Shown here piece by piece: positions 1 through 64,000 of a stretch of 64,000 nt of DNA (the first letter of the stretch is position 1; every line of letters starts with the position of its first letter). The stretch spans positions 29,468,001 to 29,532,000 of the forward strand of contig OX467086.1 in assembly GCA_950106755.1 (NCBI GenBank), read 5' to 3'. The translations under genes were made by a program, and so were the position numbers. The notes beneath the pieces were generated by a model. It did no database searches, was not told the DNA's origin, and saw only the letters and a program-made list of their open reading frames with translations. The stretch is from Climacium dendroides. Taxonomy: Eukaryota > Streptophyta > Bryopsida > Hypnales > Climaciaceae.

Positions 1-446
1 AATATCTACAACATTACTTATCAATCCCAATCTTGTATAATGAAGACGAGTAATGTACATGCCCTTACTCAATGTTGTTTTCACAAAATTAAAAATAATC
101 ATTGTCTACAAGGACTAAAAAAACACCTTCCTCTTTCTCTTTCTAAGGTAATTAAATATGACCAATCTCATTACAACAACCTACAATGGCCCAATTTATA
201 CTTAACCCTTAAAGGACACACCAGTGACTATGAAAATCATCCCTTTGGTTACCGTGTGAATCGTTTGCATACAAAATTGCAAAAGCACTCATTGAAAGTC
301 AAACTTGTATAGAAGACCTCCCTTTTTCACAATAAAATTCGAAAGATGAATAGTTGCAATTCTATTCTACTAAAAGGATTTGTTATCATTCATTAGATGC
401 CAAAACGTCCTCATTGATGTTTAAAGGTTAACCTTATTGTTTTGAC
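1..446. other. Left flank, unassigned sequence with a 90-codon ORF
   Basis: AT-rich sequence to the left of the Tc1-like element. A 90-codon open frame runs on the plus strand at 40-312. I recognise no domain in it, it has no clear splice signals, and stops follow immediately. It could be a remnant of another mobile element, but nothing in the sequence decides that. Confidence 0.2.
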
Positions 447-448
447 TA

Positions 449-2086
449 CAATGACTCACAAAAATATTTGGCCGTTGTTTGTGAATCCATTTCAAGATCC
501 ATTTGGTATGAAACTGTGGAGAGTTTAATGAATTGCCTCCCAAATTAATTAGGGTTAATTAACATCATTTAATGGAGTATTAGGTGGCTTCCTTTTGGTA
601 ATTTAAGTGACACATTTTTGTAGGAGTACTTCAATTTATCTCAAAGTTGGCCAACTACATATGTTGATTATAGTGACTTCTTCTTCCACGTGTGTTTCCA
701 TTGTGAATAGAAATCTTTGAGAGCTTCCAAAAGTCTTAAGTTGAGACGCTTCACATTTCTAGTAGTTACAATGAAGAAAATGAATTTTCATGAGCATTTA
801 CAAATCATAGCATTGAGTGAGCAAGGATTTTTATAACATTTCATAGCTAGCCATTTTAATATTTCTCGTAGTATAGTTGGTTACATTTTAGCTTGGTTTA
901 GAGAAGATAGGGAGGTGTTTGATTGTCCCAAATCAAGGAGACCACATCTCTTGAGCATTCAAGATGAGAGGCTTGCTATGAGGACTCTCAATTAGCTAAA
1001 ATTAAGAAGTGTAGCGGTTGTAGGGCGTAGTTTGAGAACTTAGGGTCTTTGTTTGTGTGATGAGACTGTCCATCGAAGTTTTCGAAGGCAAGGGCTTGGG
1101 CTAGAGTAAAGAGGAAGAAACCATTGTTGACAAAGAGGCATAGGTAGAAGTGTTTATAGTGGGCAAATGCTTCATAGGATTGCGATGTAGAAAACTGGAG
1201 TCATGTCATTTGGTCAGATGAGTCTAAGTTCAATATTTTTGGTTTAGATGGTCGTCAATAGTGTTGGAAAAATCCTACAGAGCCTCTTTGTGATTGCCAT
1301 GTACAACATACCGTTAAACATGGTGGTGAACTGGTGATAGCATTTGGTATGGAGTGGACAAGTGTAGGAAACCTTTACCACATTGATGGCATTATGAATT
1401 CGCAAGTTTATCTTGACATTTTAGATTAAGAGTTGTTGGATACTATTAAGAGACAAGGTCTTGATGAGGCAGAAGTCATTTTTTAGCATAATAATGACTC
1501 AAAGTATACATCTAGTCTTCTACAACAATGGCTAGGTTGGCATGATTTCTCTGTGATGGAATGGCCACCACAATCTCTTGACCTAAATCCTATCGAACAC
1601 TTGTGAAATGAAGTAGATAGACACTTAAGGTTGTTTGGTGATTAACCTAGAAGTAGAAATGACTTATGGGAGAAGATCCAGGTTGTTTGGTAGAGTATCG
1701 AAGTAGAATTTGTACAAAAACTCATCTATACAATGCCAACAAGGGTGGTTGATCTTCTTGTAGTTAAGGGTAGATACACACATTAATAGATTTATAGTTG
1801 TTGTACATACATAACATTTGCTACTTTTGAGCTTTTCATTTTGAGTTTTCTTTGTATTATCATGATTTCCTACTTAATCAACATATGTTCTTGGCCATGC
1901 TTTTTGCATACTTCTTTCAATTTCTTTTTACCATTTCAACTTTCTTTTCACAAATTTTTCATAACATGTTCTTGATAGTATGTGTAATATCTATGATGAA
2001 TCTTGTTTACTATTTCTCACTAGTCCAAAGCTTTTGTCCAATTTTCAAGGTCACATGCAATGGCCAAGTACTTTTGTGAGTCACTA
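449..2086 (+). mobile_element. Tc1-like DNA transposon (dead copy)
   Basis: An inverted repeat bounds this 1,638-bp unit. The left end reads CAATGACTCACAAAA at 449 and continues to TTGGCC. The reverse complement of the right end reads TAGTGACTCACAAAA and also continues to TTGGCC. About 27-35 bp match with a few transitions. The dinucleotide TA lies directly outside both ends (447-448 and 2087-2088), which is the Tc1/mariner target site duplication. The length, the single intronless transposase and the TA duplication are all typical of Tc1 elements. The transposase inside is broken, so the copy cannot move itself. Confidence 0.88.
771..1786 (+). pseudogene. Tc1-like transposase, DD34E type, broken
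   Basis: One reading frame from ATG at 771 to TAA at 1786 gives a Tc1-family transposase interrupted by about a dozen stops. The N-terminal helix-turn-helix is readable (IALSEQGF, then FNISRSIVGYIL). The first catalytic Asp lies in WSDESKFNIFG. The second block reads HNNDSKYTS, where the family has QDNDPKHTS, so the second catalytic Asp has become Asn. The Glu lies in WPPQSLDLNPIEHL, with exactly 34 residues between the second acidic position and the Glu, the Tc1 D34E spacing. Several stops replace expected Gln or Trp codons, for example the Trp after NPIEHL. In active relatives the protein cuts and pastes the element at TA sites. Confidence 0.88.
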
Positions 2087-2240
2087 TATCTTTTGTATTT
2101 TAAATTATTTCATAACATAGAATTGTTTATCCTTGGAAGTTTTCTCCTAAAAGTCCTAATCATATAAACCCTTTAATATACAAACCTCTTCTTCAAAAAC
2201 TCAGTAGAGATTTACGACGCAATCTCTTCTATTAAGATAG

Positions 2241-2303
2241 GTGTTTTGTTTTGTTTTGTTTTGTTTTGTTTTGTTTTGTTTTGTTTTGTTTTGTTTGTTT
2301 GTT
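2241..2303. repeat. (TTTTG)n microsatellite
   Basis: About twelve copies of TTTTG in a row at the head of the satellite array. Shorter TTTG/TTTTG tracts recur inside the array near 3010, 3710 and 4105, each followed by the same CATTGAGATCTCC block, so the tract belongs to the higher-order repeat unit. Confidence 0.9.
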
Positions 2304-4450
2304 TGTCACATTGAGATCTCCCAAACCGTGTGTCCCCCGGTCACATACTTGGTACCGTCAGAAAGCCCTTGGCAAGGGGGGATGCACCGGCTTGGTTTTG
2401 TGGCATTTGGACATACGGTGTGAAAGTTATGCATTTTCGAGTTGTTTTTGGTTATGAAAAATTAGAAAATTACTTTTTCTTTTACTTTGATTACAATCTT
2501 GGTACCGTCAAAAAGCTCTCGGTGAGGAGGGGTGCACAAGCTTTGTTTTGTGGCATTCCGACTCACAGTGAGAAAGTTATGCATTTTCGAGTTGTTTTTG
2601 GTTCTAAAAAATTAGAAAATTTCTTTTACTTTTGTTTTGATTGTGGCAACGACACAAGACACACGTACTTGGTACCATTGGAAAGCCCTCGACGAAGAGG
2701 AGTGCACTGGCTTGGTTTCGTAGCGTTTGGAAGTACGGCGTGAAAGTTATGCATTTTTGAGTTATTTTTGGTTTTAAAAAATTAGAAAATTACTTTTTCT
2801 TATATTTTGGTCACAATTTTGGTACTGTCAGAAAGCTCTCAGTGAGGAGGGGTGCACAGGCTTGGTTTCGTGGCATTTCAACTCACGGTGAGAAAGTTAT
2901 GGATTTTTTAGTTGTTTTTGGTTCTAAAAAAACTAGAAAATTACTTTTACTTTTGTTTTGATTGTGGCAACACCACATGGCACTCTAGTCTCTATACATT
3001 AAGACAAGATGTTTTTTTTTGTTTTTTTTTGTCATTGAGATCTCCTGGACCGTGTGTCTCCCGGTCGCGTGCTTCGTATTATCAGAAAGCCCTCGGCGAG
3101 GAGGGGTGCACCAGCTTGGTTTTGTGGCCTTCAAATGTACGGTGTGAAAGTTATGCATTTTGAGTTGTTTTTGGTTCTAAAAAATTAGAAAATTACTTTT
3201 ACTCATATTTTGGTCACAATCTTGTACCGTCGGAAAGCCCTCGACGAGGAGGGGTGCATGGGCTTGGTTTCATGGCATTCCGACTCATGGTGAGAAAGTT
3301 GTGCATTTTTGAGTTGTTTTTGGTTCTAAAAAATTAGAAAATTACTTTTACTCATATTTTGGTCACAATCTTGTACCATCGGAAAGACCTCGACAAGGAG
3401 GGGTGCATGGGCTTGGTTTCATGGCATTCCGACTCATGGTAAGAAAGTTGTGCATTTTTTAGTTGTTTTTGGTTCTAAAAAAATAGAAAATTACTTTTAC
3501 TTATATTTTGGTTACAATCTTGGTACCATCAGAAAGCTCTCAGCAAGGAAGGGTGCATAGGCTTGGTTTCGTGGCATTCCGACCTACGGTGGAAAAATTA
3601 TTGAATTTCAAAGTTTTTATGAACTAAAAAATTAGAAAATTATTTTTATTTTTATTTTGACTGTGGTAACAACACAAGACATACTAGTCTCTTCTATTAA
3701 GACAAGATGTTTGTTTTGTTTTGTTTGTTTGTCATGTTGAGATCTTTTGGACCGTATGTCCCCTGGTTGCGTGCTTGATACCATCGGAAAGCCCTTAGTG
3801 AGAAGGGGTGCACCAGCGGTGTTCAGACTTATGGTATGAAAATTGTGCATTTTTGAGTTATTTTTGGTTCTAAAAAATTAAAAAATTATTTTTTCTTATA
3901 TTTTGGTCACAATCTTGGTACCATCCAAAAATTCTTGGTAAGGAAGGGTGCACAAGCTTCGTTTTGTGGTGTTTGAATCTATGGTGTAAAAATTATTGAA
4001 TTTTGAAGTTTTTATGAAAGAAAAAGTTAGAAAATTAGATTTCCTTTTGTTTTGACTGTAACAATGGCACAAAACACATTAGTCTATACATTAAATCAGG
4101 CTATTTGTTTTGTTTGTTTGTCACATTGAGATCTCCCAAACCATGTGTCCCCCAGTTGCATGCCCTTAGCAAAGAGGGGTGCACCGGCTTGGTTTCATGA
4201 CATTTCAAACATACAATGTGAAAGTTATGTATTTTTGAGTTATTTTGGATATTAAACAATTAAACAATTACTTTTACTTATATTTTGGTCACAATTTTGG
4301 TATCGTTGGAAAGCCCTCGGCAAGGAAGGGTGCATGAGCTTTGTTTTGTGGCATTCGGACATACAGTGAGAAAATTATTGAATTTTGGAAATTTTTTGAA
4401 CTAAATAATTAGAAAATTAATTTTACTTTTGTTTTGACTGTGGCAACGAC
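2304..4450. repeat. Diverged satellite array, about 150-bp unit with higher-order structure
   Basis: The core (GGTACC.TC.GAAAGCCCTCGG, then GAGGGGTGCAC, GGCTTGGTTT, TGGCATT, GTGAAAGTTATGCATTTT and AAAATTAGAAAATTAC) recurs near 2351, 2502, 2670, 2819, 3076, 3224, 3374, 3524, 3779, 3916 and 4300. Most spacings are about 150 bp. Spacings of about 255 bp occur where a block with a TTTTG tract and CATTGAGATCTCC is added (near 2300, 3030, 3715 and 4110), giving a super-period near 700 bp. Short ORFs inside are by-products of the repeat. No coding function is seen. Confidence 0.85.
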
Positions 4451-5001
4451 ACTACACTAGTAACAATCAAAACAATACACTTGTCCTAATATATTAACAT
4501 TTGAAAAACAAAATAGGCTTGGAACTGAGAACAAGAAGTTTTATATCCTGAGCCTGGCAACCAACAGTGTAAGAATCACTCATATTTTAATCAATTTTCT
4601 TATTGTAGTTGAATCCAATAACATATGTAGTCACACTTTCGTTGTACCATTATTCATCTTGGGTCACATTCTTGGGCACACTTCGCACAGAAATTACGCA
4701 AAGCAAAATTGACACAATACTAAAATCATACAGAAAATGATAGAAGCAATGTTGTAGCGAGAATGTTCTTATTGGATTACAATGACCTAACGATAAAGAA
4801 TGAAAAGATAAATGCATTGTGGCTTTGGTATCCGAAAGGAAACACAAAGCTAAAAAACTCTTGAATCTCTATACGACCATGTTGTCCTTCAAAGTTCATT
4901 CAGACAAGAAAGCTCATGAAACGGACGCCAAGACCTAAATGAATCCCATTACTAAGAAGCTTCCGAGAAAATCAAGTGAGGGAGGGTATACTGACGTGAG
5001 G
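4451..5001. other. 3' flank of the thioredoxin gene
   Basis: AT-rich sequence between the satellite array and the minus-strand thioredoxin stop codon at 5002. It should include the 3' untranslated region of that gene. I see no other feature. Confidence 0.4.
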
Positions 5002-8000
5002 TCAGAGGGTTTTCTGGATGCGATTGACGAGATCCTCTGCTCTCAAAGCACCTTCCTGTGTAATCCACAAAGGAAGTCGTTAAGTCGGCTTTCACAACTC
5101 TATTGCAATCAATTTCCCTTATCGAAATCGAAATACAGAACTATCATACATGTTCCTTCTATCCGTTCCTTCTACTTCAGTTGTTTCTTAGAATACACAT
5201 AAAGGCCGCTCTACATTTGTCCGGACAAGCCTCGAGTACAACACATTTTAATCACACTTTAAAAAATATTGGTCAAAAGTTGAAAAGTCGTTCTAAAAGC
5301 TTTGTCTAAATAGTCATGGAAAAAGAATATTGACAACAGATGATAAAAGTACATGGATGCGTAAATAACAAAACTTTTTATGAGTGCTCGTCTTTTTGTG
5401 GAGTACTTCAAATACCATCAGCCCGCAAAATGGACAAATAGACACGACCGCTTCAGCTTATTCCTTTTTAATGTCTTTCATTTTGTCTCGAGAGCTCCAA
5501 TTTAAGGAGGCAATGTCTTAAATTTCTCGACGTTTAGCTTTCCTCAAAACTTGTCCAGAGAAGTGTAAACCGGTCCCAAAGATTCAGAGGTGCTAAGAAT
5601 CATAGGCAAAAGAGGATGGAAACATACCACCCTGTCCGCAACTTGTCCGTTTTTGAAGAGCACCAGTGTGGGTAGAGCATGGATATTGAAGCGGGAGGCA
5701 ATGTCGGGGTATTTTTCTGTGTCTATCTTCACCTGTCAATCCAGTCATTGCACACTCGGTATCTGATCACAATAATATAACCACAAGCAAGTATACCCGA
5801 ACAGCCCCCAAATATGACTTAAAAACTTTCCAACAGATGACTAGGGAGGAACTTACAACGCGAACTTTGTCCTTCAAAGCCTTGCTGACCTCATTCAGAA
5901 TGGGCACCATCATTTGACAAGGTCCGCACCTTCACATATCATGGCTTCATTTTAGACAACGATACAGATTTACCAACCATACGCTCTGAAGAGTGGGATA
6001 AGAAGAGCGTCAGGGGAAAACAGACACAATGTTGATCACGTTCAAGGGCTCAAATTGAAAAAAGCCTACCAGCACCGCCCCTAAATTCCAGAAACTGTCA
6101 CCCAACATCGATTTGATGAGAAAGAACTGTGAGAAAGGAAGAATACATACCAAACTGCATAGAAATCTACCAATACTGGTACTCCACAATTTTGAAGCAT
6201 ATCATCAAACGATGAGAAAGTTTTCTTGGATGCTTGCCCCTGAAACAGTATGCCAACCACACATGATCATAAGTACGTGAATTCTCTTTCCTGTAATCAT
6301 TTGCCGTTCTTCAGAAAATAAACCTTGGTCACAATAACTAAAAAAAGCGGCCAGACCAGAAACCTATGACTTCAGATGATAAAGTTCAGTCATCTACTTA
6401 ACAACAGACCCGCAAATAACAAAGTTCATAGCCCTGCTGCAAACATGTAAGATTATTTAACATGCTGTGTACAGCCCTGCAGAAATTGAACTTCTAATTG
6501 ATCCTTCAAAGTCAACAGTGACCTGGAGGGTCATATGAGGATTTACGGATCAATGTTGATTCTAAATGCTTTCGAGCCAAACAAAGGTCTGCATTCGGTT
6601 TTTTTCTCTAGTTTCATTGCTAGGGATCGAGTGAAACAATCCAGTATTGCGTGACATGCAAGTGTTTCAAATTTGCACTTCAGTACTGTAGAAGTCAACA
6701 AAACCTGGACCATCCATAAACCTCTTCAATTACGGTGGTTAAGCGTTTCAAATGAATGTGATTCAAAATAATCTAAATCTTGAATTCATTTCATTCAAAT
6801 ACCGGGAAAACTACAAATCATTTCAACATCCAATTTTTGATGGTTTACTATAAATCAGTGGAAAATTCAGTAATCCACTCAATGAAGAACTTTAAAGCTT
6901 TGGCTTCAATTCTATATGAAATATATTGACCAATAAAAAAATTGTCAAAAATGAAAATCAAAGAGGTAGAAATGAACCTCGACAAAATAAATGCCAATTC
7001 AAAATTAAACAAGACAAGGTAACCACATCTATTTCAACTAAATTCAACGCTCCAAATTCTGGCACAGTGAATACAAATTGAATTCTCAAATGTCCATCAC
7101 CTCAACATCAAACTCGATCGATTACAGATAATCTACCAATGAAACTCTGGACCCTAAAAGCTTTTGGAAAGTCCTATCCACTCATCCATTCCAAGGAGTA
7201 TTGGAATATCCTCTTAGCTATCCCTTCACAATACACAATGAAATAAACATTCTAATCTTAGAAAATACGCTCGGCGGTTCAGGGTTCAGGGTTCACGTCA
7301 ATTACAGATCATCTCCCAGTGAAACCTTGAACCCTAAAAACTTTTGGAAATGCACTCCTCATAATGCACTCTTTGGTGCACGGAAATATCCTCTTAGCTT
7401 TCCCAACAAAGTCCTTCAGAACACAAAAATATAACAAACATTCTAATCTTACAAAATATGCTCAGTGCTTAAATTCTGTCCAGCGTTTAGGGTTCAGGGT
7501 TTAAGATTTCACATTCCCAAAGCTATATGTTTCTATTACGAACAAGGCAACTTAATCTTCGGTGCATTGAAATATCCTCTTAGCTTTCCTACCAAAATCC
7601 TTCAAAATGCAAAATAAAACAAAACATTCTAATCTTACAAAATATGCTCAGCACTTAAAGTCTGTCTAGCGTTCAGGGTTTAGGGTTTCACATTCCCAAA
7701 GCTCTAAGTTTCTTTTACAAACGAGGCAGAAAAAGATTTGCAGGGCAAGAAGAGCATCGAACATACCCGAACATCGAATCGCGTCGAACGAGAACAAACG
7801 GCTCCCTGTCCAAATGCGCTCCGTCTGGGATCCTCCGCAGGAAGAGAAGCTCTCACATTCCCACTCAACATCACAGCACGCGGCGTTTGATGAGATTGCC
7901 GAATCGACAGCCGCACAGAGACAGAGCTGGAGCCGGAGACCAGCGAAGCGCCATTCCTCAGTCCCGCCATGCTCACCACCGGCTCCATCAACGTCCGATT

Positions 8001-8006
8001 CCCCAT
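5002..8006 (-). CDS. TRX-y: Thioredoxin y-type, plastid-targeted
   Basis: Small dithiol-disulfide reductase. Plant y-type thioredoxins work in the chloroplast stroma, take electrons from the ferredoxin-thioredoxin system and reduce peroxiredoxin Q and methionine sulfoxide reductase. I read exons complement(5002..5055, 5628..5732, 5857..5929, 6151..6239, 7767..8006), 186 residues, all with GT-AG junctions and a continuous frame. Residues 1-80 (exon 1) are Ser/Arg-rich and poor in acidic residues, as in a transit peptide. The fold follows: KKTFSSFDDML, VLVDFYAVWCGPC with the active-site cysteines near residues 111 and 114, VKIDTEKYP, and ALPT with the cis-proline near 155. It ends EGALRAEDLVNRIQKTL. 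KIDTEKYP points to the y type rather than m, f or x. A second ATG lies six codons downstream and could also be the start. Intron 1 (about 1.5 kb) carries a tandem repeat. Confidence 0.92.
7120..7700. repeat. Intronic tandem repeat with telomere-like motif
   Basis: Three diverged units of about 186-191 bp lie within intron 1 of the thioredoxin gene. TCTAATCTTA recurs at 7251, 7442 and 7628. Each is followed by AAATA.GCTC and then by GTTCAGGGTTTAGGGTTT-like sequence, which resembles the plant telomere heptamer TTTAGGG. ATATCCTCTTAGCT is repeated at the same spacing. Confidence 0.8.
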
Positions 8007-8640
8007 TCTAAAACCCTAGACCAGAAACTACAATACAATACACTGCCAGAGATTGAATCCACTTCAAGCCTTGTCTGCGAGAGATTGAATCTTTGGTGGA
8101 ATCTCGGTGACAAGAGCTTCGATTACAGCGGCAATGGAATTAACACTGTTTGGGGGAATTAGGGGAGCGTGGGTTAAGATTTGAGCGGCAAATTTCGACA
8201 GAGGCTGCGGATGGGTTGAAGGGAATTGGGAAAGGAAGAAGAGAGATAAGCTTACATAAGACAATTCAACACCCTGTCCAGACAGTTTGTATTCGATTCC
8301 AGACACCGTTCAAGTTCTGACACTTGTGAACATATCATAGCACCTATCTCGTTCGTATACTTGCTTTACAACTGTTTGATCCGTCCCAGACCCACCTACC
8401 CCAAAACACATTTTTACACACAAAATAAATGAAATAAAAATGGATTGCAGCCTCTTATTGGTTGAGGAACTGTGGAAGTAAGCTTCTCGACCAATGGGAG
8501 TCACCGTAGATAGAATGCTGGATGATATCTGTTGGATCATTCATCGCAAAATTGAGCAACTGAACTCTTCACTACGAGATAGCTGCACCACAGTTTATTG
8601 GGGGAGCTATGGCGAGTCGGCGAACGTCGCAAGGTACGTA
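8007..8640. promoter_or_regulatory. Thioredoxin 5' region and possible divergent first exon
   Basis: This stretch holds the presumed promoter and 5' leader of the minus-strand thioredoxin gene. On the plus strand a short frame begins at ATG 8609 (MASRRTSQ) and runs into CAAG|GTACGT, a good splice donor, at about 8634. It could be the first exon of a divergent gene sharing this promoter, but I found no continuing exons. Sequence from 8640 to 9320 shows nothing I can assign. Confidence 0.3.
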
Positions 8641-9324
8641 CGCGCTTTTCCAATTCAAAACAGTTTTAATGTGTTTTATTGTTTTTGGGTTCGGGTGTTT
8701 GGTATTGATCGCGATGCGGCTGTTTAGGTTTTGTTTCCGAAGAAACTAAACCTAAACATTCTTTAGAGGTTCACTGCTGCACCTAATCCATCATTCTGGT
8801 TTTATCAAATGTTTATATGTAGTCCGCATGCTGGCTTCCTATCTTGCCATTGATAACAACATAGCAAAGAGCCAGTAAGCCAGTCAATCTTGGGGTAGTC
8901 ATGTAATGTAATGTTGATTCCGATTCTCAAAGGAAAGGGTGCAAGGGACGTTGATTTGAATTCTTTCAAGGGTTTGAGAATGCTGCAATTGATCATCTCT
9001 TTTTCCCTTATCGTGCATATCTGCCATATTCTACTGGAGTTGTACATTTGATTATGTGACGGATTGCTGGTTTGTTATCAGGACACACTATCTTCACATT
9101 GCTGTGGACTCTGTTTGGGTTGCATTCAGATGCATTGTGTTACAAACGGAAGGATGTGGCTGAAGGATCACGTACAAGTATTTTCTGGGCAACAAAATAC
9201 TAGCTACCTCAGTGTACCAGCCTTTGTAATTGACAACAAATGGCCTTGCAAATTTGGCCAATACGAATATGATAAGCCACGCTCTTGTCATCATCACCAG
9301 TGAATCTCCTTGAGCAGAAATAGG

Positions 9325-9476
9325 TTAACCCATTAAGGACCAGGTCGATGACAAGAAATGAAAAATTGGCTGAAACTGACATGTTTTCATTAGTAGCCAA
9401 AGTGGATACTAATGAAAACATGTTAGTTTCAGCCACTTTTTCACTCCATTCATCGACTTGGTCCTTAATGGGTTAA
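9325..9476. repeat. Near-perfect 70-bp-arm hairpin
   Basis: The left arm 9325-9394 and right arm 9407-9476 are reverse complements with only a few mismatches, separated by a 12-base loop (9395-9406). The arms contain GGTTAACCCATTAAGGACCA and CTGAAAC, then ACATGTTTTCATTAGTA. It may be a small fold-back transposon (MITE) or a transcribed hairpin giving small RNAs. No target duplication was identified. Confidence 0.85.
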
Positions 9477-9479
9477 TTG

Positions 9480-10144
9480 TTGCATCCTTGCAAGCTATTT
9501 ATTTCCAAAAGTATTACTTCTATCTCACTAAAGGGATCTTTGTGAGGGGCACTTGGAGGGTCCGTTTTTGTTCTAATGTTTTTCACTATACATAAATTTT
9601 GGAATTAAAGGAGTACGTGATCAACTGGACCATATGTAAAGATATAAAATTTTCAATCTATTTGATGGCTAGTCCAACTAGCATATATCCTTAAAACTCT
9701 AGGTTTTACAATGTGTTTTAATTTTTCAAATTGAATAAATAGATAGTGTAATTGCAAGACTAAATGTAATTTTCTTGACTTCACAACTACTCCTCTAAAT
9801 GCTTTCCCACTATTCCAAATCTTACTTAGAATGACTCTTTTTATATCTAAAGGGAGTTAATCCATTGACTTTTTGATTTCTTTATCTTTTAAATAAGTGC
9901 CACTTAAATAGAATCCTTGTTCAAAATAGGTACCCTTGAAAAATTTATATAGGGCCATAAATAGACAAGGTCCAAAATAATAGTCTTCTATTATTCTTGG
10001 AACTTCCCATAGAAACAAATAATTTATTTTGATTCATTGACAAAAATCTAATTTTGATTAATATAAATTTGTACTATTTTTATAGCATTTGTTTTGTGAT
10101 GGGTGGAAATAAATCAATGTATTGATGATAGTTCTTATTCTAAC
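9480..10144. other. AT-rich spacer, no gene seen
   Basis: AT-rich sequence with no conserved frame. It adjoins the gag relic on its right and may be part of the same decayed retroelement, but I could not find long terminal repeats. Confidence 0.3.
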
Positions 10145-10396
10145 TTATTCCTCTAGAGTAATATCAAGATTTCTTATTTGTGGTGATCCTACAACAATTC
10201 TTAAAAATTCTGGATTATAAGTAGTAGTAGTAAAAGGCCAATTTATAGATTTAGAAGACATTCCTTTAGTACTATCAAAAGTTTGGTTTTTAAAACAATT
10301 ACATTGAATATGACCAACTATCCCACAAAAATGGCACCTATTTTCTTTCCTTTGATCAAATAATTTTTCTTTTGTATATATGCTAGTGTCTTTCAA
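10145..10396 (-). pseudogene. Retroelement gag fragment with CCHC zinc knuckle
   Basis: An 83-codon minus-strand frame contains CHFCGIVGHIQCNC, which fits C-x2-C-x4-H-x4-C, the zinc knuckle of retrotransposon Gag nucleocapsid domains. Basic and Ser/Thr-rich sequence flanks it, as in plant copia/gypsy Gag. Upstream on the same strand (to about 10900) there is no continuous frame and no reverse transcriptase motif. I read it as a relic of an LTR retrotransposon. A host zinc-knuckle protein fragment is the less likely alternative. Confidence 0.5.
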
Positions 10397-10859
10397 ATTT
10401 TCTCTTCTAAAATTTATACTAGGTGGTTTAGTTGAACTTAAAGTAGGTTAATAATTTGGTTTGATTACCAATTCTATAGGCCTATTATATGGAATTGGTT
10501 ATTTGGATACATTGACCCATTATTTCTACATTTTAGGTATTTTAGACTTGTCTTACATAATTTGATAAATTATTTATTAAAATTTTTATTATGAGATTTA
10601 ATGAACAATTTTCAAAACCTAACAAGTGATAAATATCCCTTACCCTTAATTCTACAAATCCACATTCCGGATGCAAGGAAAGAAAATTTTCAGAGGTGGA
10701 ATACATGTCATTTCATGTTTAGTATGAAATTCTAATATGGAAGTTAGATTTTCTAATTTCCTACAATTTTTTTCAATTTTTCTTTTGAAATTAAAGTCTA
10801 TACACCTTGTACTTGGATAAAATTCCTAAGGGTATTTTCTTTACATCTTAGCCACTAAT

Positions 10860-13050
10860 AGCAAGGACCTTTCCTTAGCAATGGTGTCAAAATGTAATGT
10901 AAATTTTGCCTATTTGACAAAACCACAAGGCAACTAGTATGTGGAGGTAATTCCTATGAAAAGGTCAATAAGTCTATCATATTGTGACTAAGGTCATTTG
11001 TTTAGTAATTTGGACATTTATCTATGATTTAGTTAGGGAATGAATAAAAGAAACCACACTCAAAATCAAATAGTCTTAGTCCATCCCCAATGCTATATAT
11101 ATAAGACACAATGTATGTGATTCCAATCCTACCTAGTAGGTTGGCTTGTATCAAATCCTCAAGTCAGATTGTCGTAGGGTTGATCAAATTCTCCTTTATG
11201 CATGCTCTATTAACATAATCAATTGACAAGTTATTTATTTGAAATACAAATAAACTTTTAGAGACAAAGTTCTTTAATTAATTTTTTTAATGGTTTTTCC
11301 ATCTAATCAATATTTTAATTATTAGCCTAATTGCCTAATTAATATGTCAATATCAAATCCATATTTCTATCAATTTGTACTGTGTGTAGAGCATAAAAAT
11401 ATTATGGTCATTCTTATTTTATTCAATTTGGGTCTTCACATCTACTCCATAGCTTTAGCTTTTTCAAAATCAATTTGTCTTAATCTTTGGTTATGTCTAG
11501 TTGGGTCAATTAGATAAAGAAAACACCTATAACCGTGGAGTCAATCAACTAGACCTACAACCATCTATTTGCTTTCTAAATCTGCAACTAGTTATGTTCA
11601 ATTTGATAATAGCTATTGACTAGCTATTAGACTTAGTGTGTAAATGTGAAATAATAACTAGTTATACATTGGTTATGGAAAATTGTCATTGATTTCATAC
11701 TACACAAAGAGGATTTTGCCACTAAGATTAATTGAATAGAAAGAAAATTAGTTATAATCCAGTCAAATTATTTAAAGCCTATATTGCATTGATCTCAAGA
11801 TTTTAATCCCAATTTTGCTTCAAACAATGAAATAAGGAATACTACCAATCACTTCAACTCTTACAATAACAAATTTTGAAATCTTACTTACAAATCCAAA
11901 TTTGCCACGAACTTTGCAATTCAATCACATACAATCTAGCACAAGTTCAACCAATTAGCTTCAATCAATTAAATTCACAAATAACCATATGCACAACATA
12001 CATCAATTTGATAATTATGCAACTGATTGACAAACAATTACTTCAACAATTCAAATTGTTGTTTCTTTTTGGCTAATTACACCAATTAGTTGAGTGATTT
12101 GCACTTACATAACCACTACAGACAAAACATGCAAACAATTAGGAGTTGATACTTAACACTTTGATTTACAACTATTAATGGGTTAGTTTCATACAACTCA
12201 ATACACCAGCAACATCATCAAAATGACAAATGCACCATTCACTTAGCCAATTAGTTCACAATTACTTGTTAACTACTCACATGCAATTTGATAAATAAGC
12301 ATTTGCACAATATTTTCACCATCCAATTCAATTTGACTTACACAAATTGGTCTCCAATTACTCAAAAATAAACTTGTGCAACAATCTTCACAAACTATTA
12401 GCTCAATTAGACTAGTTTATGCGCACAATATTTCCATCACATAGTATTAAACAATTTGACATTTTCCAAAGTATGTATACATCCAAACAATCAACAATTC
12501 ACACACACAAGCTTAATCATCAGAATCTTTCCACCATTATTTAGTACTAAGGAACAACTTCGATTAGTCCTTTATCAATTTGCAAATACTCTAGGTAGAC
12601 ACAACTCTAGTTGAGTTGATTAGTAATTGGACACCATTACAACACTCATCAAATTTTAATAATCAAATCTTCACAACCACTAGCTTACAATTATTCACTT
12701 AGCAAATTGATTAGCAATTGAGCCCACATAAAATACTTTATTCACAATTCAATAATTGTACACATTCACAAGCCCACAAATACTTTTATGAATTGATTTA
12801 ATTAAAATAATTTAACAACAATAGTAAACTCACAATGACCACTTGACCAACAAACACATTGCTGACTAAATTGATAATTTTTTTCAATACATTGATAGCT
12901 TTGGCAAATAGTACAACACTAGAAAATACAAAGATGTTGCTTGCTCTTCCAGACAAGAAAGAGAAAAAAAATTGACCTTTTAGACTAATAGTTTCAAAAC
13001 AAGAAAAGAAGAAAAGATGCAACTGTTCATTCTAAAATATACAACTATTC
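10860..13050. repeat. Old dispersed repeat rich in CAATTAG/CAATTTGAC words
   Basis: The start (TTTTGCCTA.TTGACAAAA, then GAAA.GTCAATAAGTCTATC, later TTATGCATGCTCTA) is alignable with 58690-59050. The following 2 kb in both copies is unusually dense in CAATTAG, CAATTTGA and CAATTGA words separated by 15-40 bases. No reading frame is conserved. Poorly preserved retroelement sequence is one explanation. Confidence 0.5.
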
Positions 13051-13179
13051 ATTTGACCTACTTCAAATCCTAGCCCATTAGTCCACTTCATATCTACTTG
13101 AATGTCTTTTAGCTTTTTAAACAACATATCTAGCTAATTATCATACCATAATAGAAAATAGTCTATTTGTTTGCCTTTT

Positions 13180-14490
13180 TACACTTGTAAGGCCAAATAG
13201 ATTGTCATGCCCCTATCTTCTTGGGATGCCCAATGAACCTTAGTGCGCAAGGGGGGGACCTTGGGGGTGACTTCCCAAGCCTTGCAATAGACTAGCAAGG
13301 GAAATTTGAGAGACTCCTGATCAAACAGGGCGCAATGATGCCCTGGTTTTGAAGTATAAGGTAAAGTGTCATACATTCATGGAAAACTCTTGATAATATG
13401 CTTCTAATGGCACAAAGAATGCATGATTTGAAGTTGTGAGCTAAAAGTTATGGCCGTCCAAAGTTGACTAGGTCCCGGTGGCATCGGGACACCTGAAGAC
13501 TAGGTGTGAGGGGTTCTCAATGAATACCATAAAAAATTATGGAATGTAGCATATCATTGGAAAGCTATGAACACAAAGAATCTAGAATGATGAGCATTAC
13601 GAGGTTCTAAGGCATGAGTCAAAAGTTATGGCCAAAAGAAGAGCCGTGGTGAAGGCGTGACACCTCCCCTAGTGAACCCGAATCTTTGGAGGGCCATAAC
13701 TTTACGAAAATTTGTCTAAAGGAGACAAGTGAGTAGTTCATTGATATCTACTCATTGTGTAGATGTCTAAAATGGGCTTGCATGTCGGATTCAGAGCTCT
13801 AAACATAAAGTTACGCCGATTGGAATATTGGAAGTTCGGGAGTCCAAACAGTGACGTAACTTGGCGATTTGAGTTGGAATTGGGTGGTCTTCCACAACTC
13901 AAGTGTGTTTAGAGTTCTCCTTCGACCTAGGATGGGGGATCTGCTGAATATCATAGAGAATACTATAGGAGCGATTTGTCTCCCTCTTGAAGCCCTAGTG
14001 AGTCCTAGTGACTCATGCTTGTTGTTGGTGACTTCACCACCACTTCAAGGTACCATGGGACACTTGTATGTGTCCCGTGGCATCGGTTGGATGGAGTCCC
14101 GCTTCTTACTAGGCCTCTTTGGATGTGTCCCGAGTTGTAAGTGTCGGTTACCTTTAGTGGATGAGTAGCAAATGCAAAAAAGGCTAACATGGAATGGGGT
14201 GACACTCAAGGGCGGTTAAGACCATTTTGAGTAGTGCCACCATGGATCTTTGCACATTAAGGTGAAAGTTCCGCCTCATGTTACTAAATGACATGCCCGG
14301 TGTCACGAAGGGAGTGTGTGCTAGTAGTCTCAGTAACTGGGACTTTGCAAAATGAGTTGGAAATGCGGACTAACACTGTGTGTACTTGGCATGTGCAGTG
14401 TTAGGTATTTTGTGACCAAGTGATGCTGTAAGTAGGTTGTGGTGAACCTATGGAGCTATTGGAAGCTGTAAAGTATCATTTGAATCGTGA
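13180..14490. repeat. GC-richer block resembling a retroelement non-coding end
   Basis: This stretch has visibly higher GC than its surroundings. It contains phrases such as AAAAGTTATGGCC, GGCATCGGGACACC and GTGTCCCGTGGCATCGG, the last two in variant repeats. ORFs on both strands (13179-13376, 13869-14168 and 14005-14205) show no recognisable domain. It may be a retrotransposon LTR or untranslated region. No second copy to pair with it was found in the window. Confidence 0.3.
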
Positions 14491-17451
14491 CATAGATCAA
14501 AATTTTAAAAAATCAATAGCTACACAAAAATATGAAAATCTCTAGTCACACGTACTTGCCTAAAATTGCTATGATGCCAAATTCAACACATTGGTATTTT
14601 AGGGATTAAGGGTGGTAGCTTTTGAGAGTGAATTCATACAAATATGATAGAAGAAATTTGCTACAAGAAGAAGAACTATATATTGTCCAATTATTCCAAG
14701 ATAGATGTTCATTTTTGTAGTTTCTTATGAGTAGTGGTTTTGAACCAAACTCTTGAAAGCATGAGAAGACAAAGTTTGTATTGTATAGTTTGTTTTTCAT
14801 ATAGGGTAGCTATTGTGACTAATATTATAAGATTATAAGATTAGTCAATTTTTCAAATTTTCTTGTTAGTAAGTAAAAAAATATTCCAAATCACCAAAGA
14901 ATGCATTATTTTGATATTGTATGCAAAAGTTATAAAGGGTCAAAGTCTAAAATAATAACTTTTGTTGATTAAAGGTAGAAGTGTACATGATCCATGAAGA
15001 AGTCCAATCCGGCTATACATGGAAATTCAAACCATCTAAAACCTTGCCCCGATTTCTTCCTTGGGGCTAAAAGGTTTGGCACCAAAACTATGCCACCTAA
15101 AGTCACATGTAGAATGAGTTGTAGTTTCAACCTAATCCTAGTATAAAGCCCTTGGGCCAGATTTGGAAGAATTGAGTGATTCTATGGGTTCAAACTCGCT
15201 GAAAATTCAAGCTAGCCTTAAATCTGGACCAAGTATAAACCGGGCCTTAAATTAAACCCCAATTGTTATCCTATGCATGATTTGAACAAACAAAGCAATT
15301 AGCTTCAATGTTACAACAATATGTATGATCTTGCAAAACGTGTCTTGTAATAGCGAAATCCTCTTTCATAATTACCTAAGATAGTTGTAAGGACTCCTCC
15401 ATCCTTTCTTGTCATCAAAGAATAAATAACACTTATAGTAGTAGGTGCCAAAGAGTGTAGAATTAGAACTACAAAAATTTCATGAGCTATGAAGTAACTA
15501 CACCTAAAATTGCACAAATTGAAACAATTCAACATGATTTATATTATTATATTGAAAAATGTATACAAAGTGTTTTTACAAAGTGGTTGAAATTACTGTC
15601 GTTTTCCTATGTATTAAACAAAGTTGAAACATGTAAAAAGTAATACAAATTTTGCTACAAGGTTCATAAACATTTAATGTTGAACTTGTATCATCCATGC
15701 AATTTTGAAATTCAAAAATCTCATACAGAGAGAGAAGATCAAGTTATCACCCCGTGAAGATGGGCTCTTTTATAACAAACTCTTTGACAAGTCTAGACAT
15801 GTTGCAAAACATTTTCTTGAAACAAACCCTTCCTGAAACAATTTTTTCTACAAAATCATTTTCATCATTTATCATGTGCTATATTTGAAATATGTCATAG
15901 CTAGGTAGGAGGATGGAATCATTGTGCTTAGATTTCCTAATTAGCAAGGTGAGTTCGCCACTTGTATATGACTAGAAAGCAAACTTAAAGAGTATTTTTC
16001 ATGTGCCGAAAACCTAAGATAAGGTAGGAGGTCTATAAATTGTCCATTTAAGCCTACCTATCTCATCAATGATAGTGATAGATATTTCAAGGAGCATGTC
16101 ACTCATTCCTATATATGGGATGAATTTAGAATTTAGTCAATTTAAGGACCTCCTACCTTAGTAACAAAAGTCATAAGTTTAGTTTGAGCAAACTTGAAAT
16201 ACAAATCTATAGAATCCTTATAAAATGCTTATAAAGAAGAACTTGAGGATCTTTGCCTCATTTGTGCCCATTCCAGTGCCTATACATCCCAAACAAACAA
16301 TTGTAGTTAGTTTAAATGTAGACACCATGTGTTTGCAACTAGGGACTAGTTGTTATCCTTTTCACAAACCACAACATATCACAAAACACTAGAAAAAACA
16401 CAAGGAATAATCCATTGAAAATAATGTCATATCTTTTATCAAACCTTGTCAGTCATGGTGTTTCTCATTGAAGTAGATCTTGAACACTATTAGAGTGTAC
16501 AACAAGGTATTTGAATTCTAGCATAAAAATTCCATATATCCTATAGTTCCTTGAACTCCACAACATAGCACTACTCCATAAAGTAGAATAGCCCAACATC
16601 GTCAATCAACCAATTTTGACATCTATAGAATCCTCCCATTTGCACCGGTCTTCCATCCATTTTTGTAGAGTGTGTAAATCATTTTCTTTGGGCAAGCAAT
16701 TGGGTGCTATTGTCAAAGAATGACATTAAATTCACATGGCTATTTATGGATGGTTTACGGTTGCCATAAAGATGTGGTTCAATAAGTGTTGGTTTAGATG
16801 AGCATAGTTGTGAATAAATCCTTGTCATAACAAGTTGTAGCTTTAGCATAAAAGGGGTACTTTAGAATGTTGAACTTGTGCTTTTAAAATTCTCGTAAAA
16901 TAGAATTAGGATGATAGGTCATTGATTTTGAACCTTTTTAAGGCGGTCATGACCCTCACCTACTAATAATTTTATGTTTTTCCACCAAAAGTATTTAAAA
17001 ATTCTTATCATTTTCAATTCTTATCAAATTATTATGCTTCTACTTGTATTTCAATCAATTCAACTAATTCTTTTTTCTAAAAATATGAACAACAATAAGT
17101 ACATTACACAGATAACTAGATTGCAAATCTAGGTGATCATAGGTTGTTCTACCTTATAACCATAGATTTCTAGAACTTTATAGCCTGGCCTCTCCAAATA
17201 TGACCAGCATCACTATAACTAATGTACCACAACACTACAAATTGTATTCCCCATTCGGTATTTTTGTACCTCATGGCATTAGGAGGCCATTCGGTTGTAG
17301 GTTGTCCTAATTTAGACTTTCATGTATTGTCATCCCTTGATTGACTCACTTACAAAGTTTTTAGTGAGTGTATGGTAGAACCACCCACAGTTGACCACTT
17401 AAGCAATTCTGTGCATGTTGTGGAGTAGTATAAGCACCGTAAAACTTCTGT
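14491..17451. other. Intergenic AT-rich DNA with fragments of dispersed repeats
   Basis: No gene is supported. The first part (14500-14620) carries a short family-A-like segment, AAATCTCTAGTCACACGTAC followed by CCTAAAATTGCTAT and a TTTTAGGGATTAA end, seen again at 29690-29760. The rest holds only short unconvincing ORFs. Confidence 0.4.
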
Positions 17452-17760
17452 CATGTAGGAAGATAGGAATTATGGGGATTGCAATTTTGAGGGGAATTTT
17501 TTACCTTAAAATTGAAATTACTATGAATTTTAGAAGCCAAAAGTTGGTCTCAACCCATACCCAATGTATAGTCTTCTAATTTTCATTACTCAAGAACTAC
17601 TTTCCCGCTCACTACTTCCTACTTTCTTTCTTGATCACTACTTCAAGACAAGTGTCATGACCTTATTAGTCCCAACCTCAAAAAGGAGAAAAAATCACAT
17701 TCCAAACTTTGATTGGACATTTGTTCCATCTTTGGATAGTTGCACCCTATAGGTTGGGTA
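17452..17760. repeat. Dispersed repeat, partner of 36838-37150
   Basis: The two stretches align over about 300 bp in the same orientation: TGTAGGAAGATA.GAA.TATGGGGAT, GCTCACTACTTC, TGTCATGACCTTATTAGT.CCAACC and AAAAGGA. They differ by many substitutions and small indels, so both are old. No coding capacity is conserved. Confidence 0.65.
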
Positions 17761-17790
17761 TGGATCCTTGGTTGAGAATGGATAGTTCTA

Positions 17791-18032
17791 TCGTAGTAAA
17801 GGCTCATTAGGGAACCAACTAAAGCAATCCATGCAGACTTGTCACCGAATGACTGAAATCCTTAGTGAAGGGTTCCTATTCTAACTCCCTAATATTGAGA
17901 ATGTAATGGCATCGTAGTAAAGGCTCATTAGGGAGCCAACTAAAGCAATCCATGCAGACTTGTCACCGAATGACTGAAATCCTTAGTGAAGGGTTCCTAT
18001 TCTAACTCCCTAATATTGAGAATGTAATGGCA
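17791..18032. repeat. 121-bp direct tandem duplication
   Basis: The segment starting TCGTAGTAAAGGCTCATTAG at 17791 repeats at 17912, almost without change (GGGAACC versus GGGAGCC). The near identity implies a recent duplication. Smaller imperfect tandem repeats follow at 18036-18210 (TTCTTCAACAAAAGCTTCA twice, and G.AGA.AACAAATAAGT.AAGGAGTG twice). Confidence 0.9.
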
Positions 18033-18239
18033 TCAATTCTTCAACAAAAGCTTCATTGATTATTTTGATGTTCTTCAACAAAAGCTTCACTAATTATTCA
18101 CTAATTATTTTGATGTGAGTAGAGAACAAATAAGTAAAGGAGTGGGATTCAATAATTATTTTAACGTGGGTAGAAAACAAATAAGTGAAGGAGTGAGATT
18201 GCCTTGTTGTCAAACTAATCTCAAGGGTGATGATATTGA

Positions 18240-18880
18240 GAACGTGTTGTATCAATCCTTTAACAAGGGCCCAAGGGCGGATTTTTTGTTTAAATTGGGA
18301 AGATCCCAAACCTTATAAGCCTACATCTCAGACCTTTTTGAGCCCTTTCCCGATACATTACGAATCCGAGCATTATTTGCATCTGCAAATCTTGGGAAGA
18401 AAAAGCTGGAAACTGAATGGTCAAGAATTGTGAATGCAAGCATGGCACTGAATCACCTAACTTAGTTTCTGAGCATAAATTCTGGGAATCAAGCCGCCAC
18501 ATTTGATGAGATATCAAAAATTTGTTTCGTGTATGAAGTTCCAAATGACGTTTTCTTCCTAGTCACGATTGGTGGCTGCTACTCAAACATCACCGACCCT
18601 GCTATGATTCTAAAACTTCCCAATTTAGGAACAACTAACTTTACGGACCCAATTCCTTGAAAAGAGAAAGAGGATTTTCAAAAAGCAAATCCACCAAAAG
18701 TCAGTGCAAAATTTGAAGAGTTTCACAGCACTGGATTCATGTTATTTTCTCGACACTGCATGGATGGTGGCTCAACTGTGGCCGTGACAGTTGCACAGCA
18801 TGGAAGGAAGTGATCCCCGTGGCCTTGAAAACATTATTCTTTCAGTCATTTACATCCTACATTTTGGGGTGGCATAGCCC
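18240..18880 (+). pseudogene. Decayed ORF of uncertain identity
   Basis: The plus-strand frames here have better codon texture than the flanks and read for example ITDPAMILKLPN, NFTDPIP and FHSTGFMLFSRHCMDGG, with at least two in-frame stops. The last block loosely resembles the HxxxDG region of BAHD acyltransferases with one residue missing, but that resemblance is weak. No start codon, splice pattern or second family motif was found. I list it as a probable gene fragment without a function. Confidence 0.25.
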
Positions 18881-19474
18881 TTCACCTCACCAAAAAATAT
18901 ACTGTACTCAAATTTTTTGAGAACCGAAACCCCTGTTAAAGAGAGACGAGACAGAGTTGCTTAAACCCATGCTGACAGCCTGCGCCAATTGCGAAGCCTG
19001 CAAGCAAATCAACAATTAGAACTCAGTGTAATAAGGTAGTCGCATGCTGGTTTCGGCTTCAAGAACATTAAAAACCGTTATCACCCGTACTAAGAATTCC
19101 ACTCAATAAGCGAAACTAAACCACCCACAAACTGGACATTAGAGTCTTTAGTAGTGGCATGGCACCTTTTGAGAAGACTGCCAACTAGAGTTATTTAGAG
19201 CAAATCTAGCAAAATTAAAGTTCTGACACACATATGCAGATCATGGTTCATTGACTCGAGGAGCTCAAGTCGAATTGAGCTCATATTCGCAAACATTGTT
19301 TAAAACATTATGAAGAAATATCATCTAAACAGAGCAGATATGGATGTGTGGACTTGAAAAGCACAAGTTGGAAAAGTTACTACAGCTCGTGGTTGATAAT
19401 TTCCATTCCAATTCAGCGTTTTATACGCCACATCTAACACTGAAGCTTGCAAACGCAGGAGATGTCGAGATTTT

Positions 19475-22400
19475 TCATGACATAGAAATTACCTCTTGTG
19501 CAGTCTTTCGGCAATCGACAGCATCCTTTATCCTGCGCTCCAGAAACGCCCATGTATCACGATGACCTGCAAATCCACGAAGGAATATTGATGATCATCA
19601 CATTTAGTACTTCGAAAGCATAAAATTCAAGGCAATAAGATGGAGGATACTAAATCCGTTAGGGACATGATCCCGTCTCCAATAATGCCCCTGTTACTAT
19701 CTATTCATGCATTTGATTGAACTAATTAGTAAAGAGGTGTAAACATGGCTTGGCTAAATGTCTGGTCACAGATCTTTGCATGGGAATGTGGTTGTCTACT
19801 GTCCAATGGTGGTCTACAACCTAACATTGAAATCGCACAAGAAATTCATACATGGTGATAAAAATTCGATCTCAACGAATATGGCTCTTGTAACCAAAGT
19901 GATCTCTCCAGAGCTCTATGTATCTCTCCAAAATCACAGTCGAAAATATGTTAAAAAGCTAAAAGTGACGCAAATAGTATCCTTTCCCGGACCCCTAATT
20001 CCTATCGCTGTTAAACCTCAATGATTTCCAGCATGTTGCTTGTTTTAAATACTATCCAGAGTGGGCCACGCTGACAATCCAACTTTCCACAACAAGCCCC
20101 AGGTCCACTTAGTCTTCAACACTTTCTGCAAGAAAAACGATTACTATGACAAGAAGAGGTTTACAGATCTAGACCATACCTGGAGAATAATCGGTGAGCA
20201 TGTACAGCTCAGTAGCTGTATAGACACCTCCTAACAACGCGCGCTTGGTGTACCAATCCATGTCTGTCGACCGATCGCCAGCTGCATGCCAAATATCATC
20301 CATAAGCACCGCTCTTTGCTTCAGTGCCGTCGCAGCATTCAAAGGATGCGCCTGTCAGAAGAACAACCAAGCGAAACTATTGAGATGTAACGAAAGGCAT
20401 TGAAAGAATCACTCATAGAAAAAATGCACGGACCACATGCTGCAAAAGACGAGAGATGAAAACGTGCAATTACCATCAGACATAGCATTCTTAAGTTGTT
20501 CTATGAGTGCACCTGTCTTATTGTTCATCTGACGACTAAAAAACAGAGTATGGTTTGGACTCACTGGATATGTCTGAGAATGGTTCCTCACAAGTGTCAA
20601 TATGGGAGCTATTGAATTGATTCGTATTAGGGGATTCCATCTACAAAATTCTTGAAATCAGGTAAGAGAAAGTGTGTCAACGAATTAGAAAATGGGCCCA
20701 AGGTGTTGGGAGCTCCTTTCCAAGGAAGTTATCGAGGGGAACATTCAAACATAAATTGGACAACGTCATCACCTGTATACTGAGAGCTTGGGGCCACTTT
20801 GAGAGAAACGGAATCTGCATTTGGAGACGTAAGCGCACAATCTGGGCTATACGCTCAGCAAGAAGCATGGCAGACAACTCCTTTTCACGAGTCTCCACCT
20901 CGTCTTCTAGATGACGACCGCATTCCTCCATGAAGAACTGCCATAAGGTACTTCTGGGTATGAAATAAACGTCCAATCCAAGACTAATAAAATGACGAAA
21001 CAAATTAAATTTTGAAATATGATCTACTCCAATTCCAGAATTCCACAAATGGTAAGTATGCCAATCACACCACCCCAAGGACTCCAACTTTCTATGCACT
21101 TTGAGAAGACTAAATTTCATAGATACAGATTTAAAATGTATTGAGAAGCCTGCCGAACGACTACATACCAACCACACGCCGTGCAATCAAGAGTGTGCAC
21201 AAAAAATCACAAAAATCTTACGTCCTTGCCAATAAAACTATCATAACTTTTGATACATATCAAATTCTTACAATCTGATTTCATACAAATGTAACCAACT
21301 CTATCAAGTATCATTACACAAAAATTGAAGATTTCTTTTTTCGTTTAATATATTAGTGGACATCGCCTCAAAGTTAATAAGTTTAGTCAATGCTTAAATC
21401 TACCTTATGCAAACAAGACCAGAAAGAGAGAGCAATATGATATTCCCACCTCCACAAGAGCGGCTTCTTTGCGAGGAAAGGCGCCCACAATCGCTGGTGA
21501 TAACTTGGCGTCTTTCGCACCTTCCACAAGTGCAGCTTCAGTCCACCCTAGCTTGGACTGCATCAAAGTCCCATCACATGAGTCCATGCTCAACTTCTCC
21601 CATTTTAAGGGAATTCACATGCAATACAGTTCTAAGAAACCTATCCCAAGATCCAAACTCATCTTGAAAGGTGGCCACATATTCTTAACTGCAGCATATT
21701 AGTTTAGTTCAGTTCTTGAGGCAGGCAATATATATTTATATATATACCACATGGCTCATGGCCGCACGCAGAACTTGAGTCTTTTCGTCCACGACCTCTT
21801 CTTCATGTGCTGATTCTTGACCACCTGATGGCTTACCATTTGCTCCTCCTGCTGCTGCTGCGCCTATTCATACGAATTCACAATTAAGAAACAGAGCAAT
21901 AGAATTACGGCTATAACATTCTTCAGCCCTCGTAAGCCTGCACCTTTCCTTTCAGTCTATTTAGTAAGACCATAACAACATTCTTTAGCCCTTATAAGCC
22001 TACATCCCATACCTTATAAATCGGAGGCAGTATTGAAATATCAACTCGCTTTCTGAACTTGCATTTCTTAAGCACTCTTCATCTCCTCTTAGCTCTTTCA
22101 ATTGTTGCTAATGGCAAGATAGCAAGATACCAAACCACCATGCAAACTTTATCCAAAGCAGTAATAGAAGAATTCGGAATAATTCTTGGGTGAATCAGTG
22201 AGCCTCTACAAAATATTACGGCCAACAGCGATCATATAGCGTAAACCTCGACTAGGGTTTATTAGTAAGGATTCTATTTGAATAGGGTTTCGGGTTGCAA
22301 ATCAAAGTAAAACCTGCAGTGGCGCTCCCTGGCGAAGCTCCACCAGTGGACGACCCAGGCTCCGATCCCACGCTCCACGCGAACGACTCCGTGGAAGAAC

Positions 22401-22554
22401 TGCGACGGCAACGAGGAGCGCTCGACTGTTGCAGCTGACACACCGTCGTCGATGGAAGAAGGAGACGATGATGCGGCCCCACACGATGTGCCGGGCCGCG
22501 AAGGCTGTTCGTCAACATCCGAGTAAGTTCAAGAGCTCGCATCCTGGCAGCCAT
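19475..22554 (-). CDS. COQ9: COQ9, ubiquinone biosynthesis protein, mitochondrial
   Basis: COQ9 is a lipid-binding helical protein of the mitochondrial inner-membrane coenzyme Q synthesis complex, where it presents the intermediate to COQ7. I read six exons: complement(19475..19566, 20180..20351, 20773..20937, 21450..21557, 21748..21863, 22314..22554), 297 residues, with a continuous frame and GT-AG junctions throughout. Residues 1-60 are Arg/Ser/Leu-rich with almost no acid (MAARMRALELTRML), fitting a mitochondrial presequence. The conserved core follows: LGWTEAALVEGAKD (near 122), FPRKEAALVEFFM, LQMQIPFLSKWPQALSIQ, DDIWHAAGDRSTDMDWYTKR, ELYMLTDYSPG and DTWAFLERRI near the C-terminus. Length and motif order match plant COQ9. 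An upstream in-frame ATG exists, but the 22554 start sits directly before the basic presequence. No lesion is seen. Confidence 0.94.
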
Positions 22555-22922
22555 TGTGCGCGAAATCACAAAACGTTGGGAAGCAATCGGGTGTGAGCAA
22601 GATGGAGAAACACCACACTGAAAACTCCAAGTGGTCAAGTTGTGGTGGATTTCATAGTTGCGGCGACTCAGAAATGGGATTCAGAGAACCTGGGAGTGGT
22701 CATGTGAGAGATGATAGTGCAGAAATTCGGAAAATTGAAGTTGATGAGAGTGTTGGAATTGAAGGAGATTGACGGATTTCGCGAAAGAATGGAAAAGCTT
22801 CGGGGAATGGAATTGACAGGCTTCCGCTCTGGAACTCCTGGGTCATGCCACGTACGCCAATTGGGCATTTGACACGTCATCATCAGTACACTATCAGAAA
22901 AAAAAATTGGTGGATGAGAGGT

Positions 22923-23033
22923 TTTTATTTTCATCTAAGGTAAGTGAGTCCATTGGGGACAAAATTATATTGAATGTACACCACCATTACAGTTTTCACC
23001 ACAATGGACTTATTTACCTTAGATAAAAAGTGA
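22923..23033. repeat. Short fold-back repeat
   Basis: ATCTAAGGTAA.TGAGTCCATTG at about 22932 is matched by its reverse complement CAATGGACTTATTTACCTTAGAT near 23001-23024, with a spacer of about 45 bp. It resembles a miniature inverted-repeat element just upstream of COQ9. No target duplication was found. Confidence 0.65.
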
Positions 23034-24850
23034 CCTTCATTGGAATGATGAAGGGACAGGAATGGAATAACTTCTATATCTGGAGTTGCTCTCATAATTA
23101 TTTATACACTTCAAAAATCGCCATAAATAATTAGAATTTTTCAACAAATTTTGGACATATTGTAATACAAATAACACACTTGTATAGAATGATTTTTTTA
23201 ATTTTAAAACTATTCAACTTCATAGTGAACTTTCTTAAATTTAAGTTTATTTTGTCCAAGATTCATTGGTAAGTGGAATGAAAATTCATTTTGGAATTTT
23301 ATAGTATGAATTTTATAAATTTTAAGATTGATAAAAAATATTGTCCAAATTTATTTATTTTAATACTTTATTCCAAAAATCTCCAAACATTTAAGAAAAT
23401 AAATATATATAAATTTAGAAATATATTTGAAATTTTTTACAATATTTGAAGATTGAATTTATTTTAAAATATAATTATTTAGAGTCATATTTTAGTTAGT
23501 AAAATATTTCACTCAATAAAAGTTTGAAATGTGTGAAATTCTTACTATACAATTCCAAAAAGAATATTCTCGTTCTATTTACTAAAGAATCTTGAAAAAA
23601 TTCTATTTGTATTTTAAAAAATTAATACAATAATAAAATTAATTTAAAAATTTAAAAATCAAACCTATTTTTTTTTAAAACTAAAATTATTTTTATGCAA
23701 GAATGTTACTTGTACAACGAGTTCAAATTTTGTTGAAAATCTCTAATTCTTCAATTAGCTACAACAATTTTTATAAATATATAAAACATTTTGAAAGCCA
23801 TTGTAATTATAACTTGTTTGAAAACTCTCCATTTTGATTATTGCCTAAAATGTATAACCTCCGTTCATGAAAATTAGTCAAAGGTTGAGTTTAGATATAC
23901 CAATTTTCAACACTTTGAAAATTTGTAATTTATTTATAGTTGTAGTTCAAAAATGCATTCTAGAAGACTTTAGAATCTCTTTGCAACTACCAACAAGACC
24001 AAGTAAATGCTTTAATAGTTGATTAATAAGAACCATGCTCAAAACCTTATTTGGATTCATTGAAGTATTGTTAGCATACATACACCTAAATATAACACCC
24101 ATTAAATGAGATTCAACTTCTCTATAGTGGCTACAAGTTCCCTGAATTCTCGGACTGTAGGAATTGGGCCATAGTGGTAGTCTAATGTGGCAAAGCAACT
24201 ACCATGTCAGATAATAATAATAAATAAAATTTTAAAATTTTAAAAATATGTTTAATTAAAAATCAATTTTTTTTAAATTTTTTTTTAAATTTTATTATTA
24301 TTCACTCTAACCAGCATTCACTAGTTTTTAGTACAGAAAACAAACCTAAAATGGCCTTCCAATACCCTCCCAAAACATCTAATGTTTTGTTCTTCAATAT
24401 CTAAAAAATGGAGTTGAATAAAATACAAATTAACACCTCAAGTGGTGCAAAAAAACTTTTGATTTTCTCTTTTTGCAAGGTTAGGAGCTAACTCTTTTAA
24501 GGAAGAAGAAAATTCAATGTGATTAAATTGCATGCAATCAAGCCTTGTTGTCATTTGAAAACAATTACAAGTTGATTATGAATTCAAATGCAATCTCACA
24601 TCATAAGCAAATTAAGGATCATAGAAAGGATGACTTTTAAGACTTTTAGGATAACTCTAAAATATCACAAAAATTACAATTTTGGGTCAAAATGTAGATT
24701 TGACATTTTTGGTAGTATACATATTTTATGGTGTAGAACATCTTGGTGGAAATCAATTTACTACTCAGAGAGATCATTCCTTACAATTTTAAATGTACAT
24801 TTGACTAAAGAGGGTATTTGATATAGGTCTATTTATCCTAATTATTATAT
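23034..24850. other. Very AT-rich intergenic DNA
   Basis: Long A/T runs, particularly 23150-23900 and 24210-24300 (TTTAAAAT-type words). No supported coding exon or RNA gene. Confidence 0.5.
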
Positions 24851-24879
24851 TTAAATGACTTGGAAAATATTAATTAGAT

Positions 24880-26190
24880 TAATTTTTGGAAAATATAATT
24901 TTTTCTTCAATTGGTGCCTAAGAGCAAAAGTTATGCCACTCTAAGTCTAAAAAGTAGCTTGAGGGGGCAGCCCAACAAAATCACAAAAAATTGAATTTTT
25001 TAATTTTAATTTTTTTCTCAAAGATTACATTTTTGTCTACATATAAAACTTTGGTTCATTCTATTTGAACTAGTGATGAGAAAGTTATGGACAATCTCGG
25101 TTTTAGGGCAATCTAAGTATCTTTTTGAAAAAAACTTATAGAATTCATTTTTTAATGCAATTTTTATAATTTTTCAAAAAAATCATTAGACGTGGTTAAA
25201 TTCACTTGCTAGAACAACCTCTTGGGATTATTATGTTTCAATTCCATCTTAATCCCTAAAAAATTTTGACTATATTTTCACTAAAACTTTCCAAAATACC
25301 AAATTTTAGGAAAAAAAACATTTTTGGACACATGAAACTATAGGATCTTGTAGTAAGCTAGTTTGAGAGGATATGGAAAAAATTCAAAAATTTCCATCCT
25401 ATGGATTGCAAGATATTAACATTTGAAGTGACAAAATTTCATTTTTTGGCCCTCCAAAAAACTAGGCAGCTATACTTCACAAGGTCACATTTCTATGAAA
25501 AAATATCCAAAATGGTGGTGATTCTTTGGATTCATTCTTCATGGCAAGTTGACTACATGCTTGAAAAATTTCAGATCATTTGGAATCATACAACATGTAG
25601 GGAAAAAATAGTAAGTAGAAAGAAGTAGAAAATAATTCAAAATACCAAATTGTTAACAACTTATTTATGAAATTGAAAAATGCCAATCCCAATGGTTGTA
25701 ATGTTGTAATAAACAATCTATACCTTATTTTTTTTATTTTTTTTCAAAAAGATTGAAAATTGAGTTAAATAGAGGACTTCAAAGTTTATTTTAAAGTAAA
25801 AAATATATCCATAACTATCTGCAAACTATTCACAAACTAAAACTCCTCATAATTTTCATCTCATTAATCCAAATGGAATGATTCAAAGCTTTCCACATAT
25901 ATATAAATCTAAAGAAACAATTTTAAATTTTTATTTTAAAAATAAATAAATTTAAGAAGTTTTTTTTGTTGCCCGAGGTTGCCCACACTTCATTGAAAAC
26001 TACATATCATACAATAACTTTTAATCCATGAAGTCAAAAGTTATGAAAATTGTTGAGATCAAAAGATACTCCTTGGGTACATGTTGTGTGAAAATTTCAA
26101 AGAAAAATAAAATCAAAACCCCCATTTGTAGTGAACTACCCAAAATTGATATGTTGTCAAAAAACGCAATTTAAGGCTTTAGGGGTTAAA
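24880..26190 (+). repeat. Interspersed repeat family A, copy 1
   Basis: The stretch 25230-25700 aligns with 28826-29290 and 63530-64000: ATAGGATCTTGTAGTA, GGATTGCAAGATAT, CAGCT.CACTTCACAAG, ATGAAAAAAT.TCCAAAATG, CATGCTTGAAAA.TTTCAGATCATTTGGAAT and TGCCAATCCCAA.GGTTG. It ends near 26180 with TTTAGGGGTTAA, an end motif shared with other copies. No reading frame is conserved between copies. Family A is my label only. Confidence 0.7.
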
Positions 26191-28080
26191 GCTATTAATG
26201 GTTTAGTTTTCCCTTCACTTTTGAACATATTTCTACTTAATAATTTCTTAATGTGTGAAAATTAAGAATTTTTTTGTTGAATTCTTTTTCTTAGATTTTC
26301 AACTCAATTCTTCACTATAAAAAATAAGAATTTCAAAATTAATAGTGCAAAAAATTTAAAGTTAAGAAGATTTAATGTCAAAGAATCTAGTGAAGTAAGG
26401 TATAAGAAAGTTGTTTTCTTTACTTTAATTGCAAATATCTTACAATCTACAAAGTCAAGTTTCTAAAAAAAAATTCTAGTAGTTTAGGTGAGTTCTAAAG
26501 TTCTACATTAGATATTTTTTATTGTTATTTGGTGATTGTTGCTTTATTTTGGTTTTGTGATGTATTTTTCATTAGATATGGTTAATTCATTTTCAATTGG
26601 TATTTGGCTGCAATTTTCAATGGAGCAAAAGGCAAAAAAAGTTTATGGCTTGAAGAAAAAAAGTGGTTTCAGACATAGTACAATCATAGTATAGTAATAA
26701 TGTAACCATAATGCAATCATAGACCTAGTTAGGATCTCTCATTGTATGCTTTAGTTAGACTATAATAATAGCCCCATGACGTGAATAGCAATTCCATGAA
26801 CATGTTCATAATCACTATGGTCACAAAAATCATATTGTTCTTTTTAAAAAAAATATACTACCATCTATATTTTGTTTGTCATTGTGTATATGACCCTAAA
26901 TTCTAAACCCTTTGTTTGAGTCATTATTGAGCACACTTATTTTCTATATGTCGTACATAAACATTCTTATGCAATTATAAAATGACTGCATGACTCCTCA
27001 CACCAGTCATAAATTTAGGCATAGTATACTTAATCAAGTAGTACCATTCTTAAAAATGAATCCTTAAGCACATCCGTGACTTTGTAAATCAATGCAACCA
27101 AATCAAAAATCACTGGAAAAATGACTATGGTAGCCTAAAACAGACTACAAAATGATTGATAAGTAATTAAACATTTTCCATGTCGGCTTAGGATTTGTTT
27201 GATGTTAAACAACATTAGAAAAAAATTTAGGCTTTGAAAGGGCCATTAAGAAAAAGGTTCCCTAAGCTATGAACAAGTGTGGTGTAAACCAAATTATTTA
27301 TTAATTATAAAATAAGAAATAATAAAGAATAATAAATTTTATAAATAAATAATAAAAATAATAATAAAACTCTGACAATTAGATTGTCAAAGTTTTGTAA
27401 TTTTGAATTTAATTTAAAAATTATGTATTTTTTATCATTTGTAATGTTTTTTATAAAGTTTTTGATAAAATTGTCCCACGCCATCTAGGCCTTGCCTTTT
27501 GCTAATTTTTTTGGCGAATGTTCTTTATTGTCGAGGATTTGACGACCCTCTTCAAGGCTCAAACTTCTTGTAATGGGTCACTTCTAAACCAACTAAGTAG
27601 TAGAAAACCTCAAACTCAGTTGAGCCACCTCACCCACCACATGGTTCAACACAAGGTTAGCTACCCTATATAATCATACCCTAATGAAGTTCTACAAGAT
27701 GAAAAAGAATGTTTAGGCATCAAATGATTGATTTGTCCATAATTACACATCCTTCATCACTTTGACCCCCAAATCTAGCTCCAATCATTCTATCGTCCTA
27801 AATGTCCTAAATGATTGGTTATGTAGTCATAAACATACATTAGTCATTGATAGCCTATTTTCTACTAGTGCTATCGCCAAAACTGTTACCATTGAAAGCC
27901 TCATTGTCCTACACGCAAATTTTTTGCGTCATTCATCAACTAGAAAATGGTTGTAGAGTCATTTATGGATTAAGCTTGTTGGTACTTTGTAATTGGTTGC
28001 CTATAATTGTTGTTGATAGGTCCTAGACTCTAACAATATGAGCGTTGTATTTCATGTCGAGATTCTGTCCCCAATTTAAC
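26191..28080. other. AT-rich intergenic DNA, no gene seen
   Basis: This region contains an (AAT)-rich tract at 27300-27370 and scattered short ORFs without recognisable domains. I found nothing that supports a gene. Confidence 0.4.
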
Positions 28081-28084
28081 CCTT

Positions 28085-29780
28085 AAACAACGTTGAAGAC
28101 ATTTTTTAGCTGATGAATGACAAAGAATCTTTCCATGCAAGACAAAAAGCGCAACTATACATCCTCCAAATTTTGTAGGAAAAGGGAATGTCTTCTACAG
28201 TAGTTTGTCTCCCAATGAGTGTTTTTTCATTTTTCTAAGCCAACAATTCACACGATACCTAAACAAATGATTTCCACGGTGACCGGCTTGTCATTTAAGG
28301 GTTAAACTCTCGCTCAACAAGTAATGCGAAACATTATGAAACCAATTGAGGTTCATCAATCGCTCTACTGCTCTCAGACATGAGCAACTGAAAAACAATT
28401 AAACCTTTGTAGACGGACATCCCAATGCACTTGGAATGTCCTTTACTATCACACAAATTTAACAACAAAAAGGGAAGGATTCGAAAGAAGATTAGGCACC
28501 ACTTGGCAAGATTCAATTGGACCAAGACTAAAGTGATGACAATTGAGTAATATTGTTAAAAATGAGGATAAGGTAAAACCCAAATTCCTTGGGATGGAGT
28601 GTCATGTTCAAAATGATGTTTTTTTGGGTACCAACAAACCCAATACATTTAAAAGAATTTGGAGTTTTGACATGGAAGATATTAGAAATATTCGTTAAGT
28701 AGTGCAAACACAATATAAAGAAGGTAATATGAGATTCAAAACTCTTTAATGTGCATCATACTCTTTGACCAAATTGTATTTGGAGCTTGTGATTGAATTC
28801 CACGTGAAAACTCATTCAATACTTAACCCCTAAAGTTCTTTCACTATGTTTTCACTGAAAACACTCCAAAATTGTCATTCCTAGTACAAGTACCAAATTT
28901 TTGAAAAAAATATTTTCTTGACACATGTAACCATACGATCTTGTAGTATGTTGACTTCAAAACACATGGTAAGAATTTCAGGAATTTCCATTACGTGGAT
29001 TGCAAGATATAAGCATTCAAATTCATTGAAATCATATTTTTAGCCCTGCAAAAAACAAGGCAGCTGCACTTCACAAGCTCACTTTCCTATGAAAAAATGT
29101 CCAAAATGATGGTTACTCTTTAAATTCTTTTTCCTAAACAAATTGGTCACATGCTTGAAAAATTTCAAATCATTTGGAATTGTACAACATATGAGAAAAA
29201 AATAGTAAGTAGATAATAGTAGAAAATGATTCAAAATACTAAATTGTTAAGGATTTAATTATGGAATTGAAAAATGCCAATCCCAATGGTTGAAATGTTG
29301 TTATAAACAATCTACATCCTATGATTTTATTTTTTTCAAGAAATATTGAAAATTGAGTAAGATAAAGGACTTCAAAGTTTATTTTATCCATAATTACCCA
29401 TAAACAAAAATTGCTCATAAATTTCATCTCATTGATCAAAATGGAATGATTCAAAGCTTTCTATGTATATGTAATTCTAGAAAACCAGTTTCAAATTTTT
29501 GTTTTAAAAAAAAGTGATTTTTTCTAATCTGCCTGTACTACCCAGTTGGTGAAAAAACTCGTGAAAAAAGTAACATATTTGGTCATAATTTTTGACTCAT
29601 ATTTCCAAATGTTATGAAATTTGGTGCGTTGGAAAGATATTCCTCGCCCCCCCCCACCCTCTATTAAAATTTCAACTTAAAATATGCAAATCTCTAGTCA
29701 TGTGTACCTACCCAAAATTTCTATATTGCCAAAAAACACATGTTGGTCCTTTAGGGATTAAACAACATCTCTATTTGTTT
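28085..29780 (+). repeat. Interspersed repeat family A, copy 2, with a 0.5-kb interruption
   Basis: 28085-28310 matches 63320-63530 (GAATGA.AA.GAATCT.TCCATG, then ACCAAACA.ATGATTTCCACG). The match resumes at 28826 (CCCCTA.AGTTC.TT.ACTATG) and continues to about 29300. In the 63-kb copy these parts are adjacent, so 28311-28825 is an insertion here or a deletion there. The interrupting segment begins with GGGTTAA and ends with TTAACCCCT, a short inverted repeat. The element ends near 29760 with TTTAGGGATTAA. Confidence 0.7.
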
Positions 29781-30793
29781 ACAAAGCAAAAGAAGTTGTT
29801 TTAGGACAAAATATTTGTGAGAATATTTGAAGGACTTAAGTATTAGAGCTTTTAAGCTTTATAAATGTTGCCTTCTAAGACTTTATGTACATTTTTTTGG
29901 TGATTCATGGGATATGGGTATTTATAAGTGAAGGTTTGATTCGGTACTTACATGCCAAAATTGAATTTCAATGTTAGACTTAGACTCTCAAGGGTCCATG
30001 TCACCTCACACCATTCACAAGATGAAATGTGACACTTTCTGTACAAAAATGACTTCATTGATGTAAAAACTAACCTTTAAATAGGATATGTCCCTTAAGG
30101 TACATCCCCAATTTTTGAAGATGATTCATCACAAAACGGGTCACAAAATGAGAAAAAGAATAACTATTTTGGTATGAAAATGCCAATACTTGTACAAATT
30201 TTATATAGTATTAATAATCAAAATGCTACTCAAATATCATGTACAATGTGAAATAACATAACATCCAAATTTACACAAGGATTAATGCACAATCTAAACC
30301 TGTCAATAATAATAATAGCACCTTATGTGACTACTTATATTTATCATACTTTCAATTTGAAATGCTCTGTAATTCTATAGAAATTAGGGAGTTACAATGA
30401 AATATATGTACACCACCCATCACTAAGATTTCAAACTTTTCTAACATTTGAATGGAATTGCTACTATTCCAACACATAACACTGTTAACCTTTGTAATAA
30501 TTACCATGTTTGATGCAAATGTCCGATGAATGACTTTCAAGGCTCATGTGAAAACGAGGAATGCCCATATCCATTGATATGAAGGTTGAAGGATATTAAT
30601 TGCATGGTTTGCAACAACGGTGATGAGTTTATCATTTTAGGGCTAGGTTAAAAACAAACACCATCCAATTAATATCCAACAACCCAATTGAAAAATGGGC
30701 ATTCCTCCGTCGTTTCCACGCGAACCTTGAAAGTCATTCATCGCAAACTTTGCATCCTCCACGTCGTTACCAAGAAATAGTGTCCATCACGTA
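29781..30793. other. Intergenic, 3' flank of the AP2/ERF gene
   Basis: No gene is supported. 30540-30740 contains an imperfect inverted pair (GAATGCCCATATCC, then ATGGGCATTCCTCCG, and CCTTGAAAGTCATTCATCG matching CGATGAATGACTTTCAAGG near 30522), so another small fold-back sequence lies beside the gene's 3' end. Confidence 0.4.
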
Positions 30794-33577
30794 CTAGTAA
30801 ACGACTTGTAGGCAATCTAATGGGCTCATGAGAAAGCTATTATTATATGCGTAAAGCGGCTGTTGCAGCATACTCATATCAACAGTGCTGGACCCTGTTC
30901 TTTGAAATTCGGACATGTAATCAGGCTTTGTCGAGCAATTGTTGGAAGGCGTCTGCACCAGAAACAGCACCCACAAACTTGTTACAACAAACCTATACAT
31001 TGGCATTATTCATATGTGAAATTACAACCAGAGCAAACAGTGGTGGAAATCACGATGGAGTTAGTTCATTTTTCATGATTTAGTCCTTGTAAATAACACA
31101 TTTAATCCAAATTTATGGACTTGTAGAAATACTTTGGCCCACGATGTTTGCATTGAAAAAATGAGTGAAAAAGACACATCAACCATCCTGATAAACAAAT
31201 GTTCTATGGGCCAATTCAAAATTATACCACATTCCCAATACACGACTCACCTCATTGTCATTGTAAGAAACGCCCGTGCTTGTGAGCTCCTGAGCACAAG
31301 TAATATGTGCTTGGTTGTCGCTTGGAATGCGATATTCAGAACCACCCAACAACACATTATCCAGCGAAAGCTCATCGTCCCTGATATCATCAAGAAAGAA
31401 TAAATTTGTCTCTTCACATGGCAACTGCCACTTGGCATTCATCTTCTCACATTCGACCATAGATTGATTGTCAATCAAATCTGCGTAATTAGGAAACGGG
31501 CCGAGTGTGTCAAAACTACACGTAGGTTCGTTGACGCGAGCCCAACCCAATTCCTCTTCCTCGGAATTTGAGCTGCTCAAAGATGATGATGATACAGTGG
31601 GTAAACCTTGAGATGATTGCGGGATGTTACTGTGATCTCGATACAACAATAAGCTGCTATGATCTTCACACGAAGAAACAAATGAGGGTTGCGAGTGGAA
31701 TGAAAACTCATGTTGTTGGGTATCGAGAGACGTCGTAGGTTGAGAATAGAAGCTCGTCGGATGTGAGGTTACAACAGAGACGCAATCACTGAGTGTGCTT
31801 GGACCAAAGCTGGCGGCGTATTCTTGGGCTTTATGCTTGACAAAGACTGTGACCTCCTTGAACATGGCGTCGTTTTCAAGGTCGTTCAAATTTAAATGGG
31901 AGGGGATAGTCTCCGCATAGGCGTTCAGATTCAAGCACGGGAAGTTGGACGGCCTTTTCTTCTTGCACTTGAGAAGCTTGCGGGCAGCATCCACTGCCCG
32001 CGCTGCGCCTACCTCGGTGTCGAAAGTACCCAGCCATACCTGAAGGAATGTCCATGACATTTGCAAAAAGCTTCTGTTAATTGGAAAATGTAAGATGAAT
32101 GATGAAAGATTTGGACAAGCTCATTTCTGACTTCCAATTATTTTGCATTCAAGAAAAATTGTGTAATATATCAATAAGAAAAAGAAAGAATGATCAACAT
32201 CAATCAATTATAGAGATATTTTGCAGAAGTTGCAATTACATATTATGATTTCTCTGAAAGTGAAGTTACTGTATTCTGGTTTGAGCACTTACAGTCGGAG
32301 TTAATTTATTGAATGTTGTGCTACCTTCTGTTTCAAAAAAATGAAAAACCACATGATTGTGTTACCTTCTTGTCCACAGATTTCCATTCGGCCACTCGAA
32401 TCTCGGCCACCCACTTGCGGAGGTCAGGCCTGAATCGCACCCCAAAGTGCTTGGAGCTTTCTTTCCCCCGGGCCTTCTTGCGAGCTGATTGCCCTTTCAA
32501 GCTCACAGTCCTGCAAGAAGATGTCAATTTCTTTAAACTGGCGATATTCCACAAGCCAAAAATTGAGAGACATATCTTCACAAAGATCTAATTTCAGGCC
32601 ACAAACTATCGCCAATTTAACGAAATGGACGTTATATCAATACTTGGCAGATTCAGACGTTTAAAACCGGCGTCATACACTTCTCAAGTTTTGAAGTCTG
32701 CCATACGCTCAACCCCTTCGAACGAGACACTTACATATTCCTTTTATGTCCGGAAAATCTGTCATGTTATGTATACATCTGATTGAATAGCTTTCAAATA
32801 TATATCAAGCTTTGAACATAAGCGACAGTTGATTCATTGTCCCCTCGAGACAGTGTGATTTAAGAGGGTGAAGTGTAGACTGACATCTATTATGATACAA
32901 AACCAATTAAAATTCTGCACAGGTTTTCTAATAGCCACAATAGTGGAAACAAGCGGAAACAAGCGCAAACCCGAGAAATGACCCTCGAGAAGACCAACTA
33001 GACCAATTGCGTTTTTCTCATGGTTCCTGATCTACGTAGACCAAGAATGCAAGGGAAGGGAACTAAGATGCTGATGATGAAGTAGGGACAAAAAGATGAT
33101 GAAATTTCTTCAAACAATTGAACAAATTGTCCACAGATGCAATGGCAGCAAGAATTTGGTCAGCAAGCAAGATAGATAGCAAGCCGGTAATATCATGCGG
33201 TAAGCAACACAGAATACCAGTGCGTCTGATGGCCAAATAAGTTTGAAATTTGAACAATTGCTAACAGTCAAAAAATGTGAATGCTAAATCAGTCAAATCC
33301 GCATTTCATCACCTTCTTCACAAGCTCAATTATTCACAAAGTCTACACTTCAAAATCCAGCTTTCAAGCTCACTCAAACTAACATTATGAAGTTGGTAAT
33401 GAATTAACCAACAAACCTGGAGATGTGGCCTCTGCCCTGCAAGACATTCGACTCCTGCTTCTTAGAATTGAATCTCTCTTTCTTCATGTCACCACCCTGG
33501 TACCCATTTCTTGAGGAGAGAATTTGCTGAAGCGCCAAGGCTCCGTCGGTCGCAAAAGAGCATTTAGGGTCTGGCAT
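30794..33577 (-). CDS. AP2/ERF-domain transcription factor
   Basis: A sequence-specific nuclear DNA-binding regulator; its targets cannot be read from sequence. I read four coding exons: complement(30794..30952, 31251..32039, 32366..32510, 33417..33577), 417 residues from MPDPKCSF, all with in-phase GT-AG junctions (donor GAG|GTGAGT at 31251). The AP2 domain spans about residues 75-136: HFGVRFRPDLRKWVAEIR, then VWLGTFDTEVGAARAVDAA and ending SNFP. An intron splits it just before VWLGTF. It is preceded by a basic stretch (SARKKARGK) that could be a nuclear localisation signal. The loop between WVAEIR and VWLGTF (VAEWKSVDKK) and the segment RKLLKCKKKRP are unusual compared with standard ERF/DREB domains. 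The rest is Ser/Gln/Asp-rich and probably disordered activation sequence. I cannot place the subfamily. Confidence 0.88.
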
Positions 33578-33956
33578 CTTGCGCAAGTTGAAAATTGCCA
33601 CCAACAAATTCAATGGATCCCAATTCACACAATCCTTGTGCTAATCCAACTTCATATTGAATGTCGGTACAAGCTCTCAAATCTCAAGAAGGATTACTGG
33701 ACAATGGATCCCAAGCTCTTGCTAGTGCACATGGACACAATGGTGACTACACTCCATTGCGGATTACTCTTTGTTGTTACTCTCCGTCCAAAAGTCTGTA
33801 TGGCAGTACGCTTTGTCGGTAGAAAAGTCAGTGTGGCAGACTAGCTAAGGACACACTTGGTGAGCAAGCAATTCAGTACAGAGGTCATGAGCTTGCCGAG
33901 TGGAGCTTCCGTTGTGCAATGAACTGTTGTGGACTTTGGACCTTTTTTTTTTATAG

Positions 33957-34157
33957 TTACCTGCAGATTGGGGTCCACTTGAATGCACCGGCCAGGACGG
34001 ATTTGCGGCTACCGACGGACTTCTGAAACTCGCAGAAATGGTTTAAATGCATTGAAGTCTTGGTAATTGGAGGTTTTAAGGAGGAGGGGAATAATTCAAA
34101 TTTAGTGGATTTGGACTTGGCAACATTTGAGGAACTTTGAGGCGAATCTATGCTCAT
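33957..34157 (-). other. Probable 5' leader exon of the AP2/ERF gene
   Basis: A 66-codon minus-strand frame starting ATGAGCATAGATTC at 34157 runs to CCAATCTGCAG|GTAAC at about 33959, a good splice donor. None of the acceptors I can see before the AP2 start at 33577 joins it in the frame of MPDP, and an in-frame TAG lies upstream of that ATG. I therefore take it as a transcribed leader exon, possibly carrying an upstream ORF, rather than an N-terminal coding exon. Confidence 0.4.
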
Positions 34158-34499
34158 GAATTCGCCTCACAACTGCCTAAAATAACTGCCTTAGTTACAA
34201 ACAATATCATTCTTGAACTCCATTTGTACGAGGATTGTGCCAAAGAAAGAAGCTGTCAAAAGGATTGGGGCATCTTAATACCACAATTCTCCAGATGAGC
34301 TCTCAAGGCCTCAGCAGCTCTTCCCAAGAATGTTTTAGTCCAACTCCGACGTCTCCCTGTCTATATTTAATTAGTGGCTTGCAATTGAAGAACAGAGTCC
34401 AATGACCTGCAGTGGGTTGCTACAACAAAAAGACCAACTATTCAAGGTTGAATTAAAGTCTGTGCAGAGAGTTTGTTAATCAATTCATGGGAGATCATC

Positions 34500-35712
34500 G
34501 CAAACCCAATGATTTCAGAAAACTGCAGACAGATTGCGTACAGACACTTTTCTCATGCCACAGTTGAAGAAGAAAAAGATTACTGTATTATTCAGGAGAA
34601 GATTGCCCGTGCCCCAAAGTCGTCTTGCAAGTTTGGTTATAAGGTAAGTTAACTGCAGGTATATCTAGTCTTAAATGTACAAACTCTATTATTTATGAGA
34701 GCGTAGTGTCTTTGAAAATTCGTACTTTATTCATAAAGGAGTCCCAAAAAAAAATGCATCCTACAAGAATCAAGATTCTCCTTTGGTCTCTCATAAATAA
34801 TAGCACAAACAAAACCCTAAACCCTAACCAAAACTTCTAAACACAAACACAATTTTAGGTGTCTGAGGAGTGTACTTGAGATGTGACTTAGCAATTATCT
34901 GGATTTAGCAAAATCAATGGGTTTAACTTGTAACGGAATCTCCAGTACTGTATATTGACCAATTTCATATAAAATGGCAGTTTCAGTTTGTTCAACTGCT
35001 CTCGATTTCAATCTATAAAATGTTATAGTTAACAACGGAAAAAAAAAAGAAAAAAAAACAACAATTCTACATATCACTTTTGGACACGGAATCATTTTAA
35101 AAAACAATTCTGCATACCACAATTGAAATTGCCTTCGTTTTCATGCATGGTGGCATTCTGCACCACCAGTTTTAATCCACAAGTTGCCTAATGTTGACAA
35201 ATTCAATCACAGTTCAACCACGGTCATTAGTCTCTCCCTGTTCAATTCCACAGACAGACAGTCTTTTTGAAAATTAACCAAGCCTTCTACCGACATTAAT
35301 CAACAGAGAGATTCTCTCCATATTCCGCCCCTGAGTGACTACGGTAAACTACTTCTTCTGCTTTTTCTTTTGTTGACTCTTTCTCTTTGTGTCTTATCCT
35401 GAGACAGGCATTTCTGAATCTCATTCACTGTGCCCTCCTTCGCAACCTACGCTTATCTTATCTTAATTCATTGAAATCAGTGTTTATGGACTAATATAAT
35501 AAGCGTAGCAGTAGGGTACTTGCATCCAATATTGATTATTATTGCTGCAGACAAGTGATTTGTCTGTACCGTTTCCTGTTCTCAGACAACAACTTCTGTC
35601 CACTGGAAGCGCGCTCCATGTCCTCCTTGAATGCGCGTGGCAGCAGTTGGAACAAGTACTTTACTTGTTCAGTGTACAGACACAAGCAGCATTCTCGGAA
35701 AAAACAAGCTGA
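34500..35712 (+). CDS. Exons of an unidentified plus-strand gene (partial)
   Basis: Two exon-like stretches are seen. The first, about 34526-34646, reads QIAYRHFSHATVEEEKDYC, IIQEKIARAP and CKFGYK, and ends in TATAAG|GTAAGT. The second starts after TTATTGCTGCAG| at about 35551, reads TSDLSVPFPVLRQQLL, STGSALHVLLECAWQQLEQV and FSEKTS, and stops at TGA near 35712. Joining them keeps the frame (phase 0). Composition and splice signals look genuine, but I do not recognise the protein, and no start exon was identified. The 3' end lies only about 40 bp from the small transposon at 35754. It could be a gene fragment rather than an intact gene. Confidence 0.4.
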
Positions 35713-35753
35713 TCTCAACGTTGGCCTCGTGGATCTTATCGCTATTCGCTAAG

Positions 35754-36330
35754 GTAGGTACACCCAAATGTGCCACTGACCTTAAACCGCCATCTATACT
35801 ACATGTACATCTCCAAAATCAGTTCTATACCTAAGTACGTGGAAGAAACGCTTTCAGAACCAAACTTTAATCCTTAACCCCTGAGCGCCTAGACTGTATT
35901 TGCCAAAATTTAGACCCTTCTCAATTCAATCCAATCAAACTATCATGTAAAATGAGATCCACGTAAATTGACTGTACCAATTGATAGTAGAGATAGGGCT
36001 CGAGCTACAAGGAAATGGACAAGTCCATTTACCATACCGTTAAAAAGATTATAATGGTCAAACAAGGAGATCTTTGAGTTTTGAGAGGTGATATTTGAGG
36101 CATTGGGGTGCTCAGGGGTTAATAACTTTTGCATACAGTATCCAAATGTCACATTCTTTGGTGCGTTGGAACCTCTTTTCACTTGCCAACAAGAATATAT
36201 GAAAATTTGACTAGTCTAATAATAGAAATAGGTTCCTTTCACTTGCCAACAAGAACATATGAAAATTTGACTAGTCTAATAATAGAAAATAGGTTCGGTA
36301 GTAAAAAGTGGCAGTTTTGGGTGTACCTAC
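35754..36330. mobile_element. Small non-autonomous DNA element, GTAGGTACACCC ends
   Basis: The left end GTAGGTACACCCAAA at 35754 is mirrored by TTTTGGGTGTACCTAC ending at 36330. A second copy in opposite orientation lies at 62120-62394 and shares CATCTATACTA.ATG, CCAAAATCA.TTCT and GTGGAAGAAACGCTTTC. The 62-kb copy lacks a middle part. No transposase is encoded. The superfamily is not clear because a target duplication could not be fixed. Confidence 0.7.
36177..36296. repeat. About 60-bp tandem duplication inside the element
   Basis: CTTTTCACTTGCCAACAAGA at 36176 and CCTTTCACTTGCCAACAAGA near 36235 begin two nearly identical units, each continuing to GAAAATTTGACTAGTCTAAT. The copy at 62120-62394 has only one unit, so the duplication arose after the copies separated. 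Confidence 0.85.
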
Positions 36331-36837
36331 TTTACTAATTGAAGGAAGAAGAGCAGTAGCAGTATTGGATCATTTAAGGTAGTCTGCTCTAAAAGTGAGC
36401 AACTTCTTCAAATCACCCCTATATTTAAGGTTGAAATGGATAGGAAGTGGTCCTTAAATGAACCTCTCAAGCCATTGAGAGAATCGAGAGAAAAACATTA
36501 TTTATTGCAAGAGCCAATTGTTGGCCTTCATTTACTCAAATCACTTTAGAAGTTGTAAGCGGTCAGATTTTAGAAGACCTAGGGTCACAAATAGGTGCTT
36601 ACAACAGGGTTTTTTGAAAATTCATAAGTAATTCAAAAATGATTCAAAAAATATGAAACCACTTGTATGACATTCCGCATCCATTTTTCTTTCTCTAAAA
36701 AATGATCCAAAATATTTATATTCATGGAAACCTTCAAAAAAGGGGGACTAGCTGATAAATGGTCGCTTTAAGGCCATACTACCTTAAGCGATTTTGGAGC
36801 AGATGGAGAGGAGTATGAGGTGGTGCAAAAAAAACTC
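36331..36837. other. Intergenic, no gene seen
   Basis: AT-rich sequence between the small element and the next dispersed repeat. Nothing I can assign. Confidence 0.4.
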
Positions 36838-37150
36838 CCATGTAGGAAGATAAGAAATATGGGGATGCTTAATTTTTCAGAATTTTATTCCCCAAATTGG
36901 AGTTCGTGTGAATTTCAAGAGCCAAAAAATATTGTTGATCCATAGTCAATGTTTAGAGTATTCTAATTGAGATCATTAAAGAACTATTTTTTGGCTCACT
37001 ACTTCTTATTTTTTGCTCACTACTTTAGAACATGTGTTATGACCTTATTAGTTCCAACCTTGAAAAGGACTCCAAAAAAACCCTTTTCTAACTTGAATTA
37101 TGGCCTAAGGTTGGAAATACAACACTTTACTTGTAGGGTACTTGATGTGG
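36838..37150. repeat. Dispersed repeat, partner of 17452-17760
   Basis: Same-strand alignment with 17452-17760 over about 300 bp, with TGTAGGAAGATA, GGCTCACTACTTCTTA, TGACCTTATTAGTTCCAACC and AAAAGGA as anchors. Confidence 0.65.
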
Positions 37151-37639
37151 TTAAAAACTAGTGCTTCTACTTTATAAGTGCCAAACTATACTAGTAAAAT
37201 AATAATTTGGCTAAAAAAAATGGCACAGAGCAATGAAGTTTTCTACTAGAAAACTTTAAATTTTTAAAAACAAATCTTAGATGAAACCACTAGATTGTGG
37301 ATGAAAACATAATTATGGACATGTGGTATGCACTAATGTAGTCTTTTCTATCTAATATATGGATGAATGTTGAAATTTGGAACACCACCATAACATTTTA
37401 TATTGCCACTTTGTCACTTCATAAAAATGGAAAAAATAAAATAAAATAAAATAAAGAGGATGTCCGAAAGTTGTAAATGCATTCCCTATCTAGGAATGAC
37501 TAAGATGTTCCTTCAAATATCTACAATAGTACAGTCATCAATGAATTCAATAGGCTTAAAGGGACAATTTATGTGCCCAACATATGTGATTCTACACTAG
37601 CCCCCACACTAGCCTTGATGTAATTGATATAGAGTTGTT

Positions 37640-37870
37640 AGCATGTGAGCCTAGGAACATATATTATAAATACCTATATTATAGGCACATTCCATGGTTA
37701 TAGATATCTATATTATAGGTGTTTATGCTATAAACACTTTCTGGTTATAAGATATTTATATTATAGGTGTTTATATTATAGGTACATATGTTATAACTAC
37801 CTTCCGTAGTTATAGGGTACTTATGTCATAAGCACTTCAATAGTTATAGAGTACTTACTAACATTTAGAT
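37640..37870. repeat. Degenerate TATTATAGGTRTTTAT minisatellite
   Basis: Variants of TATATTATAGGTGTTTAT alternate with GGTTATAGATATCT-type and CTATAAACACTT-type words about ten times in 230 bp. Many units are partly self-complementary. It resembles an AT-rich minisatellite with hairpin potential. It lies about 1 kb left of the MULE. Confidence 0.6.
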
Positions 37871-38831
37871 TCAAGGTTCGTAGGCTAGCATTTTTAGGTT
37901 CACATACTAGCATCATTGGTAATTGATGTACTCACCTAAGGATTTTGTACTTGGATAGCAAATTTGGCAAATTTAATAATATATTTTTAAAGATTAAATA
38001 TATTTAGCAACTAACTTACAATATCTTCATTCCACACAAATGGATATTTTGGGATCCATCTAATTAAGCCTATTATTGTTCATTGAACCTAGATTTTTTT
38101 AAGTGTGTGTGTGTGAGATACCATAGGATCTTGCAACATGGTAAACTAGGTTATGAGACTTTGAATCTTCTTAATTTAAAAATTTTACAATAAAGATTTT
38201 AAATTTTAAAAAATTACCATGACAAATCAAGTAAAGAATATAGGAAAAACAAAAGTTAAAAATATAAATGAGATTTTCATTCTTCAAAAACTTATTAAGT
38301 AGAAGAAGGTATGCGAAAGGGGGAAAAACTAAATCATTAATTGTAGCTCTAAAATGGAAATAAAACACATTAATTCCAATGGTGAGATTGCTCTAACAAT
38401 TGAAGTTAGCCTTGTTCAAATTTTTGTTTTGAAAAAAAAAAATTGAATTCAAAAGTAAATTCTATACATTGTTTTTTCAAAAAGTTGCTCTAATCGCTAG
38501 TAAAACAAGATGCTCTATAACTTTCACATCACAAATCCAATTGAAATGAATCAAAACTTTCTACATAGACAAAAATACAATCTATGATAAACAAATTTTT
38601 AGAATTTTTATTTCAAATTTTGTGTAGGAAGTTTTTTGCCCCCCAAGTTTAGTTTTGTACTTATTATAGTATAACTTTGGTTTCTAATGTATCAATTGAA
38701 ATAAAAATTATATTTCCAAAAATCTAATAAATTTTTCTATCTTATGAGAAAGTTTCAAAAAGTTTCACAAAAAAATTGAGCTCATAGGAATTTGCCTAAC
38801 ATCGATTTTGTCCCTTGAAGAGACAAGATAT
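37871..38831. repeat. Repeat-derived left flank of the MULE
   Basis: AT-rich sequence sharing short phrases with the other dispersed repeats (AGTTATA, CCTA.GTATTAGG and ATAACTTTTGG types). It has no gene. Its right end, TATTATAAG at 38832-38840, is the left target duplication of the MULE. Confidence 0.4.
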
Positions 38832-38840
38832 TATTATAAG

Positions 38841-38888
38841 CAGGGTTGTTAAAGTATGAGCAGGGAGCGATGAGCGTTGAGCATTGAG
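38841..38888. repeat. Left terminal inverted repeat of the MULE
   Basis: Begins CAGGGTTGTTAAAGTATGAG, then GGGAGCGATGAGCGTTGAGC. It pairs with 50276-50323. Preceded by the 9-bp duplication TATTATAAG. Confidence 0.85.
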
Positions 38889-40612
38889 AATTTTTTGAAA
38901 AATTTGTGGAAAACCTATAATTTTTCACCATAAGGGTTTTTGGTCTATGGTTTATTATAAAAGCATAAAACTATAGATGCACTCAAAGAGGATGAACAGA
39001 GATGAATGGAGATGAATGGAGATGAACAAAGTTGGATGAATTATTTTTTAGTTGACTTTATTGAATGAAATACATTTGTTCATGACAATGGATGAAAATG
39101 AGTTTGGATGATTAATCAATGATTTGAACTATAAAATCATTTGTTTTAGATAAATGTCACTTATCAAGTATTTTAAATCCAAGGTTTAAGTGGATTTTTT
39201 TAAGCTAAGGACCTATGCTTATATGGTATTCTAAAACCATTTTAGGATGAAGATACCATTTCTAATTAAAATTCACAATTCTTTTCAAGCATTTGTGAAG
39301 TTCACCAAATTTATTTTTATGCTAACACCAACATTTACTATTTCTAATTTCATGTTTTCATCAAAGAGAAGTACCATGTTGCTAATAGAAAGAAATAGAT
39401 TCAATCCAAAAAAAATTCTACTAATTGACAATAGTAACCGTTATCTTTTGAAAATTGAAATAGATGCCCTTTTCACTACAACTTTAAAGATCACCAAAAT
39501 GAAAAATAACTTAAGAATATGGTAAAGTACAAGAATGTAGTGGCCCTTTTAGTCTCACTACATGACATTAGAAAATCAAGTAACAACAATAGTCTCTAGA
39601 GCAAAATCAATTGATCCAATGCCACATATGGGAGAAGAATGATCACTGGCTTCACTACTATTACTATATGTAAGCCTTGGTGTCTCAACATTTGCTTCAA
39701 GGTCTAAAAACTTCTTGACAGCAATATTGTATGAATGATGTTTGGCAATAGAAATAAGTGATGGAGCCTCTGCTATAGATGTTGTTAGAGTCTCGATGTA
39801 ACATGGCAAACTCTTTGGACTAGGAAAAGGCAAGAGCACCAAATGCTTGAGAAGATTGCCTCTACAAGATGCAATGATTAAATAATTAAAAACTTTGAAT
39901 AAATTAAAATACATTGCACAATAAAAGAAAATAAACACATGCCTAAAAGCATCAACAAACTTATTTACAATAACGTTTTTTTCGAGGCCTTGTAGAAGGC
40001 TTGACAATGTCATCATCATCAGAATCATTCAACACTATAGGCAAAGGCCGCTTAGTTTGGACGGTGGTAGTAGAAGTAGAAAGGATGATCAAAGGTTGAA
40101 GAAGACCTTCAAAGATCTCACTATCACTCTCTAAGGCCACCAAATGACATCCAATGTTGCGGTATGCATGGATAGAGGCCTCTGTTTATTGAATGCAATG
40201 TCATTAGTTGCACCAAATATATTACATACAATGTAAAAATTATATGGTTTCAATAATAAAAAGTAATGACTAATGAAAGCTACCTGTAGATGCAAAACAA
40301 TCCAATACCACATTACTAGGTTTTGAAGATGCCTCGATTAGTAGCTGTACAAAATAGAGGGTCTTTCTCACGAGCACCTCTCCACGGAATTGTACCATTC
40401 ATGAGCTGAGTCTGCAAGGAGGTGTAATTGTGGAGAAGGTCAACTTCTTCAAGGTTTGTATTTGCATCACTAAGTTGTTGGTTTATAGTAATAGAAAATT
40501 TGGATTCCACCGATGTTTCCTCCCATTGTCTTCGTACAAATAAGAGGATCCAAAATGCAAGGGATAAACAAGTATAACAATTAGTATTTTACAAATACAA
40601 TTTTACTAGCAC

Positions 40613-40918
40613 TATACCAAAATGTGGTAAAAAGAACCGCAATCGAAATTCATTGCAATTTTTTCCACACAATGTTGTATATGCTGTTGACTATTGCTGC
40701 AACCTTTTTTTTCATTTTCTAACTCAGTTTTTGGAATTTGGAAGCATGTAATATACCATTGGAATTTGGAAAGGTGTTACACGCTATGAAATTCCAAAAA
40801 TTCAATTCCAAAATTGAAAAAGAAGGCTACAGTTGTAGTTAACAACATGTACAACATTGTGGAGAAAAGAACCGCAGTGAATTTTGACTGCGTTTCTTTC
40901 TTACCACACTTTGGTATG
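40613..40918. mobile_element. Palindromic MITE inside a methyltransferase-gene intron
   Basis: The left half begins ATACCAAAATGTGGTAAAAA, then GAACCGCAATCG, and later CACAATGTTGTATATG. The reverse complement of the right half begins ATACCAAAGTGTGGTAAGAA and has CACAATGTTGTACATG. The arms are about 100 bp each and imperfect, flanking an AT-rich centre. It sits between exons ending at 41009 and starting near 40520. No coding capacity. Confidence 0.75.
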
Positions 40919-42789
40919 GTACAACTATAAGATAAAAATCAAAATATTTATAAACTTGTAAAATGTAAATTTTTTTCATATGAATGGAAAAGAAAGTTGA
41001 TTACATACCTTAGTCCAAAATGAGGCCTTACAGAGCCAAGTCTCTAAGGTCATTGTGTTGAAACCGAGGGCGGGGAATCTAAAACCCTCCCTAGAAGTCT
41101 CACTTGAATTCCACCACCTAAGCCAACGAACCTTGTAGTTTGGTTGAACTTGGCATGTAGAAATCCTTTGAAGTTTCTCCAAGGACATCTCGGGCTTCTC
41201 GTTGGCGCTGTAATGCAAGTTAATCTGAAATTTGAAAAGACATAAGTATAGTAAAAATCAAGTGCAAAAATAATCATATAAATAAAAAAGTAAGTAGGCA
41301 TAATAATATACCTTTTCTAGGAATCCAACGCCGTTTTTTGGATTTGCAATAGCGGATTGTTTATCAAACTCCGTTCGAAATCCTTTGATAGCTACAATGG
41401 CGGCTTGAGTCATGGTCTCATGAACACCCTTCGGAGTTCATTCTTCCAGCCATGTCTTCTCATAGTAAGTTCGCACAACCACATCTGAAACAGTAGCAAT
41501 TTCTTGCTGCACATGAAAAACATGAACTTGAAATGAGTACAAAATGAATTTTACAAATCACAACAATTGAATGAAAAAGTATTACAAACAAAAGATACTC
41601 ACTCGATGAAGGAATTGTATGAAGACGGGAGATGTCAATGGATACTAAATACCTGGTAGCTTTCTGGCCTTACATTTCTTGTAATCTTCATCACTTAGAA
41701 GCCCCTTGAACTCTTTCAATTGCAAGTTTCCATAGGTACTCATTCTGTGCAATTGTTGAACCAAGTTGCTTTTGACATGGGAGTGCTCTGTAGACCTGCA
41801 AATATCAATGAAAATAGAATGTAAGATGAATGAATGTGAAAGCATAGAATATTACAATACAATTGAAGAAGCGGTAAAATAAAATAAATATTGATTCAAC
41901 AAACATTAGAACTCACCAATTGATGTCATTCATAGCCTCCAATAGAATGCATGTACAGCCTTCGAGCACTAATAACATACAATCAACAGGCAAATGCCAC
42001 TTGCGGTCATGACGATGTATTATGTAGATGTAAGCATACCAAGCCGCCAATCTGTGATTGCCATCCCATACGAAAAACATGTGATTTGACAAGTGTGAGA
42101 TGGTTGGTTGAGAACTCAACCAACATTCAAATTGGTCATTCTCGTGTATCCAGTGTTCATCCCATGTCTCTATGATCTCAGGTGTCACTAACTTGGAAGG
42201 TCCCTTGTCATTTGTTGTTGATACGTAAAGTACACGATCACCTTGTCAATATCCATGAACAAACTCAACCTCCAATCGTTTCACTTGACTTTGGAGGAGA
42301 GGACGGACCAATGGAAGTCCAATCATCCTACACAAAGGAATATTGAATCGAGATCTTGGACCACCACCATTGAAGAGCATGCTGTTGATGACTGCATTGG
42401 AGTCCAATTTCTGACCATTTCGCACATCCTCTTTCACCTCATCTATCATTCGCTCTTCAAAAACTTTATCAACACTTTGAATATCAACGATGCTGTCAAC
42501 CTACAATCAATAGAAAATTGAACCCAAGTTATAATTAACATTAAGAAGTCATGGAAATGAAAACAAATATGACGACAACTGTAATACAAAATCAATCATA
42601 GAATTTATTATACAAACATAAATAGAAATGCATCTAACATGAGGATTGCCAATCACAAGTTGAGAATCATCATTGGTGACTAGCTCTAAGCGCTCCATTT
42701 GTGGAAGCCCTCCATCGATGTCCATAAAGCTCTGTTTTGAAAAAACAAGAATAAGTATTTTTTACATCTTATATTAAAAATCAGCCTAA

Positions 42790-43735
42790 ATAGTGACCGT
42801 ATTAACAAGGTTACATTTTCAGTCCAAACCAAACATCGGGAAAATACATTTCGAACCTCAGACTTAAGTTTAGATCCTCTAAGTGAGTGTTTAGAATATA
42901 TTGGCAGAAGTGACCTCGTTAACGAGGTCTGTTTTGCCAATATATTTCAATAGTGTAAAGAAAGAATAATGAAGGCTAAACCCTAAATTGAACCATGTAA
43001 GTGATCTCTAAAAAATCCAGAGAAAGAAGCCTCGTCAATGAGGCCACTTTTTTCAATGTATTTCAGTAGTGAGAAGGCAAAGAAATGAAGCCTAAAGTGA
43101 AAACTGAATTCTCTTAGTAATCTCTATAAACCTTGAAAAAATGACCTCGTTGACGAGGTTACATTTTGCAATCCATTTTAGTAGTCTTTTAAAAAAAACC
43201 GAAGTCGAAAATTAGAACTGAACTGTCTTTGTCATCTCTCTATACCCTTGGAAAAGTGACCTCGTTAACGAGGTCACATTTTGCAATCCATTTCAATAGT
43301 CTTTTAGAGAAAACTGAAGCCTAAAATGAAAACTAAACTATCTTTGTCACCTCTCTAAACCTTGGAAAAGTGACCTCGTTGATGAGGTCACATTTTGCAA
43401 TTGATTTCAGTAGTCCTTACAAGAGAAAGCAAAATTTGAATCCTAAACTGAAATTATCTTAGTGATTTCAGAAATCTCGAAAAAGTGACCCCGTTGACGA
43501 GGTCACGATTTCCAATGTAATTCAGCAATCTGTAGAAAGAATCTAAAATTATGCATCAAAATTAGAAATCGTCTTAGTAAGACTGTAAAGAACCCAAGAA
43601 TGTGACTTTGTCAACGAGGTCAAGTTTCAAACCCTGAAATTGCAATCTTCTAAAAATCATACATCAAAACCGGAACCGTTTGAGTGATCTCTTAAATCCT
43701 TGAAAAAGTGACCTCATCAACGAGGTTAAGTTTAC
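42790..43735. repeat. Minisatellite with a palindrome every ~115 bp
   Basis: GTGACCTCGTTRACGAGGTC, a 20-22-bp palindrome, recurs in nine units near 42793, 42908, 43026, 43141, 43257, 43370, 43486, 43602 and 43709, giving spacings of 107-118 bp. Between palindromes the unit carries ACATTTTGCAAT.CATTTCAGTAGTC and a GAA.CTGAA-rich part. Some units vary in compensating fashion within the palindrome (for example GCCTCGTCAATGAGGCC). It lies in the first intron of the ParB/methyltransferase gene. Confidence 0.88.
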
Positions 43736-44449
43736 AACCTGAGAAAGGGGTGTTCAGAAATGACACCTCTTGAGGATTTCTAGAAACTTGAACTTCCATC
43801 GCATCGCCGCCTTCGATGGTGTCAGAGACACTCTCCCCACCGTCGCTGCACGCCTCTCCATCCTTGCGCAGCATGCCACTTCGTAAGTTCATTGCGGAAG
43901 CAACCCTAAGCCAAAACACAGCAATGGAGAAGGAAGAGAACTACACCAAAGCAAGCCGAAGATCAGCCCATGGAGTTGTTCTTTGGTTTAAAAAATAAAT
44001 AAAAATAAAGAAGAGATTGGTAGATTTAGGCCAAGGGAATCTTTCTAATAAAATCTGTGATTTCATAGATTTCTGGTCCAAATTTTTGGAGCACATAAAT
44101 TATAACCTCAAAAGTAACCTCAATTTTTTCCAGATTTTTTGAAGTTACGAGGAATTTCACAAAAATCGGCAAAATCTTTTAAAAATATTTGGGCAAGATT
44201 TGGCTGAAAAATCAGCCGATTCTGAAGATTTTAGAGAAGATTCCAAGATGCTGAATTAGTTTTTAGGCCATAGAACATTAAAAAATGCTCCGTTTTTTGC
44301 GCGCTATATTCCGTTGAAATCGTCTTCTCGAAATACACGAAATGAAGTTTGGTGTCAAATTCACCTCTAACAAAAAATATTCAACACTTACAATCAACTC
44401 CTCACAATGTAATGGCTCTAGTCCTACCTATAAATACATAAACTTACCA

Positions 44450-45008
44450 ACTCTGCGTTGATCACTAGGGACATGTTCTTCTCTAGCATACTCGGTTGGC
44501 ATACGTCCACTTTAGTTTCATCAACAGTGTCAAGCTTGGCAATATCCATTCCTTCACTATTTTGTGTCAAACTAAACTCATGTTCAAAAGGTGCATCTTC
44601 AATCCCATCATCTTCATACGACAAGGTTCGAACAATGCTACTAATCTCACCGCCATTAGATTTCTGTAAGTGCCTAAGCATCTTCAATCTTTCTAGCTGT
44701 TTTTTGCTAGAGAAACAAAGTCCTGCTTTACGTCTCTTTTTATGAGTACCCTTCGGCATCCCTCCAACCAAAAAATCCAAGAAAGCGAACTCGACTTTCT
44801 CATTAGCAATACCGCAATCTCTCCGATATATAGCACTCTTCAAGTCTTATGAATGTATTCTCATCCAATTCATTATAACTTCTCCAAATAAAGCATCTAC
44901 TGACCAGGATATAAACGGTCAATAAGATCATCCGTTCTTTGCTCAACTGCTTCATAATCACTCTCACATTTGAATACCCCACCACTACATTGGAAGAAGC
45001 CTCCATTT
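44450..45008 (-). pseudogene. Unidentified accessory ORF of the MULE
   Basis: A minus-strand frame reads VEFAFLDFLVGGMPK, then KKRRKAGLCFSSKKQLERL and a long acidic tail, ending at GAGTTG|GTAAGT near 44450. Upstream, separated by a frameshift and stops, another stretch reads GGVFKCESDYEAVEQRTDDL and then IDRLYPGQ after an AG acceptor at about 45008. Both have protein-like composition and belong to the same element, on the same strand as the ParB/methyltransferase gene. They may be its 5' exons or a separate small gene. The GC-rich stretch with an ATG at 43892 favours a separate gene. I recognise no family. Confidence 0.4.
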
Positions 45009-45139
45009 GGGGCCTTCTAATTATCCTTCAATGTGAAAGTGGCGCTATGTACAATTCATTATTCCAAAGATCGGGTACTGGTAACTAAATTTAAAAAATT
45101 CAATTGTTGGCTATGCATTAAATCTTTAAATATGGAGCC

Positions 45140-45217
45140 TTCAATTCAAATTCCAAATTTCAAATTCCAAATTTCAAATTCCAAATTTCAAATTCCAAAT
45201 TTCAAATTCCAAATTAC
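45140..45217. repeat. 14-bp tandem repeat between the divergent MULE genes
   Basis: About five copies of ATTCCAAATTTCAA in tandem, in the roughly 340-bp gap between the minus-strand ORF and the transposase frame. It may sit in a shared promoter region. Confidence 0.9.
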
Positions 45218-45347
45218 CAAAATCCTACATAAAAAAGGTCAAATCCATGTTTACTACCTCTTTGTCTTTTACCTATTCTCGCTAGAAACTTTTGGGATCC
45301 TACCAATAGTTTCATGTAAGCAATGACAGTCTGTAGGAATTTGTAGA

Positions 45348-48300
45348 TTGTATACACATTCCAATATAGACATGGCACTTGTTCATGGTGACGAGTACAG
45401 CATTCCAATTTCTTTTCCTTGTAGCGATGGCGGTAGTGCATGGGTATCTGCTTTGATTCTCAGTGTACGCTTCAATTTAGAATTGTCGTCTCTATGGGTG
45501 GAAGAAGAGCTATTTGATTCTCAGGGACTTCAAGTCACATCTACAGTCATGCTATTCAAGATCAAAATAGACTCCGAAGATGGCTGGAGGCTTTCTCCAG
45601 GCAAGTATCATGCTTTTGGCACTCCTAGGTTCATTAGATCGATGTCAACTGAAATACTCACACCTGGGTCTGCTACTTCTACTGTTCAAATGTCTTGGGG
45701 AACTCGTGTGAAAGTAGAATCTCCGAGTCATAGCCATACTGATCTTACAAAGTCTTCCGACAATGATGCTACTATTTTCATTGATGCAAGTCGCAAGCTA
45801 CCTAACATATCCGAAAAGTGTACAGACACTATTCAAAGTATGGACAACACTGAACATGATAGCATGTTGCATCCTTCAATTCAGCAAAGGGCATCCAAAT
45901 TTGTGAGTGTCTTAGAATGCCTTAAAGATATGCAAAGTCGTCTGCGCGCACGAAATGAATTGAAGTTCTTTAACCTCAATGCACTTCATTGTGAATCTGT
46001 ACGACATCTTCCTCAATCATTCAATGGAGACATTCTTTTTTAATTACCTCCTCTTCTTTCTTCGACATCTCCTTCTGGAAGTCGACCCAATTCAACTTCT
46101 TTGTCTTCTGTAGGTTGGCAACTAGAAGGCATGGATCGTAAATTTGATGGCCATAATTGGACACACACACACTATACAAACATCGCAATCAACTTTGGCC
46201 TAAACTTCCGCTACTCCTTGTGTGTGGGCCACCTAGTTTGCGAGAACAAAGCTTGCCCTAGACTACGCCGAAGTGGCAGCAAAAACGAGACAAAATGGGA
46301 GGGGTCGTCATCTAGCGTCTTCCTTGTGGGAGAGCAGTCTCTATCAAAGTCTACTCTTGTATGTCGAATATGCAAAGAAGTTCCTTTCTATAAAGCTTCA
46401 TGCTCTTGTCGCATGTATAGGGTCTTGAACTCTTTAGGCCTTCCCAGAGCTTGTATCCACATTGGAATTTATGATCATCCTATGGGTAGAGGCATCTGTC
46501 GTGATTTTGTTGATCGAACAACATCCTTGATTGATGAAGAGGTATCAAAAACGCCTACAGCAACAAATTTGGCCATACGACTTGCTGCTAGTAAAGAATT
46601 CCTTGCATTTGAATTGTTTGGAGAGGAGCTCGGAGAGGAGGGACTACAAGGTGACTAAAAGCCACTTCACGGAGAAGCACTTGAGGCAGTTATGGATAAA
46701 TTTCGAATACTCAGTTCACCGAGTATTCGGAATACCATCCCTAATTTCCGTCATAGTGCAAGTGGGGGACCCATTGACAACATTATCTCATTGAAAATGA
46801 AGAGTACTTATTCATTTATTCAAGATAGTGAATTTTCAGGCCAAGGTAAAGATAAGGTTTACCTTTTTAAGATGTCTGAGGAAGGCCCAGGAAGTGGAGT
46901 GGATTTGGTAAGGCGAATGCAACCGGGGGGAGACTTGCAAAATTCTTGGTGCATGTTTGATCATGTAAAGAGGGTGAAAGGATGGACGTCAATGGTTGCC
47001 CACGTATATGATCCTGAATTCTATCGGGTTCAAACTATTTGTGTTTGTGACATGATGAGTGAGGATGCTGTGAGCCAAGAACAAATGTGGAGATCCCTTA
47101 ACTCAGTCATGGCGCGTTACGCGGTTTCTTCTCTACAGTTCAAGGGTTTTATGGCTGACAATGCGATGGCAAACTGGCATGCTATTCGGGTGGTGTATGG
47201 AAGTGGCAACAAGCAAGAGCCCATGTAAGATCGAGAGCGCTCTTGTCTATTTCATTAGACAACTTCACTAAACAGACATACAAAAAAACTCATTCGACTT
47301 GAATTCCAAGAGACTCATAAGAAGCTTTGCAAACAATACAAGGATGCAAAGACAATGGCGGAAGTAGAAGAAAGATACCTTGGAATTAAAGGCTGGTGGT
47401 TTTCTTCAAGGACTGCATTAGAGGATTCTCTTCGACAACTGAATGATTAGTTGGGTTTCTAGCACTTCCGATATCAATAGTGGGGTGGATTCTTAGAGTT
47501 GGTAAGATACATGCCTCCTTCCATTTCAATTTTTCTACTTAATTGTTCAACTTCTATTCGTAGAGTAGTTGTTTTTCTATCTTAAATGTATATGTGGTTT
47601 CTATTTAATTGTTTTCATTCACATCTACTGAATTCTTACAAATTGAATTTGAACATATAAAATTCTTAGTACTTAAATGACACTTTCAGAATCAAGGGAG
47701 TCTTATATTGTTACTTTAAATTGTTGTTATTGGTTTAGAACTTGAACTTAGAAGAACTGGCCGAAATGCCTTCATGCAACTTGGCTGAGACAGTTCACAA
47801 CAAATGGTTGCAAATGTCTAGGAAGAGGGGAACATACTTGTACGTCGTCACTACTGATAACATGATGCGGGCTTTACAACAATCGACTAATTATTGGGCA
47901 TACCTTCAAGGGTATGCATCTGGAACCGGTCCCCACTTAGATGAACTTCGCCTACGAGCTGCAAGACGAACCAAAAATCCAACAAACTTTACTAAGGCTG
48001 TTGCTAAACTACCAAATGCTTGTCTATTCACCACAAGAGTTCCCCACTTGGAAGGGGAAGAAGTATTTGGTTCTTCAAAACGCAAACTAAACCCTACCAC
48101 CTGGATCAGATAGTGATTCTCACTCCCACAATACAGTAAACTTTTCTGCACCCAAAGTTCAAACTCGGTCAACTAGAGCACGCACTGAACCAGGCACATC
48201 AATGCCAACGCCGACACCAATGTTGATAGAGAAAAGACAACCAAGCACACTATGTCCCCATGCTACCAAGGTACTTGAAACAAACTGCAACCTTGCTTTG

Positions 48301-49161
48301 TGGCACATTGCTAGATGCAAAAAAGAAGGAAAGACTTGTCATGGAGTTCAAGTTGGGATGAAGAAGAAATGTGGGGCCAAGATAAACAAGTCAAGTAAAA
48401 ATGGAATAGCAGCACCTACCTACAATGGCCGCATGACAGAATATGGAACCAAGGCCATCATCAACTTTGATTTTTGGTTTTGTGTAGATGACCTTATGTG
48501 TTGTGCAGGAGGCTCTAAGGTCAAGTGGGTTCACGACTAGCCTCCTTTGCCAAATGTGTGGCCTATTGCATGTGGAACACATCTCACCAAATCAGAGATC
48601 CTTTCTTTGGAGGAAGTAGGATTTTAATTGCAAACTGAGGAACTAGACGAAGTAATGCTCCATCTCTTTAATCAAGAGAGTACAGATGGAGGTGTATCTT
48701 TCCTTCACTCAAAACAACCAGATAGCAATTTGCAACCATCTAATGGTGATATGCACCCGACAAAGCGATTGAATAGGACCATATAACGTAATCCTAATGC
48801 ACCGACAATTGACCACTGCAACAAATGAGAGATAGCACGAAACCTAAAAGTTGTCGTTCAATCCGTAGTCGTTATTCCATATCCTGGCTATGGTAGAGTG
48901 ATAACTCTACTGTCCAGCATCTTTCCCAACCAAAAGGTCTATTGAGTTACAATTTCAAACTTTCCTACTTGTATCTGCGAAGACTTCATCACCATGAGTA
49001 CAGCTACACTTGGTAGTAGGAAATCTTGGGTGAACTGCAAGCATTTGTATTATGTCTTTAGGTTCATTTGCAAGGCAAATTTTGAGGACAATAAGTACAT
49101 ACATGCACCAAGTTTGAGCTTTGATGAGGTGAAGCTACTTCTTGTAGATAGCAATTTATAA
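45348..49161 (+). pseudogene. MULE transposase with C-terminal SWIM zinc finger, decayed
   Basis: Frames at 45348-46043, 46101-46658, 46692-47228 and 47739-48113 lie in one reading phase separated by single stops. An intron fits 47502-47738 (TTG|GTAAGA...TTTAG|AAC, phase 0), then one frameshift near 48090. The DDE core includes MFDHVKRVKGWTSMVAHVYD, then FKGFMADNAMANWHAIRVVY and, after a stop, a CLFH(W)-TTSLNRHT block, in the order of MULE transposases. Near the end TCICEDF (about 48967) and WVNCKHLYYVF (about 49030) give CxC...CxH, the SWIM zinc finger typical of MULE and FAR1-like proteins. At least three stops are TAG where Trp is expected. In life the enzyme would cut and paste the surrounding element. 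The N-terminal 230 residues show no domain I know. Confidence 0.75.
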
Positions 49162-50275
49162 GATGTTGTATATTCATCTTGTAGTACTAGGTTGAAAAAC
49201 TACTTTTGTTTAGAAGTGGATATAGAATGGCCCATTGAAGTAGTTGACACATATGCTAAATCCTAATTAGTTTAAGGTGGAAATAGTTTGTAGCAGCTTA
49301 TAGACAACTGAAATGATTTGTAAAACCATAAACATAACAAAAATACATTTAAAAAAGGCTAAATTTAGCAAAAATACATTGCAAGAAGAAATGTTACAAT
49401 TCTACAAATGAATCTTGAAAGTGCTACTACATTCTAAGGAGAACTTATTATAATGAAACAACATTATAGAACTGATTGTTACATATCTCTAAATGAACCC
49501 TCTAAGAGTTTCTTAAAGTAGCCTCACCCATAACTGTTACTGTACCTATAACCATCACTTCCTTAAATCTTGGAAAATCTTGGGGAGTAAATAGATGTAA
49601 TTGCAGGAATGTACCTCATCTAAAAATTTGACATAAGTGGTGGTTTTAAGTCAATGTACAATCGGCCCTTTTAAAAATTCAAAACTTATTCTCACAATGT
49701 CCAAAAAATAAATTAAAAAATGCATTGAAATTCTTTTTTTCTTCTAAGTACAATTCAATAATTTTTTGGATGTCTATTAATCAACAATATATTCCAAACC
49801 CCTTATTTTGACGGTTATGGGTGTTTCTACCTTAGTTACAAAAAACACAACCAACCTCAGATTAGTTAACAAAGTTTTAAAGTCAACAATGCAAACTTCA
49901 AAAAAATTGTAAATTATTATTTTTACAAGGAAAAAAGTTCATTTTTTAAAGACATATTACAAATATGTAAAGAAAATTTTGGGAAGATGGATGATGAATG
50001 GATGACATGAATGAAGCTCATTCTTTCATCAAATCTATGGTTGAAAAATCATCTACTTGTGGGAAATGCTAGTCTTCATTCATGCCCATTCATGCAACAT
50101 TTGAATGTAAAATTTATTATTTTCAATAAAAAAAATTGCAATTTCTTGGATTTATTTTTTTATTTTTGGTTTCTGACATTTCTATATTTAGATATGACAA
50201 CCCTATTTATTACTTTGACATGTCTATTTTTAGTAAAATTCCTCATAGTGAGCGTTCAAATCTAATTGCTCGTTG
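49162..50275. other. Right subterminal region of the MULE
   Basis: AT-rich non-coding DNA between the transposase end and the right terminal repeat. It includes GATGGATGATGAATGGATGA at 49986, matching the GATGAATGGAGATGAATGG repeats near the left end (38990-39030) as direct subterminal motifs. Confidence 0.5.
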
Positions 50276-50323
50276 CTCAACGCTCAATGCTTGTTGCTCC
50301 CCGCTCACACTCTAGCACCGTTG
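50276..50323. repeat. Right terminal inverted repeat of the MULE
   Basis: Pairs with 38841-38888. It ends CTCTAGCACCGTTG, followed directly by the 9-bp duplication TATTATAAG at 50324-50332. Confidence 0.85.
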
Positions 50324-50384
50324 TATTATAAGTGGGGTGGTAGGGCATAAAACAACCTATGTTAGATATGTAAATCAAAATAAA

Positions 50385-51105
50385 TAAGAGCTCTATTACT
50401 CATAGTCAAGTCAAAAGTAGGAATTGTGTTTAAAGTAGAATTTTAGACTTCATTTAAGTACAATGGAATAATATTTTTCAATAAAAATTGAACTGAGTTA
50501 ATATGAAAAACCAAAATAAATTTCATCTCCAAAAACCTAATTGAGATTTCAAGCCTTCATCACAAAGTTCAGACCCTACGATTTGTCAATAGTTGTCATG
50601 TGGTTATCATTATTTCATGGGTTCACACATTAATTACAATTTATTGCATCATTACAATGCATTACTTTGCATTGTATAATGCAATTGCAAGTAATGCATT
50701 GTAACAATGCAATACAATGCGAAGTAATGCATTGTAATGATGCCATAAATTGTAATTAATGTGCGAACTCATGAAACAATGATAACCATATGATAATTGT
50801 TGACAAACTGTAGGGTCTAAACTTTGTGATGTTCAATCAAAAGTTATGGATAAAGTTCACAGAGGGGTTGAAAGGAACCTTTTCTTTGACACTTAAAAAA
50901 ATATTCATTAAATTATATCCATTACTTTTGATTGAAAGATCAAAATCACATGGGTTTTTACAGAGTAAATTTAGCTTGATTTACCAACTTTTATAAGTTC
51001 AAAGTTTTTGAAAAAATTAATTCTACTATGCCAAAATGAAGTTTGAATTTCTACTTTGAATACAATTTCTACATTTTGACAATGAGTGGTCAAGCTTTTA
51101 TCTTC
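50385..51105. repeat. Fold-back element with a nested 274-bp palindrome
   Basis: The left part 50390-50520 (AGAGCTCTATTACTCATAGTC, GGAATTGTGTTTAAAGTAGA) is the inverted counterpart of 51000-51100. Between them, 50558-50694 and 50695-50831 form a near-perfect palindrome whose arms start CATCACAAAGTT.AGACCCTA and meet in AATGCATTAC-rich sequence. A relative lies at 53448-53880. It is non-coding. Confidence 0.8.
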
Positions 51106-51339
51106 AAATTATCCTTATACCATTTGGAGATTCATAATAGACAATGGATTTCACAAGGAATTTCACTACAAAACCAACTTGTCTATCCTTCATTCTTACT
51201 AAATAACAATGAAGTAATTCACGAATTCATCATCACAAAATTTCTTGATATGAGACATTTTTAAATTAATTTAAATTGAACTTGCTATCCAAGTACGGTA
51301 CGGTACACCAAATGCAACACTCAATCTAAGGTCTTAGTG

Positions 51340-52153
51340 CACCATCATAACCCTAATGGACCGATCTACTAAAGTTAGTACCTAATATAGCAATTTTGGG
51401 CAGGTACGTGTGACTAGAGATTTCCATGTTTTTGGACCAAACTTCAATAGAAGGTGTGGATGAAGAATATCTTTTATGTGCATTAAAATTCAAGGGATTT
51501 AGAAATATGAATAAAAAGTTATGGCCTAATATGTTATTTTTTTCCGTAAATGGGCAGTTGGGCAAATCATAAATAATGACTTTTTTCAAAAACAAAAATT
51601 TGAAATTAGTTCTCTAGATTTATTTATATGTGGAAAGCTTTGAACTATTCCATTTTAATGAACAAGTCAAAAGTTATGAGGAGTCTTAGTTTGTAGACAA
51701 TTATGGATTCTATACTCTAAAATAAACTTTAAAATCCTTTATTTTACTCAATTTTCAATTTTTTGGTTAAAAAAATCATAGGATGTAATTTATTTATTAC
51801 AACATTTCAACCATTGAGATTGGTGTTTTCAAATCTATAACTAAATTTTTGACAATTTAGTATTTTAAATCATTCTCTATTTTTTTCTATTTACTATTTT
51901 TTTCTTATATGTTGTACAATTCCGAATGATTTGGATTTTTTCAAGTGTACAACCAATTTGTGTTGAAAAATGAATCCAAAGAAGAACCGCCATTTTTGGA
52001 CATTTTTTCATACAAATGTGAGCTTATGAAGTATTGTTGTCTAGTTTTTTGCAAGGCCAAAGAAAGGATTTTTGTGAATTTGAAAGCTCATTAGGAAAAA
52101 ATTGAACCCACAAAGAGGCCTTGAGTTTTCTTACTAATTTTTATACAAATCAA
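51340..52153 (-). repeat. Interspersed repeat family A, copy 3 (inverted)
   Basis: The reverse complement aligns with family A: GTACAATTCCGAATGATTTG, CATTTTTGGACATTTTTTCA, TTTTTTGCAAGGCCAAA and, near 51380, AATTTTGGGCAGGTACGTGT. The copy is cut by the CACTA element at 52154. Confidence 0.6.
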
Positions 52154-52389
52154 CACTACAATAAAATGTGTATTTTATGACTATAGTCATTCATAATATT
52201 GAAAAATGTGACTGAGACAAATATTACTGTAGATGATTCAAAATATGACTAGGTCTAGTCATTACCGCCTAGTCACATTTTTAGTCATTTGGTTTTTAGT
52301 ATAATTTCTTGTATTTTGTCTACGTGGCGTACATGTTGACTACCTTTACAATTTGACTTTTTTTTAGGTGCCTGGGCAAGGAAAAAAAT

Positions 52390-52870
52390 TTTACATGGCA
52401 TATGACTAAGTGTAGTCATATTTTTTGCTGATGTAAAATATAACTACAATGAGTCATATTTTGGCTGACGTGGATATGACTACGATGAATCACGCTTTGG
52501 CTGACATGGCATATGATTATGTGTAGTCATAATTTTTACTGATGTGAAATATGACTATGGTGAGTCGTATTTGGTTAACGTGACATATGACTATGGTGAT
52601 TCATATTTTTTTATTGATGTGTAATATGATAATTGTGATTCATATTTTTTGTTGATGTTGATGTTGTAATATGATAATATGACTCTTATGAGTCATGTTT
52701 TTTTATTGATGTTGAATGTGACTGTTATGAATCATAATTTTATTGATTTGGAATATGACTTGTGTAAGTTATATTTTTTTTTAATGTGTAAGTGATATCT
52801 TATATTTTTATAAGTGATTTTTGGTTGATGTGAAATATGACTATTGTGAGTCATATTTTGGTTGATATAG
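52390..52870. repeat. Subterminal TATGACTA repeat array
   Basis: About ten variants of GATGTGAAATATGACTATGG followed by TGAGTCATATTTTG. Most units contain an imperfect palindrome of the form ATGACTA...GTCAT. Related motifs recur at 57900-58140 near the other end of the CACTA element. Confidence 0.8.
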
Positions 52871-53447
52871 TAATTCAACTAAATGTCATTGATAATTTTC
52901 TGATTGAATGTAATCATATAGTCATACATCAATATGATTTAGCTACTAAATAAATAAAAATTCATGCAATTAAAAATGAGTATACATGATTTACAAGATG
53001 TACAAGAAGTAATCATATTGAAAAAGAAAAATGCAAAAAAAAATGTAAATCTTTTCAAAAACATTTATTAGTCACTACCGAGGTCCCTTTTCAATTTTGG
53101 GATATCGTAATTTCAGAATATTATTATGATAATTGCCAAAAAATTTGAAAATTGATAGTGCCCATTGCAAAACTCAATGGCCAATTTTCAGGGATTAGGG
53201 ATCTTGCCGAATTCAATAAAAATTAAATGATCAAGTTGTTGTAAAAAAATAATGTCTAATGCTAATAAAAAAAATTTAATGTAAAATTCATAGACTATTT
53301 ACCATCAATAGATTTCTAATGCAAGCATGAAGGAATTTTTTCATTGACATTTGATGAGAATGGGGGTTGGAGAGGTTGTTTTTATAATGAAATTCAGTAT
53401 TCGTTAAAAACCCTCAAAGGATATGGGATAATGATGAAGATAAGAGC

Positions 53448-53880
53448 TTGACCGCTCATTGTCAAAAAGTAGTAATTGTGTTCAAAGTACAATTTCAAAC
53501 CTCATTTGGGCATAGTAAATAATATTTTTCAAAAACTTTGAACTAATAAAAGTTAAAAAATAAATTTAACTTTCATCTTCAAAAATTTGTTTGTGATTAT
53601 GAGCCTCCAAAAAAAATGTATGAACAAGGGATATTTGAAAATGTCAAAGAAAATGTCCCTTCCAACTTGTTCTTTGAAATTTGTCGATAAGTTTTGATTG
53701 GAGGCTTTAAATCTCAAAAACAAATTTGGAGCTGAAATCTAGATTGATTTTGCACATTAACTTAGTTCAAAAAAATTTTAAAAAAGTTATTCTACACTGC
53801 CTAAATGACGTTTAAAATTTTACTTTGCACACAATTCTTGCTTTTGGCTTAACAATGAATGGTTGAGCTCGTACTAATCC
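53448..53880. repeat. Fold-back element, second copy
   Basis: AGAGCTTGACCGCTCATTGTC near 53453 matches in inverted orientation GACTAATG-like sequence and GGTTGAGCTCGTACTA near 53860. The internal arms (TTGTGTTCAAAGTACAATTT and TTTACTTTGCACACAATTCT) pair. It aligns with 50385-51105 but lacks the 274-bp palindrome. Confidence 0.65.
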
Positions 53881-53936
53881 TAAGTAACCATTCGTTTATA
53901 TATCCCACATGGGTTGTTTATCCACCTATATTCCAA

Positions 53937-54099
53937 TACTACAAGAGAAAGGGGTGTTTTAAGTAGTGTCCTAAACATCATGTCTTTTAAGTAACGTCTT
54001 TTAAGTAAGTTTTTAAGTAAAATTTTACTAAAAAGACAGTTTTACTTAAAAGACGTGATGTTTAGGACACTACTTAAAACACCCCTTTCTCTTGTAGTG
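53937..54099. mobile_element. 163-bp CACTA-type MITE with 3-bp target duplication
   Basis: The left end TACTACAAGAGAAAGGGGTG and right end (reverse complement) CACTACAAGAGAAAGGGGTG match over about 60 bp with few differences. The trinucleotide CAA stands directly outside both ends (53934-53936 and 54100-54102). CACTACAAGA termini plus a 3-bp duplication are diagnostic of the CACTA superfamily. Confidence 0.88.
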
Positions 54100-54102
54100 C
54101 AA

Positions 54103-55890
54103 TTTGTATAAATCTCTTGTCTTTTTTCTAATCCACACTTGTGTCACAACATGTTGCTTTTGGTGTTGAATTTTTACATACATCTCAATGCCCTTGTAGT
54201 ATAAGGTGTGGAGAAAAGCAATCATTTTGGCAACATTTCTTGGGAAAATGGTGTTGGGTAGAGAGGCCTTGCCTTGGGAAAATGTAGGGAATTTAGCAGC
54301 AACTAAATTTGACCCAGAAAAATGAAAGACTACGAGGTCAAATACACCTACAAATTCACATATATACACATAAATCTCCAGATAGTGTTAAGTAAACCAA
54401 ATAAAACACCACGTGCTCGAATACTCCCATGATGTGTCATATAGATAAAAAAGATGTCATTTTTTTTGTATTAAAGTAATAGAAGTTGCACATAAACATC
54501 TTAAACTTCCTTTAAAGAAACATCCAATACTAAAATGAGTGCCAAAATCACTCTAAGACTCCAAATTGAGAGTGCGATAACTCTCTAAAAATCTAACAAA
54601 AATATCTACAAACCCTCTAAATATCAAATCAAAAGCTCATACTGTCCGACTTTTATAGCCTCTCAAAGTACACCCTCTCCAACTCAAAGGCAGCTCCTTA
54701 CCACTTCACTTCTACACCCATAACTTTTACATCCTAACTTCAAACAAGGAGAATAATAGCATTTTGAAAAGTTAAAAATTCAATCTATAAACACACCAAA
54801 TTTCAAAAGAAAATACCACTCCATCAAATATTTATGAGCCTTCAAAGATTTTGCCCTCCATATTCCATGACAATCATCCCTCCCTCCCTCCCTCAAGTAT
54901 AACTTTCACATAGAAACTCTAAATTGAGCAAATGATAGAGTTTTGGAATCACAAAAACATGATGAATAACCTCCCAAAATTTCATTACAAAACTCCTCAT
55001 GTACAATCTCCTATGGCTCTCCCAAAACCCAATCTTTAACAAAACTAAGAGGAGGAAGAAGAAGACCCCCCCACACCTTATCCACCACCTCAACTTCCAT
55101 ACCATCCACCTAAGCAAGTAGATGGTAAACTTTAAAACTACCACATAAACTTAAGTTCAACTAATGACCATCTCTTTTACCCCATAAATCTATCCTTATC
55201 CCCTACATGGACTTTTAATCCATTTAAAAATTTAAAAGAAAAGTAAAACAAACTTTACTTTTCATTTCAACAACCTCAAACACATTTGAAATGTCTTTAA
55301 ACATAAAAATAAAAGAACTAATGCTAAATAGTTGTCTAATAGAGGTAAAAAAGGTAGAGTCTACTTCACTTAGATTATTAAACTCTCCCCAAAACCCTCT
55401 ACTATGACAACAAATATATATTTTTACATAGTGGACATATGTACAACATGATAACAATAGAGTTGTTGAATGCAATAGAATTTAACTATGTTGTGAGATG
55501 AAATTTTTAATAAATATATTTTTGCTATGGAAATGAAAATCTGAAATTTTATTAATTATTTGGCAACTATTGCGGAATTTGATAAGGAACTACGATAATA
55601 CAAAACATAATAGAAATATTACAATGGCTCATTTTATGATTGAATATTCACACATGCTTGTAAGGTCTATATTACTTATAATACTATGAAGTTGTTGTTT
55701 CTTTTATATTATAAATAGCCTTCAAAGATTTTGCTCCAACTTTTAATGCCTACATACACAATTAAGGAGGTCAATTTTAGTGAGTGAATAATAAAGGTTA
55801 ATCTTCAAAGGTTTATGGCAATACAAATATATAGTATAAGTTGAGGGTGAAAAAAATCCAAAACAACTATATCTTTAGAAATTATAAGAA
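54103..55890. other. Interior of the CACTA element, no gene recognised
   Basis: Contains ORFs of 83-99 codons on the minus strand (54070-54369, 54893-55144 and 55224-55475) without recognisable domains. It also holds a CCCTCCCTCCCTC run at 54885. Confidence 0.3.
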
Positions 55891-57560
55891 ATAAAGAAAA
55901 TAAGAAAATAAATGAAAAAAATAAGAAGCAAAAGGTGGCAAGTGCAAAGTGGTAACAACAAATAAGAGCTAAGATGCAACAAAAGGCAACAAGAAGTAAG
56001 AATAATATGAATTAAGGTGCAACAAGAGGAAAAAAAAAGCAACAATTAAAAAACAATAAAAAACAAGATTTAAGAGACAATAAGAGGCAAAAATTTAAGA
56101 TGCAACTAAAGGCAACAATTAAGAAGGAACAACTAGAAACAACAACAACTAGTAAGCAAAAACTAAGAGACAACAATTAAGAAGCAACTAAGAGACTCAC
56201 AACAACTAAGAAGCAACAACAACTAAGGCCCGGTTCAAACCAGGATGTCCACAAGTAGTGGACGAAACCCAGTCTCTACCATTTCGTTCACCACTTGATG
56301 GAAGAAAATTGCCACATCATCAATCATCTTGTCCGTCCGGTGTATGTTTTCACACTTAGGCCCGGACATCCGGTCACATTATATTTTACAATGCTTCATG
56401 TGGAATTTTAAACCTTCTAGTGAAAATGGAATTACAACAACAAACTACAAAAAAAATCAACAAAGGTTATCATGTTATTTGACCTAACTTATTAGCTCTT
56501 CAATTTATAAAACATTAGCATTTTTATAAACCATACTTGCAATTCACCCATACTTCTAAAACTACATGAATTCTCACTCCAGTTGAGGCTGCTTCTTCAA
56601 GGTTTATTTACGCAAATTGCGCCTGCAGGGCTACCTACTAATTTAGAGTACATCATATCTATCTATGAAATGTAGACACTTGCTCTGTGTTTTCAACAAA
56701 CTGTGTTCTGTGCAGGGGCTTGGAAAGCAATAAACTTTATTATCAAGCATTGCCCCAAGCTATGCTCAAACAACCATTTCCATCCCGGTGCAATGATAAC
56801 AACACTTCAATCTATAAACTGACATGTGATAAATCAAAGCAACACTCACCAGGAAGCTTTCCTTGACTTTAATCCTTGAACCCCAAGTCTAGTCTTCCAC
56901 CCATCTCCCCAGGATAGTCATTGATTTCAAATCTCAAACTTCAACCTTCAAATACGGAAATAAAAGGCACTTTCAAGCAGGCAAAAACATAAAATACAAA
57001 ACGGTGAACAATTGTACATTTTCACTTGATGATGACTTCAAGGCAAGTAATCGAAGCTTGACTGCGCGAAGCAAGACAGATGCAAAGCTTGAAGGCGCGA
57101 TGCAGCAATTGAAGAGAAACAGAACTTGAAGCTGAACAGGTGAAAGAGAGAGTTTCATCTTGTGGACAAGTTTGGGATCACGTCCCAACGTGATCTCAAA
57201 CTTGTATACTACAAGTGCAAGTCCATCTTAAGTTTTGGCGGGAGATATTGATAATATGGACTTCTAGTAAAGTGGACGTCCACCGGGTGTGAAAGCCCTA
57301 GCAGACAAAACCCTATCTTGAACCAATGAAATTGCTTGATCTTTCGTCCATTGCTTGTGGACGTCCCGGTCTGAACCGGGCCTAAGAAACAACAATTAAA
57401 AGGCTCACAATAACTAAGAGACTTACAACAACTAAGAAACAACAAATAAGAGACTCACAACAACTAAAAAGTAACAAATAAAATATTCATAACAACTAGT
57501 AAGCAACAACCAAAAGACAACAAAAAACAAAAGAAAAGAAGCAACAAGAGGCAAGAAATA
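55890..57560. repeat. AAC/AAG-rich low-complexity DNA, split by a transposon
   Basis: Words such as AACAACTAAGAAGCAACAAC and AAGAGACTCACAAC recur at 55930-56226 and again at 57383-57560. The Harbinger-like element 56227-57382 interrupts the array. Confidence 0.75.
56227..57382. mobile_element. PIF/Harbinger-like non-autonomous element
   Basis: The left end reads GGCCCGGTTCAAACCAGGAT, then GTCCACAAG. The reverse complement of the right end reads GGCCCGGTTCAGACCGGGAC, then GTCCACAAG. About 40 bp match at over 80 percent. TAA stands directly outside both ends (56224-56226 and 57383-57385). A 3-bp TAA/TTA duplication with GGCC-type ends fits the PIF/Harbinger superfamily. The 1,156-bp interior is richer in GC than its host DNA and has no transposase motif. 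It contains a small hairpin at 57169-57207 (AAGTTTGGGATCACGT and its inverse). Confidence 0.85.
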
Positions 57561-58171
57561 AAAATTAGATAGAAACAAAAAACAAAAAAGAGAAGGCAAA
57601 TGAAGTGGTGGTTATGGTTTCAATACCTTAAAGAAGTGGAAGTTAGGATTTCGAAACCCTAATAATGGTGGCTAGGGTTCTAAACCCTAAAAATGACGGC
57701 TAGGATTTTAAAACCCTAAAAAAATGATTGCTAGGATTTCAAAATGTTAAAAAAGTGATGGTTAGGATTTCAAAATCTTCCAAAAATAGTATCTAGAATT
57801 TCAAAATTTTGAACAATAGTATTTTTATATTTTTAAAAAATTGCCCAAATTTTTAGAGGCTGCCCAAAGAGAAAAAATGAAACTTCTATAAAAATGTGAG
57901 TATAGAATATGACTACACATAGTCACATGCAAAAATATGATTGATACATATGACTAAGCGTTCCCAAGACATGTTCCCTATAAAATACTTTGACATTCTC
58001 AATAAGTGTATATTATATGCCCATCAAATAGAAGGGCAAAATATGATTGATAGTCATATTTGCAGTCAAATTTTTTTCCAAAGCTTTGGCATTCTAAAAT
58101 GTGATTGTAAGAAGTCACAAGTTACCCTAGTCACTTTTTCCTAGTCATAAAATACAATTTTTGTTGTGATG

Positions 58172-58690
58172 TGAATGAATATGAAGGTGGCCACATCCTC
58201 ATTAGAACCACTACTTGGCATGTACTCCATTCTTCATGATGGGACCATCATGAGATTTATAAGACATGGAGATGGATTGGATAATGATGACGAATTTTTG
58301 AATTCATCATACAATTTATAGTCCAATTAGTGAATTGAAAAGGCTCTTCCTACCTAAATTTATAAGATCGTGGAGATGGATTGGATAATGATGTTGAATT
58401 TTTGAATTCATCATACAATTTTTGGCCCAATTAGTGAGTTGAGAAGGCTCTTCCCACCCAAGCTTTTGCATTATGAAGTAGCCTCTTTTGGAGTTCAATT
58501 TTTTCCTAATGTCATATCTTACAATCCACATGGTGGAAATTTTTGAGAATTTTTCCACATATTCTCAAGCTAGCATACTACAAGATCCTATGGTTATACG
58601 TGTCCAAAACTTTTCTTAAAAAAAATTTGATACTTGTACTAAAAATGTTAGTTTTGGAGCATTTTGGTGAAAACATAATTAAAGAACTTA
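58172..58690 (-). repeat. Right flank of the CACTA element with family A sequence
   Basis: 58240-58450 contains an imperfect direct duplication of about 105 bp (TAAGA...TGGAGATGGATTGGATAATGATG, then GAATTTTTGAATTCATCATACAATTT). From 58511 the reverse complement of family A resumes (CTTACAATCCACATGG, CTACAAGATCCTATGGTTA, GTACTAAAAATG). Confidence 0.6.
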
Positions 58691-61100
58691 AGGGATTATT
58701 CCTTAACCTCTGTGATGGCAATTTTGCCTACTTGACAAAAATCCCAAGACAATTAACTAGGGGTTATTTCCATAGAAAGGTCGATAAGTCTATCGTTTGT
58801 ATGCCTAAGGTCACGATAATTGTATGTTGGATACTTATTTATGTCGTTTTTAGTTCCGTTTTAAATAAAATAAACCCAAGAAAAATCTCTAATGTCAAAT
58901 TGTCACAGTCCACAAACCCAATGCTATAGTATAGACCATATGTATGGCGTCACAGTCTTGTCTAGTGGGTGGCTCATGTCAATACTCTTTGTCAATTTGT
59001 CAGGGATAGTCAATTTGTCTTATGCATGCTCTAGCCACTTAAATGCATAGTTAATATATTTATTTATATTTATAAAATTCAAAATTATTTAGTTTATTTC
59101 TTTTAGGAATTATCCATTCCCCTTGATTGTTGATTGGATAATGTCTAATTTTCTATATTTAAATTTCAACAAGAAGTTGGAAGACGTTCCTAGGCTTGAA
59201 TTCTAATCTTCACGTTCAGCCCACTTTAATTTTTTTGTGGAATTCCGGTAATCAAGTCAATTTGTCCATATCCACTATTAGTTTTAAAATAAGACATTTA
59301 GACCGATCACCATGGATGTGTGACCTATGACTATTCGACTTCTTCAACTTTATGTGACTTGTCAAGTTGTCGTTCTATCTACCTACAATGGCAACTTTGA
59401 TTATGTACTACCTATTTATCTATTAGACAACATATCTAGTACAAGATATGCAAATCTTAGCACAAGATTTCAAATAGACCTTTTGTGAGTTTTATAGTCG
59501 ACTTCGACTATGGACAAGTAGACATACAACTATCCTTTGAGACTTGATCTATATGACTAATCAAGTGAGATTTTCATAGTCAATTGGACAACATTCAAAT
59601 TGCAAGGCTACCGGCTTTTAGTTCGTTATCCAATTGCTAGCTTGCACTCAATTGGAATGACTAATGCTCAGTTATCGTCTTAATACATTTAGAAATCAAT
59701 TGGACTGGAGTAACATATGTTCACTAAATTGCAGCAATGCATATATGCTAAATTACAGCTTCACTCATCAAATTGACATTGTTATTTCATTGCTGTAAAT
59801 TAGACATGATGCAACTCATATACAAAGGTTATTACCATCAACTGGACAACAATACACAATTCACGAATTCTAATGATTTACTAATTTCCTCACAGCCAAT
59901 TTCCATTCAGTTCATTTGATAATTTCAACTCAACTCCATCATTTTGCGGAAGCAAACTCAGTCTATTAGACACAAGAACCTGCTCCTCAATAGTTCAACA
60001 CAGTTTGTCAATTTTACATGAGCTCAAGGTTACGAAACAATTACAATATCCAGTTGACTATACTCACCCTCAATTAGCCCTTGTTACAGACAATTAGACC
60101 ATAATACCTTCAATAAGCTACACACCGACAATTTGTCGTAGGAATTATCTAAAACTAAGTCTCCTGCTTACTGTTAAGTTTACTTAACTGAAATTCACAT
60201 CTAATATTATTTGTTCAATTATTTATTTCAACAATTTAATCCTAATGCTCAACAAGAAATTGGTTAATTAGTTTCCATGATCAATTAGACTCAATTTCTC
60301 GAGTTTCATAGCTTGTTTGAAATCATACAATCAATTTGACACAGCTTCTATACAATTATAGTCAATTAGGCTTAACTGAATCTATTCATATTGTTAATTC
60401 ACACATGGATAATTTAGATATTCAATAATAGCTCACAATAACACACATCTATTAGACCAGCCAATTTTAATAAATTAAATTAGCGCATCTCACATAAATC
60501 CTTGTTAATCCAACTGCTAATTTGACATTGATATAGCACAACTGTACAACTTCCTTATTTTATTCAAATATCCTGTATGCATCAATTAGACTGTAATTCC
60601 AAACACATATATGTAAGTGATTAAGAAATTAATCAGACCAATTGACATAAACTTACCACCGTCAAAGAAAAACAACAAGCAACCTGCTCAATCCATTTGT
60701 CAAAATTCCAAGGCAACTACCATCAGCTTCAGTCGATTTGACTACAACTCCAGACTCATAAACTAAATATTCTCACTCTCCATAACACTAACCACTAGAC
60801 ACTGGGAAGAATGATAAATATAATTAAAACTGCAATTTGACAATGGCGATTAGATGAAGCTTTAGACATCCACTGAATTACAACACACACAAAACAAATT
60901 GACAAATAGACAAATCACTAGAGCTCATAGCCACCTGCTGTCACAGCTCAAAACAATTGGGCACAGACAATTTGCACAATGAAAAAGCTTTGAATATATT
61001 CACAATTTGAAAGCAAAGCACACTATGAGTCATACTACCTGTATGCACTGAAAATAAAACAACTAGACCTTTGAACATATAGTCCCAAAAATTGAAGACA
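58690..61100. repeat. Second copy of the CAATTAG-rich dispersed repeat
   Basis: Aligns at its start with 10860-11250 (ATTTTGCCTACTTGACAAAA, GAAAGGTCGATAAGTCTATC, CTTATGCATGCTCTA) and is then dense in CAATTAGAC, CAATTTGAC and CAATTGGAC words, like 11500-13050. No gene is visible. The ORF at 58543-58929 is not conserved in the other copy. Confidence 0.5.
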
Positions 61101-62119
61101 ACTCTTCACCGTAGGGCACATTGTCAACTTGTCTTTCCAATTCTTCTTATTAGTTCTTTCCAATCCTTCTAATGTGCACCCTTTTAGGTCTCATGTAATT
61201 TCTACAAGTCTATTTGACATGGGAATGGAAATAGAACTAATTATGAGCTCTATTTACACTGTGAAAGGCAAATTGACATCAAAATCGAAAAAATTAGGTT
61301 CACAACCTCTAAAGGACCAAAGCACATTTGGGGTACAAATTGTGAAAAAATTGCCACTTTTTAGGGTAGTGAAAAAAATGAAAAAAAATTTGATTTTCAA
61401 AATTCAACTTTACTAATCTGTACTAAACTACTATAGAAATGGGTGGAAAATTTTTTCAAAAACTTTAACCACACAAAATGAAAGATTATAATGTTTGAAG
61501 TTAAAAAAAAATTATTTTTTGATTTTGCTCAACATGGCCAACAAACTTTAAGTGAGATTTTTACAACACACATGTTGTTGTTGTTTACATTTGCATCTTG
61601 TATCATGTAAGTTTTATACCTGCCAAATTTTGAAATTATTGGAGGAATTTTGCACATGTTCCTCGAACTTCCCAAGTTGACTTAAAAGTACATGTTCACA
61701 TCTTGTGTCAAATTTTGAAGAATATTCATTAAAAAATGACTTCATACACGCCTACCCAAGATTACTTATACACGTTCAATAATCTTTTGGTCCTTTAGGG
61801 GTTAAACTTGAGAGAGAAGTAATTCCAATCTTTAGATTGGTTGGCATAAATCAAGGGCCCATTTACATTGTGTCCCACATGTGGTTACAGTTGGCTACAT
61901 GAGTGATCTTATCCCCTAAAGGACAAAGTCATCTTTGCCACCCAATCCAAAATAATCTTTTAATCCAAAAGTTAAATTTGTAAGTTTTGATTTCCAAAAA
62001 ATAAATTTAATTTTTTTTCTTGTTGACCTAAAAAAGCGTCAATTTTGTTTTTGACAATATATGCCAACTATGTGCTCCAATCTTCAAGAATTGAGCTTCA
62101 AGTTCAAGGTAAGTCTGAG
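61101..62119. other. Intergenic AT-rich DNA
   Basis: No gene is supported. A family-A-like end motif occurs near 61750-61805 (CCTACCCAAGATTACTTATAC, then CCTTTAGGGGTTAAAC). Confidence 0.4.
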
Positions 62120-62394
62120 GTAGGTACACCCCAAAACGCCACTTCTTGCTACTAATCCTATTTTTCTATTATTAGATTGGTCAAATTTTCACATGTTCTT
62201 GTTGGCAAGTGAAAGGAGGTTCCAACGCACGAGGGAATGTGGCATTTGGATACGGTACACGGAAGTGATTAAGGAACAAAGTTTGATTCTGAAAAGCGTT
62301 TCTTCCACATACTTAAGTACAGAATTGATTTTGGAAATATGCATATAGTATAGATGGCGGTTTAAAGTCAGTGGTCCATTTGGAGGTACGTACC
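62120..62394. mobile_element. Second copy of the GTAGGTACACC element (inverted, shortened)
   Basis: Begins GTAGGTACACCCCAAAACGCC and ends GGTCCATTTGGAGGTACGTACC. The reverse complement aligns with both ends of 35754-36330 but lacks about 300 bp of the middle. Non-coding. Confidence 0.65.
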
Positions 62395-63065
62395 TTACCC
62401 CAAATCAAGAAACTTAGAACAAAAGTGACCCCCCCTCCATCCTACCCCACCCCATGTAGGCACATGTTTGTCAAGGTAAGGTACAAGAAGAATACCTAAT
62501 GTTGGTTTCGGGTGCGTGTGCTCCAATTTCAACCTGAAAGTCCCCATGAACTCATCAAATCAAATGAAACACCACTCAAATCTAATAAGAATAATCCATC
62601 CCCACTCCACTCCAGTGAGTTTTTCCCTGTTCTTCCAGGAAGTTCCCTTCGACAGCTGGCCCTCTCTACAGTACGTTGGGGGGGGCGTGGATCTCGAGAC
62701 GAGAACGGCAGACACTGTTGAGCATGGGCAGTAAAAGGAGTATTGTAATTGAACTCATCAGGAGGCAACTTCCTGGAAACCAGGAACGGGACTTCCGATG
62801 CGGGCAACTTCCTGGAAACCAGGAAATAGTAAGTAAGTAATATGGTAAGGCACTACAGGAATGATTCTTCCACCTCCCCTATTCTAATTCTACTATTCTA
62901 CTATTCTACTATTCTACTACTCTCCTACAGTACTCTACTACTTACGTTTGTTTTCTCTGTTTGTCCCAGAATCAAAGCAGCTCAGACACATCTTCAGTTG
63001 TGGGACCAAAAGGCATTTGGAGGGGAGGGGCACCCCACAGCATTCATTGGGAACCCTGAACCCGG
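62395..63065. other. GC-richer intergenic stretch with small repeats
   Basis: 62500-62850 has higher GC and CpG than its surroundings, and a minus-strand ORF of 92 codons (62529-62807) without recognisable domain. GCAACTTCCTGGAAACCAGG occurs twice (about 62764 and 62803). A TTCTACTA-type microsatellite fills about 62880-62945. Nothing proves a gene. Confidence 0.35.
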
Positions 63066-63311
63066 CCAGGCCAGGGTGAACTGACCCCTCATTGCCCCGT
63101 TTTACCCCTGGGGAAAATGCTGTAGATTTTTTTTATTTGCAATCAGATGAATTTTTTTTTGCAAATTCTGAATTCAGATTTGCAATCAGCGGTCCCAAAT
63201 TAGCTAGGGGTGGTGTAGAAATATAAAAAATTGTGGGAAAAAAATATAGGGCTATTTTTTCACAATTAACCTTGGCCATGGCAATGAGGGGGTCAGTTCT
63301 CCCTGGCCCAT
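63066..63311. mobile_element. Small fold-back element with GGCCAGGG ends
   Basis: GGCCAGGGTGAACTGACCCC, then TCATTGCC near 63070, pairs with the reverse complement of 63280-63310, GGCCAGGGAGAACTGACCCC followed by CTCATTGCC. The interior is about 190 bp and AT-rich. The ends resemble CAGGG-type hAT termini, but no 8-bp duplication could be seen. Confidence 0.55.
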
Positions 63312-63319
63312 TTTATCCA

Positions 63320-64000
63320 TAAATGACGTGGAGAATGTTTTATGGCCAATGAATGATAAGGAATCTCTCCATGTTGGACAAAAGTGCAACAATTTTGTGT
63401 GGAAAAGGGAAGGTCTTCAATAGTAGTTTGGCTTCTAAAGAGTACTTTTGCATTTATTTTTTTAAAACCAAAAATTCACATGATACCCAAACAGATGATT
63501 TCCACGTTCACAAGCCCATCATTTAACCCCTATAGTTCCTTGACTATGTTATCACCAAAAACGCTCCAAAACTGTCATTTTTAGTACAAGTACTAGATTT
63601 TTGAAAAAAAAACTTTTTTTGACATGTGTAACCATAGGATCTTGTAGTATTCTGACTTGATAAACGCATGGTAAAAAATTTAGAAATTTCCATCGCATGG
63701 ATTGCAAGATATAAGCATTCAAATTCATTGAAATCGTTTTTTTAGCCCTGCAAAAAACATGGTAGCTGCACTTCACAAGCTCACTTTCCTATGAAAAAAT
63801 GTCCAAAATGGTGGTGCTTTTTTGGATTCTTTTTCCTAGGCAAGTTGGTCACATGCTTGAAAATTTTCAGATCATTTGGAATTGTACAAGTTATAGGGAA
63901 AAAAATAGTAAGTAGACAGCAGTAGAGAATGATTCAAAAATATTAAATTGTTAAGAATTTAATTATTGAATTGAAAAATGCCAATCCCAAAGGTTGAAAT
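63320..64000 (+). repeat. Interspersed repeat family A, copy 4 (runs off the window)
   Basis: The longest continuous alignment with copy 2: 63320-63530 with 28085-28310, and 63530-64000 with 28826-29290, without the 0.5-kb interruption. It continues past the window end. Confidence 0.75.

Follow-up and report, generated by a model that had tools for sequence, protein, structure and literature searches.

A Mutator-like transposon family of Climacium dendroides appears to carry a second gene with a methyltransferase-derived domain

Do eukaryotic transposons mark or protect themselves with bacterial-type methyltransferase folds? This question is raised by a 64,000-nucleotide stretch of the genome of Climacium dendroides ("the window"; contig OX467086.1, positions 29,468,001 to 29,532,000), which includes a worn copy of a plant transposon with a second gene beside its transposase. 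The preliminary description of this DNA proposed that the transposon had captured, or long carries, a gene that joins a ParB/Srx-like domain to an N4/N6 DNA amino-methyltransferase. Transposon-borne genes of this kind have already been reported from algae: in PMC12477816, the brown algal transposon Ectocarpus Sola1-1_Ec32 is described as carrying a ParB-methyltransferase gene, and similar genes are cited there for green and red algal transposons.

In the window, the accessory gene and a broken transposase gene lie back to back inside an 11.5-kb element (38841-50323), which has short terminal inverted repeats and is flanked by an exact 9-bp target-site duplication:

38832 to 38840, no strand: target-site duplication, left copy, TATTATAAG (identical to 50324-50332)
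38841 to 38900, plus strand: left terminal inverted repeat, CAGGGTTGTTAAAGTATGAGC... (inverted-repeat alignment; present in sister copies)
45327 to 49161, plus strand: transposase gene, broken, in divergent orientation to the accessory gene (open frames; match to the sister copy J26)
50254 to 50323, minus strand: right terminal inverted repeat, CAACGGTGCTAGAGTGTGAGC... (inverted-repeat alignment; sister copies)
50324 to 50332, no strand: target-site duplication, right copy, TATTATAAG (identical to the left copy)

The alignment of the inverted repeats scored 52, versus at most 34 in 1000 shuffles. Mutator-like elements (MULEs) have terminal inverted repeats and a target-site duplication of 8-11 bp, so the duplication in the window supports assigning the element to this class. 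Ten further loci that contain the palindrome array described below all have the right element end and the accessory gene, and nine of them have most of the left end. Thus, the gene is indeed carried by a transposon. Flanking repeats of 9-11 bp were found in all nine sister copies with both ends mapped (eight exact, one with one mismatch); here the element ends were allowed to slide by 4 bases, and random placement attained this score in 0.1% of 2000 trials. The transposase of the window is 87% identical to that of J26 over 711 amino acids. One genome match inside the window (G000:C34:29514641-29515357) is 90% identical to the J26 transposase query and has one TAG and two TAA codons inside.

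The accessory gene spans approximately 43892-39576 on the minus strand, so its borders had been placed about right, and the VWDGNHRLAAW and VLDCFAST blocks both lie on that strand where they had been reported. Its parts are as follows:

43767 to 43892, minus strand: exon E0, with the start codon and a putative splice donor (open frame; sister-copy comparison)
42639 to 42731, minus strand: exon E1 (frame and splice reading)
41917 to 42500, minus strand: exon E2, the ParB-like motif exon with the VWDGNHRLAAW block (...FFVWDGNHRLAAW...), one in-frame stop (translation; genome matches)
41653 to 41795, minus strand: exon E3 (frame and splice reading)
41312 to 41502, minus strand: exon E4, one in-frame stop, common to 10 of the 11 copies compared (copy comparison)
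41009 to 41224, minus strand: exon E5 (matched in 10 of 10 sister loci)
40623 to 40936, minus strand: foldback MITE, apparently two fused copies, at the site of the lost exons X1-X3 (sequence comparison)
40284 to 40529, minus strand: exon E6, with motif X and motif I (VVLDCFAST), one frame break, 5' end uncertain (translation; profile matches)
39973 to 40181, minus strand: exon E7, with the strand following motif I (...HLVALESDSEIF...) and the block GCHLVALESDSEIF (translation; profile match)
39576 to 39858, minus strand: last exon E8, or its 3' part (open frame, present in J26 too)

In the window copy, the gene is interrupted by two stops in frame and by one frame break. Exons X1-X3, which include motif IV, are present in J26 but absent from the window between E5 and E6 (41009-40529); they were probably lost by the fusion of two foldback elements. 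Of the single spliced gene that had been proposed, the exons were found, but it is interrupted and three exons short. The window copy is dead, as had been recognized: its transposase is broken, its motif IV exons are deleted, and it has stops in frame. In the family as a whole, the encoded protein seems to have about 1,100 residues, with an N-terminal part that has the DGNHR motif and a C-terminal methyltransferase-derived domain.

The exons at 40.0-40.5 kb had been expected to match amino-methyltransferases. Against Pfam, they matched PF01555 (E = 0.0012, 19.2 bits), with FerA next (E = 0.062); this match is weak, lying under the PF01555 cut-off, but specific to methyltransferases. The only region of N6/N4 amino-methyltransferases that these exons match is the C-terminal end. 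Once the frame break is closed, the C-terminal piece matches PHROG 6952 (E = 2.1e-6); all four of its PHROG matches and all three of its NCBIfam matches are DNA methyltransferases, versus no PHROG matches for the reversed sequence. In J26, exons X3, E6, and E7 together match PF01555 at E = 2.5e-9 and 37.9 bits (the curated cut-off is 26.7) across profile positions 32-217 of 221, and PF01555 is the sole Pfam match of the full J26 protein. Of ten PDB matches at E ≤ 1, nine are methyltransferases, and the top ones are adenine-specific. We also considered whether the similarity might be due to chance or to another Rossmann family: by itself, the window copy does not reach the Pfam cut-off, and neither do the pieces of L036, a second, intact-looking subfamily (PF01555, E = 0.016, 15.6 bits). 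However, J26 exceeds the cut-off over most of the profile, every match at E < 0.01 in Pfam, PHROGs, NCBIfam, and the PDB is a methyltransferase, and the reversed control was empty; we reject this explanation as the least credible of all. The proposed N6/N4 methyltransferase domain is therefore upheld by J26, which is the profile basis for our view that the C-terminal domain derives from a bacterial-type class-beta N6/N4 amino-methyltransferase. Searching the genome itself with the PF01555 profile gave no matches at E = 0.001 among 88 candidates; we suspect that an exon by itself does not score highly enough.

Class-beta amino-methyltransferases have the motif order IV...X-I. The family shares this order, as well as motif X and motif I with the next strand, with the class-beta N6-adenine methyltransferases among the PDB matches (DpnA-like 5hfj, MboIIA, CcrM, and RsrI). 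Motif X, motif I, and the following acidic residue are visible in both subfamilies.

The N-terminal part is another matter. The ParB/sulfiredoxin superfamily has a motif of the type (I/V)xDGxHRxxA, and E2 has VWDGNHRLAAW, while a 41% identical subfamily has VCDGNHRRIAW. Searches of Pfam, PHROGs, NCBIfam, and the PDB gave no ParB/Srx match. The weak matches that did appear were to one PHROG of unknown function (E = 0.27) and to glutathione S-transferase and NUP88 chains in the PDB (E = 0.034-1.2). Aligning the N-terminal part with hhalign to three ParB-like sequences written for the comparison gave a probability of 0.1%, and an AlphaFold model of the window E2 exon, made without an alignment, was useless (pLDDT 35.5). 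The ParB/Srx domain of the preliminary description thus found no profile, PDB, or hhalign support, and we use "ParB-like" for the DGNHR motif alone.

How widespread is the gene? A genome search with the methyltransferase exon X3 gave 150 scored matches, which fall into several subfamilies and are as little as 36% identical; 115 of the 150 listed were free of stops (by eye). The ParB-like exon E2 gave 151 scored matches. Identity to the other subfamilies is 39-49%. Among 149 listed X3 exons (the overlapping fragment C37:22364699-22364878 was left out, and exons matched in two pieces were left in both the X3 and E2 counts), 48 were paired with E2 as one gene; six shifted controls gave 0 or 1. 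A divergent pair of gene and transposase was found for 30 of the 150 listed E2 matches, or 28 loci because two of the 30 are double, so relatives do occur beside transposases. Other orientations were seen 1, 2, and 1 times, and four shifted controls gave 0 or 1. That both pairings are kept argues for an old partner of the element and against a recent capture; of the two origins that had been suggested, long carriage stands, and chance or recent capture does not. The accessory gene therefore appears to be a long-term second gene of a large Mutator-like plant transposon family. A Pack-MULE type of accident, in which a host or bacterial gene was swallowed once and does nothing for the element, might explain why the window copy and 9 of the 10 sister loci share the E4 stop and lack X1-X3. 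We consider such an accident very improbable and reject it, given the many X3 matches across divergent subfamilies, most of them stop-free, the single gene order and orientation to the transposase, and dN/dS below 1. Outside this genome, a search of 5.8 billion proteins returned nothing for the window protein (0 of 2742 candidates at E = 0.001), its C-terminal piece (0 of 21 at E = 10), or the J26 methyltransferase part (0 of 617 at E = 0.01), and viral contig and Rfam searches found nothing.

What might such a protein do? The preliminary description suggested that it marks element DNA with 6mA or 4mC and that intact copies might have a DPPY or SPPY motif IV. In none of the nine copies read did we find the catalytic D/N/S-P-P-Y/F/W. 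Instead, all nine have (D/N)-(I/V/M)-(P/S)-(D/E), with an acidic fourth residue: DIPDG, NIPDG, DISDG, DIPEN (twice), DMPEG, DISED, DIPEG, and DVPEG. This replacement, along with a long N-terminal part and introns, distinguishes the family from the class-beta enzymes, and it makes marking by ordinary 6mA or 4mC chemistry doubtful. The rotifer N4CMT and the Marchantia 4mC methyltransferase also have a bacterial-type amino-methyltransferase domain in a eukaryote, but the accessible part of PMC8885841 treats them as host enzymes that write 4mC and reports that the SPPY of N4CMT is catalytic, whereas here we have a transposon gene without SPPY. An active methyltransferase that attaches to the DNA of its own element and adds 6mA or 4mC to it, making the element look like non-host DNA or sparing it from 5mC silencing, would fit the class-beta motifs in two subfamilies and the purifying selection (dN/dS ranged from 0.12 to 0.40 among the five pairs with more than 65% identity); own-element binding with epigenetic modification is also suggested for Sola1-1_Ec32 and its like in PMC12477816. 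However, besides the missing aromatic in motif IV, the first glycine of motif I is replaced, by serine in J26 and by alanine in L036, and we consider an active self-marking enzyme unlikely.

A candidate target site lies in the gene's own first intron:

42793 to 43729, no strand: nine palindromes, GTGACCTCGTTAACGAGGTCAC and variants, spaced 106-117 bp, in intron 1 (repeat search; copy comparison)

Each of 11 copies has 9-14 palindromes in intron 1, directly upstream of exon E1. Since the sister loci were selected by their array, the joint presence of array and gene in all 10 partly reflects that selection. The 22-bp palindrome is kept far better than the remainder of the repeat unit: palindromes have 84% pairwise identity, somewhat inflated because sites were chosen with 6 mismatches or fewer, versus 50-60% in the flanks. 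The palindrome pattern has 318 sites in the genome, versus 2 for the backwards pattern.

VANDAL elements are Mutator-like. In Arabidopsis, VANC21 of these elements binds tandem motifs that also occur in VANC21 introns (PMC5735166, accessible part). The likeness to VANC is a non-transposase gene with tandem short motifs in noncoding parts, including its own introns; we claim no homology, the motif of VANC21 (YAGTATTAY) lacks palindromic symmetry, and the accessible part of PMC5735166 does not mention a methyltransferase domain. Our preferred reading, to which we give a probability of roughly 0.4, is that the accessory protein is a VANC-like, site-specific anti-silencing protein of a Mutator-like family rather than a classic methylase. 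The element would encode a sequence-specific DNA-binding regulator. This regulator would collect at the palindromes of intron 1 of its gene and might keep the divergent promoter region open or tuned, as VANC proteins act on tandem motifs in the introns of theirs. As motif IV lacks the base-stacking aromatic in the nine copies read, the methyltransferase fold may be used to bind SAM or DNA, or for a changed reaction.

Alternatively, the array might be unrelated to the protein: the repeats could form a hairpin or insulator, be a site for the transposase, or be a minisatellite, and the protein would work elsewhere, for example together with the transposase. No binding protein is needed for a 115-bp minisatellite to arise and persist, the regular 115-bp period fits growth by slippage, binding of the palindromes by the protein is a prediction, and the kept divergent pairing would suit a transposase partner. 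Against this stand the much better conservation of the 22-bp palindrome and its position just 5' of E1 in the 11 copies seen, and we think an unrelated array somewhat unlikely.

The VANC-like reading can be extended. In a very large plant transposon clade, the protein of the fixed second gene might bind DNA at specific sites and have a methyltransferase domain remodeled to hold an acidic motif IV (D-I-P-E/D), either for a new SAM-dependent DNA reaction or as a pseudo-methyltransferase reader. By acting on palindromes kept in the intron of its gene, it would let the element evade silencing, and this would be a second, independent invention of a VANC strategy, made from bacterial-type parts. We hold this extension to be doubtful, a little less so than an unrelated array. 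With more than 100 related exons, most of them open, in one plant genome, transposon use of bacterial-type methyltransferase folds for marking or protection, which PMC12477816 proposes briefly for algae, becomes directly testable: with the catalytic aromatic missing, the guess of 6mA or 4mC marking can be examined as a sharp question, and the array of palindromes is a ready candidate for the target. By comparison with the algal class, as far as the accessible part of PMC12477816 describes it, the gene is likewise antisense to the transposase, its protein is of similar length (about 1,100 versus 1,104 amino acids), and it seems likewise to combine a ParB-like part (here by the DGNHR motif) with an N4/N6 methyltransferase domain; the transposase superfamily differs, and the host here is a plant. 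The noncanonical motif IV and the intron-1 palindrome array are the features of the Climacium dendroides gene itself.

Finally, the transposase had been labeled as a SWIM-containing MULE transposase. Pfam searches of the transposase pieces gave no match to a MULE transposase or a SWIM domain, but the 9-bp target-site duplication fits a Mutator-like element. By eye, a CxC...CxH pattern can be seen in the transposase.

The accessory gene lies in a transposon at 38841-50323 of the window (G000:C34:29468001-29532000 in a 412.6-Mb assembly). The terminal repeats belong to a pair of inverted repeats with 11.4 kb between its members; they align over about 60 bases with a score of 52, vs. 34 or less in 1,000 shuffles. 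The outer ends are flanked by identical nine-mers, TATTATAAG, at 38832-38840 and 50324-50332; in all, the plus strand of the window has three occurrences of this nine-mer. The pieces of the transposase that we scanned had no Pfam match to MULE or SWIM, so the Mutator-like label is based on the 9-bp target-site duplication, which we take to be characteristic of that class, and on a CxC...CxH pattern spotted by eye. Immediately outside the element (50558-50831) is a 120-bp inverted repeat, 90% complementary, which is probably another foldback element.

Features of the element, as window positions unless J26 (a sister copy) is named. All exons have usable splice sites; we placed the borders of E0, E4, and E8 by visual inspection, with J26 as a guide.
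45.3-49.2 kb, plus strand, broken transposase, between the terminal repeats
43.9-39.6 kb, minus strand, accessory gene, between the terminal repeats
43892-43767, minus strand, exon E0
42793, 42910, 43026, 43141, 43256, 43370, 43485, 43602, 43708, palindromes in intron 1
42731-42639, minus strand, exon E1
42500-41917, minus strand, exon E2, with one stop
41795-41653, minus strand, exon E3
41502-41312, minus strand, exon E4, with one stop
41224-41009, minus strand, exon E5
40623-40936, foldback MITE, ends like TACCATACCAAAGTGTGGTAAG
ending at 40284, minus strand, exon E6, with a frame break inside
40181-39973, minus strand, exon E7
about 39858-39576, minus strand, exon E8
J26 12491-12812 and 14430-14758, two foldback MITEs inserted in the accessory gene, ends like TACCATACCAAAGTGTGGTAAG

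Upstream of E0, an open frame on the minus strand (44424-44846; GGMPKGTHKKRRKAGL...) had no match in Pfam. J26 has it too (joined locus, from position 8301). The frame may belong to the accessory gene as an additional 5' exon, or it may be a third gene of the element.

The preliminary description had read the gene as a ParB/Srx-like domain fused to an N4/N6 methyltransferase, and the sequence blocks it quoted are genuine and correctly placed. Against the methyltransferase family PF01555, the joined protein from the window gives E = 0.0082, and its C-terminal piece, which covers profile positions 171-217 of 221, gives E = 0.0012; both are below the cut-off. With the frame break closed, the window piece matches PHROG 6952 (DNA methyltransferase; E = 2.1e-6), and all four PHROG matches and all three NCBIfam matches are DNA methyltransferases. 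The reversed piece, as a control, had no PHROG match. J26 contains three additional exons (X1-X3), which lie between E5 and E6. Its X3, E6, and E7 together match PF01555 at E = 2.5e-9 (profile positions 32-217 of 221), and the score of 37.9 bits exceeds the cut-off of 26.7. The methyltransferase assignment is right by descent. This part of J26 also matches PHROG 6952 (E = 1.6e-9), and methyltransferases account for six of its seven PHROG matches and for nine of ten PDB matches with E up to 1 (best E = 1.6e-4; the top ones are adenine specific). Pieces of L036, a copy from another subfamily, fell below the PF01555 cut-off (E = 0.016).

The main rival to the role proposed below is that the accessory protein writes 6mA or 4mC in the canonical way; the authors of a report on algae suggest that the algal proteins bind and epigenetically modify their own element (PMC12477816). 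We looked for a DPPY or SPPY motif IV and found it in none of nine X3 exons from several subfamilies. In J26, the strand before the PF01555 match is FDLIVADIPDGLP, which by a hand-made alignment is in step with (D)xIxxDPPYG. The nine exons have DIPDG, NIPDG, DISDG, DIPEN (twice), DMPEG, DISED, DIPEG, and DVPEG: the fourth residue is always acidic and never Y, F, or W. In motif I, serine (J26) or alanine (L036) takes the place of the first glycine. Canonical 6mA or 4mC methylation by this protein is thus doubtful.

X3 is under purifying selection. Its dN/dS is 0.12 (L042-L043), 0.26 (L039-L041), and 0.27 (J26-L037) in pairs of copies, and 0.39-0.40 in both pairs with L038. Among more distant pairs, synonymous sites are saturated in the majority, and ratios of 0.26-0.40 were obtained for five.

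The family is large: the genome has at least 150 scored matches to X3 (from 851 first-look candidates; by our own count, 115 of the 150 listed lack stops), at least 151 to E2 (from 976), and at least 150 to the transposase core (from 1,055), with a few matches being two pieces of one exon. Pairing counts are lower bounds, drawn from the best 150 of each set. Among the matches listed, E2 lies 1.7-5.6 kb upstream of X3 on the same strand at 48 or more of 149 places (0 or 1 in six shifted controls). Similarly, the transposase lies 3.7-8.9 kb upstream of E2, pointing away, at 30 or more of 150 places; the other three orientations gave 1, 2, and 1, and four shifts gave 0 or 1. These 30 matches represent at least 28 loci, two being second pieces of one exon: 13 loci are from the window's subfamily (at least 68% identity) and 15 are only 39-49% identical. 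By these comparisons, the pairing is old and kept.

Of 13 loci with the palindrome array that were noted among the genome matches listed, we retrieved 10, each with 20 kb of surrounding sequence. The accessory gene adjoins the array in all 10, which is partly by choice, as loci were selected by the array; three have a tblastn match to the window's transposase. The right end of the element is present in all 10; the 400-base left end is largely preserved in nine, and sister locus J22 has just 27 bases of it. The nine loci with both ends have 9- to 11-bp direct repeats at their borders (eight exact, one with one mismatch), where the ends could slide by 4 bases and an equal score arose in 0.1% of 2,000 random placements.

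J26 is almost intact: X2 has one stop, the splice acceptor before E2 is altered, and the stretch of its transposase that we read has one further stop. A foldback MITE lies on either side of its X1-X3. From the left, the window and J26 can be aligned through the first MITE, and then again from the second MITE rightward; because the two halves overlap within the MITE, X1-X3 were most likely removed by recombination that fused the MITEs. Ten of the 11 copies compared lack X1-X3, and the same 10 share the stop in E4, which suggests that a dead copy was amplified, probably in trans. (Among the 10 fetched loci, nine (L016-L035) have the E4 stop and lack X1-X3, and seven have no match to the window's transposase.)

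Intron 1 of the window's gene contains nine copies of GTGACCTCGTTAACGAGGTCAC or variants; with up to 7 mismatches, none was found elsewhere in the window, and 0.015 are expected by chance per 1.5 kb of shuffled sequence. Genome-wide, there are 318 sites with up to 2 mismatches, vs. 2 for the pattern read backwards. The window's nine palindromes have 75% pairwise identity, vs. 49-51% for their flanks. Across 11 copies (123 sites), identity is 84%, a figure inflated by selecting sites with up to 6 mismatches, vs. 50-60% in same-orientation flanks of 20-40 bases.

Taken together, these comparisons show that the transposon carries a gene under selection that contains a methyltransferase-derived domain with an unusual motif IV. 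The gene recurs as a divergent partner of a transposase, and in the window's subfamily its intron 1 has arrayed palindromes. We propose that the accessory protein binds the array and might thereby counter silencing or tune the shared promoter region. The closest precedent comes from VANC21 (PMC5735166): it binds tandem motifs, repeats of this kind also occur in its own introns, and VANDAL21 elements lose DNA methylation through it. Transposons with methyltransferase genes are already known from algae (PMC12477816). Our literature search, with most subscription journals outside it, found that algal report and no plant element of this kind.

The ParB/Srx label is less secure: the motif F(F/Y)V(W/C)DGNHR(L/R)(A/I)AW in E2 stands, with DGNHR identical between subfamilies at 41% overall identity, but profile, PDB, and hhalign searches did not support it. 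E2 had no match to ParB or sulfiredoxin models or PDB chains, whether single or as a five-copy alignment, and the E2 exon of a second subfamily had none in Pfam. E2 plus E3 from the window matched only glutathione S-transferase and NUP88 chains in PDB (E = 0.034-1.2), and hhalign against three approximate ParB-like sequences (two of them composed) gave a probability of 0.1%. Because the motif is all that stands, the ParB name is a lead.

Elsewhere in the window, a 313-amino-acid open frame on the minus strand (31182-32120; VWLGTFDTEVGAARAVDAA...) resembles AP2/ERF transcription factors by eye and is the main pointer to a plant host. Positions 2342-4452 hold tandem repeats (CTTGGTACCGTCAAAAAGCTCTCG...) whose period is about 149-395 bp.
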